Source of the DNA: Gyromitra esculenta
Lineage: Eukaryota; Ascomycota; Pezizomycetes; Pezizales; Discinaceae
NCBI GenBank assembly: GCA_038503075.1
Contig: JBCAML010000002.1
Location: forward strand, 558,001 to 622,000
Reading direction: 5' to 3'
Length of the DNA stretch: 64,000 nt
Shown here: piece by piece, positions 1 through 64,000 of the stretch
How the letters are laid out: each line of letters begins with the position of its first letter
Numbering within the stretch: position 1 is the stretch's first letter
Position numbers and translations under genes: made by a program
The notes under the pieces: model-generated
Told to the model about the DNA's origin: nothing
What the model saw: only the letters and a program-made list of their open reading frames with translations
Databases searched by the model: none

Positions 1-3000
1 TGTGTTCTAGCTTCTTCAACTTCCCAATCTGAGGCGGGAACGAGACGATATGATTCTTGTCGAGTACAAGCTTTTCAAGATTCGGCAGCCGTTCGAAAAT
101 TGTCTCATTCAGCGCCGCAATTTTCCCATTCGAAAGATTCAAGAGCTTCAATGTTGGCATAGCCGCCGGGAGGTTAAACCTTGTGACGGGATTTGAGTTC
201 AAATGCAACGCACGGAGCTTGGTGAAGTTGTTCTGGAAACAGGTAACCGCATTGTGACCGGCAATTACAAGCTCTAATCTAGGCAATTCAGACACAACGT
301 CAATATTATGGAGGTTATTGAATCGGATATCCAACTCCTTCAGTGAGCCCAACATTGAAAATGTTGGTGTAAGCGGACCAGATAAACGATTATTAGTTGC
401 CGTGAGGCGCTCCAGGGCTGAAAGTTGGCCAATCTCCAACGGGAAATTTTTGATCATGTTAAAGGAAATGTCAAGATCAACCAAAGTTACCAATTCACAA
501 ATGAACGCCGGAAGCTCTGTTAGATAATTGGAGGATATGTTCAAACTCCGGAGACTCTTGAAACGATTGAAGCATTCCGGCAAGGCTCTAAGTCGGTTAT
601 TTGCCATCTTTAGAGCGACCAACGATGCATGATTCTCCAGGGCGACGTTGTCCAACTCCAGCAAACGATTATTCGAAATATCCAAGTATGTTAATCGGGA
701 CGCTGCAGAAATGCTAGACGGAAGCTTCTCAACCTCGTTGCCTTGAAATTCGATCTTTCTCAGGTTGACACATTGCTGGATAAAGTCTGTCGGGATGTTG
801 AGGGAAAGGTTGCGTGAGAGATTCAACGAGATGATTTCGGGAGCTTTATGGTAAAGAGTAATCGGAATTGCCAGAAGATTGCGCCCTTGGAGATCAACGT
901 GGCTGAATTTCTGCAGCTTACCGAGACCGGGGTCTTGATCCTAAAGAAGGAAGTATCAATGATTAGCAAATCCTGCCTATACGCATACACATCTTGTTCC
1001 AAGCAAGTTTATATGTTTTAAAAGACTTTCTAGGGAAAATAGTAAATTTTAACATACCAAAGAATAACCACCCATGCGAGACATCATGAAAGTGAAACGG
1101 CACAAATAGCCATGGTCTTCTCGCCCAATCTCTTCCAGATGATCTTCTTCAGTATAACCAGCTTGCTCCAATAAGCGCTTTTGAATCTTCAAAGGCCTTT
1201 CATTGGGGCCAAGGATGCGTAAAAGGCCGTTCTTCTTCATAACGATTTGATAGTTTTTCAGATCGTCTTGCAGGAAAGATTTTCGGCCTAGCAGGTGCAA
1301 CACTTCTGTGACGGAAGTTTGCAGCCTGCAGGATAGCGTCGCAAATGTTGAGTCCGCTCGAAATACCCGTATACAATACTAGCAGAAAGTGAGCTCTCAT
1401 ACCCTTGAATAGACTCATTTCACAGAATATCCCCAAATAAATACCTGCACGTCTTCTACTTCGTCCCCTTCTTCCTCTCCCGATTTTTCGGCAACCTCAC
1501 CTGGATTCCTCGAATCCCAGCTCTCTGGCGGCTTCCAAGTAATATCAACTCCTACCGGAGGTGTTTTCTCTTGATTTTCCAACAAAAATGAGGTACCGGG
1601 CCTAGGTTCTGCAGACAACGCATCAGGAGCCTTCACAATGTCGTGGAGATTCGAAAAATCCGTATCAAGCTGGAACTCAGTCGCCTTCTTTTCGGGGTCC
1701 TTCATACGGCCCCGACGATTAAGACTTAAATCTCTCCTCGACTCAGGTCCCTCGTATGAGACTCCCCGCTTTGCAGCGCCCACTCTTCCATGGATATCTG
1801 GTGCTCTACCAAGCATTCGCTTCCGTTGTTGCATCATTTCCACTGGAGCATACTCAAGCGATCGAGGGTTCACAAACTCGTTGCCACCAGCATTAGAGGG
1901 CCTTTTGGGAGGAACGTGAACTGGCGAGATACCACTCGCAGCCACAGCTATCGGCTCGGTACTCTTTCCTTTAGATACTTTGCCTCTTGTTGGAGGAGAA
2001 ATATCTTTCTCGGAATCGGCCTGGCCTTCCTTTTCTTTTTTCCAAATCTTATCCCACAAAGATGATTTCGTCTTCTGAGGATTCTCGCCGGGAGATTTAG
2101 GTGGATTGTTAGATAAGGAGCTAGCAACTGAAGGAGTTGGCGATCCAGGCCGTGTTAGTCTCGTCTGTGATGAATGGGAGGAGGCAGTCCCATCTAGATG
2201 TAGCCTGAGACCTTTCCGATAGTCATGACCTGTCAATCCGTGCAAGGACAGAGATTCTTTATGTGCTGATGATGGTCGTGGAGGTAACTCTTTGTCAAGA
2301 CCTTTATCCCTATCCCTATCTTTGTCCCTATTTTTGCGATGAAGGTGTAACCTATGAGAATGCGAGGAAGTTGAGCTTTGATCCTCTCGCTCGAACCTGC
2401 GTTCGTCGATCGCAATTGGAGCATCATGCACAGGAGCGTCACCTAGTCGACGTATGTCCTACAAAAAGGCTGACCTTAGCTTCCAATACTCAAGTCTACA
2501 TGCCGTTTCATAATTGACGACTCACCTCTAGATCCTGGTACAGGAACGGAACCACATCTGAGGAAGGCATTGGTGTCCGAGGTCGCGAATTCGTAGGAGT
2601 AGTAGGTCTAGGGAAACCGTAGTGCGAGCGGGGCGTGGCATTCGGTGGCAATGAAGTTTCAGATGAACCAGGACTTTCTGTGGCATTATCGCCTTCGCCA
2701 AAGATCTTCCTTATGAAAGATTTTCCTATGGAGGACTTTGAGCCCGTAGATGAAGCATTCGTGACAACAGAGGCAACTGACGGCCTACGGTCATCCGTAG
2801 GGAAGTAGCCATCGGACACCCGATCTCCAGAAGACGGAGCGGTGCCAGGCCGTAGCGGAGGCGAAAGTTGATATTGTTCATGACTATGTTGCGTATGTTG
2901 CGAGTGGCTGTCGAAAGCAAAATTGCCATTCAGGAAGCTCGCGGGCGGAGTTGAAGCAGATCCAGCAGACCCATTCATGGGTGAATTGGCTTGTGACGGA

Positions 3001-3065
3001 GGATTCTGGCGAAGGATGAAAGGAGGGGTTTGAAGGACCGAGAGCTCGCGGCGATGGTCGCTCAT
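1..3065 (-). CDS. CYR1: Adenylate cyclase, N-terminal part (gene runs off the window start)
   Basis: This gene makes cAMP downstream of Ras and G-alpha in fungal nutrient and morphogenesis signalling. Four exons can be modelled on the minus strand: 3065-2526, 2458-1445, 1378-1058 and 940-1, joined by GT-AG introns that keep phase 0 (938 codons visible). The order is a Ser/Pro-rich low-complexity N-terminus (about residues 1-500), a Ras-associating domain (about 519-625, with RILGPNERPLKIQKRLLEQA and YLCRFTF), then leucine-rich repeats from about residue 640 to the window edge (units such as LDISNNRLLEL and LNISSNYLTELP). This RA-LRR order is specific to fungal adenylate cyclases. The PP2C-like and cyclase catalytic domains must lie outside the window. 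The first ATG at 3065 is a choice; an additional upstream 5' exon cannot be excluded. Confidence 0.9.
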
Positions 3066-6000
3066 GATCGGACCAGTGTTGGGCGAGGACAGAGGAGGGG
3101 AATGAGCAAAAGAACCGGGAGATACGTTTTGTTCCCTATCAAATCTGTAGATCCGGCGAGTGATGCGGATAGCCGCAACAACATCGCGTCAGCACTCAAT
3201 GACATCGTGATTGGAGATCAAACAACTAAACTCCACGTAAACCACCACCACCACAGCTCAAGTTCAACCTCAACGAAACATTCACCACACAGAAAAGCGA
3301 GAGGTGGGAAGAAAGGAAACAAATAAATAGAAATCCAGTGCAGGGGTAAAACAATAATATTATGAATGAAAACCGAAAGAAAGAAAGGAAAAGAAGCACT
3401 CACTTTCGGGGCCTTGCTGGAACTTGAATAGGATTCCTAGTTCCCTGCGGCATTGAAATGTCTCCGTGGCGTGATGAATTCAATGAGTGATACGAAGTCG
3501 CCGAGTTCGTCCTCTGTCGCTGTTCGTGACGGGTCATGATGTATGCGATACGTGATGATACTCTCTCCACTGGGAGGAGGGGTCTTTAGCGGTGGGGGGG
3601 TAGGTACGGCGTTTCTATCAACCACCACCACACACAAAAAACACAGATATCCCTTTATCGCCTATTCTCGTTTGTTCTTTTACTTTGCTCGTCTTCTCTC
3701 TGGTTTTTGTTATTTTTGTGTTTTCTCTCCGCTGGCTGGCTGTCTCTCGCACACTGGCAGCAGAGTTGTTCGCGGTTGTTGAACACAGCACCTGATGCAC
3801 TAGACCGCCATGACACGGCAGCGATAGCGTAGTTTCGGGGATGGTGACGGGCAGATCAAGCGGGAGCGAAGAAGAGTGAGGATAGGAAGATGAACCAGGA
3901 AGCAACAAGGTGGGAGGGTGAGGTGCGAGGTGCGAAGAAGATGCAAGGTGAAGCGGAAGTAGAGCAACAGCAAAAAAAATGTGGGGGGAACGATGATTGG
4001 AGACGAACTGCAGCTGTCCAGGGCTTGGGTTCTTCAGTGTATCTTTTCGACGGGATTTCTGACGACTCTTGATAATTAATTGCTATCACCTATTATTATT
4101 ATCATTACTATCGTCTTTCTGATCTGCCCTTGTGTTCCGGATGGAACGAAGCGAGGGGGCTTTAATACGGCACACCCCAGTTGGGATATTTACCTCCACA
4201 CACATGCAGCGTGGGTGTTCCTAGGCCGAGTGACACGCAAAACGATTGGGCGTCTGCTCCACCACCCCTCCCTCCCTTCCCTGCCAGCGCAAGCACAGGA
4301 GCTCGGGTTTCTGCTCTGCTCCAGCTCCTCCCCTCTAAAACAATCCCGCTCAACCCCTCCAGATCCTCGGTATGGTACATGTATTTCCTGGCAGCCCACC
4401 AAATTTGAGCGAAAGCACGCAAACCCAGATAAATATATCAAGGGTCTCTCAATGGCTCAATCCACATAATATGTATGTGCATGCATGTATGTAGTCAGAT
4501 TCCACAACACTACATGTAGCCTTATATACTACATACATGTAAGTTACTACATGTAGAGTCGATATCCACATGATGATGATGGAAGACCCAAATCAATTAC
4601 CATCTTTCGTCTAGCGCTTGGCACATGCCTAATCGCCAGACCTTCGGGTAGGGTGCAGCGGTTGCGTCCACCCATACAATACATGTAGCTAGAGAACTGG
4701 GTTATGAACATTAATGTTTAACCCCCCCCACATGTACAAAGCTGCGCGATACCCACATCCACTTTTACCTTCGTCATGACTAGATCCTGCGCTGCATTCT
4801 CTATTAGATAAGTAATACATATAGTTTATTGCAGTCGAATAACTCGGAAACCACTGCAACTCGTTGGACGCAGCTGTGCATCCATTTATCTCTTAATGTA
4901 AGCGAGATCACCTACAAAGCGATCTAGTAAGGATCGAAGAATGACTCGCAGAAGGGAGACAAAAATTCCCGTAAATGAGATGGAAAAGAAAGTTGCACCG
5001 GAAGGATTTGAGTAAACTCAAATAAATTAACTATAAGTCTAGCGACAAGATTAGAGTAATCAACAAAGCTTTACTATTTTCCGATTTGGGATTTCCAGGG
5101 ACTATTTTGGTTTCTATTGAGGCTGACAGTTTCTAGGGCTGGGGTCTAGAATTGGAAGGCTAAACCCACCACTTCATTCAAACCTACACTCAATAATAAG
5201 AGATTTTCAATGCATGCTCGATTCGGGATTAGAGGCCGTCTAGGATACCGACCAAGGCCTCTGCAACACTTTACTGCCAATCTTCAAGCTTCCTTTCTTT
5301 AAGGTTAGCGCTTGGACGTAAAAAAGGCTAATGACTACATGCAGTCTAGATCTACTATCGTTTGTTCACGGACTTCTAGAGACTGGGAGCTTTCGATTGG
5401 AAGGAATGGTAGTATACCAACTCTATTTGCAATAAAGCTGGTTAGGAGGAACTCCACCCTTTAGCGCTAGACTATATGGAATGGTAGTAATGTAAATAAC
5501 ACAATGCCTTGAATCTCTAGCAGCCCTTATCTCAACTTCGCAGGATTTTCAATACTCCCATACCGGGATGAAGAAACAGAAGGAAATTATCTGGTTAACC
5601 TAATTTAGGCGTGCGCGGTAAATATTCTTCTTGAGATTTAATATAACAACCTTTGTGAATAACGATTGAACTATGAATAAAATAGACTTAGATGATGGAA
5701 GGAACTGCAAAACAGCACATAAATCTCTACGGAAAAATACGAGAGGTGATTAAAGCTCGAGCCCACAAAATTATCAAGGTAGGTATATATCATATTTTAC
5801 GGTTTAGGCGTCGTACCAAGATTCGCTTTAGAGCAGATACCATTATTAGAAGCCTAAGCTTAAGGATTTACCACTTGTAATGTTGTGTGGTTTTTTCTCC
5901 ACTATCTGGACCTGGAGAGGCTTATATAACTGCTAAGTGTGAGAGTGTGTTTAAGTTAAAGATGTCTCTGTATGGGAAAAAGCGTATTACTTTCTACTGG

Positions 6001-9000
6001 TGCCTCTAGAATGGATGCTATAATATTGATATACGGCGTTCGCTGGGTTAACAAGCATGGAAAATGCTGTTTGGACCTTCTACACTGAGTTCCTAGACGC
6101 CAATACAAATTTAACTCCGCCAGCTATATGACTCGATCGCGAAGATTGCCAAAATGTACAAAGTCTCATTTTACTGTAAAAAAAAAAAAAAGCCGAACCC
6201 ACCAGGTATATTCATAAAAAGATACATCTGGATTCAGATTCCTTAGTAAGGAGGGCTTATAGCTACTGAACTCCTCTAAAAGTTGTGCGCAACTAAGGCT
6301 ACAGGTGTATTGCCAGTGTTCAAAATATCGATATCACTACCCCGTTAACGAGATAAGATTGGATTATCGACACAGTAGACATGGACACATGAGTAAGTAG
6401 CCTTTGGAGAATCCGAATCTTAAGAGAGTGGAGCCAGAGATGGGAACCGCTTTAAAATAGGCCGTCAAGGAATTCAGCCAGACATTCCACAACATATATG
6501 CATGACTCAACCAGCAAGGGTTTCTTAGGTAACTGCTGTATGCACACCATCACCATACACATACAACCGCGTCCCAAAAGTCTTTGCAGCCCACTTACTA
6601 CCGAGCTGAACCATCAATGCACTGAAACTACAGTTTCGTTAAAAAGGGATCATCTAAGCGGTACAATACTACGTATTCCCAGCACGTCAATAATTATATA
6701 TATATTTCCCTTTCTAACTTCTATCTTCCAGCTTAGTTTCGTGATCTCTCACGTTGCAAAGACTTTTGGAACACGGCTACGCATGTATATATCTAGAATC
6801 TACTCAACACATCCAACAGAAACTTCTTCTAATCACACACGTAAGGCACAAGATAAGTGAACTCGCTGGAATGTTCGACAGGACATAATCCTCTTAGCCT
6901 TGTACCTTCGCCGTCAGGTGAGGATAATTCTATCACACAGTATAACGGCGGGTGTTTTCTGGCGCTGTAGAGAGAGTTTCCGGGAGAGGAACCAATTTTT
7001 TTGGTGCGTAATTAAGCAGGCCGTCCGGGCCGATGTATATTTCCCTGACCCAAGGAATAGTAGTGATTTCCTTTATGGTCAGAATGGCTAATTTTAGCGA
7101 ACATCTCAACCAAAGTTTTTTGGTTAATGCAAATATTCCAATTAAGTGTTCGCATAGCGTAGAGGATACGTGGCATACTTGCATTCTTCTACATTTAATA
7201 GCACTAAGTCTCTATGTTGCATGAGATATCTTAGTTTAGTTTGGGAAATAGTGACCTTATCCTCAAAACCATGAAAAGCTTAACGTTTCCTCCGTCCCCA
7301 ATCGGAATCTCTCCATTTCTGCGCCGAGCTCCGCGAGCATTGCAGAGATTTTAGTTCCAGAAGGTTCATCTTTATCTGGGATGTATGGTATGTCACATAT
7401 TGATCACATCTGGGACGAGGTTGGCCTGGTATATTTTTCGAGAGGTTCATGCGAAACTTAGCAACTTGATTTCCGTATTCAGCTATTAAAGTAATGAAGT
7501 GGGCATTAACTGGGTCTAGCCAAACGATGGTAACTGAGTTAGTAGGTCTGATAGATACGTTATCGAATTCGTGACCGACGCCGCGAAAGTTTTCGATTAT
7601 CTGACGTGTCATGAGGAAGCCAAGTAGCACTACACCCGCTTTCCCTCTCTCCTATGTAGATGGTTAGTTTATTTCTAGCATCTACATCGATGTTGCAAGC
7701 TCTGGCTGTAGATGTGCTGGCGCTTATCATAAAATGCAGCCCCCGATACTTCCACATTTTGGTTCCAGGAGTATATAAAGATACTTAGTCTACCAGCCGT
7801 CTCAAGGAAGCAAAGTATGGTATACGGTAGAACTCTCTGAGATTCCAAATTTTTGCGAAACCTGACCAAATTTCTTGTTAAGATTGAATGATTCTGCGCT
7901 ATCAGTTATAAATTTTTGTGCGGTGCCTTTCCCAGCGAAAAACTTAACCCGAACATTAATCCTAAGCGCACCTTTAGGGACTTCGATAGATTGCTAGGCG
8001 AGAGGCACAAGCTTTAAGATTATCCTCGGCCGGCTTGAGAAATTGCGTTTCCAATAGATTGTAACTCTCTTCCAGCTCATAGAGACCCGAGGTTAGGTTC
8101 ATGGGGACGATGATGATATCATAATTTAGTGTGATAGTATAGTGATCTTCCTAATCATGCACACCTAATGACTTATTTAGGAAGTTTACATCATAGGATG
8201 AATTTCCCACGTTGTCGTCAGTTTGCAGAGACATGAAGCCTTGAAACTCACATATGTTTCTTCTCGAAAAGTGTGATTAACATAATCCCACTCGAGGATT
8301 ATTGATCCTGGCTGGGAGGAAGCTGTGGGAGAGAATGTCAGAGAATGAGGAGTTTTGATAGCATTACTCTGTGGCCTTCTGGGGCTAAAGGGATAGCTAT
8401 AATATTTTGTAACACTCGAACCGAAAGATTCTGCTTTATTTGTTAGAATTTTAATGGAGAAGGGGAGAGGCAAATGTACGTATACCCATATATGGATAAA
8501 ACATACTTTATCAAACTATTATAGGTTCCCAGGGTATTTATGGTTGTATATAGAAGTAGAGCTGAACAGGCGGAAATTCGAGTGGGTGATTAGCTATAGA
8601 GATTGTAAAACGAAAGTGAGTATCAAGAAGGCACGTGTATACGCGTACGAGGGGGGTCGGAAAGCGACGAACATTTTTAGTCCAAACAACACCTAAACCC
8701 CCTATTTTACCTCAGCACAAAATCCAATATAAACCCATGTTAGGTGATAGGGTTGGCTAGCCATCCTGTAGAATAAATTATCTGATTTTAAATTATAAAA
8801 AACGCACATATCAAGAAAAGAGCGGCAGAAAGTAAATACCTCCTAGCCCAAAAGCGGTTGTAGGTGGCAACAAGCACAGTTTTTTCTGATCGACTTGAAT
8901 TCTGTGCAGCCTGATCTCTTATCTCAATATTTATTCTACTACATGCAGCTACATGCATGGAGCCTTATGATTGTAGTGAATCAAGGATGTATTCAAAATG

Positions 9001-9975
9001 TGCATCGCTTTCAGGCACCCCTGATACATGACTCCCATCTTGCTTTTCTAGCGCATACACATGTGATTTGCGTGACTGTTTCTTGTCCCATTTTCCCTAC
9101 ATGTATCCATGTAGAATTGGCCTGGACGGTCTGGGTTCAAAACAATGTGTACATGTATCTTGGTTCCTGGCAGGCTGCTTTGTACCGCACTGCCGATGCT
9201 GCTATGTATCACACAATTCGCTTCCTTTCTTCAAATCGATCGTGCATTACATGTGCTGTAGCAAGCACTTGGGATGGGGACGAATTCTCTTGCTGGCGCT
9301 TCGTTTCCTCGAGGAAAAGTTGACTTTGGCACTGACCACGTGCTTTTCTCAGTTGCATGGACCCGGTATAACTACATGTATATGTAGTACATGCACCTAT
9401 ATCGGTCTTGTTGCTAGATTTCATTAGTATGTACATATTGTTACTATCTTTAGTACATCGGCCAGAACTTCAGATATTTCAAAACTCCATGTTTTCATGG
9501 AATGTAATGTGAAAAAGGGTGTTTCATCACTCCAAATTTCTGACACTATATGGATAATCGCGCCCCGGGCCCCAAAGTCCTGGTACCCTATAGTTATAGC
9601 TTACTACATGCAATAGTAAACTAAGTAGTTGTAGATTAAGCTGGGGGCAGTAAGTTGGAGGCGATCAAAACTATGGAAATATTGATATATTAATAACATC
9701 TAATAACTTTATATATATGTAGCTACCTTCTACAGAAACTACCACCTCAACCCGCCGGCAAGTCGTGCTTGATAGAGAATGGTGCCAAGGCTTTTCGGAT
9801 AGCGCTGTATATAGTCTCCAGTAGTAGTATTGTAGAAACACGAGAGTTAACGAACGCCCCAGGTAGGGCGGAGTAGTTAATACCACTGCCAAGATCTTTT
9901 CGATGAGCTGGAAGTCCAATGAATGCTTTAAATCTTGAGTTACCACAATTCTACAATAGTTCTACCATAGGGGTA
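3066..9975. other. Gene-poor intergenic region upstream of adenylate cyclase
   Basis: I see no convincing gene in this 6.9-kb stretch. The first kilobase is the 5' flank of the adenylate cyclase gene and holds pyrimidine- and purine-rich tracts and a short CCA microsatellite near 3240. The remainder has only short open frames without conserved motifs or plausible splice structure. It carries many copies of the palindrome TACATGTA (for example 4511, 4534, 4548, 4680, 9098) and an A-run near 6179-6192. Spliced non-coding or lineage-specific genes cannot be ruled out from sequence alone. Confidence 0.55.
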
Positions 9976-10200
9976 GGGGAAAACCTGTCACCAGATTTGG
10001 GTGCTGGCGGCGGTGCCTCTCTTCATGCTCGACATTCTGATGCTCTTTTTTTCGCCAGGTAACATTTAATTCTTTCTCCCTGAAGCCTCTCTACTTTCTG
10101 TAAGCTTATTGTAAAAATTTAAGTGTTTCCGTGGTCTTGAGCTGAGTTGGCGGTCGAGTTTCACACTGCCAGCACCGCCACCTGGTGACAGACCTTCCCC
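9976..10200. mobile_element. MITE-like element with GGGGAA...CTGTCACCAG inverted ends
   Basis: The left end reads GGGGAAAACCTGTCACCAG and the right end, read on the other strand, GGGGAAGGTCTGTCACCAG. Similarity continues inward for about 20 more bases, including GGTGCTGGC. The element is about 225 bp with no coding capacity. The target duplication is unclear: TA precedes the left end, but no matching TA follows the right end. A related single end lies near 18676-18706, and the shorter hairpin at 10406-10573 shares its CTGGCGACAGG core. Confidence 0.6.
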
Positions 10201-10405
10201 ACATTAATAGTATCGTATCTGCCGTCGAATTACGGCCCAGATTTGCGACCACTTAAAAGCACAGCGCTACGTGGCCGATGCGCAGAGCGAGCCCTGAGTG
10301 GTGACTTTCTAGTTTTCTCTTCCACGTTCAGCACCATATCGGGTTTGGCTTGGAGCATAGCTGGGCCGTATTTCGACAGTAGATACGGTACTACTGGTGG
10401 GTATG

Positions 10406-10573
10406 TCTGGCGACAGGTGAAGTGAAAGATCTTAATTCTTTCTTCCCTTCACAACTCCTTCTGAGGCCTAATAAACGTGTCAAATGAATCAAGAATGCTA
10501 TGTGTTAGGCATCAAACAAAGTTAGTTAGAAAAGTATGAAATTTGAAGAGCTGCATCACCACCTGTCGCCAGA
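10406..10573. mobile_element. Short MITE with 14-bp perfect inverted ends
   Basis: TCTGGCGACAGGTG at 10406-10419 is repeated as its exact reverse complement at 10560-10573. The 168-bp unit has no open frame of interest. Its terminal motif resembles the ends of the element just upstream at 9976-10200, so both probably belong to one family. Confidence 0.55.
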
Positions 10574-10670
10574 TTTATTTTTTTAAATCTGAGTTTATCC
10601 TGGAAGTCAACTAACAGAAAAGGGTAGAATCAGTGATATCACGGATCGCCCTGATCCCATACCATATTAC

Positions 10671-11137
10671 CGAGAAAACCTTTCTAACGCTAGTCACTAG
10701 CCACAAACACCTTTAGAATACCATCCAACGCCGAGCATAATCAGAGACACACGGAACCCTCCGCCTACCACATAAACAGCCCTGCTATCGACCAAATTCC
10801 CTAGTTTCTACTAGATATAGTAACGCTTTGAGCACGTCGTCTCCCCAAGATTCTCCCCAAGCTGCCCCAAATACGCCTCACTTAAACTAAACAATGTCCG
10901 ACAGGACCATACATGCTGACCCGAAGGGCTCCCATCGCTAAATGCATCTAATCATTATTTATTTAATTTAATTTGTTCGATCTTATCCTAGAACCTTAGG
11001 CTTGGGGAGTAGGAATAGCATGGTAGCGCGCTGCGTATGGTTTAGGTAGAGGGTTCCGTGTCTCTGGTTGTGCTTGGTGTTGGATGGTATTCTAAAGGTT
11101 GTTGTGGCTAGTGACTGCCATTGGAAAGGTTTTCTCG
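10671..11137. repeat. Long imperfect inverted repeat (about 95-bp arms)
   Basis: The arm at 10671-10769 matches the reverse complement of 11043-11137 at roughly 80-85% by eye. Many differences are C/T or G/A transitions. The arms enclose about 270 bp without a gene. The structure lies about 480 bp upstream of the start of the SRC1-like gene, so it could be a decayed foldback transposon or a hairpin in that gene's upstream region. Confidence 0.65.
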
Positions 11138-11330
11138 TTGCAACTGTTTCATGTGTACATGTAGTGAGTGATGGTCCATGTAGTTGAGTGGCGTAACTAA
11201 CTATTGGTTTGGCGTTGCCATGTGTTTTGTTTTGCACTATTGCTTGGCAAGACATCGCCACCTTGTCACATCGTTTGTGTTGTGTCATTTCCCCCCACCA
11301 ACCCTGACAACCTCATCTTCACTCCAACAT

Positions 11331-11353
11331 CATCACCATCACCATCACCATCA
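11331..11353 (+). repeat. CATCAC/CACCAT microsatellite
   Basis: A short tandem run of CATCAC-type units lies about 270 bp upstream of the start codon of the SRC1-like gene, probably in its promoter or 5' untranslated region. Confidence 0.6.
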
Positions 11354-11620
11354 GCTTCTTTTCTGTTACAAGCCGCCACTTCACCCCTCCTTTGCCTTAA
11401 CATAATAGCATACTGCAACTTTACTGCAATTTTCCTGCTACTGCAGCTCACTACCATCGTTATTTTTGCACATCTTTAATTTCTCTATCACTCCCTCATC
11501 TCCTCGCCATCGGTTAACTTTGGTACTATCTCCGCTTACCCTCCCCCCACAACCACGTACTACCTATTTGGTTTTCTTCTCCTGTCCACTTCGAAAGCTT
11601 GTATTGGTCAGAATCTCGTT

Positions 11621-14057
11621 ATGGAGGATCCAGAATACCTTCAGCCCGAGTTTGACCCCACCACTCTCAAGGTCGCCCGTCTTCGTGGTATATTGGCAGA
11701 GCATAGTGTCGACTATCCTCCATCTGCCAAAAAAGCCCAGCTCGTCGATCTCTTCACGCAACATGTCTCCCCAAAGGCTCGTCGAATTTTGAATGCTCGT
11801 TCTCGCGTCAAGGCCTCTGGCCGGGGAATCGTCGAAGTGGATCGTGGTAGCACTCCACCTGTTGAGGCAACACCTAGGAGGCGTTCATTGCGTCGCACCA
11901 CTCGTAAGGGAGCTATAGAGACCGAGGAGGGGGAGGAGGGGGAGGAGAATGACGATAATGACGAGCGAAGATCTGAGCCAGTCGCTCCTCAAAGACGATC
12001 AGCCTCAGTAAAACGAGCTTCGGGAAAGCATACTAGGGTGCCTGAGACGGACAAATCTGAGTTCGAGGATCAAGAGCCACCAAAATCTATTCGGAAAACG
12101 CGGAGTAGTGTTTCTCGGCAGTCAATCCTACCAAAAGCGGAGAGTCCGGGACTCCCAACACCAAATTTCAAGTCTGAAGATACGGATGAAGCGGGCGAGA
12201 CGGTCTTTTCGTCCCATAATTTCTTCCAAAGCGCATCCTCACCCGCTACTAGGTCACCTGATAGAAGCGATCGCCGTAAAGTGGGATATTTAATTATTTC
12301 GTAATTCCAAGAGTTTGAACTAACAAGAGTATCGCAGACAATGCAAAGCATTTCCAACGAGAAACGTCGCAAATCTGTATCATCCAGACGTAGGACAGAT
12401 TTCCCTGCCTCTAGACAGGAAAACGAACGAGAATCCGCTTACACCCCGACAAGTACGCATGCTATGCCCTTATCTAAGAAATTCAATGTCCCACTTTCGA
12501 GGTTACAAGGGTACCAGGACGACGGGTATACTAATGCCGTTATTAAAAAAGAGGAGGGCGATGATGAGTATTCCCTTGAGCCCGGCGAAGAGTTCACTCC
12601 AGAGGAAGCAGAGGAAATTGCACGGCAGGCGGGACCCCCTATGAGAAGAAGACAAGGTCGGCAAAGCGCTGCAGGCACAAGTATGCTATGGGTTATTGTC
12701 GCTGCGATTCTGAGTGCTTATATCATGTGGTGGAGAAAAGAGAAGATGGAGGTTGGTTATTGTGGTTACGGAAAACTTGGTTTGTTTTCTTCTGAAGTAT
12801 TCGCGTAAGCAGCTTCTAACGAACCGGCATACAGATATGCAAGCCATCGACCCTGACTGGACAGGCCTTATCCGGCCCCAATGTGAACCGTGTCCCCCCA
12901 ACGCTATCTGTAAACCCAACTACGAAGCCGAGTGCAAAGACGACTATGTTCTTATTCCCAATCCGCTCTCGTTTGGTGGTCTCATTCCCCTGCCGCCCAC
13001 GTGCGAGCCTGACTCAGAGAAACTTCGAAGGATCGCAATCTTGTCGGATGAGGCGATCAGAGTGTTACGGGAGCGAGCAGCCGACGTCGAGTGTGGCGAA
13101 GCTTCTTTAGGGAAAGATGAGGAGGCAGGAGTCTCGGAGGCCGATCTGAGGCAAGTGTTGTATGACCTGAAAGCCGTTAGTCCCGCGGAGTTGTTCCCAA
13201 TGTGTTTTCTTTTGTGTGGTGTCGCCATCATGATCGTCTACAGATTTTATTTGGGGATTTTGCTAATTGGTATTTTGTGATTTAGCCGAGCCTGTCGGAC
13301 TCGCAGTTCAGCGAGTTATGGAGGAACGCTCTAGAGGACGTGTCGAATCGCGAAGAGGTCGTTTATAGTAAAGATAGGTAAGCTAAATTTAGTATTATCT
13401 TTGACCTAAGCATACCATGAAGAAGAGCATTCTTATCTGACTTTAGGTTGCCCTTCATGAAATCTACAGCTACAATGTCACCTACCTACGATCAACCTCT
13501 CTCGCTAGTATTCCGCTCGGCTGTGCGGTCCGCAAGTCAATCACCGGATCCATGGCCAGATATCGAATCGAGCTTATTGGTTGGTCTTTCACCTGCTCCT
13601 TTCCTTTTTGGCTTCCTAACTTTTGTCCTCTGTAGGAATAATTCTTCTCGTCGGGATTCTCGTTCGCCTCCGCACCTCCGCCACTTCCAACCGTACCTAT
13701 CAAAATACCGTAACCAAACTCGTCCACATCTCCCTTCAGCACTTGGCACGCCATGCCATGGAAAACCCGACAGAGCCCTGGATTGGAACAGTTCAGCTTC
13801 GAGATCAGGTTCTTCAACATGAATTTAACCATGAGCGCCGCAGGAAGCTCTGGGAAGGCGTCCAAAAAATTGTGGAGATGAATAGTAATGTGAGGGCGGG
13901 GGAGCGAGAGATTTTGGGGGAGGTGATGAGGGTGTGGACGTGGATTGGAGGGAGGGTTAGTACAGCGAGGTTGGGGCATTTGGAAGATGTAGGGGACGTG
14001 ATGAAGAAGGGGGAGGATGGTGGGAGGTGGGCGGAGTATCCGAAGGCTATTGTTTAA
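11621..14057 (+). CDS. SRC1: SRC1/HEH-family inner nuclear membrane protein (HeH + MSC domains)
   Basis: This is a LEM/HeH-type inner nuclear membrane protein; family members tether chromatin, rDNA and telomeres and help monitor nuclear pore assembly. The model has six exons: 11621-12280, 12338-12779, 12835-13175, 13286-13377, 13447-13583 and 13636-14057, giving about 697 residues. An N-terminal HeH domain (about residues 12-50, LKVARLRGILAEHSV...KKAQLVDLF) is followed by a basic and acidic low-complexity nucleoplasmic stretch, a first membrane segment (about 336-353, MLWVIVAAILSAYIMWW) and a lumenal region with the Cys-rich signature CEPCPPNAICKPNYEAEC. A second membrane segment lies near 557-568, then a C-terminal winged-helix-like MSC region. 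The first intron uses an unusual GTGGGA donor; a stronger GTAAAG five bases upstream would need another acceptor (12329) to stay in frame. Confidence 0.88.
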
Positions 14058-14314
14058 TGGTGTTTTTTCTTTCTTGGTAGCGGGAATGGGGTTTTTCTGT
14101 TAAATCGTCTATGGTTGTTGGTTTTGCTTTCTAAAGGATTATCTTTGCACAACGAGTATTGAAGATATAGCTGTAGCTATACCAAGGGTCAAAATGTATA
14201 CTTGGTTCCTTAGTCCATACATGACAAATTTAATGCGGCTTGCTGCACGAAACCTTAAAATACCGAACCCTTTGCTTGAATAGGTGGATTCGAAATCGCT
14301 TTTCCTCAGAAAGA

Positions 14315-14525
14315 TACCGTAAAAACTCAGTCATAACGAACTGGCCTGGACCGAGACAACATAATAGAACGAGCAGCGTAATTGGTGCGACTGCTTGAGG
14401 CTCAGCTCTGGCCAGTAAATAAACAGGTATGTTCAACCCAAACCCTGGGTTCTAACCATTAAGGCTAGTGGTATTTCCTGTTGTCTCAGTCCAGGCCAGT
14501 TCGTTATGACTGAGTTTTTACGGTA
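14315..14525. repeat. Foldback repeat with 46-bp near-perfect arms
   Basis: The arms at 14315-14360 and 14480-14525 are reverse complements with one mismatch (outer ends TACCGTAAAAACTCAGTCAT), enclosing about 119 bp. There is no coding capacity. This is typical of a MITE. It sits about 260 bp downstream of the SRC1-like gene and could act as a transcript-end hairpin only by chance. Confidence 0.75.
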
Positions 14526-14655
14526 TATTGGGATGAGTTCCTGCGAATTATGCAGCAGGGCGGGACTGTAACCAATACAATAAGTATTACATTATATAAA
14601 ACTATACGCTGCGTTATTAGGTATATATATGTACTGTATCTATAATTTGTCCAGG

Positions 14656-14705
14656 CAGGGTTTTGTTCACGCCATAACTTCTGTTGCATGTGACATTCTT
14701 GTACC
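14656..14705. repeat. Dispersed repeat, matches 29101-29150 on the opposite strand
   Basis: About 50 bp, beginning CAGGGTTTTGTTCACGCCAT, matches the reverse complement of 29101-29150 with only a few differences. Each copy lies in otherwise gene-free DNA, and each has a GGGTTCTAACC-like sequence nearby, suggesting fragments of one larger mobile element. Confidence 0.55.
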
Positions 14706-15384
14706 TTATAAAACAATGAAACAATAATTTAACAAAAACAAAAAATTGTCCAGGCCTAACGCTAAGCATGAGGTCTAGATAATCTCTTAGCCAGATCGGT
14801 TAATTTCTAGGAAGATAGGGTACATGGAGGTACGTGTGTTGATTCAATAAAGCGAACTCTCATGCGGCCAAATGGTGCTGCACTGCAGGATATTTTTTCT
14901 AATCTTGTAGCAGTGAGTGATATACTTTAAATTAATACAAAATGAAACAGCCGTTCTAATACACCAGTAGCATACCAATTTAGAAAGGTTGCTTAAGGTT
15001 AACTTGCCCATAACGTAAGATGCAGGGATTCGTGATCACACTCCACGAATCAGGAAATACCCGTGTGTAGGGTGTCCCACAGCACTCGCGCTGCCACATA
15101 CCACCCCCAAGCTTGATCACGAACTCCAAAGACCACACATCTTATCCTTCATATTTTATCCCTGCGTTCGCTATCATCACATCCTATTTTATTTTGACTA
15201 CCATACTTCTCTATTGTAGTTATCCCTGATGGTATAATAATTCCTCTCTTTAGTTAAGCCAGCGTATGACATCATAACATATTTTACTCCCTAGCTGACC
15301 ACTATTCTAGACTTCCCTTCTCCGCTCGATAATAGCAGGTAAAGCTTTCTGAAAATATCACACTCTTCGTATTTAGGAAGAGAT
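14706..15384. other. Intergenic region with no recognised gene
   Basis: No supported coding region is visible. The last 100-200 bases probably contain the promoter and a short first exon of the PTEN-like gene. I could not place that exon with confidence; a donor-like GCAG|GTAAAG occurs near 15337-15343. Confidence 0.5.
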
Positions 15385-16835
15385 ATTCTAATAAAGATAA
15401 TCCCGTCAGGCCCCCGAGTCCAACATGATGAAGCTGGTCTCGACCTCTGTTATGTCTGCGAGAATCCCACCATAATAGCAATGTCTATGCCTACCAATGA
15501 GTTCCCTAAAAATACCTACCGAAACCCACTAGATCAAGTCTTGAAGTTTCTTGACGCAAAACACGGAGCGAATTGGCGGATATGGGAGTTCAGAGCTGAA
15601 GGAACTGGTTACAAAGATGAGGAAGTCTATAATCGTATATTTCATGCACCATTTCCAGACCATCACCCACCGCCGTTTGCATTGATTCCGGCGACAGTTG
15701 CGAGTATGAGGAATCACTTGAAAGGTAATAAAGATGCAGTTGCCGTGGTTCATTGTAAAGGTAGGTGTCGTATCGCCGACGCTGATTTCTGGGAGCTCTG
15801 GTTTTATGTCTTTTGATGTATAGTGTTAATGTATACCACTCAAACCTTACAGCGGGCAAGGGTCGAAGTGGAACAATGTCTTGTTCTTACCTCATCAGTG
15901 AAGAAAACTGGTCCGCCGCTGATGCCATGGCCCGCTTCACTGCCGCACGAATGCGCCCCGCATTTGGTGAAGGCGTCAGCATCCCCTCACAACGGCGCTG
16001 GGTTAACTACGTTGAACGGTGGGCTCGAGAGCTCGGAAAAACCTACATTGAACGCTGTGTCGAGATCAAGGAAGTACATGTCTGGGGCTTGCGTGATGGT
16101 GTGAGGGTTGCTGTTCAAGGCTACGTGGATGAGGGCAAAGAGATAAAAACGTATCATACTTTCAAGAAGGAGGAGCAAATCGGGATGGGGAAGGAGGGTG
16201 ACGATGATTTGGCCGTGGTTTTTAAGCCGAAACTACCTCTTGTGCTAGCTACGAACGACGTTAATATCGATTTTGAGAAGAGGAGCAAAGCGGCATATGG
16301 ATGGTCGATTGTGACGAGCATTGCACACGTGTGGTTCAATGCGTTTTTTGAGGGCGATGAGGAAAGTGGGGTGTTTGAGATAGAGTGGGAGGCGATGGAT
16401 GGCATCAAAGGGACCTTGAGGAAGGGCATGAGGGGGTTTGATAGGTTACAGGTGGTCTGGTCTATTAATAAGGGACAAGATCAGCCAATTGAAGAACCGA
16501 AGGTGGGGGAGAGCATACTGCAGCCAAGAAAAGCGGAGACAAAACCGATTAATGAGCCGGAATTGGGATTGAAAAAAGCGGACTCAGATTCAACCGGGTC
16601 GCCAGACTCGGAGGTTAGACAAACTGTGGCGTCGCCGGACAGGATCGTGCAGTCACCTATGCAGGACGAAGATAGCTCTGTCTCGACAACCGAAGGGTCA
16701 AGGTCTGATAGTAGCAACCCAGGCAAGATTTATACTGAAACTCTTCCCGTAGCGTACTCAGAAGAGCCTTATGTATCGAAGGAGCACAAAATCGGCTCGA
16801 TTAAGAGGGTGAAACATCAAGCTATGTCTAATTAA
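15382..16835 (+). CDS. TEP1: PTEN/TEP1-like dual-specificity lipid phosphatase (first exon unresolved)
   Basis: PTEN-family enzymes remove the 3-phosphate of PI(3,4,5)P3. Two exons are clear: about 15382-15760 and 15853-16835. The splice completes the catalytic P-loop HCKAGKGRSGT, where the intron falls inside the codon after HCK. Before it come the conserved SGPR...GLDLCYV and YRNPLDQV segments and the PFPDHHPPP loop (WPD-loop position). After it come the helical half of the phosphatase domain, a C2-like region (about 16080-16460) and a disordered acidic Ser-rich tail. Frame conservation extends upstream of the first ATG at 15481 to about 15382, so that ATG is not the true start. A short upstream exon is expected. 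The neighbour POP4 is convergent, 198 bp away. Confidence 0.85.
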
Positions 16836-17033
16836 GCTATTTTATTACGAACGATATATATATGTGCGCAGAGTTAGATGTGGAATTTGCTTCTTTAGGG
16901 GTTCATCTGATACCGAAGTGTTATGTACAGTCCCCGCGGGGTGTTTTTCCTTCTATCTGTATTACTATCTCCATAGTCTCTCAGGGAGTATTATGAATTG
17001 AATAAACGTCATCTCAAATCGAAATCAACACTA

Positions 17034-17838
17034 TCACAGATCTATACCTGGTTTTTGTTTGAATTTCCTCCCCACCCGCTCACCAGCTCGATGCATAAAT
17101 TGTGAGCCATGGAGCTCGAACACCATGCTTCTAGGGGTCGAGCTTGGATCATCCGTAAGTCCCGAAGCTCTGCTCCCTGAATCAAGAGTAGTGCCACTCT
17201 TGGGAACCAGTATTTCCACTGGCAATTCAAATCGGAATATTGTATGTTCCTTAGGTATTTCTACTTCACTCGTTAGAATAATCTTCAAATAACAACAGAG
17301 AGAGTACAAGCAAACCTTTTATTTTGTTGCCCTTCGTGATGATATAAAACATGCCCCTCGTCTCTTTCACACAAATACCCTTAATGCCCACGCGACTAGG
17401 ACACCTGCTCCTCACGACTTCGAACGCTGCACCATGGTAATCCGCACTCGCCAGCTTTAGCCCAATCTGCGCCTGACCCATCCCGCCTCCTCCGCCAATT
17501 TCAGGATTTATCTGAAGGACTTCTTGCATGTACTTGACCCACAAGCCGTGCAAAGGCTCATAGAGAACATATTTCTCAGCCTCTAGAGGTATCTCGTGAA
17601 TTTTTAGTGTCCTTTTTTCCTTTGCAGTTAAAGGCTTAAGCTTGCGAGTAGATCGCTTCTGAAGTTCCCTTTTCTGGAGTCGCTCATTTCGCCGGAGTTC
17701 ACGGCTGTTCGTGGGCGTAGCATGGAGAAAAAGTGGCTTTCGGTGAAGCTTTTCAGTGAAGATACTTAGAGCCTTAGAAGGGAGAAAGGCTTTTCTTAGG
17801 AGGTTGTGAGTTGCGGAGGTTGTTGGGTCGTCGGCCAT
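17034..17838 (-). CDS. POP4: RNase P/MRP subunit POP4 (Rpp29 family)
   Basis: This protein subunit of nuclear RNase P and RNase MRP acts in pre-tRNA 5' processing and rRNA processing. There are two exons, 17838-17316 and 17260-17034, separated by a 55-nt intron (GTTTGC...GTAG, branch TCTAAC), giving 249 residues. The N-terminal half is basic and helical. The C-terminal half is the Sm-like UPF0086 beta-barrel, with LHGLWVKYMQEVL, then GIKGICVKETRGMFYIITK and TIFRFELPVEI. The start at 17838 (MADDPTT) is chosen because the frame upstream has no better ATG. Length fits the family. Confidence 0.9.
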
Positions 17839-18727
17839 GGTATTTGGGGATAGTATTCGAGGTAAGCTGGGACGGGATCGGGGGTACACACGGCATATGA
17901 TATGATATGTGCCAAGACGTTGAATTATTTGTGATCACGTGATCATCTGTTATTACATTTTTGAATTTACGGTACTTGAAGTGCTCCTAGCTACATAGCT
18001 TAAAGCTCAAGACAAACATGGTAATTTTGGTATCTCAATTCTATTTAGAGATTCGGGCGTCAGGACTAGCTTTATATCTATTGACTATACTAATCTTAAC
18101 AAGTTAAAATCAGTAAGCTAAAATTAGAGTAAAGCCGATTTAAAGTAGAGGTAGGTCAAAACTAGATGCCTTCCCGTAAAATCTGAAGTCAAGGCTACAG
18201 CACCAAGAAGGGGGGTGAAATTAGAACGGTATTCGTATATCATTCTCATGAATGCGGGAGTAAATCAATAGTGCCACAGAGTTCTCAAAGGTATTATAGT
18301 AGCCACCCTGACTTATTCCTACACTTTTTAACAATACGGTACCAAAAACATCTCACTTTCCGGTACTTAGGCTATAGAGTATTGAAAACTAGAGTTTAAA
18401 CATGAACTTCAGATCAGTCGACACCCACAACATCCAGTTCCACAACAACTAATAAATACATAATCTCATGATCTGTAAAAACACGATTTCGGTGCAACCA
18501 TGTACCAAATTTTAGTCATCACTACGTAGTGATCAACTACACAACCCAGAAAATTCCTAAAAAATACAAATTTGATATAATAACGATGCCATAAACAAGA
18601 AGAACCTGTTGTTTTTTTGCCGGTTTTTTTTTTTGAAATTTTTTGACTACAAAATTCAGCCATGCAAGAGAAGAACTGCACCGCCACCTGTCGTCAGACT
18701 TTCCCCTGTACCCGAGTACAACACCTA
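17839..18727. other. Intergenic region, no gene seen
   Basis: There is no convincing open frame. Near 18676-18706 lies a single end related to the MITE at 9976-10200 (CCGCCACCTGTCGTCAGACT on this strand); its partner end is not evident. Confidence 0.5.
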
Positions 18728-18982
18728 TGGTGCGAGAAGGCGTAGGGGGGGGCCTGGGCAAGCTTGTCCACACCTTAGATGATTTTGACCAATCAGATAC
18801 TGAAAACAGCAAAAGAGGCTTTTGGCGGCTTGCCAAGAGACGAAAATGTGTGGTCAAAAAGCCACAGATTTGGTGGCATTCCCCCAGATTGTGTTTTTTG
18901 ATTGTGGCTTTGCTCACAAATCTTTTTTTGAAGAGGGTGTGGACTAGGTTGCCCAGGTCCCCCCCTACGCCTTCTCGCACCA
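18728..18982. mobile_element. 255-bp MITE, 47-bp inverted ends, TA target duplication
   Basis: The left terminal repeat 18728-18774 (TGGTGCGAGAAGGCGTAGGG...) is the near-exact reverse complement of 18936-18982, with three mismatches in 47. TA flanks both ends (18726-18727 and 18983-18984), as for mariner/Tc1/pogo-type transposition. The 160-bp interior has no transposase. Confidence 0.85.
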
Positions 18983-18984
18983 TA

Positions 18985-19533
18985 CTCGAAGAAACTTACT
19001 TGGTTATCTTGATTACGTTTAAGCTCATTATAGAGCATCCATTGTTCGTGCCTGGATTTTACAATCATTAAGCATTAGATAGCTACACGATCTAGTTCGG
19101 TGACGGGAGGGGTAAAGGCCATTCCCCTCTAATTAGATCACCGTCACACGAGAACAGACTCACGCTGTGGTAATTGTGTACCTTTAATACAAATGAAGAG
19201 ATAGACTAGGCGCATAGCTAAAACATTCTACCATGTTCTCAGATGCCGAGTCAATGCCACGCGCGATTAGGAAGCCTGTTTCTAATGATAGAGAGCATAA
19301 CACCTCTGAGCAAGGCCTAACGATCGTGACCGATGCGAAGCTACAAGCTCAACCTCCATCTCCAGCGGTTCCGATTAGGTACCGCATGTAAGCTTAGTAA
19401 CTTTAAATACTTCTTCCCTTACAACTTTATTTACAATCGCACATCTAAGACATTACTAAGCACAAACGTAGGCCTCCCACCATCCATGGATATCATATCT
19501 TACAAATAAAGCGTTTAAAGAATTGCCATTTTT
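18985..19533. other. Intergenic region downstream of RPA2
   Basis: I see no gene. It includes the presumed 3' untranslated region of the Pol I subunit gene (transcribed toward this region) and a small imperfect inverted repeat around 19090-19145. Confidence 0.5.
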
Positions 19534-22500
19534 CTATAGAGAGATATTGAATTTCATCGCAATCCCCATGGCAGCTAGTTCGACATCTAGATACCTATTT
19601 TTCCGTTAACTCCATCCATTGGCCAGCAAGAGGGAAAGGGAGCGGAACGGAAAGGAGAGTAGGCAGAGAAATAGGACTAACTTTAGAACATAGGGGACGG
19701 CGATCATTGTTGTATCTAATCCGCCCACAAATTTTCCACCATTGCCATCTTCCCATATCATCTCTTCGTCTTCAAATCCACTCGCAAGTTTTGCGCATCT
19801 TCGACAACGCACTTGGCTCTCGAATCCAATTTTCTTAATTGAAGGCGTGGCACTCAAGAAGCTTCCGCATTCCTTGCAGATCCAAGTTTGAGTGTAATCA
19901 CTACAATTCAAAAGACGATCTTGTAATAGGAATGCAGAACCGTGAGCGAGTAGTGAATCGCGCTCCATCTCTCCGACCCGAATACCACCTCCTTTTTTAC
20001 GACCCTGCAATATAGACGGAAGGGTTAGGGAATTTCAAAGGATAGTGGAATGAGACAGTGCAAACCTTTATAGGCTGATGCGTTAAATCAGATATTCTAC
20101 CAGTCGTCCTGACCTGATATTTATCGTTCACCATATGTCTCAGTCGCTGATAATAAACGACTCCGATGTAAATATCGGCATGCAGCTCCTCTCCAGTGAT
20201 TCCGGAATACATCGGTTCATTTCCATGGTAGTTATAACCAGCCATCTTCAATTGACGCCCGAAGTAATCGGCAGCGGTGTGGTGCTCATCAAAGCGGAAA
20301 GGGGTACTGTCCTGCGCAATACCGTGTAATGCACCAGCCTTTCCAGCTAAAGACTCAACAAACATACCAATTGTCATCCGGGATGGGAAAGCGTGAGGAT
20401 TGATGATGATGTCCGGTTGCATACCAGACTCTGTAAATGGCATGTCGATCGCAGGCCACTTCTGGGAACAAACACCTTTCTGACCATGGCGAGAGGAAAA
20501 TTTATCTCCAATACTAGGACTACGAGGAATTCGATATTTGATAGAAATCTGCTGCATCGGTTTGTTATCGCCACCTTCAATTCCTATCATCGCAGAGTTA
20601 GCGGATTTGCTACCAGATTTGGAACAGTGTATTACCAAGTAGTCGAACTTCTTCGATATAAGCCTCTTCGCTACCTTTATAGAGGAAGACTTTATTCTCT
20701 GGGTGCATTGAACCGGAATCTAAATCTTTTGGCACTTGGTGATACACGGCAACTGCATCTCCATCTCTCACAAGCTGTCCTATCTTCGGTAATCCGTCCA
20801 TATCCACCGTTTTAAGCCATTCCTCCCGAATACCCAACTTTTGGTACGCCCGCTTCTTAAAATTCTTTGCCTCGTCTGTGGATTCATCCATTGCATGAAT
20901 ATCATCAATCTGAGCTTCAATATCTTCTGTATTAACGAATCCGAAGAGATTCTTCGAATCCGATCCTCCTCGACGTTTTTCGTCGACCCATCCAAGCTTT
21001 TCCGTTTTATAAATCGTGCCATGGCCAAACCCTCGCTCATGGGCCGACTTGTTAAGAATCATGGCATCGTCCATGTCATAGCTCGTGTAAGAGATAACCG
21101 CAACAATAGCATTCATCCCGTTAGGGAAGTTGTCAAGACCGTATTCATTATACAGAGGTGATCTGACCACAGGGGTTTGCCCAGTCTGCAGTCGGTACAT
21201 CTTGTTGTCGCTTCTGTATCGCAGCGCCGTTCCGGGGGTCCCCATTGCTTGTTTGCCCATCTGGCATTGATACATATTTCTCGGAGACTGGTTGAAGTCT
21301 GAAAACGGAGTCATGTTGGCAATAATAGAAAGGATATTTGTAGGATCAAACTCCACATGTGTTGATTCTCCTGGAACGATTTCCGGTGGCGTAACAGCGA
21401 CCGACATGTATGGTTGCTCAAAAGGCCCAATATGATCTTCTTTATCCAGGGGAAGATATTTTACTGGCCGTATCATTCTTGCTTGTTGCGAGAAGAGGTA
21501 AATACCGGGGAACTGACCACCCCGTGATTCAGGAACATATCCGATCTCCAGATCCAACGGAATGTCGTGAGTTCCCTCCACTTTCCAGTACCGTAGAACA
21601 TCAGATACCACACGAGCTAGTTTGGATGAGCACCAGCCAATAATACAGCCATCAAGCTGGATACAAATGGTAGCCGATGAAGGTAAGGACGTAGTAGCAG
21701 GAGAGGTGACCCCAAGCGAAGCGAGGGTTTTCCGTATTGAAGATGTGTCTGAGATTGTTGTCGTAATCTGGCATTTATGCGCAAGATGATTTAACAAACC
21801 ACAAGGACTTCCATCAGGAGTATGCACAGGGCACAGGAAACCTGCACAAGCATAAGTTAATACCTCAGTCTTTTCTCTCTCCCCTTTTCTTTCTTCTTTA
21901 AAAAATAACTAAAAAGGTTAAAAAATTACCCCAACTTTCAGGCAATAGCTTGCGAACAGTGGTCGTTTTCAATTGTGCAAAAAAGCTTCCTCTATGCACC
22001 ATTCGAAAATGTGAGATGAATCGATAGAAATTTATCTTTTCGGCCACTACCGTAAAACCGGAAACTTGCTGTAGATCTAACCCACTAGGCGAAGATAGAT
22101 TTCCAGTCGACATGAAGTATTCTAAGCTACTGCCAAGGTTTTCGTTTACTTTTCCGAAGATTCTCATCCTGTGTTCTTTATTGCCGAAATCAATAAGCAT
22201 GCCACGAGTAACCTCCCGCCGAACCTCCCTCGTGATTTGTTCCAGATACTCTTCCACGCGCTCCTTTATAATCATGCCGTAAAGGAAACCACCAAGAAGA
22301 ACTTCCTGATGTTGGATTGCGTCTGGATTGTCCTGGGTGCAACTGCCTTCCACAAGCGCATACAGTTTCCGAATCATAAACAGCATCAATCGAAATTTAT
22401 CCTTTGGATCTTCCAAGTGAACCAACACAATCTTCCTTAGAAACTCCTTTCCAACATCCACGTCGCTCATATCTGGCGCTACGCCCATAACAATCCGAAA

Positions 22501-23630
22501 TTTTTCCCCCAGGTGCTGTAGTGTTTCTTTCTTTGTATAAAGTTGGTATCCTTTATATGTCCTCAGTAATAGCTCTACACGATCCGTAAGGAACGTGTTC
22601 TCCCTATCTTTCGTGACCAGAAGGCCGTCAAAGATCTCACGATCATTTGTTTCAACGAGAGCCTTCAGCACCATCATAACTGGGACTAGGTATTCGTTTT
22701 TCCGCCAGGAAAACCTGAAAGTAACATTACCATCATTAAGATAGTGTAGAACGTTCGTTTGCGAGGTTTGGTCAGGTCTAACGCAGCGAATCTGAATACC
22801 GAACTGGGTGTAAGATTTTCCTCTCCCAGCGAAAGAAGGTCGAACAATAGCCATAGGATGGTTGCGACGGGCGACGATGAGTAGACGAATTAATTTTTCG
22901 ATTCCATTGACAATAAAGTAACCACCAAGCTCTTCGGACTCTTCTTTGCGTTCAACAAGATCGAAGGGAGCTAGATTTTCTAGGTGGCACCGATTTGACT
23001 AGCCAAAACTGTCAGTACCGTCCAATTCCAACCCGATCCGTGTACCTACTCGAATCATGATGGGGATGTTCCCAATTTCGCGATCTTGGGAAATCCAAGG
23101 ACCATCGTTGATCTTCAGTCCAAGTTTCACAGACAATTTGCCACGATATGTAATATGCCTCTCTCTACACTATGCGATAATTTAACATATGGGCAGTAAC
23201 GATACACCCCAACCAACACTCACCTCAGCAGGAAATATTTCACGCCGTAAGCTAGTCTTGTCTCGATCGCTTATTCGTGGCTTTCCGATATAAATTTTGT
23301 CGACCCGTACTAGCATTGCCCACAAAAGGTTCACCAATCAGTTTAAGTCTCTTCAATTGAGCTTGGTGTGATAAGTAAGAAATCCCTACATGAAAGCTTA
23401 TTCCCTAGACTGCCCTTTTCAATTTTTCCGTCGAAAACGCTTTTGACCCCGATATCTTGCCGCGCGAGATCGAGCAAACCGCCCTCAGCAGTAACAGCAT
23501 TAAAGGAGTCAATGTGTGGTTGAACGGCCGCAAGCAAAGCTGGGAAAGCAGACTTGTCCTTAGGAGGATTCCGGAAGAGATTTTCTCTCTTTAGCGTGTT
23601 GAACGACGTTGAAGGTTTTGAAGATACCAT
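19534..23630 (-). CDS. RPA135: RNA polymerase I second-largest subunit (RPA2/RPA135)
   Basis: This is the beta-like catalytic subunit of RNA polymerase I, which transcribes rDNA in the nucleolus. The eight-exon model is 23630-23390, 23309-23224, 23169-23050, 22998-21930, 21841-20636, 20583-20066, 20004-19682 and 19594-19534, all GT-AG and in phase, giving 1207 residues; yeast Rpa135 has 1203. The N-terminus ([20 protein letters not shown]) is Pol I specific, distinguishing it from RPB2 and RPC2. Later landmarks are [47 protein letters not shown], the catalytic [20 protein letters not shown], the hybrid-binding [13 protein letters not shown], and a C-terminal zinc ribbon (WICKECG...RCRRCAK). 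Intron 5 (20584-20635, 52 nt) is easily missed because both flanking frames run into it. Confidence 0.95.
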
Positions 23631-23761
23631 GATGAAGAGTTGCGCTTCAGTTGATGGGACTCAGATCACGCAACTGCGAGTTTCTCTACGCCGAGAGGTT
23701 CCCTCGCCGAGCACTATTTTTTTGATAGTCTTGGCGATAGTGTTACCCGGCAAAGTCTGTA

Positions 23762-23864
23762 CTAGGGGTAGGGGTATGACGATGGTACAGGTCTCACATT
23801 ATTTCTATGGTGACCTCACACAACGGAAAATCCTGGCGTTCCATCTCCACACCCCTATCCCTAG
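23762..23864. mobile_element. 103-bp MITE with CTAGGGGTAGGGGT ends and TA duplication
   Basis: CTAGGGGTAGGGGT at the left end is matched by CTAGGGATAGGGGT at the right end read on the other strand (13 of 14). TA lies at 23760-23761 and 23865-23866. One base separates its right TA from the left TA of the next element, so two MITEs sit side by side 130 bp upstream of the RPA135 start codon. Confidence 0.65.
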
Positions 23865-23869
23865 TACTA

Positions 23870-24002
23870 CTCGTGCTCTAGCATAAGTACCTGAAAATGC
23901 CTTTTGGTGGCAACGTTTTTTAATTCGTCCCGCAGCAGCACTTCAAAATATGGTTGGTCAAAGTCTTACCCTTGCTTTTAGGTACCTATGCTAGAGCACA
24001 AG
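23870..24002. mobile_element. 133-bp MITE (CTCGTG...GTACCT ends), TA duplication
   Basis: The left end CTCGTGCTCTAGCATAAGTA and the right end read in reverse CTTGTGCTCTAGCATAGGTA are near-identical. TA flanks lie at 23868-23869 and 24003-24004. The ends resemble those of the MITE at 35626-35752 (CTCGTGATCCAGTGTATGAA), so both are one family. Confidence 0.75.
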
Positions 24003-24004
24003 TA

Positions 24005-25301
24005 CAATGCAGTTTCACCTGGTCTAATCCCTGTGTGGATACTGAACCAGGACGATTCTGGAGCCACTCCGAACTACGAATATATGAGTACTTGGACATT
24101 TCGCCAAGTCCCAACAAAAACACATGTAATATTGTTACGTGAGATACATGTATTGCTCAGAAAACAGGGTGGGCATCTCGAAATCTACCTAGCTAATAAA
24201 TGCAAGCGTGCATATTAAACGCCGAACGCACGCCAAGCAATTGCAAATCTAGATCTACATGTACATGTATCTATCGTGATATTACATATATGTAGAGTAG
24301 AGCGGCATCCCATTATATACGGTTGGGGGGTTACCCGGAGGAAGCGAACATCACCAGTGTCGGGAGGGAGAGAGCAGGTGACCAGGAGCGGCAGCAGAAA
24401 GGGACGAAAGGGGAAGGAGGCTAGCTACAACAGCCAACAGCAGGCTGCGAGAAAGCTGCGTAGAGCAGGCAGATGTGTGACCCTCCCACTCATGACCGAT
24501 GGTCGCTGCATACTTAGCCGAGCCTGCACCCCAAGAAGCGAACGAATAGCAGAGAATCCCCCAGCTCCCTGGCCTCCCCCTTCCTCTCTTCCCGCACAGT
24601 ACATGCAGACTGAGCTGCAGTAAGGATAACTGAAGCTCACGGCACGAAGAACGCCGCCATCATTCTGTTTTCGCCGCTCAGTGAGAGAAACCCTTGGATA
24701 CTTACACATTGCAGCTGATCGTGAGGTGTATTCCTCTGCCTCATTTCCTACCACCTCTCCTGTTTCTGCTTCAGCCCAGCGTTACGCATACAGGGCCGAG
24801 CGAGAGGGAGCGAGAGGGAACGAAAGATTATCATATAAACGGCCCGAGAAAGAAACAGGGAGAGATAAAGAGAACGAGAGAGAGGAGCGATCGATCGATA
24901 GCGAGTGAGCAAGAGAGCGGGAGAGAAATAGCAACACCAGCGAACCAAGGAAAGAGCACGGCGGAACGACACGGGAAGATATACAAGACAGAGACAGAAA
25001 ATCGACAGACACTCCTCTCTTCTTCTTCTTCCCCTCCTCCCTCCCGCACCACAACCCCCCCCCCAAAACAACCCCAACCCCAACCCCAACCCCAACCCAA
25101 CCCCAACCCCGGCCCCGACCTCGACCCCGACCGACTCTCTCTTTCCTCAGCAGCACCTTTCTCCCATTCTGCTGAAAGGTCTCTGGCCAGCTATTCCCAT
25201 CCGAGAGCCTGCGCCTGCGCCTGCTCTGCATAATTCTCGGCCCTCTCACTCCCCTTGCCCGTCACTACCAGTAGACTTTTCGTACCAGCCATCATATCAT
25301 C
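24005..25301. other. Region between the divergent RPA135 and ARL8 genes
   Basis: There is no supported gene. It holds two overlapping TACATGTA palindromes near 24257-24270 and long purine-rich (about 24780-24960) and pyrimidine-rich (about 25010-25200) tracts that probably form the ARL8 promoter and 5' leader. Confidence 0.5.
25072..25110 (+). repeat. (CCCCAA)n tandem run, G-quadruplex potential on the minus strand
   Basis: Six or seven CCCCAA/CCCAA units occur in tandem, so the minus strand reads (TTGGGG)n. This lies about 190 bp upstream of the ARL8 start codon, inside a C-rich block. It resembles ciliate telomere repeats in sequence, but there is nothing telomeric around it. Confidence 0.75.
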
Positions 25302-26307
25302 ATGTCGGGTTTATTTCGCCGCTTCTATGACTGGCTTTTCAGCCTGTTTTGGTATGCATACTTCGCTTCTTCACCTCACTGTGCCTGAACCCTGTACCTC
25401 TTCCTCATCCCAAGCTATCTGTTGAGAAAGTCAACAAAATCGTAAACATAAAGCATGGCGTCATGAGGCCGAATTTGGGATATAATGCGACTGGTAGGGC
25501 TGACAAGCCACGTTTGAAACAGGGCCACCGAGATGGATATCACGATGATCGGGCTACAAAATGCAGGAAAGACATCGTTGCTGAGAGTTCTGGCTGTAAG
25601 CGTTTATCATCCCAAGTCATCTATTACACCAAGCTTTGAAGTTTGCTCTAGAAGGCCCACCACTAACCTTTAAATCTGTTGGGCAGGGAGGAGAGTTCAC
25701 AATCGAGTACGTCCACCTCACTTTTGGCAGCCTCTTGTATATGAAACCTATTATACTGACATTTCGTGATCTTCAGCTCCATTCCAACAGTTGGCTTCAA
25801 TATGAAAAGGGTACAAAAAGGCCATGTCACCCTAAAATGGTTTGTCATTCTACGCTAGCTTACCTAAACTTTGGACAAAGACTAATTGGGCCTTTGCTAC
25901 GTCAGTTGGGATCTTGGTGGTCAGCCTCGGTTTCGTGCAATGTGGGAACGCTATTGTCGGGGTGTCAACGCCATAGTGTAATTCCTCAAACATTTGATTT
26001 CATTCTCTTCACCACACTGATACCTCTGGATAGCTTCATTGTCGATTCAGCCGACACTGATTCACTCCCAATTGCTAAGGATGAACTCCACGCCCTTCTC
26101 CAGAAACCCATCCTCGATGGCATCCCTCTATTGGTTCTCGGCAACAAATCAGACCTCCCTAACAAGATTGGCGTGGACGAGTTGATCGAAGCAATGAATT
26201 TGAAAGACATCACCAACCGGGAAGTGAGCTGTTATGCTATCTCAGCTAAAGAAGAGACAAATTTGGACGCTGTTTTTCATTGGCTGATTGCTAGAGCAAA
26301 AAAATGA
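25302..26307 (+). CDS. ARL8: ARL8-type small GTPase
   Basis: This Arf-like GTPase's animal and plant relatives act on lysosome/vacuole positioning and vesicle transport. Six exons: 25302-25351, 25523-25595, 25687-25706, 25777-25839, 25906-25977 and 26034-26307, giving 183 residues. The model is fixed by the family: [18 protein letters not shown]-terminal amphipathic helix; P-loop GLQNAGKT (27-34); switch I region PTVGFNM; switch [11 protein letters not shown]; guanine-specificity NKSD; and [12 protein letters not shown] near the end. The third exon is only 20 nt. No N-terminal Gly2 myristoylation site is present, as expected for ARL8 and unlike ARF1. Confidence 0.93.
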
Positions 26308-28459
26308 GGAACTATGGACGAACCCCTCCGGAAAGGGTGGAAAATGGCAGTGCAAAGTAGGATGGAAATGTATTAGAGGGACAGAAGGGGATTGAGGCAT
26401 GATGACCTTTACGACCTTGCGCGACCTTGAGGCCTGCATACAATATCTATTAATATTTCGACTCGTCATTTCTTTCAGCCGAACTGCGACCCGAGGATGA
26501 CCATAGGAAAATGATTTACGATTTATATTATACTCCCAAGCGTATCTGGCTCTATAATCAATTTAATCCAGCTGTTCGAAGCCCTTTCGGATTTGTGCTG
26601 TCGCATTTTCTATCCTTATATTCTTTCCGGTTATTTTTTTGTTGTCTTTTAAGGGACTATCGTTATTTTGGGAATTGATTGTGGGTAGTATACAGGGATA
26701 ACTTTTTTCGCTGAGATACGTTTCGTGTCGGGGTTGTTTCTTTATTTATTTATTTTTCTTTTTTTTTTGGACCTGGGCAACTAAAAAGCGATGATTCTTT
26801 TGTTTCAATTTGTCTCTGGTAAGGAGAGAGTCTGATCTTATTTCTTTGGGTTGATGTTGTACGTTCGCTCGATAGTTCTTTGAATCTACATAGCTTCTGA
26901 AAGCTATGCTATTCTCGCTCGTTATAGAGGACGTATGGGTTTCCTTTTTTGCCACAGAATTTTTTTATTTCCCCTCTTCGTGTAGGAGTTGCCCTTGGAA
27001 TATTTTTTTATCCTTGTTTTACCACAAAACTATTTATGGGTATTCTTCTTCTCCATTAGTACTACTGGAGTATCGTATTACTTTCGCTTCCTAGCCATGG
27101 CGTCTTTCTCTCTTGCCTCCGGACCATTTCCAACACTTCAGCAGCACGTTCTCTGCTTTTCTTTCACACTAACGCCCTATTTTATCCTACTGGTCTTTCC
27201 TTTTGTATACGGGAAAAGACATCGGTACCGGACGGTTCACCTCGATCGAGTTTTATTTTTTATTTTAACTCTCACTGACATCGTAGCACCTTTCATTTGC
27301 CCTTAAGCTTACTCATCAATGCTTATTCTGTGGTCTAGAATACCATCTTTAGCTATATAAAAAGTGGGGGGGGTTAGCTAGATTTTAACTTCGGATGATG
27401 CTGAGCGGTATCAAAGATGGCATTCGATATTTAATGGATGCTAATCTAATACTTTATCATGTGAATTGTGAGGAGATCACTACTGGAAAAGTCGATTCTC
27501 CTACATGATATCTTCACAAAGCTCCCAAAGCCGTAAAGGGCCAACCAAACTATTCGAATCGCGAACAGTTACGCATACCTATTGGTAGCTAGATATCGAT
27601 TACGGTGATTAGAAATATCTTCAGAACGTCATATAAATCGTGAAGAAGATTTAGACGTCTCGGAAGCAAAGTTATCAGCTTTAATTATTTATTACAGTTA
27701 GTGTATAATTGAGCTTAAGGGTCCACATACAAGTTAGTAAACTAAACACGAGACCCTGGGCTAATCATTGAAGTGGTAGAACTCTATAAAAACCGGAAAC
27801 CCTAGATACATGTACATGTATTTACAAGTGCCTAATAGTAAAACGACAGGAAGGGTTTTCATTGCCTAATAACCGAAGGCCGATTAATTATCAATGCTGT
27901 GTACCGTCTGATCATAACCAGAAGTTTACGTTAATTTAGCTTAATTTAATCATCTATGGCTAGGGTACATGTATACCTACATGTACTTTGTTCTATGAAA
28001 TACTAAGGTATCTTAAAGCTTCGAATATGAGGCGAGCTGTCTAGGATAGAATTCTTTCATAAGACTTCAATTACATACAGGGTTAGCGTGGTCCGCTGCT
28101 ATTTGATAGAGGCTTTATGTTTTTTAACGCAAGTTGGCCATTATACGTCTATCGGTTCTGACTGTAGGCGATATACCCCCAGGCCCCATTTTTTATCACG
28201 ATTTACAATACATGTAGCTCCCCACGGTTGACGGCTAGCGTTTAGGCAACTAAGCGTTAATAGAGCATATATATGTTTGTATACTAGATTCTTTGAATGG
28301 ATTAAACTCTACTTATATCCACACCACCCATGTGTTTTGATCTAGCAATATTCTTAAGTACATGTGGTTGGGTGCCGACTAGTTTTGCATGTTGGATCCT
28401 GATGGAATTTTGGGTATCCCTACGTTTACATGCAGCTCTCAGATCATATCAGGGCAATA
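26308..28459. other. Intergenic region downstream of ARL8
   Basis: No supported gene. The first few hundred bases are T-rich and probably include the ARL8 3' untranslated region. Open frames around 26989-27306 are hydrophobic but lack motifs. Several TACATGTA palindromes occur between 27808 and 28215. Confidence 0.5.
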
Positions 28460-28716
28460 CCGTGTTTTGTGCAGTGGCGAGATTGTGCAATGACGAGAAC
28501 TAACCAAATAAAGTCTGGGAGGATGGGTGAGTGGGTGGTGGATTAGGTAAACGTCCTCAGGATCACCTTTACTTCACACTAAACATCGTTAGTGATTGGT
28601 AGCCGTGAGGCTTCTTGAGGCTTTCACTTGCTCAAACCTAGTCCATCACACCCTCCAGCCTACTTCGTGTGGTTGGTTCTCGCTATTGCATAATCTCGCC
28701 ACGGCACAAAACACGG
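28460..28716. mobile_element. 257-bp MITE with 47-bp inverted ends and TA duplication
   Basis: The left end CCGTGTTTTGTGCAGTGGCG and the right end read in reverse CCGTGTTTTGTGCCGTGGCG continue as matching repeats for about 47 bp (28460-28506 and 28670-28716). TA flanks lie at 28458-28459 and 28717-28718. The interior is non-coding. It is a non-autonomous mariner/pogo-type element. Confidence 0.85.
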
Positions 28717-31536
28717 TACAGGTATCTCTACAAGTTACATGGAATTCTACAGTGGGAGTGTTCTAGAATGTAACGTTGAGTGTCGTGGTATTAAATGTGG
28801 AGTTGAGTGAAAGATCCTAACGCAGAGGGCATGTATCCCTTTTGGCGTAGGATTATAATCTTTCTTCAAAGGTTGCCAAACGTTAAGTACATGTAGGTAA
28901 ACAGCACGTGACTACATGTAGATAGAGTACTCGCATCAAGGCCAAAGCATTAGGATGTAACAGGGCTATGCCGTACGTGCTCTACGTATATCCATGTATG
29001 TTAGTGAATAGGTGTTTAAGTACTGTTTCAATATTATAACTTTAGTGCGAGTAGTTGTAGATGGTAAATTAATGTGAAAATTAGGTTTTTTTTAATAAAC
29101 TGGTACAAGAATGTCACATGCAACCGAAGTTATAGCGTGAACAAAACCCCATGTGAAAATTAGGTTAGAACCCAGAGTATATATAGGTTGAAGGAACTAG
29201 CTGAATTCAGTAGCGCATTTTGTTTCGAGTAGGGACCTCCAGCAGATGCTCCTAGTGTCTCGAAAGGTTTGTGGATAAAATAGAACCAGTTCCACTCTAC
29301 AGCTTCTAATATATTAACATTCAATCACCCATAGACATGAATATATATCCAAGTACCTACATTAAATGAAAGAAGCTAGGTCAATATGCTCTAGATCGCG
29401 TCCCTTTGACTGGAATCAAAGCTGTCGGTGCACAAGCTCAGATACAAAACAATCCACTTGATCGAATGGTTGATATCCGATTAAGAGAAAGTATAAGCAA
29501 CGTATTCTGCGCGAAGTTTTTGGGCGAGTGGCCTATCTGCTCTATCTAGGTACATGTAGTTTGTGAATTTGCCTGCCAAGACGCGAGAAGTGTTCTCATT
29601 TGTTTGGAGGACTTGGCAAAGCGAAACAAAAGTGACCGTTTTGACAGTTGGTTGTACATCCGAATCAATGGTGCGGCAGATCTGCAGGGTTCCTGCAGCA
29701 TCGCAGCGACAGAAGTTCCAGCGACAGAGGAGCTGTGAAGATCTGTGCTTTCGTATGGTGCAGCTGTGATTCGATGATGATGGTAAGAGTACCCTAGAGC
29801 ACACACGTATTTTACTCAGAGGCTTGCGCACGGTGGCTAGGTAAGGTGGGAGAGTACATGTACCTATGTGCTGAGTGTTCTAGTGCTCTGCGGCATGTTC
29901 ATCTCCGACACGTTGTCGGGGGCGGGACATCATGGCACATGGTGGCGCGGCAGAAATTTTAGGCTAGCCATATGCAATCGTGTGAAGGAAAGGAGATGCA
30001 AAACGCAAGACTGCTAGGTTTTGCGAGCCAGTACGCATGCCTACATGCCTACGCCTATGTGTATTTGGTGCCATTTCTTTGACCGGTGGGGGATAACTAT
30101 AGCTTCTTGAAGTAACCATACTAACGGCGCAATGGTTTGGGCCAAGGATGGATGGACAGATGGATAGCAGCTGGAACTGGAGCTGGGCCAATGGCCAGAT
30201 TGGGGTTTGCTTTTTCAGGTTCCATGTGAGGGGGGAGCGCCAAGAGATCTGTAGATTCGGCTTCTGAATAAGGCAAGTTAACGAGGATTAGGGAAGCCGA
30301 TGGGGAAGGCAGCGACGCAATCGGGTTCGGCAGCCAATGGCGACTAGCCGCAACGGGCAGTATGTTGTTAGTGCCCCTGTTGAGCGCCAGTGGACAATCC
30401 GTCGTTTTGGTGGCCCAACCATGATTTGTTTGGCCACGATCCTAAACACAGGAACAGGACATCAAGCAAGAGCTGCCAGCGCACGGATACAGCGAGCCAT
30501 CACCATCATTCCCACTCTCTATCTCCCCCTCGATATATTTTTATGTGGTGAACTGTTGTGTTTTTGCCAGTTTTCTCTCTCCTGCTATTGATCCGGTTTG
30601 GCATACCAAACCTTAACTAACGTAGCCCTCTGGACGCCCCCCCTTCAGTCCATCGCTTCGGATCCACTTGTTTCTCCCAACTGTCCGCATCCAAATTTTT
30701 GTATAGTTAACCTGAAGGTTTATTATAGCACTACCCTAGGTGCAATCGCGCCTGACCTTCCTTGACCCGAGAGCATCAGCGCAATCACTTGTCGTCTACC
30801 ACTCTCGGAAAGTGAAGAAAGCGGGTGTAAGTACCGCGCCCAGCATCGCCCCCCGGTTTCTTGAGTTTCGAGTTTCGAGTGTCTGACTGTGGCTACAATT
30901 ACAATCGAAAAAAAAAATACAGATTATCAAAGTCACTGAAACAGGCAAGTAAATTTTTGTGTTGCTTAAGAATTCCCTGCAGGTGAGTGAGCGAGCGAGC
31001 GCTGTGGGATATAAGACGACAGTAGTCACAAGCAGGTAAACGTTACCTGTGAATTTTTATTCTGCAAATCTGGACGGAAACCGGGGGGTTACGTTTGGAC
31101 ATCTCGCCGAAGCTATAAGTAGCTACCTACCACTCATCCATCCCTTGTCCCCCTCCTCGTATTTCGGTCTCTTTCTACAACAACAACAACGCTCGCCGTC
31201 TTCGTACCTCCCTCTTAACAGAAATAGCCCCACAGGCTTTGTCACACTCCTTTTTGATTCATTAATATTATTTATTCGTCGTTTAACTGCAGGCTGGATT
31301 CTGCCTCCGGTCAAGGCAACCTTTGATATCTGCTCTCAGTCAACCGTTTGCCTTCACCACCTCCTACATAAAGCTATCACCCCACCTGCTATCCGCATCT
31401 ATCACTTGTTCAATTACTACTATCATCGCCACCACATTCCTTAAAGTCATCCTACCACACCTGCCTGACATCAAGTCCTAGGGATTAATACCATTTACAT
31501 CTTCAGTTTCGATTATTTCAGCTGTCTCCCGGAATC
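28717..31536. other. Intergenic region upstream of the CRH gene
   Basis: No supported gene. It includes the dispersed repeat copy at 29101-29150 (the pair of 14656-14705). The last 500 bp are likely promoter and leader of the CRH gene: a TATAAGT lies near 31114, and the stretch from about 31130 to 31536 is pyrimidine-rich. Confidence 0.5.
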
Positions 31537-32936
31537 ATGCATCTTTCGATTATTTCCCTCCTAGCCGTCTCTTCGGCTTTTTTCCCAACCCCAGGATCTG
31601 CTCAAACATACACCGACTGTAACCCTATGCTCAAGAGTAAGTAAACTTCCCTGCTTCAGCTGCCTTACTTGGAAAACTAATCATTTCATTCTCTTACAGC
31701 CTGCCCCGTAAACCCTGCTGTTGCTGGTACATACAACTATACCTTTGATTCCTCGGCCGTCCCTTCCTTCGGATCTTACCCTGCCCCCTTCAAGTACCTC
31801 TCTGGACAGAACGTAATCAATTATAGCCCCAACGGTGCAACATTTAGTGTAACTAAAAGCAAAGATTCGCCAACAATTGTGTGTAATTACTACATCATGT
31901 GGGGGAAATTTGAGGTTACCATGAAGGCAGCCCCGGGCGCCGGAATCGTGTCCTCTCTTGTTTTGCAGTCAGAGGATTTGGATGAAATTGATTGGGTACG
32001 TTTAAATACCAGATGGAGAAATGCATATAAATTGGGAGTGGCTGTTAATGAAGAGTTTCTTTAGGAGTGGCTTGGGGGACATCCCGACGAGGCTCAATCC
32101 AATTACTTTGGGAAGGGCAACACCGACTCCTATGATCGTGGCGCTGTCCATCCGGTTTCTAGTCAGGCCGAATTTCACACCTATGGTATGGATTGGACCG
32201 CGGAAAAACTTGATTGGACAATTGATGGAGTTGTCGTCCGTACTTTGAAGCCTTCAATGGTGAAAGGTGATTTTTACCCTCAGACTCCTATGGCCGCCAG
32301 GCTTGGAATTTGGGCGGGAGGCGATCCGGGCAATGATCAAGGTGTTATCCGTAAGTTGCTCCTTGCGCGGGCTTTTAAATTTCTGAATATCTCTAACAAT
32401 CAGCAGAATGGTCTGGAGGACCTACGAATTACAAACTAGGGCCCTTTAATATGATTGTTAGGAATATATTTATTCAGGATTACTCTTCTGGAACTAGTTA
32501 TACCTATAGCGACAAGTCTGGATCTGCCTCATCTATTAAATCTAACGGTGGACAAATCGGTATAGGTCCTCAATTGGGGCCTGGTAATATACCTGGTAAC
32601 ACGGGCGGGAATTCTAGCCCTGCCGCAGCACAACCAACATCCGGAACTTCATATAACGCCCCTTCCAATACTGGCCGCCAAGTTTCTTCTACAACTAAAA
32701 GTGAGCCGACCCCAGCCGGCGGATCGGGATCAAACGCTGACTCCTCGGAGTCCACCCACAATCCGGCCTCGCAATCGTCATCATCGTCTTCGCCTGGTGG
32801 TGCTAATTATCTTGCTACTGGTGGAAGTACCGGAACAACCCAGACCTTTACTGGTGCTGCTGCTTCAATAATGGCTGTTACAACGACCGGGATGGTTGTT
32901 ACCGCAGTGGGGCTGATTGCTGGGTGGATACTCTAA
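31537..32936 (+). CDS. CRH1: CRH-type GH16 cell-wall transglycosylase, GPI-anchored
   Basis: CRH enzymes cross-link chitin to beta-glucan in the fungal cell wall. Four exons: 31537-31636, 31700-31995, 32065-32350 and 32404 (or 32407)-32936, giving 404 (or 403) residues. A signal peptide (about 1-22, ending SAQT) is followed by Cys-containing TDCNPMLKTCPVNPA and the GH16 domain. The catalytic motif DEIDWEWLG is assembled across the second intron, with glutamates at about 129 and 133. Further family marks are FHTYGMDWT and WAGGDPGN. The C-terminal third is Ser/Gly/Thr-rich and ends in a hydrophobic tail (MVVTAVGLIAGWIL), as expected for GPI attachment. No chitin-binding module is seen. The last intron ends in a tandem CAGCAG acceptor. 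Confidence 0.92.
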
Positions 32937-34288
32937 ATTTTAGGGTTCTTTCTTTCTTTAACGATCTAGATTAGATAAAGGTAAAACGGGGGTGGGGGTT
33001 TCTTTTCCTTTCAGGGGTTCAGGGCTTTTTTCTTTTTGATTTTCGATTTGCATTGGCATAGCGTTCGGTTTTTTTGTACTAAATTTCCCACATAGGGCTG
33101 TGGGCTTACCAAGTTTCTTAGGAACCAGAACATATGATGTTATTTCTATCTTGTCGTCCGATTTTTTTCCTGTAGGATTCGTATGGTAAGGTATATATAT
33201 GTGGAATTTTGTAAAGAGTAGTATAGAATGATGTTTGTTACTACTTAAGTTTATATATATATCTCGAGGTGCTTGGTTGGAACTCTTGAAGGATGTAATT
33301 TATTTCTCATTGGACTAAGATTCCCCCCGAACTGTTACTCGATGCTCAGAGATGTTGTTTGGCTTAGTATTAGTGATCTGAATCTACGATGATAAAAATA
33401 TTTGATAAAATTGGCCTTCCTTAAAAAGTGAGGATAGCGATTTGGGGTTTTTTTGACATGTGCACGTGAGTGAAGGTTGTTGGTTCGATGTTATTTATTT
33501 ATAGTGGAAGAACCGAACGGGCTATACTTGAGATAAATTCAAGCATCCGGATGCCAAGAATATTTAGGCTGAAATTCTTGGCTTCTTGGCTTCTATTTCC
33601 CAGTATATAAAATGTGAGACCCACATCTAACGCAACCGCATCTTGCGCCATTCCAGAATCCTGTTAGATACCCTCTTAATGACTTCCCTTTTAACGATAG
33701 GGTCCCAATACTTTGGTGGGTAATCGATATGCTTTAATTTTGCAGCTTCGATTCGTATCTAACGAATTTCTTGATGTAGGTTGGTACAGCTTATATTATA
33801 GGTAGGGTGTTAAGAAAAGACAGCCGCATTTCCATTCTACGAGGCAGCAATATAAATAGTATGAGACCTGTACTATCCCCATGCCCCTAGTTCTCTAGCC
33901 TCCCAGCCACCAGATCACCACCTGGCCAGGTAAATCCAACAACCTGAATCATGAAAACTTGCCTAGCTACATATAGCGATTACTCTCTCGCAAGATTTAT
34001 TAGGAGCGAAACCCAATAAACCCTTGAGGGATGGGATATGATTTCGTTTACCTCTTCCACAATTCTACATCATGCACCATGTAGTCTTTACAGTATTTAG
34101 CCTTCCATCTAAGCCATTTGCTTTTAGCCTTGGCTGCAATTTATTGTGCCCCCCTAGGGAAGTTCAAGAGGCTGAGTGATGTCCTGTAATTTTCCCCCTC
34201 AGCGAAAAGGCTAGCGTTAGAATTCGTGCCAATTAGCCCTGGTCATCCTAAAACCTACATCAAGATTAAGGAAAGTCAGATGTTGATA
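32937..34288. other. Intergenic region downstream of CRH
   Basis: I see no gene. The first 300 bp are T-rich and likely contain the CRH 3' end. Confidence 0.5.
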
Positions 34289-35097
34289 CAGTCGCAACTC
34301 GATATGCCGGATGCCAAGTATCGGGTGGATTCCATACGTGATAGCAAATTATCCGCAACAGCTAGTAATTCCTAAGCTTATGGCACCATAAAATCTTAGG
34401 GTTAGGGGGGTTTGGATCTGTGAAAGATACTAGTTCCCCCTCAATAGGTACAGTGCTTCCCTACCTACCGGCGCTCCCGCGTGGCGCTTGGGTCACTAGA
34501 TTTTAGAAGCACAAAAAACAATTCGAAAAATTCGAAAAAAATGCAAGTTGAGGAATAATATCAGTAAAGTAATATAGGAGAAGGTCTAATGTGTGCAATT
34601 GTTCTTGGTTGCAGTAGCCCAGCTCTGGAATTGTGGTTTTGTGCTGGTTTAATTTGTGCAAAGAGCCATGACCACAATACTTGGCTGCAAGAACAGGGAC
34701 AGCACCAAGCTCAACAAGTTTGTATAAATTAAACTTGGTAGACTATACACTAGATATCATTCTATCATACTGTAAATTTTTAGCACATCCTACCAATGCT
34801 TGTTGGGAAACTTCGGGCGTTGCAATCTGGTCAAAATGCCGTGACGTTACTAAGGGAGCGCTGGTAGGTAGGGAAACACTCTATAGACATCGGGTGCCAA
34901 GCTAAGAAAATCCATGACAGCAAATATTATTTATGTAGTAGTAGGGGTCTAATATCTTCTACCTACCATACAGCACGGGGTAGCAAAAAATCCGAGATAG
35001 CAAATTAATTTTGGTGGTGGAAATCCATAACAGCAAAACTTGTACGTGACCGCAAGAGATCCGGGGCAGCGAGATCCGGCATATCGAGTTGTGACTA
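34289..35097. mobile_element. Degenerate pogo/mariner-type element carrying a nested MITE
   Basis: The left end CAGTCGCAACTCGATATGCC and the right end in reverse TAGTCACAACTCGATATGCC are typical pogo/Fot-like termini. TA flanks lie at 34287-34288 and 35098-35099. No transposase frame remains. About half its length is a second element (34451-34881). Confidence 0.75.
34451..34881. mobile_element. 431-bp MITE nested in the pogo-like element
   Basis: The left end CAGTGCTTCCCTACCTACCG matches the reversed right end GAGTGTTTCCCTACCTACCA and continues as GCGCTCCC. TA lies at 34449-34450 and 34882-34883. It lies wholly inside 34289-35097, so it inserted later. Confidence 0.75.
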
Positions 35098-37656
35098 TAG
35101 ACCATTTGCTCTGAAATGAACAGAAAACTATCCTTGCTTGTTGCAAAGCGAGTCCTCGATTCTAGCGCTGGAACTCGGCTCAGACTGATAACCTGCCAAT
35201 AGTTAACGTATGTAATTTGATACCTAATGCAGTAGCTTACATAATTGAGAGTTGAGTATTCAAGAAATATTTGAATTTTATCCCACGATTTGGTTCCCTT
35301 TCTCGTGACTTGATTTTAATATTGAAAACAATATCTGAGAAAGGAGTTACGAGTTAATAAATATAGGGTACGTGTTTCCGCCATTAGTGCTTAGTTCACC
35401 CTACATATTTGGACCAAACCCTAAGATATAGAATAGTCTGGCGCATCGTATTGTAAGAGCAACACCTCGTCCTACGGGTGGATTACGATTGTCAAAGTAG
35501 AGAATTTGCACTAGTATTTAAATGCTTATTGGAGGTTCTACATAGGCAATGAGATATGCTTCGAAGCAATGATGAAATTGCTTATGTATAGTTGCGTTCA
35601 ACAAGTCCGTGCGCTTTTTGAAGTACTCGTGATCCAGTGTATGAACCTGAAAACATGGGGTGTGTGGCTTTATATGCTATGGAGTGGTACACGGATATTT
35701 CGCCATAAAAGTTCACCACCCATGTTTTCAGGTTCTTACCCTGGATCACGAGTACCACAATGCACCGAGGTGATACTAAACCTTGATTAGAAAAGCTAGA
35801 ATTTTACTCTAGCTCTATTATCATGTAAAGAAACCGTATATGTGTTCAATTACCGCATGGCTTTTTCTCTATTGAATAATAAATATTTTGGTTGAGTTGA
35901 CCCATTTTCCTAGAGCCGTTGCGCCGTGGTACCTCAAAAAACGCACGAGCTTGCTGGACGCAATTGTACATGCATAATACATGCATACACGTATTTTATG
36001 AATATTTGAGTCGTACGTAGGTGTATCAGCCAGTGTGTATGTGTATGTTTTCTTATACTAATACTCACGGCGAGAATACACCCCCGTCGAGTTTTAATTA
36101 CATCAACGGGGGATGCAACTATGTGTTCACAAAGATTTATATGCACGACAAGCAAACCGAAGCTGGAAGCTGTGGGCTTATTGCGACGAGTTAAAGTCTT
36201 ATTTCGGAAGGTTAGGGATCAGGGCAAACCCATCTTGAGTCACATATCCAACCTAGAAACTGTCAAAACATCTAACTTACACGCAGATTTGACTGTAATC
36301 TAGATTAGATGTATGTACGTATTAGTCACTTCGCACACTACAGCGCTCGTTGCTTCTTGGATTGTTAACAATTTAGATATCGGGAAGCTAACTCAATTAA
36401 TCAAGGAAGCGACACAAAACTGAAGAGTCGAAGGCACTGAAGAATAAACGCTACAATTCGCCTAGCTGAGTGGGTCTTGAGCTGATTAGATGATTAGTTG
36501 AGTTATTTTGTTTTAGCTGGCTGGGGAAAGGGTCTCGAACAAAGGTCGTGGAGCTAACACTCTAAGCAAGGTGGCTGCCAATTTTCGGTGGACGTTAATC
36601 TTTTTGGTCGCCTTGGTCATACGATAGAGAGGGTGACACGGAATAACTGTCAAACCTGGTATTTCAATAGCTATGCTCTATTACGTAGGCATCTATCGAG
36701 GGCTTGCTTTTTATGCTCTTTCTAAGCTATTGATTCTAGAGTACAGTGCACGTACATGATATTGCTGCAAATAGGAAACTCGTGAGTCAGCGAGTGAGCA
36801 GATTAGCAAAGGAAATAGGCTAATGACTTGAGATGCTCACCTATATTCGGGATTGACTTCCTTAAAGCAACTTTGGTCACTGTGAATTTGGTGGCTTCTT
36901 CTGTCAGCCTAATAATTTTCGATATTCTATTTAAGTAGTAGGATCTGGAACGATTCGAGGTAGGTAATTATAATGGTATTAAACACAAGGACAGTCCAAT
37001 TGCCCTTGTGGGAAATTGTAACCTTTTACATTAGGATGGGTATGATAGAAAAACCCACCTCAAGGGACTTATTTGAATGTAAATCATTTTTAAGCTCTCG
37101 CTCGTTATTGGTGACACTAGTTACAGAGGTATTAAATACCTTGGGGGCACGGGATACCCTTGCCTTTTAGATCCGACGCGAGGCAACTGGTTGGTAGCTT
37201 TTGTGGTAAAATCCACTAGAAAAAAACTTAGGAAACTTCATCGGTAGCAGTTATTAGACCTGAGGAATTTTGGCGATCATGAGTAAACAAGCATAACTCA
37301 ATATATATGGCATCAGGAGAAGTAACATGTGGTACAATGCTGCTAAGTAGCATATCCGGTTCTTGTAAACCGCCCTGGTCGCTGAATAATAGATAAACGC
37401 AACTTTAATTAAAATACTTGAGGAAAAAAGATAGGGAAATAAACCGCCCAAACTTAAGGTAGATTAAATGCTTAAGATAGAAGTAACAGAATAATATAAG
37501 ACCGATGCACAAAGAACTGTTTCCCAAACACCAAAAGGCTTAATGCGACCAGAGAAATTAGGAGATAAAACTATCGTACCTTATGTCAGAGTAATCGTGA
37601 TGCTAACATCCATTTTACATGTACCATTTATAAATGCCATAGGTTGAAACTGGTGT
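35098..37656. other. Intergenic region with no gene except one MITE
   Basis: Apart from the MITE at 35626-35752 I see no supported gene or RNA. Short open frames (for example 36973-37170) lack motifs. Confidence 0.5.
35626..35752. mobile_element. 127-bp MITE, same family as 23870-24002
   Basis: Inverted ends CTCGTGATCCAGTGTATGAA (left) and CTCGTGATCCAGGGTAAGAA (right, reversed) run about 35 bp each. TA lies at 35624-35625 and 35753-35754. No coding capacity. Confidence 0.8.
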
Positions 37657-39391
37657 TCAGTTGTGGTTACCAGCGCCGACCTCGACATTTAAGCTTTCCA
37701 TGGTCCCGCTTCTCCCCTGCCTGACAAGATGCTCGTGCCCTACGGCTGCGGCACCGGCCCCCATCTCCCAATCTCTTCTTATTTCCTCGAGAACTTTCTC
37801 GCACCAAATTCTGATATCTCTGTCAAACGCTCGCCATCCATCATCCGTTCCATTGACTACTGCTAAGACATCAAATTTTAACCTTACTTCCCATCGTATC
37901 TCTGCAGCTTTTTTCCAATATCTAAGGTTTTCAGCTGATCTATAGGGTTTCGTGAATTCTGTGTGGTAACTGAGTATTTGGCCAAAGGGACGTTTCGAGC
38001 GACGCACTACAGCATTGTGTATCAGGATTAACCGCAAACCTGACCGTAGGGCTGAAAGGAAGGGTGTAGGAAGGGTGGCAGTTTCCGATATTTCAGTTAC
38101 TGGGGGTAAGGGTTCTGGAGAGGAATCGAAGTAGGACAAGAAAAGCCTGTTTCGATCTGTTGAGATTAACGTTAATATTCGTGCTTCATTGCAAAATCGG
38201 CATCGGCATCGGCGAGACATACCCATGTCCCTTCCCACCCAATCTCCTTCAAGCCATTCTCGCCCTTTCTTCCGCATTTCTAAAATGGCCATTTCCTCGG
38301 CAGCTAATGATTCCTCCACGCTATCAATCCATCTGACCACTGCATCTCTTTCCTCAATTTTTACCCCCCCCTCAAATTTACGTTGGGCCATGCTTTTCAA
38401 AACATCTAGGATTGCCAAAAATTTCTCTCTTAGTGTTTTATCATCTTTCGTGGAAAGCAGGAGAGAAGAGTCGGTTGTGTAGTAATATGATTTGGCCGCT
38501 CGTATTGCAGAAGTTGCAAGCTCAACTAACTCTGTTCCTTGTAACTCGTTGAATCCTGGCGGCAACTCAACTGGCCCGACACCTTCCCCATCAATGTTCA
38601 CCTCATTGTTCCCCGATATCACAGGGCTTTGCATCCATGCGCCCCTAGTGACAGCTAGCGCTCCCCTAAGCCGCTCCCGCAAAACAGCCGGATCTGGAGT
38701 AGGCGGTAGAGACTTAGTTTGTGGATTGTATGTTGAAGTGGTAGGAGGAAGCATTGCCGATTCGTCGAAATCGAAGTCGCCAAGCATCTCTGACTCCGAT
38801 GGCGATTCCGAGAAAAACTCGAGTTCACTGGGTACCAGTAAGTCTGGAGAGGAGCGGAGCGAAGAATATGTCGAGTCTTGGAGAATACTTGGTGAAGTTG
38901 TGTCGAGCACGAGGTAACTTGATCTCTGTGAATTCTGTTTTGTTTGCAAACCGCTATGCTCCAGCGAGACGCATTTAGTATAGGAAAAGGATATAGCGGG
39001 AGTAAAAGCCCGGGGATGAAAATACTCACGCCCCTTTCCCATCCAACAGGCCTGTTTTTGCAAAGAAGTATTGTAAATGGGCTATGCTTCCTAAAGCCAT
39101 TACACTTTCTCGTGATCTTGCAGATGTTGAGAATTCTGTTCCTTGTGGTCGCATAAAGCCCCTCCTGCGGGTGATGAGTTCATTGCGCCCTACTGATGAT
39201 CTTGCAGAGGAGGAGGAGGATACTGTCGACGAAGAAGAAGCAATTCTTCTGAGAGGGGGAGGGGGGGAAAATCCTAGAGACGGGGGTGTGGTGGGGGGGG
39301 TATTGGAAGGAGACGCCATTTTGGGGGAGGAGTTGGGCTTTGTTGGAGTTGAGCGAGGTGACGGAACAGGGGTATGATCAGCGGAGGACAT
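37657..39391 (-). CDS. Fungal protein of unknown function
   Basis: Two exons, 39391-39030 and 38953-37657, with a 76-nt intron (GTGAGT...CATAG, branch TACTAAATG), give 552 residues. The N-terminus is Ser/Pro/Thr-rich and probably disordered. A segment around residues 97-121 (SIAHLQYFFAKTGLLDGKGA, split by the intron) looks strongly constrained and recalls conserved fungal proteins I cannot name. The centre is acidic and Ser-rich, followed by predicted helices (LRERLRGALAVTRGAW, ATSAIRAAKSYYY). A Cys-rich basic patch, RRCRCRFCNEA, precedes a region rich in Trp and Arg. There is no signal peptide or membrane segment. I do not assign a function. Confidence 0.75.
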
Positions 39392-39908
39392 TGTTTCTGA
39401 AGAGATATTTACAACTCAGGATCAGAGAGCAAAGGGCAAGGTGTGCATAGCAAGCACATGTATGGTAAACGGCAAGCTGGCACTGTAGGTCAAGTGTGCT
39501 CAAGCGGGGGAGCTGTAGAGGAGGAAGAGCGCGACAGAGAGAAGAATGGGGCAAAGGCGCGCAGATGACAGGAAGGAAAAACGCTTAAGCTAAAGGGGAC
39601 ATTGAATACCGAAATATGGCTGGAGGGACTGAGATTAATAGGTGCACCAAAAATGGTTCGAGAACCTTGCTAAGACATCGCAATAGTGACGCGTGATGAT
39701 CGCTCAGGGGGTCGCGGCTGACTAGAAAATCGAATGAAGGAAGGAAACAAAACATACATGTAGGTAGATAGGCGATTGAAATAAGCTCGATTTGAGCGAA
39801 GCTATCTAGAATTTGGCTACAGTGTACCCACACAGTAAGGTCTCACGCAAGCAACATTAGCACAGTCAGGCCCAAATCAGGAGGCATGATGAATTGTATA
39901 GTGGGGAC
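39392..39908. other. Upstream region of the unknown-function gene
   Basis: No gene is seen. It contains the likely promoter of the minus-strand gene that starts at 39391 and a TACATGTA palindrome near 39758. Confidence 0.5.
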
Positions 39909-41260
39909 CAGGGCCGCGCCCAGTAACGATACCCGGGTAGTTTACATGTAATTTACGTTCAAAACTGTTCGATACAGTAAAATACAGCCTGACTAATTAC
40001 TAAAAAACTTAACTACATGTAGTCTGAAAATCGATATCCGAGTCCTCAATCTGCTGTCCCATTATTCCTTCTTCCAAATCAATACGGTCCTGTCCTTCTA
40101 GCTTAATCTAGTTGCGTACATGATTACCCTCAGAATGCCTATCTAATACCCGCTTATTTACATGAATATAAATCAACTTATTTACCCTTACAGGGTCTAA
40201 AGAATTACGCTTTTTATCATGTACAAGATTTTGTATTGAAAAAGTCCACTCTGAGGGAACTGAGTTTGCCGGAGTCAGAAACACAAGCATTGCCAACTCA
40301 CTAAGTTCTGGAGCAAATCCAGATGCGTAGATTTGTGCCCAATATATTGCCGGAGTTTTTGAAAATTCCCATAGTTGACTTAAACTTGAAAATTTATTTT
40401 GCATGGTACGGTATTCAGCAAATTGAATTTTTGCTCTACCGTCAACATCTCCATACATATCAAAAAAGAAAAGAATGTCGTTTATTTCATCTGTACCAGG
40501 GTATGGCACCTTCAAGTTTGTGGGATCCAAATAGTACGCAATCAAATGAATTGGTTTTAGTTGTATTTTTCTTCGTTTTGCAATCATTTTTAGCAAATTA
40601 ACAGCATTGCCTTTTGTGTCTACAGGAGAAGTTGTAGCTTTAAATTGTTGTATTTGTTTTCCGGTGTGACTTTCAATTTCTAACCATTGATTCCAAACAT
40701 TTCCAACGTGTGCATTATCAGATTCTGACTGTGTTTGACGTTCATTAATTCCGTAAAAAAGTGGTTTTATTTCGACAAGCTGTGACCAAAACTGTGGATT
40801 TTGAATGGTCGTAATTATTTCAGGGTCCAAATTTGCATGTGGATTGAAACCACAGGCACGTAATTCCTCTTTGTTGGCCATAACTGATGAAATCAATCCT
40901 GCCTGTGTCCCCCATCTTGTAATAACAGATAATAAAAGTGCAATATGTTTTTCCTATATCTCTTTCTGATGTTCTCGTAAAATGGAATATTGCAGTTTTG
41001 ACGTTTTGATGGCTCGAGCAATTGCTTGACAGTGTGCTAAGATCGCGTGATATGGTTCTGTATTGAGGAGGCTCTTGATAAGGAGTTGTAAGCCATGTGA
41101 ATCGCATGGGACACAAAACACAAGTGTAGTTCGGGAATCACATTGCAGAATCTTCCAAAGCACTCGCATTGTTGCACATGTATCTGGGAATATACTATTG
41201 ACTTGTGGCCAATTATCACCAACCAAAATCTCAAGTCATTTAAAAACCCAAGCTGATAAA
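39909..41260 (-). mobile_element. hAT DNA transposon, 3' part with one terminal repeat
   Basis: The outer end at 39909 starts CAGGGCCGCGCCCAGTAACG, the usual hAT terminus (CAGGGCCG). On the other side the element is cut off at the family-A repeat starting 41261, so the N-terminal half of the transposase and the second terminus are missing. A matching 8-bp duplication therefore cannot be tested. Confidence 0.8.
40108..41242 (-). pseudogene. hAT transposase, C-terminal half, one in-frame stop
   Basis: The frame reads LEILVGDNWPQVNSIFPDTC, then CDSHGLQLLIKSLL, a stop codon at 40954-40956, then directly on as EKHIALLLSVITRWGTQ. It ends with the hAT dimerisation region (PANSVPSEWTFSIQNLVHDKKRNSL...VNKLIYIHVNKRVL). 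Apart from that TAG the reading frame is intact for about 375 codons, so the copy is young. The BED zinc finger and the N-terminal catalytic part are absent. Confidence 0.85.
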
Positions 41261-41673
41261 GTTTCACGGATTAAGATTGGGTATAGGGCTAGGGTTCGGT
41301 TAGATGGTTGTTATGGATTTCGGGTTTGTTGGACAAAGTCTTTGTGTTTCGGTTGTCATCGGGTATTAGGCTTGGTATGGAAAAGCGGGGTATTTAAGCA
41401 ATTGATTTTATTCATTCTTTATTTTCTTCTTCTTCTCTCCTTAAGCAACTTTCTCGTTTTACTTCTGCTGTATTCGTTCAATACTATCTTGGTTCTACCT
41501 CCGAACCCTTGCTGCTGGTGTCCACCTCGCTGCACTTATCTCGCCTTGAGATAGACCACACTGTAGAACCTGTAGAACACATTGCACTCTTTGAACGTGT
41601 TGATACCTCATTTAAGTAGCACTGCTCACCTTCAGAGATACTGAAGGGCTTAACGAGGGATCGAACCATGAGA
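41261..41673 (+). mobile_element. Family A element, copy A7
   Basis: It starts TTTCACGGAT and ends CCATGAGA, 413 bp. It contains the family marks GCGGGGTATTTAAG (TATA-like), CCTTAAGCAAC and GTAGCACTGCTCACCTTC. The flanking 5-mers TAAAG and TTACG do not match, and the two sides belong to unrelated sequences (hAT on the left, Gypsy-like leader on the right), so this copy marks a rearrangement junction. Confidence 0.8.
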
Positions 41674-41874
41674 TTACGTTGCTTCCTCCTCTACACCTTC
41701 TACTTTGACGCACCTTTCATGGAACTCATTGCTTGGATTCATCAATCCATCTTGCAAATTTTCCCCTGCCTGACCCCACGAAGGCCCCAGACCATCATTG
41801 AAGCCATTCCCGAGTGGCTCGACCATCAATACTTACACACCAATTCTATCCCGTGTGATAAATTGAGATCATGA
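41668..41874 (+). CDS. Small upstream ORF of the Gypsy-like element (68 codons)
   Basis: This short frame ends in TGA overlapping the gag start codon (ATGA at 41871-41874). Its C-terminal half, EAIPEWLDHQYL, resembles EEVIPDWLDETYL, encoded just upstream of and overlapping the second gag gene (about 54710-54760). Its 5' end overlaps the end of copy A7, so its true start is unknown. It may be a real small protein or the leftover of a larger upstream coding region. Confidence 0.45.
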   Translation: MRLRCFLLYTFYFDAPFMELIAWIHQSILQIFPCLTPRRPQTIIEAIPEWLDHQYLHTNSIPCDKLRS

Positions 41875-42344
41875 GCTCACCCACCCCCACTGACCCTTGC
41901 ACTGAAGGAGCTGGGGTCACTACTCAAAGATTTCCAACAAAGGAAACCTTTGCCCAGACCATGAGGGAAGACCCCGTTGAGCTATACAACCAGCTCCGGG
42001 AACTCAACCAGGCACTAAAAGATCAAATAGACACTCTCCAGGAGATCAAGAAGGATGCTGAAGTCAAACTCAGCACAGCGCAGATACAGGTGGAAAACGC
42101 TCTCCGCCACGCTGCCACAGAGGACCAACGAGTCAATGAAGCCTCAACCCTCATCGCCAGACTCCGCCAGGAGCAGAACGAAGCCCGCAATACCAGCTGA
42201 ACACCCCCAGCTCCACACAATCTTGCTCCCTCGCTGCCACCAGCCCCATTGACCACCACTCATTGCTCTGAACGCATGCCGGATCCAGAGAAATTCGATG
42301 GCTCCAGAGTTAAACTCCCCCGCTTCATCCTCCAACACCGTTCC
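41871..42344 (+). pseudogene. Gypsy-like gag, N-terminal part (gag1, left piece)
   Basis: It starts MSSPTPTDPCTEGAG, with a predicted coiled coil (LRELNQALKDQIDTLQEIKK). A TGA at 42198-42200 interrupts the frame, which then continues through PAPLTTTHCSERMPDPEKFD and LPRFILQHRS, the usual start of a retrotransposon Gag domain. The frame is cut at 42344 by family-A copy A0. The continuation is on the minus strand at 49211, separated by a 5.7-kb inversion and nested insertions. Confidence 0.85.
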
Positions 42345-42375
42345 TTTCACGGATACGAATGAGTAAATGGGTCAA
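42345..42375 (+). mobile_element. Family A copy A0, first 31 bp
   Basis: It starts TTTCACGGATACG after target sequence GTTCC (42340-42344) and is cut by copy A1 at GTCAA (42371-42375). The remaining 379 bp are at 49217-49595, inverted. Joined, they make a 410-bp element closely similar to copy A6. Confidence 0.8.
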
Positions 42376-42653
42376 TTTCACGGATGAAGAAGAATAATGG
42401 GTTAGGTTTCGGTTAGAAGTAATGTTTGTGGGTTATGGGTTTTCTTTTGATAATAATGTCTTTGTTCTTCGGCTATGTTCGGTTACGAGTTTTGGACAAG
42501 GAAAGCGGGGTATATAAGGGGGATGGTTTCATTGTTTTGTAGTTCTTTTCTTCTCTTTCCTTAAGCAACGTTCTCGTTACACTTCTCTTGTATCAGTTTT
42601 AATCCCACTTCGATTCTCCCTCAGAATCCTCGCTGTCGCCGTGAACCATCGCC
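42376..42653 (+). mobile_element. Family A copy A1, left piece (nested in A0)
   Basis: It starts TTTCACGGATGAAG after GTCAA. Copy A2 interrupts it at TCGCC, it resumes at 43078-43191, is interrupted again by LTR B1, and its last 25 bp lie inverted at 49601-49625 (followed by the AGGGC/GCCCT duplication). Confidence 0.8.
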
Positions 42654-43072
42654 TCTCACGGTTCAGTATCTCGTTAAGCCCTTCAGTATCCCTGAAGGTG
42701 AGCAGTGCTACTTAAGCGAGATACTAACTCGTTTGAAGAGTGCAGTGTTTCTACAAGTTCTACTGGAGGTATACTTCAAGGCGAAGTATCGACGATGGTT
42801 CACAGCGACAGCGAAGGTTCTGAGGTAGAACCGAGATTGTATTGCAATAGACACAGGAGAAGGTAAACGAGAACGTTGCTTAAGGAAAGAAAGAAGAAGA
42901 GAAAACCACAGCGACCGAAATCCTTCACTTAAATACCCCGCTTTCCCGTAACACAAACAACACCCTAACAATAACCGAGAAACAACCGAACAACAAAGCC
43001 ATTATATCCCGACGACCCTTCGTTACTACCAACGACTTCTTCTTAACCCATTACCCAGTTTCATCCGTGAAA
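42654..43072 (-). mobile_element. Family A copy A2 (nested in A1)
   Basis: A complete 419-bp reverse-orientation copy: TCTCACGG at the left, CCGTGAAA at the right, flanked by the 5-bp duplication TCGCC (42649-42653 and 43073-43077). Confidence 0.85.
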
Positions 43073-43077
43073 TCGCC

Positions 43078-43191
43078 GATACTTCGCCTTGAAGTATACT
43101 CCCTGTAGGACCTGTAGAAACCTTGCACTCGTCGAAACGAGTTGATACCTCGCTTAAGTAGCACTGCTCACCTTCGGGGATACCGAAGGGC
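43078..43191 (+). mobile_element. Family A copy A1, middle piece
   Basis: This resumes A1 after copy A2 and stops at AGGGC (43187-43191), where LTR B1 begins. Confidence 0.8.
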
Positions 43192-43925
43192 TGTAACGGA
43201 TCTACAATACCGTTACCTGCAGTGAAGCATAATAGCACCGGACAAGCAGAGAGGTAGTAAGGATCAGCATGAGTGGTGTAGCTACCACATGTTAGAGGAT
43301 ACCTGCTACCCTGCTGTTCCGATGGAGTGGAACCAGCGAGAATAACATTAGCTGATGAGCCAATGATATATCTCCAGTGATACCAAACACAGGAAGCTCC
43401 TGTGATGGCGTTTCCAATCCATCTATGCATATACTAGCGGCCTAGAGCCACTGGTGCGGCAATAGGGAATCTATTAAGTGCAGGACACCTCACATGCAAC
43501 AGTAGACTGATCAGCGCCGATTCCTACATTCAGCATAGGCATGGCATGCAGCTGGCGGATCAAGAAGGTCTAACTGGACAGAACAACCAAGGAGTGCCGG
43601 AGAGCGCCGAAGTGATCATTAGCTGAATCCTGAGGTGCCCCGCTCGCAAAATCTTGGCATGTTCTCAGGGTCTCGACGGGCCCCCAGCAGAGTAGAACAG
43701 AAAGAGGAAGGCGAGTCAGCAGCACTATAAAGATAGTGCATGACCCCATTACCTGTTGCTCTTCTTCCCAGTCTCATCAGACAGAATACTACCGAGTAGA
43801 GCCCTTAAGATTATTGAGTATCTTGCACGAAATACTCTTAAACATCTCAACCTGATTTAGTATTTGCAACGGCCGTAATCCTATACCTATTCCCACTACA
43901 GAGCAGTAGAACTACCCCCGTTACA
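43192..43925 (-). mobile_element. Family B solo LTR, copy B1 (inversion breakpoint)
   Basis: A 734-bp solo LTR in reverse orientation with TGTAACGG...CCGTTACA ends. Left flank AGGGC and right flank TATCC do not match each other, but they match, in reverse complement, the flanks of copy B2 (GCCCT and GGATA). Confidence 0.9.
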
Positions 43926-44600
43926 TATCCAACATATGCCCTGTTCGTAGCGTGATTCCAAGCATATGGCACACCAGGAGCTGTGAGTGGTCCAGCTGGG
44001 GTTTGGGCCGTCGGGTCTATGGTAATGAATCATACTGCCTTTGGAGGGAAAGCCGGGGGTGCCATCACACCAGCTGCAACGACTGGAGCTGCCATGGCTA
44101 CCGAAGAGGGACCAGCAACATCTAAAATAGAGACAATATTAGTATATGAACAGATGAATGCCTTCCTAGATTATTACTTACTGATATCTTCTCCCAAATC
44201 GTTGCCAAGAACCTTCAATCCTTCCCTGACCTTCTTCATACAATCCTGGACCATAGACTTCAAGGCAGTGTGGAAATTCTTATGTGGATTATTCTGCGTA
44301 TTATGCGTATCTTGGTATTTTGGCAGCTGAAAGACGAGATTCGGATGCTGCATGGTGTAATCCAACAGCTCTTGGTATCTGGAGTTTTAAACATTAAAAA
44401 AATTGAGTGGGTGTGTTGATCCTACCGTTTAATATAACGCAAAACCTGATTAGAAACATTTTGCCCGATTTGGAAGAACATCGATTTTCTTGATATTTAG
44501 ATTTTATATATGATATCGCTATATGTATCAAAACACATGGTATTGTTATAATTACTTTTATAAGGTATTGTGAATAGTACATCATCCAAATAGTTTGCTT
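43926..44600 (-). pseudogene. SNF2-like gene, N-terminal piece (in inverted segment)
   Basis: Minus-strand exons read RYQELLDYTMQHPNLVFQLP...KVLGNDLGED, an intron (44181-44122, GTAAGT...TTTTAG, branch ACTAAT), then VAGPSSVAMAAPVVAAGVMA, a TGA where the frame continues FITIDPTAQTPAGPL, and NRAYVG at the LTR. Once the inversion is undone the frame runs directly into YVDNPTLVWLYAIAARALPS at 50370. The start is not defined; another exon probably lies between 44400 and 44790. Confidence 0.6.
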
Positions 44601-44800
44601 TACAAATATTCAAATTCACTTTTGAACCTTTTCCATTCTTGTTTTTTCTTTGAGCCAATTCTAACATAAAATTTTAGAGTTTTTGTCTTCTTACTTCAAT
44701 ACTTCAACGCTAATTATTGCTCAATTCACTGTTCTCAACAACATTCAAAAACCCTAACCCTTCATGATGTCATTCCCCACACCCTCAAAAATATCATTCG

Positions 44801-46812
44801 TTTTTTTTTTTATTTAAATCATTTGATTGTTGTTACTAGGTACAAAACCACTTATGCAACACGAAGGTTATGAAGTCAAAAAACCTATCCCCATCAAATA
44901 AACACCCTTATCTGCCTGGGTAAGAAAAGAGAACACAAAGAAAAAGCGAACCAAATACTTCCAAGAGAACAAGACAATGTTCCTGCGATAAAACAACTTA
45001 GGGGTGCAGGGAAAGTTGACAGCGTATGCCTATGAGAGTAAAGAGACTTGCAAGCAACAGCTAAAAAACAATGAGAAACCATGGAAGAAGGTCCACAGTA
45101 AAGCCACAATGGAAGCGAAGAGTAGCCAGGAGAAGTTTCCAATCAAAGTTGGTAGGGGTTGGGGAAGTATTGGTAAAGTGACCTAAAGGTCCATCTGGTC
45201 ATCTGCTGGAGGGGGCGGTGAAGCCTTTGAAGGGCGTGATGGGCAGCTGTTCAGGTGTGACTCATGGGGTCCGTCATAGTTGACACACTTAACAAGAGTG
45301 TGAGAGCAAGGATGGCCCTTGATTGAGCAAGTAAGGGTGGGGCAGGTATGAGTTGCAGTGGGATGAAGTCCAACACACCAGCGGCAGCATGGTTGGTTGG
45401 GGAATTTGTTTGTGTGGTGTCCAAATTTGTGACATTGGGAACATTGGGTGGAGGGTCCAAAACGGAGTTTGCGTTCAGCTTGGACAGTGGTGGAGAAGGC
45501 AGAAAGGCGAGTTCGATTAGCGATCTCATTAGCTTTGGGACCAGAGAGTGTAATAACAATTGAGGAAAATGTTTTCCCTCTTCGTTTTTCTGGTAAAGTA
45601 AGTCATCTTGGAGGTGTGTCCATAGTGAGGCCAGGGTTGAAGTTGCAGAGCTCTTGCTGAATGGCGGAGGGCTCCATGGAAGTAGGAATACCATGTACAA
45701 CAAGTTGGTGCACTGGTTCGTCAAGGTGTAGGGAGCGAGCTCCCGGGATGATGTGGAGAAATTGGCCAACTTTCCGGTAATGGGTGTTGGCAAACATATT
45801 GTTCATGACTGTCAACGACACATTCTGGGAATGTGTGTCTATTGCCACAGATTGGATGGTGATGGAACCGATAGCATAGTTTAGCTTCTCTCTGAGTTCC
45901 GTGGGTGTCCCTTGAGTGAGGGGAGTGCCATTGCGTTTGACAATCAAACAGCATGCGCGCATGGTGGGGGTGATGGTGAGAGGGGAGACATGAGTCTTAG
46001 GGGCAGGTGCGGAGGCAGCCTGTTTGGTCTTTGCTGGTTGGGCTTTTCTCTTGGGTTTGCTGGCCGCCACCTGAGCCCATTGCAGGGGCTTTGGGGCAGG
46101 AGGAGGTGCTTGGGTAGCAATAGCAGGAGCAGGAGGAAGAGGAGCACTAGGTGCAGGTGGTTCTGAAGGCGCTGCCCTCCCTACTGTGAGCAGCAGGTGG
46201 TCACGCTCTAGTTTGCTCAGAGTCGGAGACTTTGGAAACATGTCTTGGAGAGGTGCAGGAGCTGGTTTGCTTGCTGCTTCCTTGAGGGTGGTGATTTTGC
46301 CTTGTAGATGCTGTATCATGTCAAGGAGTTTTTGGAAGTGGAGGAGGTTGAGCTTGCCGGCTCTGGCTAGAGCATTGCAAACATCAAACCCAAAAGCTGG
46401 CTCACTGCCTAGGTGAGTGGTAATGGCCTCCCCTGGTTTATTCCAGAGGCCCGCCGAGTGGGTTGGCTTTTCAAAAACAGGAGGGGATGGGGGAGAGGTG
46501 TCAGCTCTCTGTCTTTTCAATAGTGAGGGGGTGCTTGGTTCCTCCACAGATGAAGAGGAGGAGGCAACGAATGGGTTTGGAGTTCCCTCAACTTGATGAT
46601 GAGGGAATATGGGTGTAAACATGTTGCCTTTACCTTTGGGAGGCATTGTGACTGTGGGTTGTTGTGTAAATGATGATCCAAATCGTTTGTGAAAGAGGGG
46701 TAATGGAATGAAGCCAAAGTGCTAAAGACTTTTGGCTGTGTGTAACACCGTTGCAATGCAAAAGGTGTTGGTGAACTTTCAATCGAAGAGGTTGTAGCGG
46801 GGACGGAGGATG
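44801..46812 (-). mobile_element. LINE copy 2, internally deleted (ORF1 plus both ends)
   Basis: The 3' end is the A-run (T-run at 44801-44811 here), preceded in element orientation by a 100-bp tail shared with LINE copies 1 and 3 (TTTAAATCATTTGATT, GTACAAAACCACTTATGCAA). The 5' end (GGGACGGAGGATG at 46800-46812) and the 5' leader are also shared with copy 1. Only ORF1 lies between; the endonuclease/RT ORF2 is missing. I found no clear target duplication. Confidence 0.75.
45183..46646 (-). pseudogene. LINE ORF1 protein (nucleic-acid-binding), frameshifted
   Basis: It starts MPPKGKGNMFTPIFPHH and continues as a Pro/Ala-rich chain with a short helical segment (LNLLHFQKLLDMIQHLQGKI). A frame change occurs between about 45600 and 45790. 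The C-terminus carries Cys/His clusters typical of ORF1 zinc knuckles (for example CSQCHKFGHHTN, and a degenerate one CVNYDGPHESHLNSC). It ends at the TAG at 45183-45185. The sequence differs from copy 1's ORF1, so these are subfamilies. Confidence 0.7.
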
Positions 46813-47127
46813 ACTCATAAACCTAGTAGGAGCTGACCCGGAGGATCCCACTAGAGACTCAACCACCTGCACTCCATTCTCTCACCCCCCCTCTATTGGA
46901 ATACTGAGCTCTAGATCTTTATTGTATATTAAATATATCTTTTTATTGGGAAAACGTTTGGGATACCATGTTTCTGACGAGTTTGTATGCCGGATACCAC
47001 CGCTACTTTGCTCTAACCCCGCCCACCTACTTGTACCAGCCATCACAGCACTATTATGTAGAATTCAGACCAAAAAACCCTCTTCATCACATACTACTGT
47101 AATATCTCACACATAAGGAACACGCCC
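46813..47127. other. Unassigned 315-bp stretch between LINE copy 2 and LTR B3
   Basis: I recognise no coding or repeat signature. It ends at CGCCC before LTR B3. Confidence 0.4.
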
Positions 47128-47861
47128 TGTAACGGGGGTAGTCCTACTGCTCTGTAGTGGGAATAGGTATAGGAATACGGCCGTTGCAAATACTAAATCA
47201 GGTTGAGATGTTAAGAGTATTTTTGTGCAAAGTACTCAATAATCTTAAGGGCTCTACTCGGTAGTATTCTGTCTGATGAGACTGGGAAGAAGAGCAACAG
47301 GTGGCGGGGTCATGCACTATCTTTATAGTGCTGCTGACTCGCCGTCCTCTTTCTGTTCTACTCTGCTGGGGACCCGTCAAGACCCTGAGAACATGCCAAG
47401 AATTTGCGAGCGGGGCACCTCAGGATTCAGCTAATGATCACTTCGGCGCTCTCCGACACTCCTCGGTTGTTCTGTCCAGTTAGACCTTCTTGATCCGCCA
47501 GCTGCATGCCATGCCTATGCTGGATGTAGGAATTGGCGCTGATCAGTCTACTGTTGCATGTGAGGTGTCCTGCACTTAATAGATTCCCTATTGCCGCACC
47601 AGTGGCTCTGGGCCGCTAGTATATGCATAGATGGATTGGAAACGCCACCACAGGAGCTTCCTGTGTTTGGTATCACCGGAGATATATCATTGGCTCGTCA
47701 GCAAATGTTATTCTCGCTGGTTCCACTCCATCAGAACAGCAGGGTAGCAGGTATCCTCTAACATGTGGTAGCTACACCACTCATGCTGATCCTTACTACC
47801 TCTCTGCTTGTCCGGTGCTATTATGCTTCACTGCAGGTAACGGTATTGTAGATCCGTTACA
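47128..47861 (+). mobile_element. Family B solo LTR, copy B3
   Basis: 734 bp, TGTAACGG...CCGTTACA. Left flank CGCCC, right flank CACTG: unmatched, so this LTR is also a recombination junction. Its right flank is the same family-A position and the same CACTG found beside copy B6. Confidence 0.88.
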
Positions 47862-47955
47862 CACTGCACTCCTCAAACGTGTTAGTACCTTGCTTAAGTA
47901 GCACTGCTCACCTTCAGGGATACTGAAGGGCTTAACGCAGAACTGAACTGTGAGA
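47862..47955 (+). mobile_element. Family A copy A4, 3' end only
   Basis: The last 94 bp of a family-A element (CACTGCACTCCTCAAACGTG...CTGTGAGA). The other 310 bp should have been left of LTR B3 but are not there. Confidence 0.8.
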
Positions 47956-48529
47956 TTGGAGGAGTCTGCTGATTCTAACGCGAAAAACTGAGGTGGGGGA
48001 GGTGGCGGCAGCAGAGAGGAAGCGGGAGGAGTACGAGTGGCTGGTGGTGCAGTGAGGGCTCCTCTCATTGTGGGTTTCTTAGGTGCGGAGGGGCAGTTAG
48101 CGTATGAGTGGTCGGGGGCGGCACAAAACATGCATTTTCCGGTGGCTCGTCGCCGTTGTTTCTCTTCTTCATAGAGCTTGCGGCGTCTGTTTACCATGGT
48201 TCAACACTGATCTTGTGGGAGGCGAGAGAGATTGCTAGTTCATCCGAAAGAGAGATCCATTGGGGCTAAGCCTCCTGGCACAAAGGAAGAGGCGGGGACG
48301 AAGGGAGTCATTGCCTGGGTGCTGAATGGTCCCATTGTTTCACGCATATTACCCCATTTCTCTGCTCTACGAGCGCAGATCTGGTTATTGAGGTGGGTGA
48401 GGGTTACAATCATTTCATTGATAGTAACAGGGACGGCGGTGGCGAAGACCATAGCTTCCTTAAGCTCTTCTGACATGCCGTGTTCTAGAGCGTCCATCTT
48501 CAAGTTTTCATCGGAGTGAAGATGCCCCA
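47956..48529 (-). pseudogene. Gypsy-like gag1, C-terminal part with zinc knuckle
   Basis: Read on the minus strand it continues Gag after copy A3: GHLHSDENLKMDALEHGMSE, then NRRRKLYEEEKQRRRATGK and the CCHC knuckle CMFCAAPDHSYANC (C-x2-C-x4-H-x4-C), followed by a Pro-rich tail. It is cut at 47955 by copy A4. Protease and polymerase domains are not in the window. Confidence 0.85.
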
Positions 48530-48935
48530 TTTCACGGATAGGATCGGGTAATGGGTTAGGATGGAGTTATTGGTTGCCACGGGTTATTCTTTTATAATGT
48601 CTTTGTTGTTCGGCTATGTTTCGGTTATGCGTCAGAGTATGAGAAAAGAGGGGTATTTAAGGGATGGGTTTTGGTCGCTTGTTGTTCTTTTTCTCTCTTT
48701 CTTTAAGCAACGTTCTTACATTACTTCTATTGTATTGTTTTAATCATACCTCGATTCTACCTCAGAATCCTCGCGGTTGCTGTCGCTGTGAAACCTTTAC
48801 ACCTAACTCGCCTGGAGTTAAAACCCACGTAGGACTTGTAGAAACATCGCATACCTTGTTGCTTGACCTTTCGTTCAAGTCGCACTGCTCACCTTCAGGG
48901 ATACTAAAGGGCTTAGCGAAGGTCAAACCGTGAGA
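48530..48935 (+). mobile_element. Family A copy A3, complete, in gag1
   Basis: 406 bp, TTTCACGG...CCGTGAGA, with target duplication CCCCA (48525-48529 and 48936-48940). Removing the element and one CCCCA restores the gag frame across it (FQRIMG joined to HLHSDEN). Confidence 0.92.
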
Positions 48936-49211
48936 CCCCATGATCCTTTGGAAATCGGCCAAGTAGGCGGAGAAATCTCGCTTTCCTTGGCGGATTTGGT
49001 GCAATTCTCGTCGCGCAGTGCCAGTAGGGTCCGGGTCTCCAAATGCAGTTTCCAGAGCAGCAATAAGTTGCTCTGCACTGGTCCAGCTGGTTAGGCCGGA
49101 GGGGAGAACGGTATGGCAAACTTGTTCCAGTGCAGCCCCTTCAAGATGGTTGATCGTGTATAGGATCATGGTAGTCTCTTCAGCAAATCGGTTGCAGTTG
49201 ACAGTAAGTTT
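48936..49211 (-). pseudogene. Gypsy-like gag1, middle part
   Basis: The minus strand reads KLTVNCNRFAEETTMILYTI, NHLEGAALEQV, LIAALETAFGDPDPTGTARR and LHQIRQGKRDFSAYLADFQR, the core Retrotrans_gag domain. It follows directly on HRS of the left piece at 42344 once the inversion and copy A0 are removed (the GTTCC duplication is present at both ends). Confidence 0.88.
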
Positions 49212-49216
49212 GGAAC

Positions 49217-49595
49217 TCTCACGGTTTGGTTCTTGTCTAAGCCCTTCTGTATCCCAGAAGGTGAGCAGAGCTGCTTAGATGAGAATTGTTGCGATAAGAG
49301 TGACGAAGTTTCTACAGGTCCTACGGAGGTCTAACTCAAGGCGAGTTAAGTGTAAATGGTTTTCACAGCGACAGCGACCGCGAGGATTCTGAGGCAGAAT
49401 CGAAGTAGTATTAAAACAGTACAATAGAAGTAAAGTAAGAACGTTGCTTAAGGAAAAAAGAAGAAGATACAAGCGAACAAAATCTATCACTTAAATACCC
49501 CGCTTTCCAACCATTATGACTCATAACTCAAAGCAACCGAAACACAAAGACATTATAACTTTAACCAAGATCCTGTCACAACCCATACAATATGC
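49217..49595 (-). mobile_element. Family A copy A0, remaining 379 bp (inverted)
   Basis: TCTCACGG at 49217 is the element's end, next to GGAAC (reverse complement of GTTCC). The piece stops at TTGAC (49596-49600), the complement of the GTCAA at which copy A1 inserted. Confidence 0.85.
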
Positions 49596-49600
49596 TTGAC

Positions 49601-49630
49601 TCTCACGGTTGAGTCTCTCAGTTAAGCCCT
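49601..49630 (-). mobile_element. Family A copy A1, terminal piece
   Basis: TCTCACGGTTGAGTC...GCCCT: the last bases of copy A1 in reverse orientation, ending with the GCCCT target of LTR B2. Confidence 0.8.
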
Positions 49631-50364
49631 TGTAACGGGGGTAGTTCTACTGCTCTGTAGTGGGAATAGGTATAGGATTACGGCCGTTGCAAATACTAAA
49701 TCAGGTTGAGATGTTTAAAAGTATTTCGTGCAAGATACTCAATAATCTTAAGGGCTCTACTTGGTAGTATTCTGTCTGATGAGACTGGGAAGAAGAGCAA
49801 CAGGTAATGGGGTCATGCACTATCTTTATAGTGCTGCTGACTCGCCTTCCTCTTTCTGTTCTACTCTGCTGGGGGCCCGTCGAGACCCTGAGAACATGCC
49901 AAGATTTTGCGAGCGGGGCACCTCAGGATTCAGCTAATGATCACTTCGGCGCTCTCCGGCACTCCTTGGTTGTTCTGTCCAGTTAGACCTTCTTGATCCG
50001 CCAGCTGCATGCCATGCCTATGCTGAATGTAGGAATCGGCGCTGATCAGTCTACTGTTGCATGTGAGGTGTCCTGCACTTAATAGATTCCCTATTGCCGC
50101 ACCAGTGGCTCTAGGCCGCTAGTATATGCACAGATGGATTGGAAACGCCATCACAGGAGCTTCCTGTGTTTGGTATCACTGGAGATATATCATTGGCTCG
50201 TCAGCTAATGTTATTCTCGCTGGTTCCACTCCATCGGAAAAGCAGGGTAGCAGGTATCCTCTAACATGTGGTAGCTACACCACTCATGCTGATCCTTACT
50301 ACCTCTCTGCTTGTCCGGTGCTATTATGCTTCACTGCAGGTAACGGTATTGTAGATCCGTTACA
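49631..50364 (+). mobile_element. Family B solo LTR, copy B2 (inversion breakpoint)
   Basis: 734 bp, forward orientation, flanked by GCCCT and GGATA. See copy B1: the four flanks pair crosswise. Confidence 0.9.
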
Positions 50365-52085
50365 GGATATGTCGATAATCCCACCCTTGTCTGGCTGTAT
50401 GCTATTGCAGCACGTGCCCTGCCGTCAGGAAGATCCACAAGGACATTATACAGCGGTTTAGCTAGTCCTTCACCTGGAGCTGCTGACAGCAGACCTGCCG
50501 GGATTGATATCACAGAGCTATTTGACAACCAGCAGGTCCAGGGCTGGTTGGCTATCAGCAATGCTGTTCCCATTACCTGTATTGTTAAGCTATACCGCAA
50601 GGAGATGGATAGCAGACCAAATATGCTGCCTCCCAGTGGTTGTCCTCACCTGCTAGAGGTAGAATATCATCCACCATTCGATATCTTCAATCCTCCGTCA
50701 GATTTGGAAGATGATAGCCATGGAAGGGACCATGCAACCTGGAGGAAGCATATGCCCAAGACCCAGGATGGTATCAAGAGGAGGATGGATAAGATTGGTG
50801 CCAGGAGGGACCGCCAGCAAGCTATGATTAGGCGCTATGAGGTGATTGCCCGCGGCAAATATGGGCCGGAAAACGTCCTTTGTGAGGACGAAGAAGGGTG
50901 GTATCCGGGAATTACCCCTACCAAGGAAACGCTAGCAAAACGTTGGCACACCCAAGATATCCGGGAAGGAAATTCTGGGGTTCCAATGAATTGATTCTAG
51001 GGCGTTTGGTCATTGATGAGGCCCACAGCTTGTGAACATCAGGCACCTCTATGTCTAGAATAGTCAATCCCAACACCGGAGTATCTACTCATGCTGATCC
51101 CAATAGCGCGATGGCGGCTTGGGCAAAACAGCTAGACACGTTAAAGTCAGATGCCAAATGGATGCTGACAGCTACCCCTCTGGTGATTAATTTAGCAGAC
51201 TTGCACTGGGTATGTCGGTTTTTGCAGAGGCCTGAATGGCTTTCGCAAAACCTGCCCCCAGACACATTCGCTAACAAAGATGACATTGAACTGGCACTGT
51301 GGGTGCCAAATCCCAATAGACCCAGTAATGATGGCAGCACACCCAACTCGGTTTTCACCCCTAAGGTGGATCCCTTCCAAGACCACAAGACATATGGTTC
51401 TTATGTTCATTGTACAACAAAGGCTTGGAATAAGTATATCATGCACCATCTCAACATCCTAGCAAAGTTCCAGTATACCCAGCACAAGAGGAATCTTACC
51501 AAGGGAAAGCAGGATATGATGCAATTTTCTCTGCGAATATCAGGGGAGTTCGCAAGAGAAATCTTGCGTACCCTAATACTTCGCCGCTCGATGGTCAGCA
51601 GGATCCCGTTTAGAAAGGGCAGGCCAATCATCCACATACCCGTGATGAAGACTGTTACCACACACCTACAGTTTGCTGATGACAGATCGAAAGCTCTCTA
51701 CACCACTTTGGTCAACGATTATGCCAAGATACATGCCTCCATTGGTAGGCAAGATGTATCAGGGGTGCAGGCACTTATCGCAGGCCACAAATTCGGTCCC
51801 CGCTGGCATTATATTCACTTAGTCTAGCTGTCCCCTTTGCTTGCCTACACTTAATTTATTGAGGAGTTCTCCACCGAGAATTTATTCAGCAAGGACCAAG
51901 CAGATCAGGGCAATCCACAGTGACTTAAGGTGAAATCGTTGCTAACTAGGTTTCACAGTGAAATGCCAGACAAGGGAAGGGAGTTCTACCTCGAATCGAT
52001 GGGTTGCATGAACGATAGGGATATGACCAGTGCAATGGAATTCGGCAGTCTGAAGTTGGGTCAACTGAAAGATTGGCTGCATGAA

Positions 52086-52484
52086 TTTCATGGATAGAAT
52101 CGGGTAATGGATTAGGATGGAGTTATTGGTTGTCACGGGTTATTCTTGTTGTATAATGTCTTTGTGTTTTGGTTGTGTCGGGTATTGGCTGTGGCTTGGA
52201 AAAATGGGGTATTTAAGCGATGGATTTCGGTTGTTCTTCTTCTCTTTTCTTCCTTAAACAACATTCTCGTTTACCTTCTACTGTGTTTATTCAATACGAT
52301 CTCAGTTCTATCTCAGAACCCTCGCTGTTGCTGTTTACCCTGCTGCACTTATCTTGCCTTGAGATAGACCCCCCGTAGAACTTCTAGAAACACAGCACTC
52401 TTTGAACGTGTTGATACCTTGCTCAAGTAGCACTGCTCACCTTCAAGGATACTGAAGGGCTTAACGAGGGACCCAACCGTGAGA
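52086..52484 (+). mobile_element. Family A copy A5, complete, in the SNF2-like gene
   Basis: 399 bp, TTTCATGG...CCGTGAGA, target duplication ATGAA (52081-52085 and 52485-52489). Confidence 0.9.
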
Positions 52485-52578
52485 ATGAACTGGTCTTACT
52501 GAAATGGAAAAAGGTTATATTGTGGGTCTATTGGCCGCTGTCTCAGTGGTTCGTTCAACAAGTAAGTAACCGTTTATC

Positions 52579-52640
52579 AGAGCCTGACTCTGCCTCTGAC
52601 TCTGCCTCTGCCTATGCCTCTGACTCTGCCTCACACTCCG
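52579..52640 (+). repeat. Tandem GCCTCTGACTCT repeats
   Basis: A 6/12-bp tandem array within the SNF2-like gene region. In one frame it encodes a Ser/Asp/Ala repeat (DSASDSASAYASDSASHSES). It could be exon or intron. Confidence 0.7.
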
Positions 52641-53178
52641 AGTCAGTGATAGTGTCAGGATCTGTTTTAGGATACATGCTGACATATATTAGTACGTTCG
52701 ATTGCTAGGGATTAGTTGTTTTGCTATTCATAGCAACCTCAGCAACAAGAATTAGGATAAAATAAAGACCGCGTTTAATAGAACGAAAACAATCAACATC
52801 TTGGTCCTCTCCTATCTCTGCAGCAACAATGCCATCAATCTCCATTACCAATGTTCGGATACCATCATGTTGGAGCAAGGCCTTACTTATTCGGCTGAGC
52901 ATCAGGCATGGAGCCGAGTCCGTTGGATCAGGCAAAAGGATGAGCAAAACACAGAGTGCCTAGTTAATTTCGAGACGATTGATACATTGATTGAACTAGC
53001 CCAACAAGAGCGCCAGAGCCCAATGCTATATGCATGGGGAATCATGGCACAGGTTGGTGAAACAGGGGACTCAAATCAAGTATTTGATACGCTGATTGGC
53101 AGGATACCTCCGGTGGTCTTAAGAGACCAAGTGATTGGGCGTAGAGGTCAAGACGAGCTTAACTTAACTGACATGTGA

Positions 53179-53836
53179 GTTACTTGGGTTTGTCTGAGTA
53201 GGGTCAGAGCCCTGGTCAGAGTCGCACGGTGCTGGCAGTGGTCTTTATTTCATTTTCTTCATGGGTTTTTCTATTTCTCTATTTCTCTATTTCTGGTGGG
53301 GTTCTCTATTTTTGTTTAGGTTCTCTATTCTACGTGGGTTTCTCTATTCTTCTGGGGTTGCTCTATTTTTTATTAAAGTGTATTTCATAGATCGGTTAGT
53401 GTTAGAGCCCGTATTAGTGCCGCTTGACGCTAGCCCATATTCTTCTTTTCCCCTCAGTCCTCTCGTGGCGCATTATTATTTTTCGATGGATATGTCATAT
53501 TTTCTTGTTTTTATATTCTCTGTGGGTTACTGTATTACTCTTATTATTATTATGGGGCGGTGAATTAAGTAATGACAAATTGATAATCTCCATTACTTGA
53601 GTGAGATTATGTGATGTCTAGATTTGGGTGAAGCAACACCACTTCGGCTTAGCCCCCCCCCTTTCTCCCCTTCCTTCCATTACACGTTGTCCCCTATGAC
53701 CCTACCACACCTCCTCCCCTACATCAAAACATAGTCTCCTACTTCACTTATCTCCTTACGAATAGTATCAAGTGCTCTCACCATGGCTCCCAGAAATATA
53801 GCAATGCTTCCTGATACGCAAAGGAGAACGCGTAAG
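53179..53836. other. Unassigned region with TTTCTCTATT repeats
   Basis: Degenerate TTTCTCTATT-type tandem repeats lie at about 53258-53370. At 53782 a start codon in good context (CACCATGG) opens a short frame (MAPRNIAMLPDTQRRT) that ends in a GTAAGT donor at 53832, six bases before LTR B4. This may be the first exon of a gene broken by the LTR, but the evidence is thin. Confidence 0.4.
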
Positions 53837-54572
53837 TGTAAAGGATCTACAATACCGTTACCTGCAGTGAAGCATAATAGTACCGGGCAAGCAGAGAGGT
53901 AGAAAGGATCAACATGAGTGGTGTAGCTACCACATGTCAGAGGATTCCTGCTACCCTGCTGTTCCGATGGATTGGAACCAACAAGAATAACATTAGCTGA
54001 CAAGCAAATGATATATCTCCGGTGATACCAAGCACAGGAAGCTCCTGTGGTGGCGTTCCCAATCCATCTGTGCATGAACCAGCGGCCCAGAGCCATTGGT
54101 GCAGCAATAGGGAACCTATTAAGTGCAGGACACCTCACATGCAACAATAGACTGATCAGCGCCAATTCCTGCATCCAGCATAGGCATGGCATGCAACTGG
54201 TGGAGCTAGAAAGTCTAACTGGACAGAACAACCAAGGAATGCCGGAGAGCATGGAAGTAATCATTAGCTGAATCCTGAGGTGCCCTGCCTGCAAAATCTT
54301 GGCATGTTCTCAGGGTCTTGACGGGCCCCCAGCAGAGTAGAACAGAAAGAGGACGGCGAGTCAGCAGCACTATAAAGATAGTGCATAACCCCGCCACCTG
54401 TTGCTCTTCTTCCCAGTCTCATCAGACAGAATACTACCGAGTAGAGCCCTTAAGATTATTGAGTACTTTGCACAAAAATACTCTTAACATCTCAACCTGA
54501 TTTCTAGTATTTGCAATGGCCGTATTCCTATACTTATTCCCACTACAGAGCAGTAGGACTACCCCCATTACA
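53837..54572 (-). mobile_element. Family B solo LTR, copy B4
   Basis: 736 bp in reverse orientation, ends TGTAAAGG...CCATTACA, the most diverged copy. The flanks GTAAG and GTATA do not match. Confidence 0.85.
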
Positions 54573-54819
54573 GTATAATCTCAAGGCTTCAATCACCTAG
54601 AGATTCCTTTTGACAAAAACACCACCTCCTGTCACATGCCTAGGTCCTGGGTTTGGGAACTTCTATCCCTTACCTGCTGTAGTATCGCCAGAAAATCACA
54701 CCGGTCATCCCTCTCAGAAGAGGTCATCCCAGACTGGCTAGATGAAACCTACCTTCTACAGAACTGTCGACTGGCACCATCGGTTCCAGAGCGTGCCTAT
54801 ACCCCTTACATACCCTACA

Positions 54820-56503
54820 ATGCCTCCAAAAGCCAGCACATCATCTACACCCGCTATTACAGCACCCCCTGAGGTCCTCGCTATTACCTGGGAACCCAAG
54901 GAGCTTGCGGTCAGGCAAGATGATCTCTTGCAGCTAATCAAAAACCCACGCTCTACCATTCAGAAGTACATCCCCGAAATTAAGCCACCATGGACAGAGA
55001 GCACCACAGTTACTGTTCTAGAATTCTTCAATACAGTCCAAGATGCGCTGAAGGAATATGTTGACATAAACGTTCAAAAATCATCCTCTATAATCAGCAT
55101 TCTTGTGGAACGGCAGAAAGCAGAACAGTTTGTCTTGGGAGAGGCAATGAAATACCTGAATGAAGAAATACTAGGCTGCCAGAGGATCATCCAACAACTT
55201 TTAACAGAGAAAACTCAAGTTCTTGATGATCCAATGAAGCTAGATATCCCAGAAGCAGTCTCTTTCACCCCTAACTTCTTGCTCCAGATTCAGGAAGCAA
55301 TTGATAACGGCCAGCTACACATTCAACCACCCCCGCTGCCACCAAAGAAGAAGAAAGGAAAGCACCAAGAGAGAGCTAACACTTTTTCACGGATATGAAT
55401 GGGTAAATGGGTCAAGGATATTGTATGTGTTGTGATAGGATCTCGGTTAGGATTATAATGTTTTGGTGTTTCGGTTGTCATCGGTTATGAGTCATAGCGG
55501 TTGGAAAGCGGGGTATTTAAAGGATTGATTTTGTTCACTTGTATCTTTTTCTCCTTCTCTCCTTAAGCAACATTCTTACTTTACTTCTAGTGTACTGCTT
55601 TAATACTACGTCAATTCTACCTCAGAATCCCTGCCGTCGCTGTCGCTGTGAAAACATTACACTTAACTCGCCTGGAGTTAAACCCACATAGGACCTGTAG
55701 AAACATTGTATACCTTGTTGCTTGACCTTTCGTTTAAGTAGCTCTGCTCACCTTCAGGGATACTGAAGGGCTTAACAAAGGTCAAACCATGAGACACTTT
55801 CTCCCTGGAAGAATTTCCTATAACTATTCAAGCTAAACCTCCCTCCCAAGAACCAAAGACGCCAGCAAATCTGAGAGATACTGCCGTCGCTCCTCCTAGG
55901 AATTCAACCCCACTCCCCCCATCGCTGCCACCTCCCAGATTAGGCGATGATCTAACAGCATTTGGACGAGGACCACCTCCGCCAGGACCCCCGCCCCCAT
56001 GGGCTAATCTCACTCCAGGAAACAGTGGCGAGGCTAGTAGAAACGGAAGGGTTAGGAAGGAGGAAGAAACCGGAGGAGATGGAGGAGGAGATGGAGGAGG
56101 AGATGGAGGAATAGGTGGCGGTAGTGCAGGAGGAGGATTGACTGGAGAAGGAGGAGGAGGAGACCTGGGAGATGATAGTAGCAGTGGAAGCTCACTAGGA
56201 GGAGAAGGAGATAAAAGGAAATGGAGGAAGTATTTTCGCAAGAAGGGATGGGAGCAGGAGGACAGAATGTTTAGACATATCGAAGCAATGATGTCCGGCG
56301 GAACCACATCACCCTCCACCAACAGAGGCAGAGAACCAAAAGCACCTCAGCCCAGCAAGTTAAAGGGTGAAGCCAGCGATGTGGACCGATTCCTCTGCCA
56401 ATGCAAAAATGTCTTCATCATTGAGGCATCCAGTTTCCAGCAAGAATCAATTAAGATCCGCTACACTGGCAACCTCCTAGAGGGCCAAGCAGCAGTCAAC
56501 TGG
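54820..56503 (+). pseudogene. Second Gypsy-like gag (gag2), interrupted by copy A6 and a LINE
   Basis: It starts MPPKASTSSTPAITAPPEVL. A helical N-terminal region (EFFNTVQDALKEYVDINVQK) and a basic stretch (PPPLPPKKKKGKHQERA) precede copy A6. Removing A6 restores ERANTF to SLEEFPITIQ. A Pro/Gly-rich linker, then KRKWRKYFRKKGWEQEDRMF and the Gag domain start (PKAPQPSKLKGEASDVDRFL, IRYTGNLLEGQAAVNW) follow. The frame is cut at 56503 by LINE copy 1. Related to, but clearly diverged from, gag1. Confidence 0.85.
55385..55794 (+). mobile_element. Family A copy A6, complete, in gag2
   Basis: 410 bp, TTTCACGG...CCATGAGA, target duplication CACTT (55380-55384 and 55795-55799). Confidence 0.92.
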
Positions 56504-56910
56504 TTTTTTTTTTTTTTTTGTTTAAATCATTTGATTTTTGTTTCTAGGTACAAAACTGCTTATGCAACACGAAGGTTATGAAGTCAAAACACCTATCCCC
56601 AACAGTGACCATCCACACCCCAGGATAACAAAAGAAAGATATAAAGGAAAAATAAAAACCAAACCTATAGGCATACCTATAGGGAAGTGACCCCATTGAT
56701 CATAACAATGATCCCGCAATATATGACTTTCATAAATAAGGAGAAGTAACAATTTGGGTACTAAAATAGTAAAGAAAAAATAGATGAAGAAACAGAGACT
56801 GCAGAAAATAACTGATCTGAGGTTCCAGTGAGTGATAGAGGGTGCCAGTTATTCCACTTAGGAGGGTAACCGGTTATAGTATGCCGAATATAATTAACGA
56901 ATGGTTGCAG

Positions 56911-57644
56911 TGTAACGGGGGTAGTCCTACTGCTCTGTAGTGGGAATAGGTGTAGGAATACGGCTATTGCAAATACTAAATCAGGTTGAGATGTTAAGAG
57001 TATTTTTGTGCAAGGTACTCAATAATCTTAAGGGCTCTACTCGGTAGTATTCTGTCTGATGAGACTGGGAAGAAGAGCAACAGGTGGCGGGGTTATGCAC
57101 TATCTTTATAGTGCTGCTAACTCGCCGTCCTCTTTCTGTTCTACTCTGCTGGGGACCCGTCAAGACCCTGAGAACATGCCAAGATATTGCGAGCGGGGCA
57201 CCTCAGGATTCAGCTAATGATCACTTCGGCACTCTCCGGCACTCCTTGGTTGTTCTGTCCAGTTAGACCTTCTTGATCCGCCAGCTGCATGCCATGCCTA
57301 TGCTGAATGTAGGAATCAGCGCTGATCAGTCTACTGTTGCATGTGAGGTGTCCTGCACTTAATAGATTCCCTATTGCCGCACCAGTGGCTCTGGGCCGCT
57401 AGTATATGCATAGATGGATTGGAAACGCCACCACAGGAGCTTCCTGTGTTTGGTATCACCGGAGATATATCATTGACTCGTCAGCTAATATTATTCTCGC
57501 CGGTTCCACTCCATTGGAATAGCAGGGTAGCATGTATCCTCTGACATGTGGTAGCTACACCACTCATGTTGATCCTTACTACTTCTCTGCTTGCCCGGTA
57601 ATATTATGCTTCATGGCAGGTAACGGTATTGTAGATCCATTACA
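56911..57644 (+). mobile_element. Family B solo LTR, copy B5, in LINE ORF2
   Basis: 734 bp with intact 5-bp duplication TGCAG (56906-56910 and 57645-57649). Removing it extends ORF2 as PNQLQPFVNYIRHTITGYPP. Confidence 0.93.
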
Positions 57645-59829
57645 TGCAGTTGGTTAGGTTCATTCCAGATATCTTCAACAGAGATTAGGTCAGGGATGAA
57701 CTTTTCTCTGGCTTCTGCCCTAGCTGGGCAGCGAAGAATAGCATGCTCGAGGTCTTCATCTTCCTCTTGGCATCTGGGGCAGCATTTGGAGAGGCCCTGG
57801 GAATGCCAGGACTGATGGGCGGCAAGGTAGCTTTTGTGGGCATGTAATTGGCAGAGTCTCCCGCTCATGAAGCGATCCAATCTCATGATGGTTGGTGCAA
57901 TGGTGGAGAGGGGGTTGGTATAATAGCTGGGAGGGGGGCGTGAGGTAGCCCAAAGAGTCATGCTGAGCTCTTGGACTATTGCTGGTGTGATAGTAGGTGG
58001 TTTGGAAGAGGGTGTGAGATTGCTTTGTAGTGCGTTATTGATCATAACACACAGTTGGTCAATTGGGAGTGGTTTATTGGTTTTGGCTTTGGATGTCAAT
58101 GTTTTTAAGTTTGTTGATACACCCAGGAGGAGGTGGTGATGTGATGGCGCTAGGAAGGAATCCTCAAGTGGAAAATTACTAGGGAACCTGCCTGACACGG
58201 GGTTGTGATGTGGTGAGGCAGTCATGCTGCAAATAGCAAACTGAAGACGATATTTGTAGCAAAGTACGTTGATTGGGAGTAGTGCTGCGTTTGGGCACAA
58301 GGTGAGTGAGTTGGTTGATGTAAAGCAGTTAGTGACCCAGCGAAGTACTTTGTCCCAAAGGCGTTGGAGGAGGGTGAGAGAGGAGTTGCTGGGGGTGAAG
58401 ACAGCAGAGCCATATAGCATTGTTGGAAGAATGACAGCCTGGGCCAATCTTCTATTGTTGTATGAGGTGAGACCTGTTCCAGCTGGGGATAGGCAGCGAA
58501 GTAGAAGAAATGTTTTGTTGGCTTTCAAAAAGTGTTGTTTGAAGTGATGGAATGGTGACAGATTGGCTTCGAACCAAAGGCCAATCCATTTGACGACTTT
58601 AAGAGGGAAGAAGAGATTGTTGTTGAGAGATATGGGGAGGTTGCAGAGAGAGGATTGGTCTCTTTCTGTTCTCCAGTTGCGAAATCTGTTTTGGCGATGG
58701 AGAATGAAATGTCTAGAACTGACCCAACACGTTGCAGGTAGTTCCAGGCACATTGCAGTTGTTGTATGTTGGATCTTTCTGAGGAAGATGCAATGGTGAG
58801 GCTGAAGTCGTCAACATAGGAGAGGGTGATACCCTTTGCTAGTTTGACTTGGTGGAGTGGGGCGACATAGATGATGAAGAGCAATGGGGAGATTGAGGAA
58901 CCATGGGGTACACCAACGTCTATTGGTTCAAAGGTGAAAGGGCTTCCTTTGAAGAGTAGACGGCAGAATCTATTGGAGAGGAAGGAGAGGACCCAGTAAA
59001 CAAGATATTCAGGAGTATCTTTTTTTCTCAGCTGTTTGGCGAGAGTGTTGGCCCTGATGTTATCAAAGCCACCTTTGATGTCGAGGAAGAGTGATAAAAC
59101 CTTGCGTCCAGATGCCTGGAGAAGCTTGATTTCATGGAGGAGTGTTGTTCCAGCATCAAAGATGCTTCTGCTGGGGAGTGATCCTAGCTGGTTGGGGTGG
59201 ATTAGGCCGGCATTAAGAGCATGGTCGTAGAGGCAGAATGCTGCAATCCGTTCCAGGATCTTGGAGATAGCTTCCAGGAGCATGATAATGCGGAAGGAGG
59301 ATGGTTCGCTGTAGGAAGCTTTGCCAGCTTTTGGTAGGACAATGCAATTTGCTGCTTTTAGTGAGTTGGGGTGGATACCGTGTTGTAGGAGAGGAGTGAG
59401 AAGAGAAGGAATAGCTTCTGGATTGAGGGCGTGAATGTGTTTCCAGACTCCATATGGGATTTGGTCTGGGCCAGGGGTGGAGGTGTTTGAGGATTTACTG
59501 AGTGCTTTGGACACTTCTTCCTTTGTAATAAGTGGTACGTTATGGTGGAGGAAGCATGGAGGAGTGGGTGTAGGTGGTTGTGGTGGGAAGAAGTGTGAGA
59601 TGAGAGCTTTGTTGAGTTGGGTGGATGAGGTGATGTTTGGGAAGGTGGGTAGGTTGTCAGCATCTTTAGGTTTTTTCATCCGGTTGGCTGCCCAGAGATC
59701 TTTAACACCAGCATTGCTGATGAATTCATTCCAGTGTTTTGCTTTGGCCTTTTTGATTGCGCCAAAGTAGGCGTACCTTGCTGACTTGAGTTCAAAGTTA
59801 GTTGCCAATCCTCTTTTGAGGTCTCTGGC

Positions 59830-60977
59830 TCTCACGGTTCAGTCCCTCGTTAAGCCCTTCAGTATCCCTGAAGGTGAGCAGTGCTACTTAAGCAAGGTAC
59901 TAACACGTTTGAGGAGTGCAGTGTGTAACGGATCTACAATACCGTTACCTGCAGTGAAGCATAATAGCACCGGACAAGCAGAGAGGTAGTAAGGATCAGC
60001 ATGAGTGGTGTAGCTACCACATGTTAGAGGATACCTGCTACCCTGCTGTTCTGATGGAGTGGAACCAGCGAGAATAACATTTGCTGGCGAGCCAATGATA
60101 TATCTCCGGTGATACCAAACACAGGAAGCTCCTGTGGTGGCGTTTCCAATCCATCTATGCATATACTAGCGGCCCAGAGCCACTGGTGCGGCAATAGGGA
60201 ATCTATTAAGTGCAGGACACCTCACATGCAACAGTAGACTGATCAGCGCCGATTCCTACATCCAGCATAGGCATGGCATGCAGCTGGCGGATCAAGAAGG
60301 TCTAACTGGACAGAACAACCGAGGAGTGTCGGAGAGCGCCGAAGTGATCATTAGCTGAATCCTGAGGTGCCCCGCTCGCAAAATCTTGGCATGTTCTCAG
60401 GGTCTCGACGGGCCCCCAGCAGAGTAGAACAGAAAGAGGACGGCGAGTCAGCAGCACTATAAAGATAGTGCATGACCCCGCCACCTGTTGCTCTTCTTCC
60501 CAGTCTCATCAGACAGAATACTACTGAGTAGAGCCCTTAAGATTATTGAGTACCTTGCACGAAGATACTCTTAACATCTCAACCTGATTTAGTATTTGCA
60601 ACGGCCGTATTCCTATACCTATTCCCACTACAGAGCAGTAGGACTACCCCCGTTACACAGTGTTTCTACAAGTTCTACAGTGGATATACTTCAAGGCGAA
60701 GTATCAGCGATGTTTCACAGCGACAGCGAAGGTTCTGAGGTAGAACCTTGATAGTATTAAAATAATACAGGTAGAAGTGAAACGAGAATGTTGCTTAAGG
60801 AAAGAGAAAGAAGAAGATACGAAACGACCAAATCCCAACACTTAAATACCCCGCTTTCTGCATACCATGACTCATGCCCAATCAACAACTGAACAACAAA
60901 GTCATTATTTCATCCTAACCAAAACCGTAACAACCTACACATTATCCTTGACCCTTTACCCGTTCTTATTTATGAAA
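59830..60977 (-). mobile_element. Family A copy A8, in LINE ORF2, carrying LTR B6
   Basis: Reverse copy: TCTCACGG at 59830, decayed TTATGAAA at 60970-60977, target duplication CTGGC (59825-59829 and 60978-60982). LTR B6 splits it into 94 bp and 315 bp. Confidence 0.92.
59924..60657 (-). mobile_element. Family B solo LTR, copy B6, nested in copy A8
   Basis: 734 bp, reverse orientation, intact duplication CAGTG (59919-59923 and 60658-60662). Confidence 0.94.
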
Positions 60978-62013
60978 CTGGCAACAGAGTGGAATATGGT
61001 GCAAAGTTGTGAAATGTCGGGTGTTCACCATGCTTTTGACCACTTGGAGGGACGTTTGGATGGTGTGCATGCGACAATAGGTTGGGTCAGAGTCTTGAGG
61101 TTGTCGTTGAACCAAGTTTGGATGTTGTTGGTAATGGGTGAGGGAGTAAAGGATGCAACTGTTGTTTTGAGCAGGGGCCAGGGGGTGAGAGTCCAGTTGG
61201 GCGAGGAAGATGATTGACGGAGTTGTGGTTTTTTGATGGTGATAGATATGACAGTGTGGTCAGAGCCTGAGGCTGGGAGTTTATTTTGCCATTTAGTGAT
61301 GTAGGGAGAAAGTGGTGTGTTAGCAAATGCTATATCGATCACACCATTCCTTCTATTTGGGTCGGGAGAGTATCTGGTGAAGGATCCCAGGGTGTTGAGG
61401 AGTGAGTGGCCATGCTCAATGGCCATTTCGAAGTAAGGGGTAGATAGTGAGAGGTCTGATGACTGTAGTTTTCTTTCAGGGTCTGCAGTGTAGTGGTGTA
61501 TGTTGAAATCCCCTAAGACGAGGGTGGGAAGTTGAGATAGTGGAAATACGGTTTCAGGGGGGACTGATCTCAGATAACGGGATACATGACGGTTATAGAC
61601 ACAGTAAATGGAGAGAGAGGAAAGGTAACGGCTGAACACAGTATTGACAAAAGAAATAGAAATGCCACAAAAATCATTTCTAAAAAATAATAAAGGAACA
61701 AAGGAGATACTGGATTTAAAACTTTGGAGTATATAGAAGCAGGCGAGTACTTTTTCGCCAGCAGTAGTGGTTGGTGTGATGAGTGAATAGGCTGGTGCTG
61801 CCAAGGGTATGCCAGTATCGCAACTTGTAGGAGGTTCCTGGATTGCAACAAGCGCAGGTGGATTAGAACCAAAGGAGGAAAAAAGGGAGAGAAAAACACT
61901 ATTGGACCCATTGCAATTGTGTTGTGTAATAGTGAGGGTAGGACAATCTGTTGGTTGTTTTGTCTTCTGCAGGGAGTGTTTGGGTGTAGGGTGTCGTTGG
62001 GTTTGACTCATCA

Positions 62014-63675
62014 TTAGTTCTGGGATACTAGGCTGACTGGGTCTACCACCATGTCATCCTGGGCCTGGATTTCAATGGTGGGTGGTGAGAGTGGGCGGAG
62101 GGGGATTTTGGAAGCTCTCTGGCGTTGGGTGTCAAATGCATCTACCTTGATAGGGCATTCTGGTGAAGTGGCTGAGTGCTCATGGCTGTCACAGTTGGAG
62201 CATTTGAGGGGTTTGGTTTCGCAGCAGTCAGGCACTGGCTTCGTGTTTCCGCCCTTATCGCAGCCTGGGTTGCTGCAACGATGTTGTTCTCTGGTATGGT
62301 GTTCTGCACATAGTGGGCAGGTGGGATGTTTCTGTTTGCAAAGGGGAGCAGTGTGTCCAAAGGTGTAGCAGTTGCGACATTAGGTGATAGGTGAGAAGGA
62401 GTGCATCTTTTCGCATTTCCTGGAGCGTGAAAAGAGGCAGATGGAGTCTTTGAGTTTGGCGGCTTCTTCAGGAGCGAGGGAGATGACAACTGAGGTGGTG
62501 GCTTTATTTCTGTCGGAGAGGGCGGGTTTGAGGTATCTAGCACCTGCAATGATGATTTCGGATGAGTACTTGATGTTTGCTGCCATGGTGGCAAACAATT
62601 CTTCATTGGAGTTTGGGAGAGCGTGAACTGGAAGATTGTGGATAACATATTCCATGTGTGTTGGAGCCAAGATGAAGTCATTGAAGTGGTTATCATCCAC
62701 TGGAAGGGCTTTGTTGATTGCTTTGGTGAGGTGGGAGAAGTAAGGAACATAGTCAATTGCAGGTGCGAAGGGTGATGCCAGGATGGAAACAGTGCCGTTG
62801 CAGTTGACAGTTGCGGTGAAAGCAAGTGAGACCTTTGCATTAACCTTTTCCAAGGCCTTTGCAATGATGGAGGGGAGGATAGCTGCATGTTGGGAGGAGA
62901 GCTCGAATTCTTCTGGGACTGTCCTAGTAGCATAGAATCTGCGTTGCGAGGCAGGGAGTGGTTTGGGTTTGTTGGTTAGAGGAGCTGGTCTGGTTGGCTT
63001 TTGAAGTTGGTTTGCAGGTAGGTTTCTGTTGAATCCAGGGCAGGAACGGGCATCCGTTATCTCTAGCTGCCATCTGGCTGTTTCAGAGGGAGACATCCCT
63101 TCGCTGGTCAAGGGAAGAGCAGGTGGAACGTATGTAACTCCATTGCCTTTCCTTTTCTTATTCACCTTGGGAGGGGAAAGGGAGGAGCTGGCAGTTGCAG
63201 CAATGTTGGTGTAGATTTGGTTGGTTTGAGGGGGTTTGGAGGGTGCAGTGATAGTAGTTTTGGCTGCCCCAGTGGCAGCAAGTTGGTTGATGCCATTGAG
63301 TGCAGTGGTATGCAGTGCGAGGACGGAGGAAATATGGTCTGTGTTGTAAGAGATAATTCTCAGGTGGTTGTTGATAAGCTTGTTCTCCTGAATTAGAACG
63401 AGGCATAGGGTGAGGACGGCTTGAATATCAGACTTTCCTGTAAGGAGGGAAGTGTGAATAGTGTCAAAAAGTTCTGTGTGAGGATGGATTTGTTCGCCAA
63501 TCGCTTCACTGAGATTGCTGGCGACAGCAGAGTAGGGTGAGGGAATAATGGGGGTCAAGTTGGGGGGAGGGAGAGTGATTCTGGGGCTGTTGGCTCTGGA
63601 ATGGTGAGTAGATTGGGGAGGAAGCATACTGCTTCTCATGGGAGTGTGGGGAGTGGGTGCATTGAACTCCGACAT
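62014..63675 (-). pseudogene. LINE ORF1 (copy 1), one in-frame stop before the zinc knuckles
   Basis: It starts MSEFNAPTPHTPMRSSMLPP. A middle region resembles a LINE RNA-binding fold (VSLAFTATVNCNGTVSILAS...EYVIHNLPVHALPN). A TAA at 62380-62382 (one change from CAA) sits just before the zinc knuckles CRNCYTFGHTAPLC, CPLCAEHHTREQHRC and CSNCDSHEHSATSPEC. The final stop TAA (62016-62014) overlaps the ORF2 start codon. Confidence 0.85.
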
Positions 63676-63830
63676 CTTCTCAGATCCTAAGCAAGTTGAG
63701 GTGCGGGGTAGTGAAGCCAAATTGTTAAAGACTTTTTGCTGTGTGTAACACTGTTGCAACACAAAAAGTGAAGCTGAAATTTCAATCAGGGATGATGTAG
63801 CTGGGACGGAGGATGGCAGCAGTCTACTGG

Positions 63831-64000
63831 TTTTTTGTTTTTTGTTTAAATCATTTGATTATTGTTTCTAGGTACAAAACCGCTTATGCAACAGGAAGGT
63901 TATGAAGTCAAAAAACCTATCCCCACCAAGTAGACACCCTTAACCGCCTGGGTAACAAAAGAGAACACAAAAGAGAAACAAACTAAGTACTTCCAAAAGA
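63831..64000 (-). mobile_element. LINE copy 3, 3' end (runs off the window)
   Basis: A T-rich start (TTTTTTGTTTTTTGTTTAAATC) and the same 3' tail as copies 1 and 2 begin directly after the right target duplication of LINE copy 1. The rest lies beyond the window. Confidence 0.85.

Follow-up and report, generated by a model that had tools for sequence, protein, structure and literature searches.

Can a small inversion between LTRs be read from a single assembly? Inversion through recombining inverted repeats or LTRs is a textbook mechanism, and small inversions of this kind are expected, while proof of one usually needs, in our judgement, a second genome. The window studied here, a stretch of 64,000 nucleotides of Gyromitra esculenta DNA, holds two solo LTRs of a repeat element, B, in opposite orientation, and the initial annotation had proposed that the 5.7 kb between them is inverted. 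The features that bear on this are as follows.

43187 to 43191, plus strand: AGGGC, half of the B1 target duplication
43192 to 43925, minus strand (label as in the initial annotation): B1, a 734-bp solo LTR of element B, TGTAACGG..CCGTTACA
43926 to 43930, read on the minus strand: GGATA, the other half of the B2 target duplication, now adjoining B1
43926 to 49630, no strand: segment flipped between B1 and B2, 5,705 bp, marked by swapped duplications and the pre-flip junctions of paralogues
49626 to 49630, read on the minus strand: AGGGC, the other half of the B1 target duplication, now adjoining B2
49631 to 50364, plus strand: B2, the second solo B LTR, in opposite orientation to B1 and with 5 differences in 734
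50365 to 50369, plus strand: GGATA, half of the B2 target duplication

B1 and B2 are 99.3% identical, each 734 bp long. The coordinates and flanks given for them (AGGGC/TATCC at B1 and GCCCT/GGATA at B2) are exact, base for base. Read in LTR orientation, the flanks of B1 are (GGATA, GCCCT) and those of B2 are (GCCCT, GGATA), which is a reciprocal swap. When we flipped 43926-49630 in silico, AGGGC at B1 and GGATA at B2 were both restored. The sense assigned to the LTRs is probably reversed, as the coding frames of a full-length copy run the opposite way; this leaves the conclusion unaffected.

The left flank of B1 lies in a nest of A-family copies, parts of which are found at the far end of the flipped segment.

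42345 to 42375, plus strand: left piece of copy Y (A0 in the initial annotation), with GTTCC just before it at 42340-42344
42376 to 43191, plus strand: left piece of copy X (A1 in the initial annotation), inside Y after GTCAA and broken by Z
42654 to 43072, minus strand: copy Z, nested in X, duplication TCGCC intact
49217 to 49600, minus strand: right piece of Y, followed by GTTCC on the minus strand at 49212-49216
49601 to 49630, minus strand: right end of X, followed by GTCAA on the minus strand at 49596-49600

The flip was also said to rejoin the halves of X and Y, and it does, with both duplications restored. Among the complete A copies checked, with the copy that holds the LTR B4 set aside, four of five keep their duplication (Z, A2, A5 and A6, not A7). 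Thus, a single flip restores four 5-bp duplications: AGGGC, GGATA, GTTCC and GTCAA. The chance of four such matches from one flip is about 4^-20, assuming equal base frequencies. These had been counted as four independent lines of proof; all four duplications are restored, but they belong to two junctions of one event and so are not four lines.

Paralogues elsewhere in the genome retain both pre-flip junctions. The pieces concerned are these.

41900 to 42344, plus strand: gag-like upstream piece, outside the flip, one stop in frame, contiguous with 48936-49216 in paralogues
43926 to 44388, minus strand: upstream part of an unnamed, coding-like B2-site region, carried within the flipped segment, with a single in-frame stop in 44119-43931
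48936 to 49216, minus strand: gag downstream piece, inside the flip, with a Retrotrans_gag match
50365 to 50994, plus strand: downstream piece of the same unnamed B2-site region, outside the flip, open frame

Among the matches listed, the B2 target is contiguous at two of three loci. At both, on contigs C20 and C17, the sequences from 43926 onwards (the upstream piece) and from 50365 onwards match opposite strands and have exactly 5 bases in common (C20:859844-859848 and C17:966469-966473). At the third locus (C20:901474-902024, a 70% match to the 50365 piece), the other piece is absent among the matches listed. Of the 16 loci that appear in both listings, 15 have the gag pieces contiguous, again with exactly 5 bp in common; at the 16th, about 450 bp lies between them. 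These paralogues show how each target normally runs, but not the order of the whole 5.7 kb at the B1/B2 locus.

The flip had further been proposed to fuse separate coding frames. This is correct as to phase: an open frame crosses the target site in the three paralogues examined, and the separate pieces in the window are in register with it. It is not correct as to intactness, because each upstream piece has one in-frame stop in the stretch translated, and neither coding region is therefore an intact frame as read here. The 50365-50994 frame gave no Pfam match and no homologue at E <= 1e-5. The best named match of a neighbouring 474-aa frame was to Morchella importuna (75%), followed by Tuber, which speaks against a basidiomycete origin.

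The flip is genuinely present in the assembly. The duplications are exchanged, the LTRs lie in opposite orientation, and the pre-flip junctions survive in paralogues; therefore, both insertions are older than the flip. No base was lost or gained at either junction. Since recombination between inverted LTRs accounts for all of these observations, the data support homologous recombination, as first proposed, as the simplest account. Very probably, two B elements inserted in opposite orientation and one crossover in the paired inverted LTRs later flipped 5,705 bp. On this model, B1 would have inserted at AGGGC into X, itself within Y, itself within gag-like sequence, and B2 at GGATA into the unnamed coding-like region; both insertions would since have been reduced to solo LTRs. 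The later crossover would have exchanged the halves of the target duplications with neither loss nor gain at the junctions, and we infer that it took place inside a single molecule or between sister chromatids.

We then asked how B LTRs behave elsewhere in the genome. The survey was based on exact or near-exact LTR starts (first 100 places) and the best 40 scored matches; it misses older copies, so its counts are lower bounds. Perfect 5-bp duplications flank 40 of the 73 full-length B LTRs examined, and 4 of the 21 solo copies that have no perfect duplication match at 4 of 5 bases. Among the seven copies on contig C2, 1 of the 12 opposite-orientation pairs, B1/B2, restores both duplications when exchanged. 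One further reciprocal swap was found among the 73, on contig C15, spanning about 48 kb; both swaps are intrachromosomal and between inverted copies. One of the two C15 junctions was checked and is supported, its duplication being the low-complexity CCCCC; the other site is ATGTT. The piece at 936524 matches five loci outside C15, four of which also carry the 883211 piece alongside. The overlap between the two pieces is 5 bases at both C12:637132-637136 and C1:3459678-3459682, and by extrapolation also at C10; at C2 it is 14. We also considered exchange between chromosomes and found no between-contig reciprocal swap among the 33 of 73 LTRs that have no perfect duplication. One-way flank matches were seen on C17 (CCAGT) and, with the low-complexity GGGGG, between C20 and C7.

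A third B LTR lies inside the flipped segment.

47128 to 47861, plus strand: B3, flanks CGCCC/CACTG unmatched

The flanks of B3 differ and therefore mark a separate rearrangement. B3 and B4 sit at the same insertion point in the A family, and each LTR has the other as its nearest (1.2%). Simple copying from the B4 locus is not supported, since the 94-nt flank of B3 is 96% identical there versus 95% for other A copies (40 of 1,315 candidates scored). Deletion between two direct LTRs, with duplications CGCCC and CACTG, would be an equally simple origin. No LTR with the missing duplication halves of B3 was present among the 73, and no empty-site paralogue was found for its left flank, where all listed matches outside the window stop 26 or more bases short of the LTR.

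B1 and B2 diverge by 0.68%, and the minimum over all 741 pairs of 39 distinct copies with intact duplications is 1.6% (C14:852789, whose flanks are the same as its partner's, was dropped). They also have three alleles in common that occur in no other of the 73 aligned copies. The flip may be real yet polymorphic or recurrent, with back-and-forth exchanges and conversion keeping the two LTRs alike. The nearest neighbour of a copy lies on its own contig in 10 of 39 cases versus 1.7 expected, which also favours such exchange, and we infer that gene conversion contributed to the likeness. However, we see just one arrangement, the B1/B2 identity would fit a recent common source as well as it fits conversion, and the C15 pair, 3.0% apart, has not been homogenized. 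We regard a polymorphic or recurrent flip as possible, though clearly the less favoured reading. Only five sites differ between B1 and B2, too few to show that the two are chimeric.

By domain content, the B element is a predicted Ty3/Gypsy chromovirus. One full-length copy, taken in two parts, encodes reverse transcriptase (RT), RNase H, an integrase core and a chromodomain. For gag and protease, the two upstream frames on the gag side yielded nothing beyond matches to GAT and DUF4939 that fall short of the curated cut-off. The LTRs have short inverted ends and 5-bp duplications, as for Ty3/Gypsy. The presence of a full-length copy (C3:3006630-3014887, CCACC at both ends) allows that full-length B elements recombined and collapsed to solo LTRs only afterwards. 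Nothing in the window demands this order, which would alter the timing and not the flip, and we consider it unlikely.

An assembly error would place the 5.7-kb unit the wrong way round between the near-identical 734-bp LTRs. Such a join at these arms, 99% complementary over 735 nt and separated by 5,705 nt, would give an identical signature. However, an assembly of 47.1 Mb in 23 contigs points to long reads, and reads of that kind would cross a 7.2-kb unit with its 0.7-kb repeats. There is also a second, larger reciprocal swap on C15, which might itself be an error of the same sort. An error at B1/B2 is very improbable. For 20 solo copies that have no perfect duplication (C15:883212, a duplicate row, left out), at least one reciprocal pair arose by chance in 0.05% of trials with random 5-mers from the window and in 5.2% when flanks were sampled from the pool of LTR flanks, a pool that includes the swapped ones. 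Although 5-bp duplications are short and the latter rate is appreciable, four restored duplications together with contiguous paralogues at both junctions leave coincidence with no inversion a negligible prospect.

The B LTRs are clustered: 77 of the 93 exact starts listed lie in the best 150 kb per contig (null mean 39, maximum 50, 1,000 draws), the exceptions being C4, C18 and C19, each with a single site, and C13, whose three sites are unclustered. This makes it plausible that the clusters are centromeres, and the B1/B2 region may itself be centromeric. Tentatively, and with more doubt than conviction, such centromere-like clusters might be shaped by continuing same-chromosome exchange between inverted chromovirus LTRs, through flips and pairwise LTR conversion; the swapped duplications would log each flip, making the history readable from one assembly, and the 5.7-kb segment may still flip.

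The mechanism is already known, and what is new is a further case with an unusually clean scar, readable without a second strain. Swapped duplications and paralogous empty sites together argue for inversion from a single assembly, and the same test over 73 LTRs turned up the larger C15 candidate. It is a cheap way of reading ectopic recombination in repeat clusters, putative centromeres among them, which are difficult to compare by synteny. Among the titles and abstract openings listed from an open-licence library, we found no inversion between solo LTRs demonstrated by swapped duplications.

In domain content, the one feature compared, full-length B resembles Ty3/Gypsy chromoviruses (RT, RNase H, integrase and chromodomain), whereas B1 and B2 are solo LTRs. 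In plants, unequal LTR recombination is described as giving solo LTRs with or without duplications, and LTR gene conversion is reported (PMC7251063). Ectopic LTR recombination and solo LTRs with no matching duplications are common to both cases, but the plant account concerns element removal and conversion, and "inversion" occurs 0 times in its main text. The exchange at B1/B2 was reciprocal, and so both partners remain. In Cryptococcus, regional centromeres share retroelements, and ectopic recombination is attributed to similar centromeric repeats (PMC5568439). Retroelement clusters and ectopic recombination recur here, in clusters that are only putative centromeres; unlike the interchromosomal arm exchanges described there, both of our swaps lie within one contig. 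Galileo, a P-superfamily DNA transposon, made the Drosophila buzzatii inversion 2z3, for which uninverted chromosomes were sequenced (PMC2775673). That is a natural chromosomal inversion made by a DNA transposon, whereas ours spans 5.7 kb between solo LTRs. As described for 2z3, the copies lie in opposite orientation, the target duplications are exchanged with neither deletion nor duplication, and each target is a single contiguous sequence in the uninverted state, seen here in paralogues rather than orthologues.

The window (C2:558001-622000, in a genome of 47.1 Mb in 23 contigs) has a genic look in its left part, where two frames at 20610-22998 resemble, by eye, the second-largest RNA polymerase subunit. 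The frame at 37657-39081 has 75% identity over 93% to a Morchella importuna protein and 64-65% to Tuber proteins, which would probably place the organism within the Pezizales, close to the morels. From ~40 kb onward transposable elements are dense. They include a LINE (endonuclease and reverse transcriptase), the remnant of a hAT element, gag pieces and six LTRs of type B, a 734-bp LTR with the ends TGTAACGG and CCGTTACA. The B LTRs and the nested copies of the short A family are as follows.

B1, 43192-43925: B LTR, flanks unmatched
B2, 49631-50364: B LTR, flanks unmatched
B3, 47128-47861: B LTR, flanks CGCCC/CACTG, unmatched
B4, 59924-60657: B LTR, perfect 5-bp duplication
B5, 53837-54572: B LTR, adjoins internal element sequence
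B6, 56911-57644: B LTR, perfect 5-bp duplication
A copy Y: starts at 42345, preceded by GTTCC; right end at 49217, minus strand, then GTTCC
A copy X: starts at 42376 inside Y, preceded by GTCAA; right end at 49601, minus strand, then GTCAA
A copy Z, 42654-43072: duplication TCGCC, inside X

On the plus strand, the solo LTR B1 lies between AGGGC and TATCC and its inverted partner B2 between GCCCT and GGATA. The duplications are swapped, as the initial annotation had read them, and the flanks are those of a reciprocal exchange. B1 sits within A copy X, and inverting 43926-49630 in silico made all four duplications (B1, B2, X and Y) perfect, which bears out the proposed flip. Among the 12 opposite-orientation pairs that the seven B copies on C2 allow, a swap restores B1/B2 only. 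We also checked five complete A copies of the window, and four of them have perfect duplications.

A-family sequence occupies 42345-43191, 48530-48935, 52086-52484 and 55385-55794. The elements are ~400 bp long, with 5-bp duplications and ends like TTTCACGG..CCGTGAGA rather than TG..CA; they could be an unusual LTR or terminal-inverted-repeat element.

For evidence independent of the duplications, we utilized the copies that both insertion targets have elsewhere in the genome. The pieces running onward from 43926 and from 50365 map to opposite strands and meet back to back, with an overlap of exactly five bases, at C20:859844-859848 and again at C17:966469-966473, where the 43926 piece is split once more further along. 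The 50365 piece has one more match (C20:901474-902024, 70%), for which the matches listed include no 43926-piece partner. The gag pieces 41900-42344 and 48936-49216 co-occur at at least 16 loci outside the window, from the best 40 of 333 and best 40 of 297 candidates scored, so that further loci are possible. At 15 of the 16 listed loci the two pieces adjoin and have exactly five bases in common, and at the other (C16:872-873 kb) they are ~450 bp apart. An open frame crosses the insertion site in all three paralogues examined (L105, L106 and L109), and the window's pieces, each translated alone, end or begin in register with it. Together, the contiguity of the paralogues and the in-register frames show that, at both junctions, these sequences normally stand in the pre-flip order. 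The claim that the flip fuses coding frames held only in part: the pieces are in register, but each upstream piece carries one stop, so that, as read, neither makes up an intact frame.

Genome-wide we collected 73 full-length B LTRs, a lower bound, of which 40 have perfect duplications. The remaining 33 comprise 12 that adjoin internal element sequence and 21 solo copies, four of the latter matching at four of five bases. Reciprocal swaps among the 33 are B1/B2 and C15:886996 (minus) with C15:935790 (plus). Both are confined to one contig and join inverted copies, which is what inversion requires. Dropping the duplicate C15:883212 left 20 copies. For these, at least one reciprocal pair arose by chance in 0.05% of draws when flanks were taken from random window 5-mers and in 5.2% when they were taken from the pool of LTR flanks; at least two arose in 0 of 20,000 and 0.15%, respectively. 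The C15 swap (886996-936523; L061, L062, L064) implies a flip of ~48.06 kb (887730-935789). The copy at C15:883212 is an inverted duplicate of that at C15:886996, flanks included. At the CCCCC junction, the two pieces adjoin at four of five other loci matching the 936524 piece. The bases they share number five at C12 and at C1, five when extrapolated at C10, and fourteen at C2. The C15 swap is a candidate second, larger flip, judged at one of its two junctions.

A one-way swap was seen at C17:937150 and C17:946509 (L072, L073), with CCAGT to the right of one LTR and the left of the other; the two are mutual nearest at 3.8%, others exceeding 6.5%, and perhaps exchanged twice in succession with a third copy that is not listed. 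B LTRs also share a site of a repeated host sequence at C9:999304 and C13:1067709 (CTGAG; LTRs 7.9% apart) and at C14:848344 and C14:852789 (GGACA; near-identical 240-bp flanks, LTRs 6.1% apart), either because insertion recurred at one site or through conversion.

The sequences of B1 and B2 disagree at 5 of their 734 sites. Among 39 distinct insertions whose duplications are intact, the most similar of the 741 pairs is 1.6% apart. Three alleles are common to B1 and B2 and absent from all others of the 73. For 10 of the 39 insertions, versus 1.7 expected, the nearest neighbour is a copy from the same contig; none of 5,000 shuffles reached 10. These observations favour conversion among neighbouring LTRs, but B1 and B2 may instead descend from one recent source, and the C15 partners differ by 3.0%. 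The right flank of B3 is an A-family insertion point also used by B4, and the two LTRs are mutual nearest neighbours (1.2%); B3 marks another recombination, which may have been a deletion between LTRs in direct orientation or a conversion by B4.

A full-length B copy lies at C3:3006630-3014887 with CCACC at both sides. Its matches to reverse transcriptase, RNase H, integrase and chromodomain fall in separate frames, and this is the composition of a Ty3/Gypsy chromovirus. The frames are antisense to the LTR orientation adopted in the initial annotation and here. The sequence beside B5 (54573-55398) is probably internal B, because the frame 54742-55398 has a weak GAT-domain match, and the first frame of the C3 copy has the same match at the same residue positions. 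An A copy with duplication CACTT starts at 55385, after this sequence. B LTRs are clustered: 77 of 93 exact starts (also a lower bound) fall inside the best 150 kb of their own contig, versus 39 expected and a maximum of 50 in 1,000 uniform draws. Three contigs carry one site each, and the three sites of C13 are scattered. A 140-bp repeat (44387-44526) has at least 23 copies outside the window, all listed ones no more than 100 kb from the start of a B LTR, a zone that covers only 18% of the genome; it is a candidate marker of the clusters, which are best read as putative centromeres.

The mechanism of the flip is already known. What makes this flip worthwhile is that a single assembly suffices to argue it, and that the identical scan yields a second candidate, on C15. 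In Morchella importuna, eight inversions are described between two monospore genomes (PMC6164635). In Cryptococcus, the account we draw on describes ectopic recombination via centromeric repeats between chromosomes (PMC5568439), whereas both swaps here are intracontig. For the Galileo inversion 2z3 of Drosophila, the argument was built on copies that are chimeric and in opposite orientation and on duplications that are exchanged (PMC2775673). B1 and B2 share the opposite orientation and the exchanged duplications; for chimerism they offer only the 5 differing sites.
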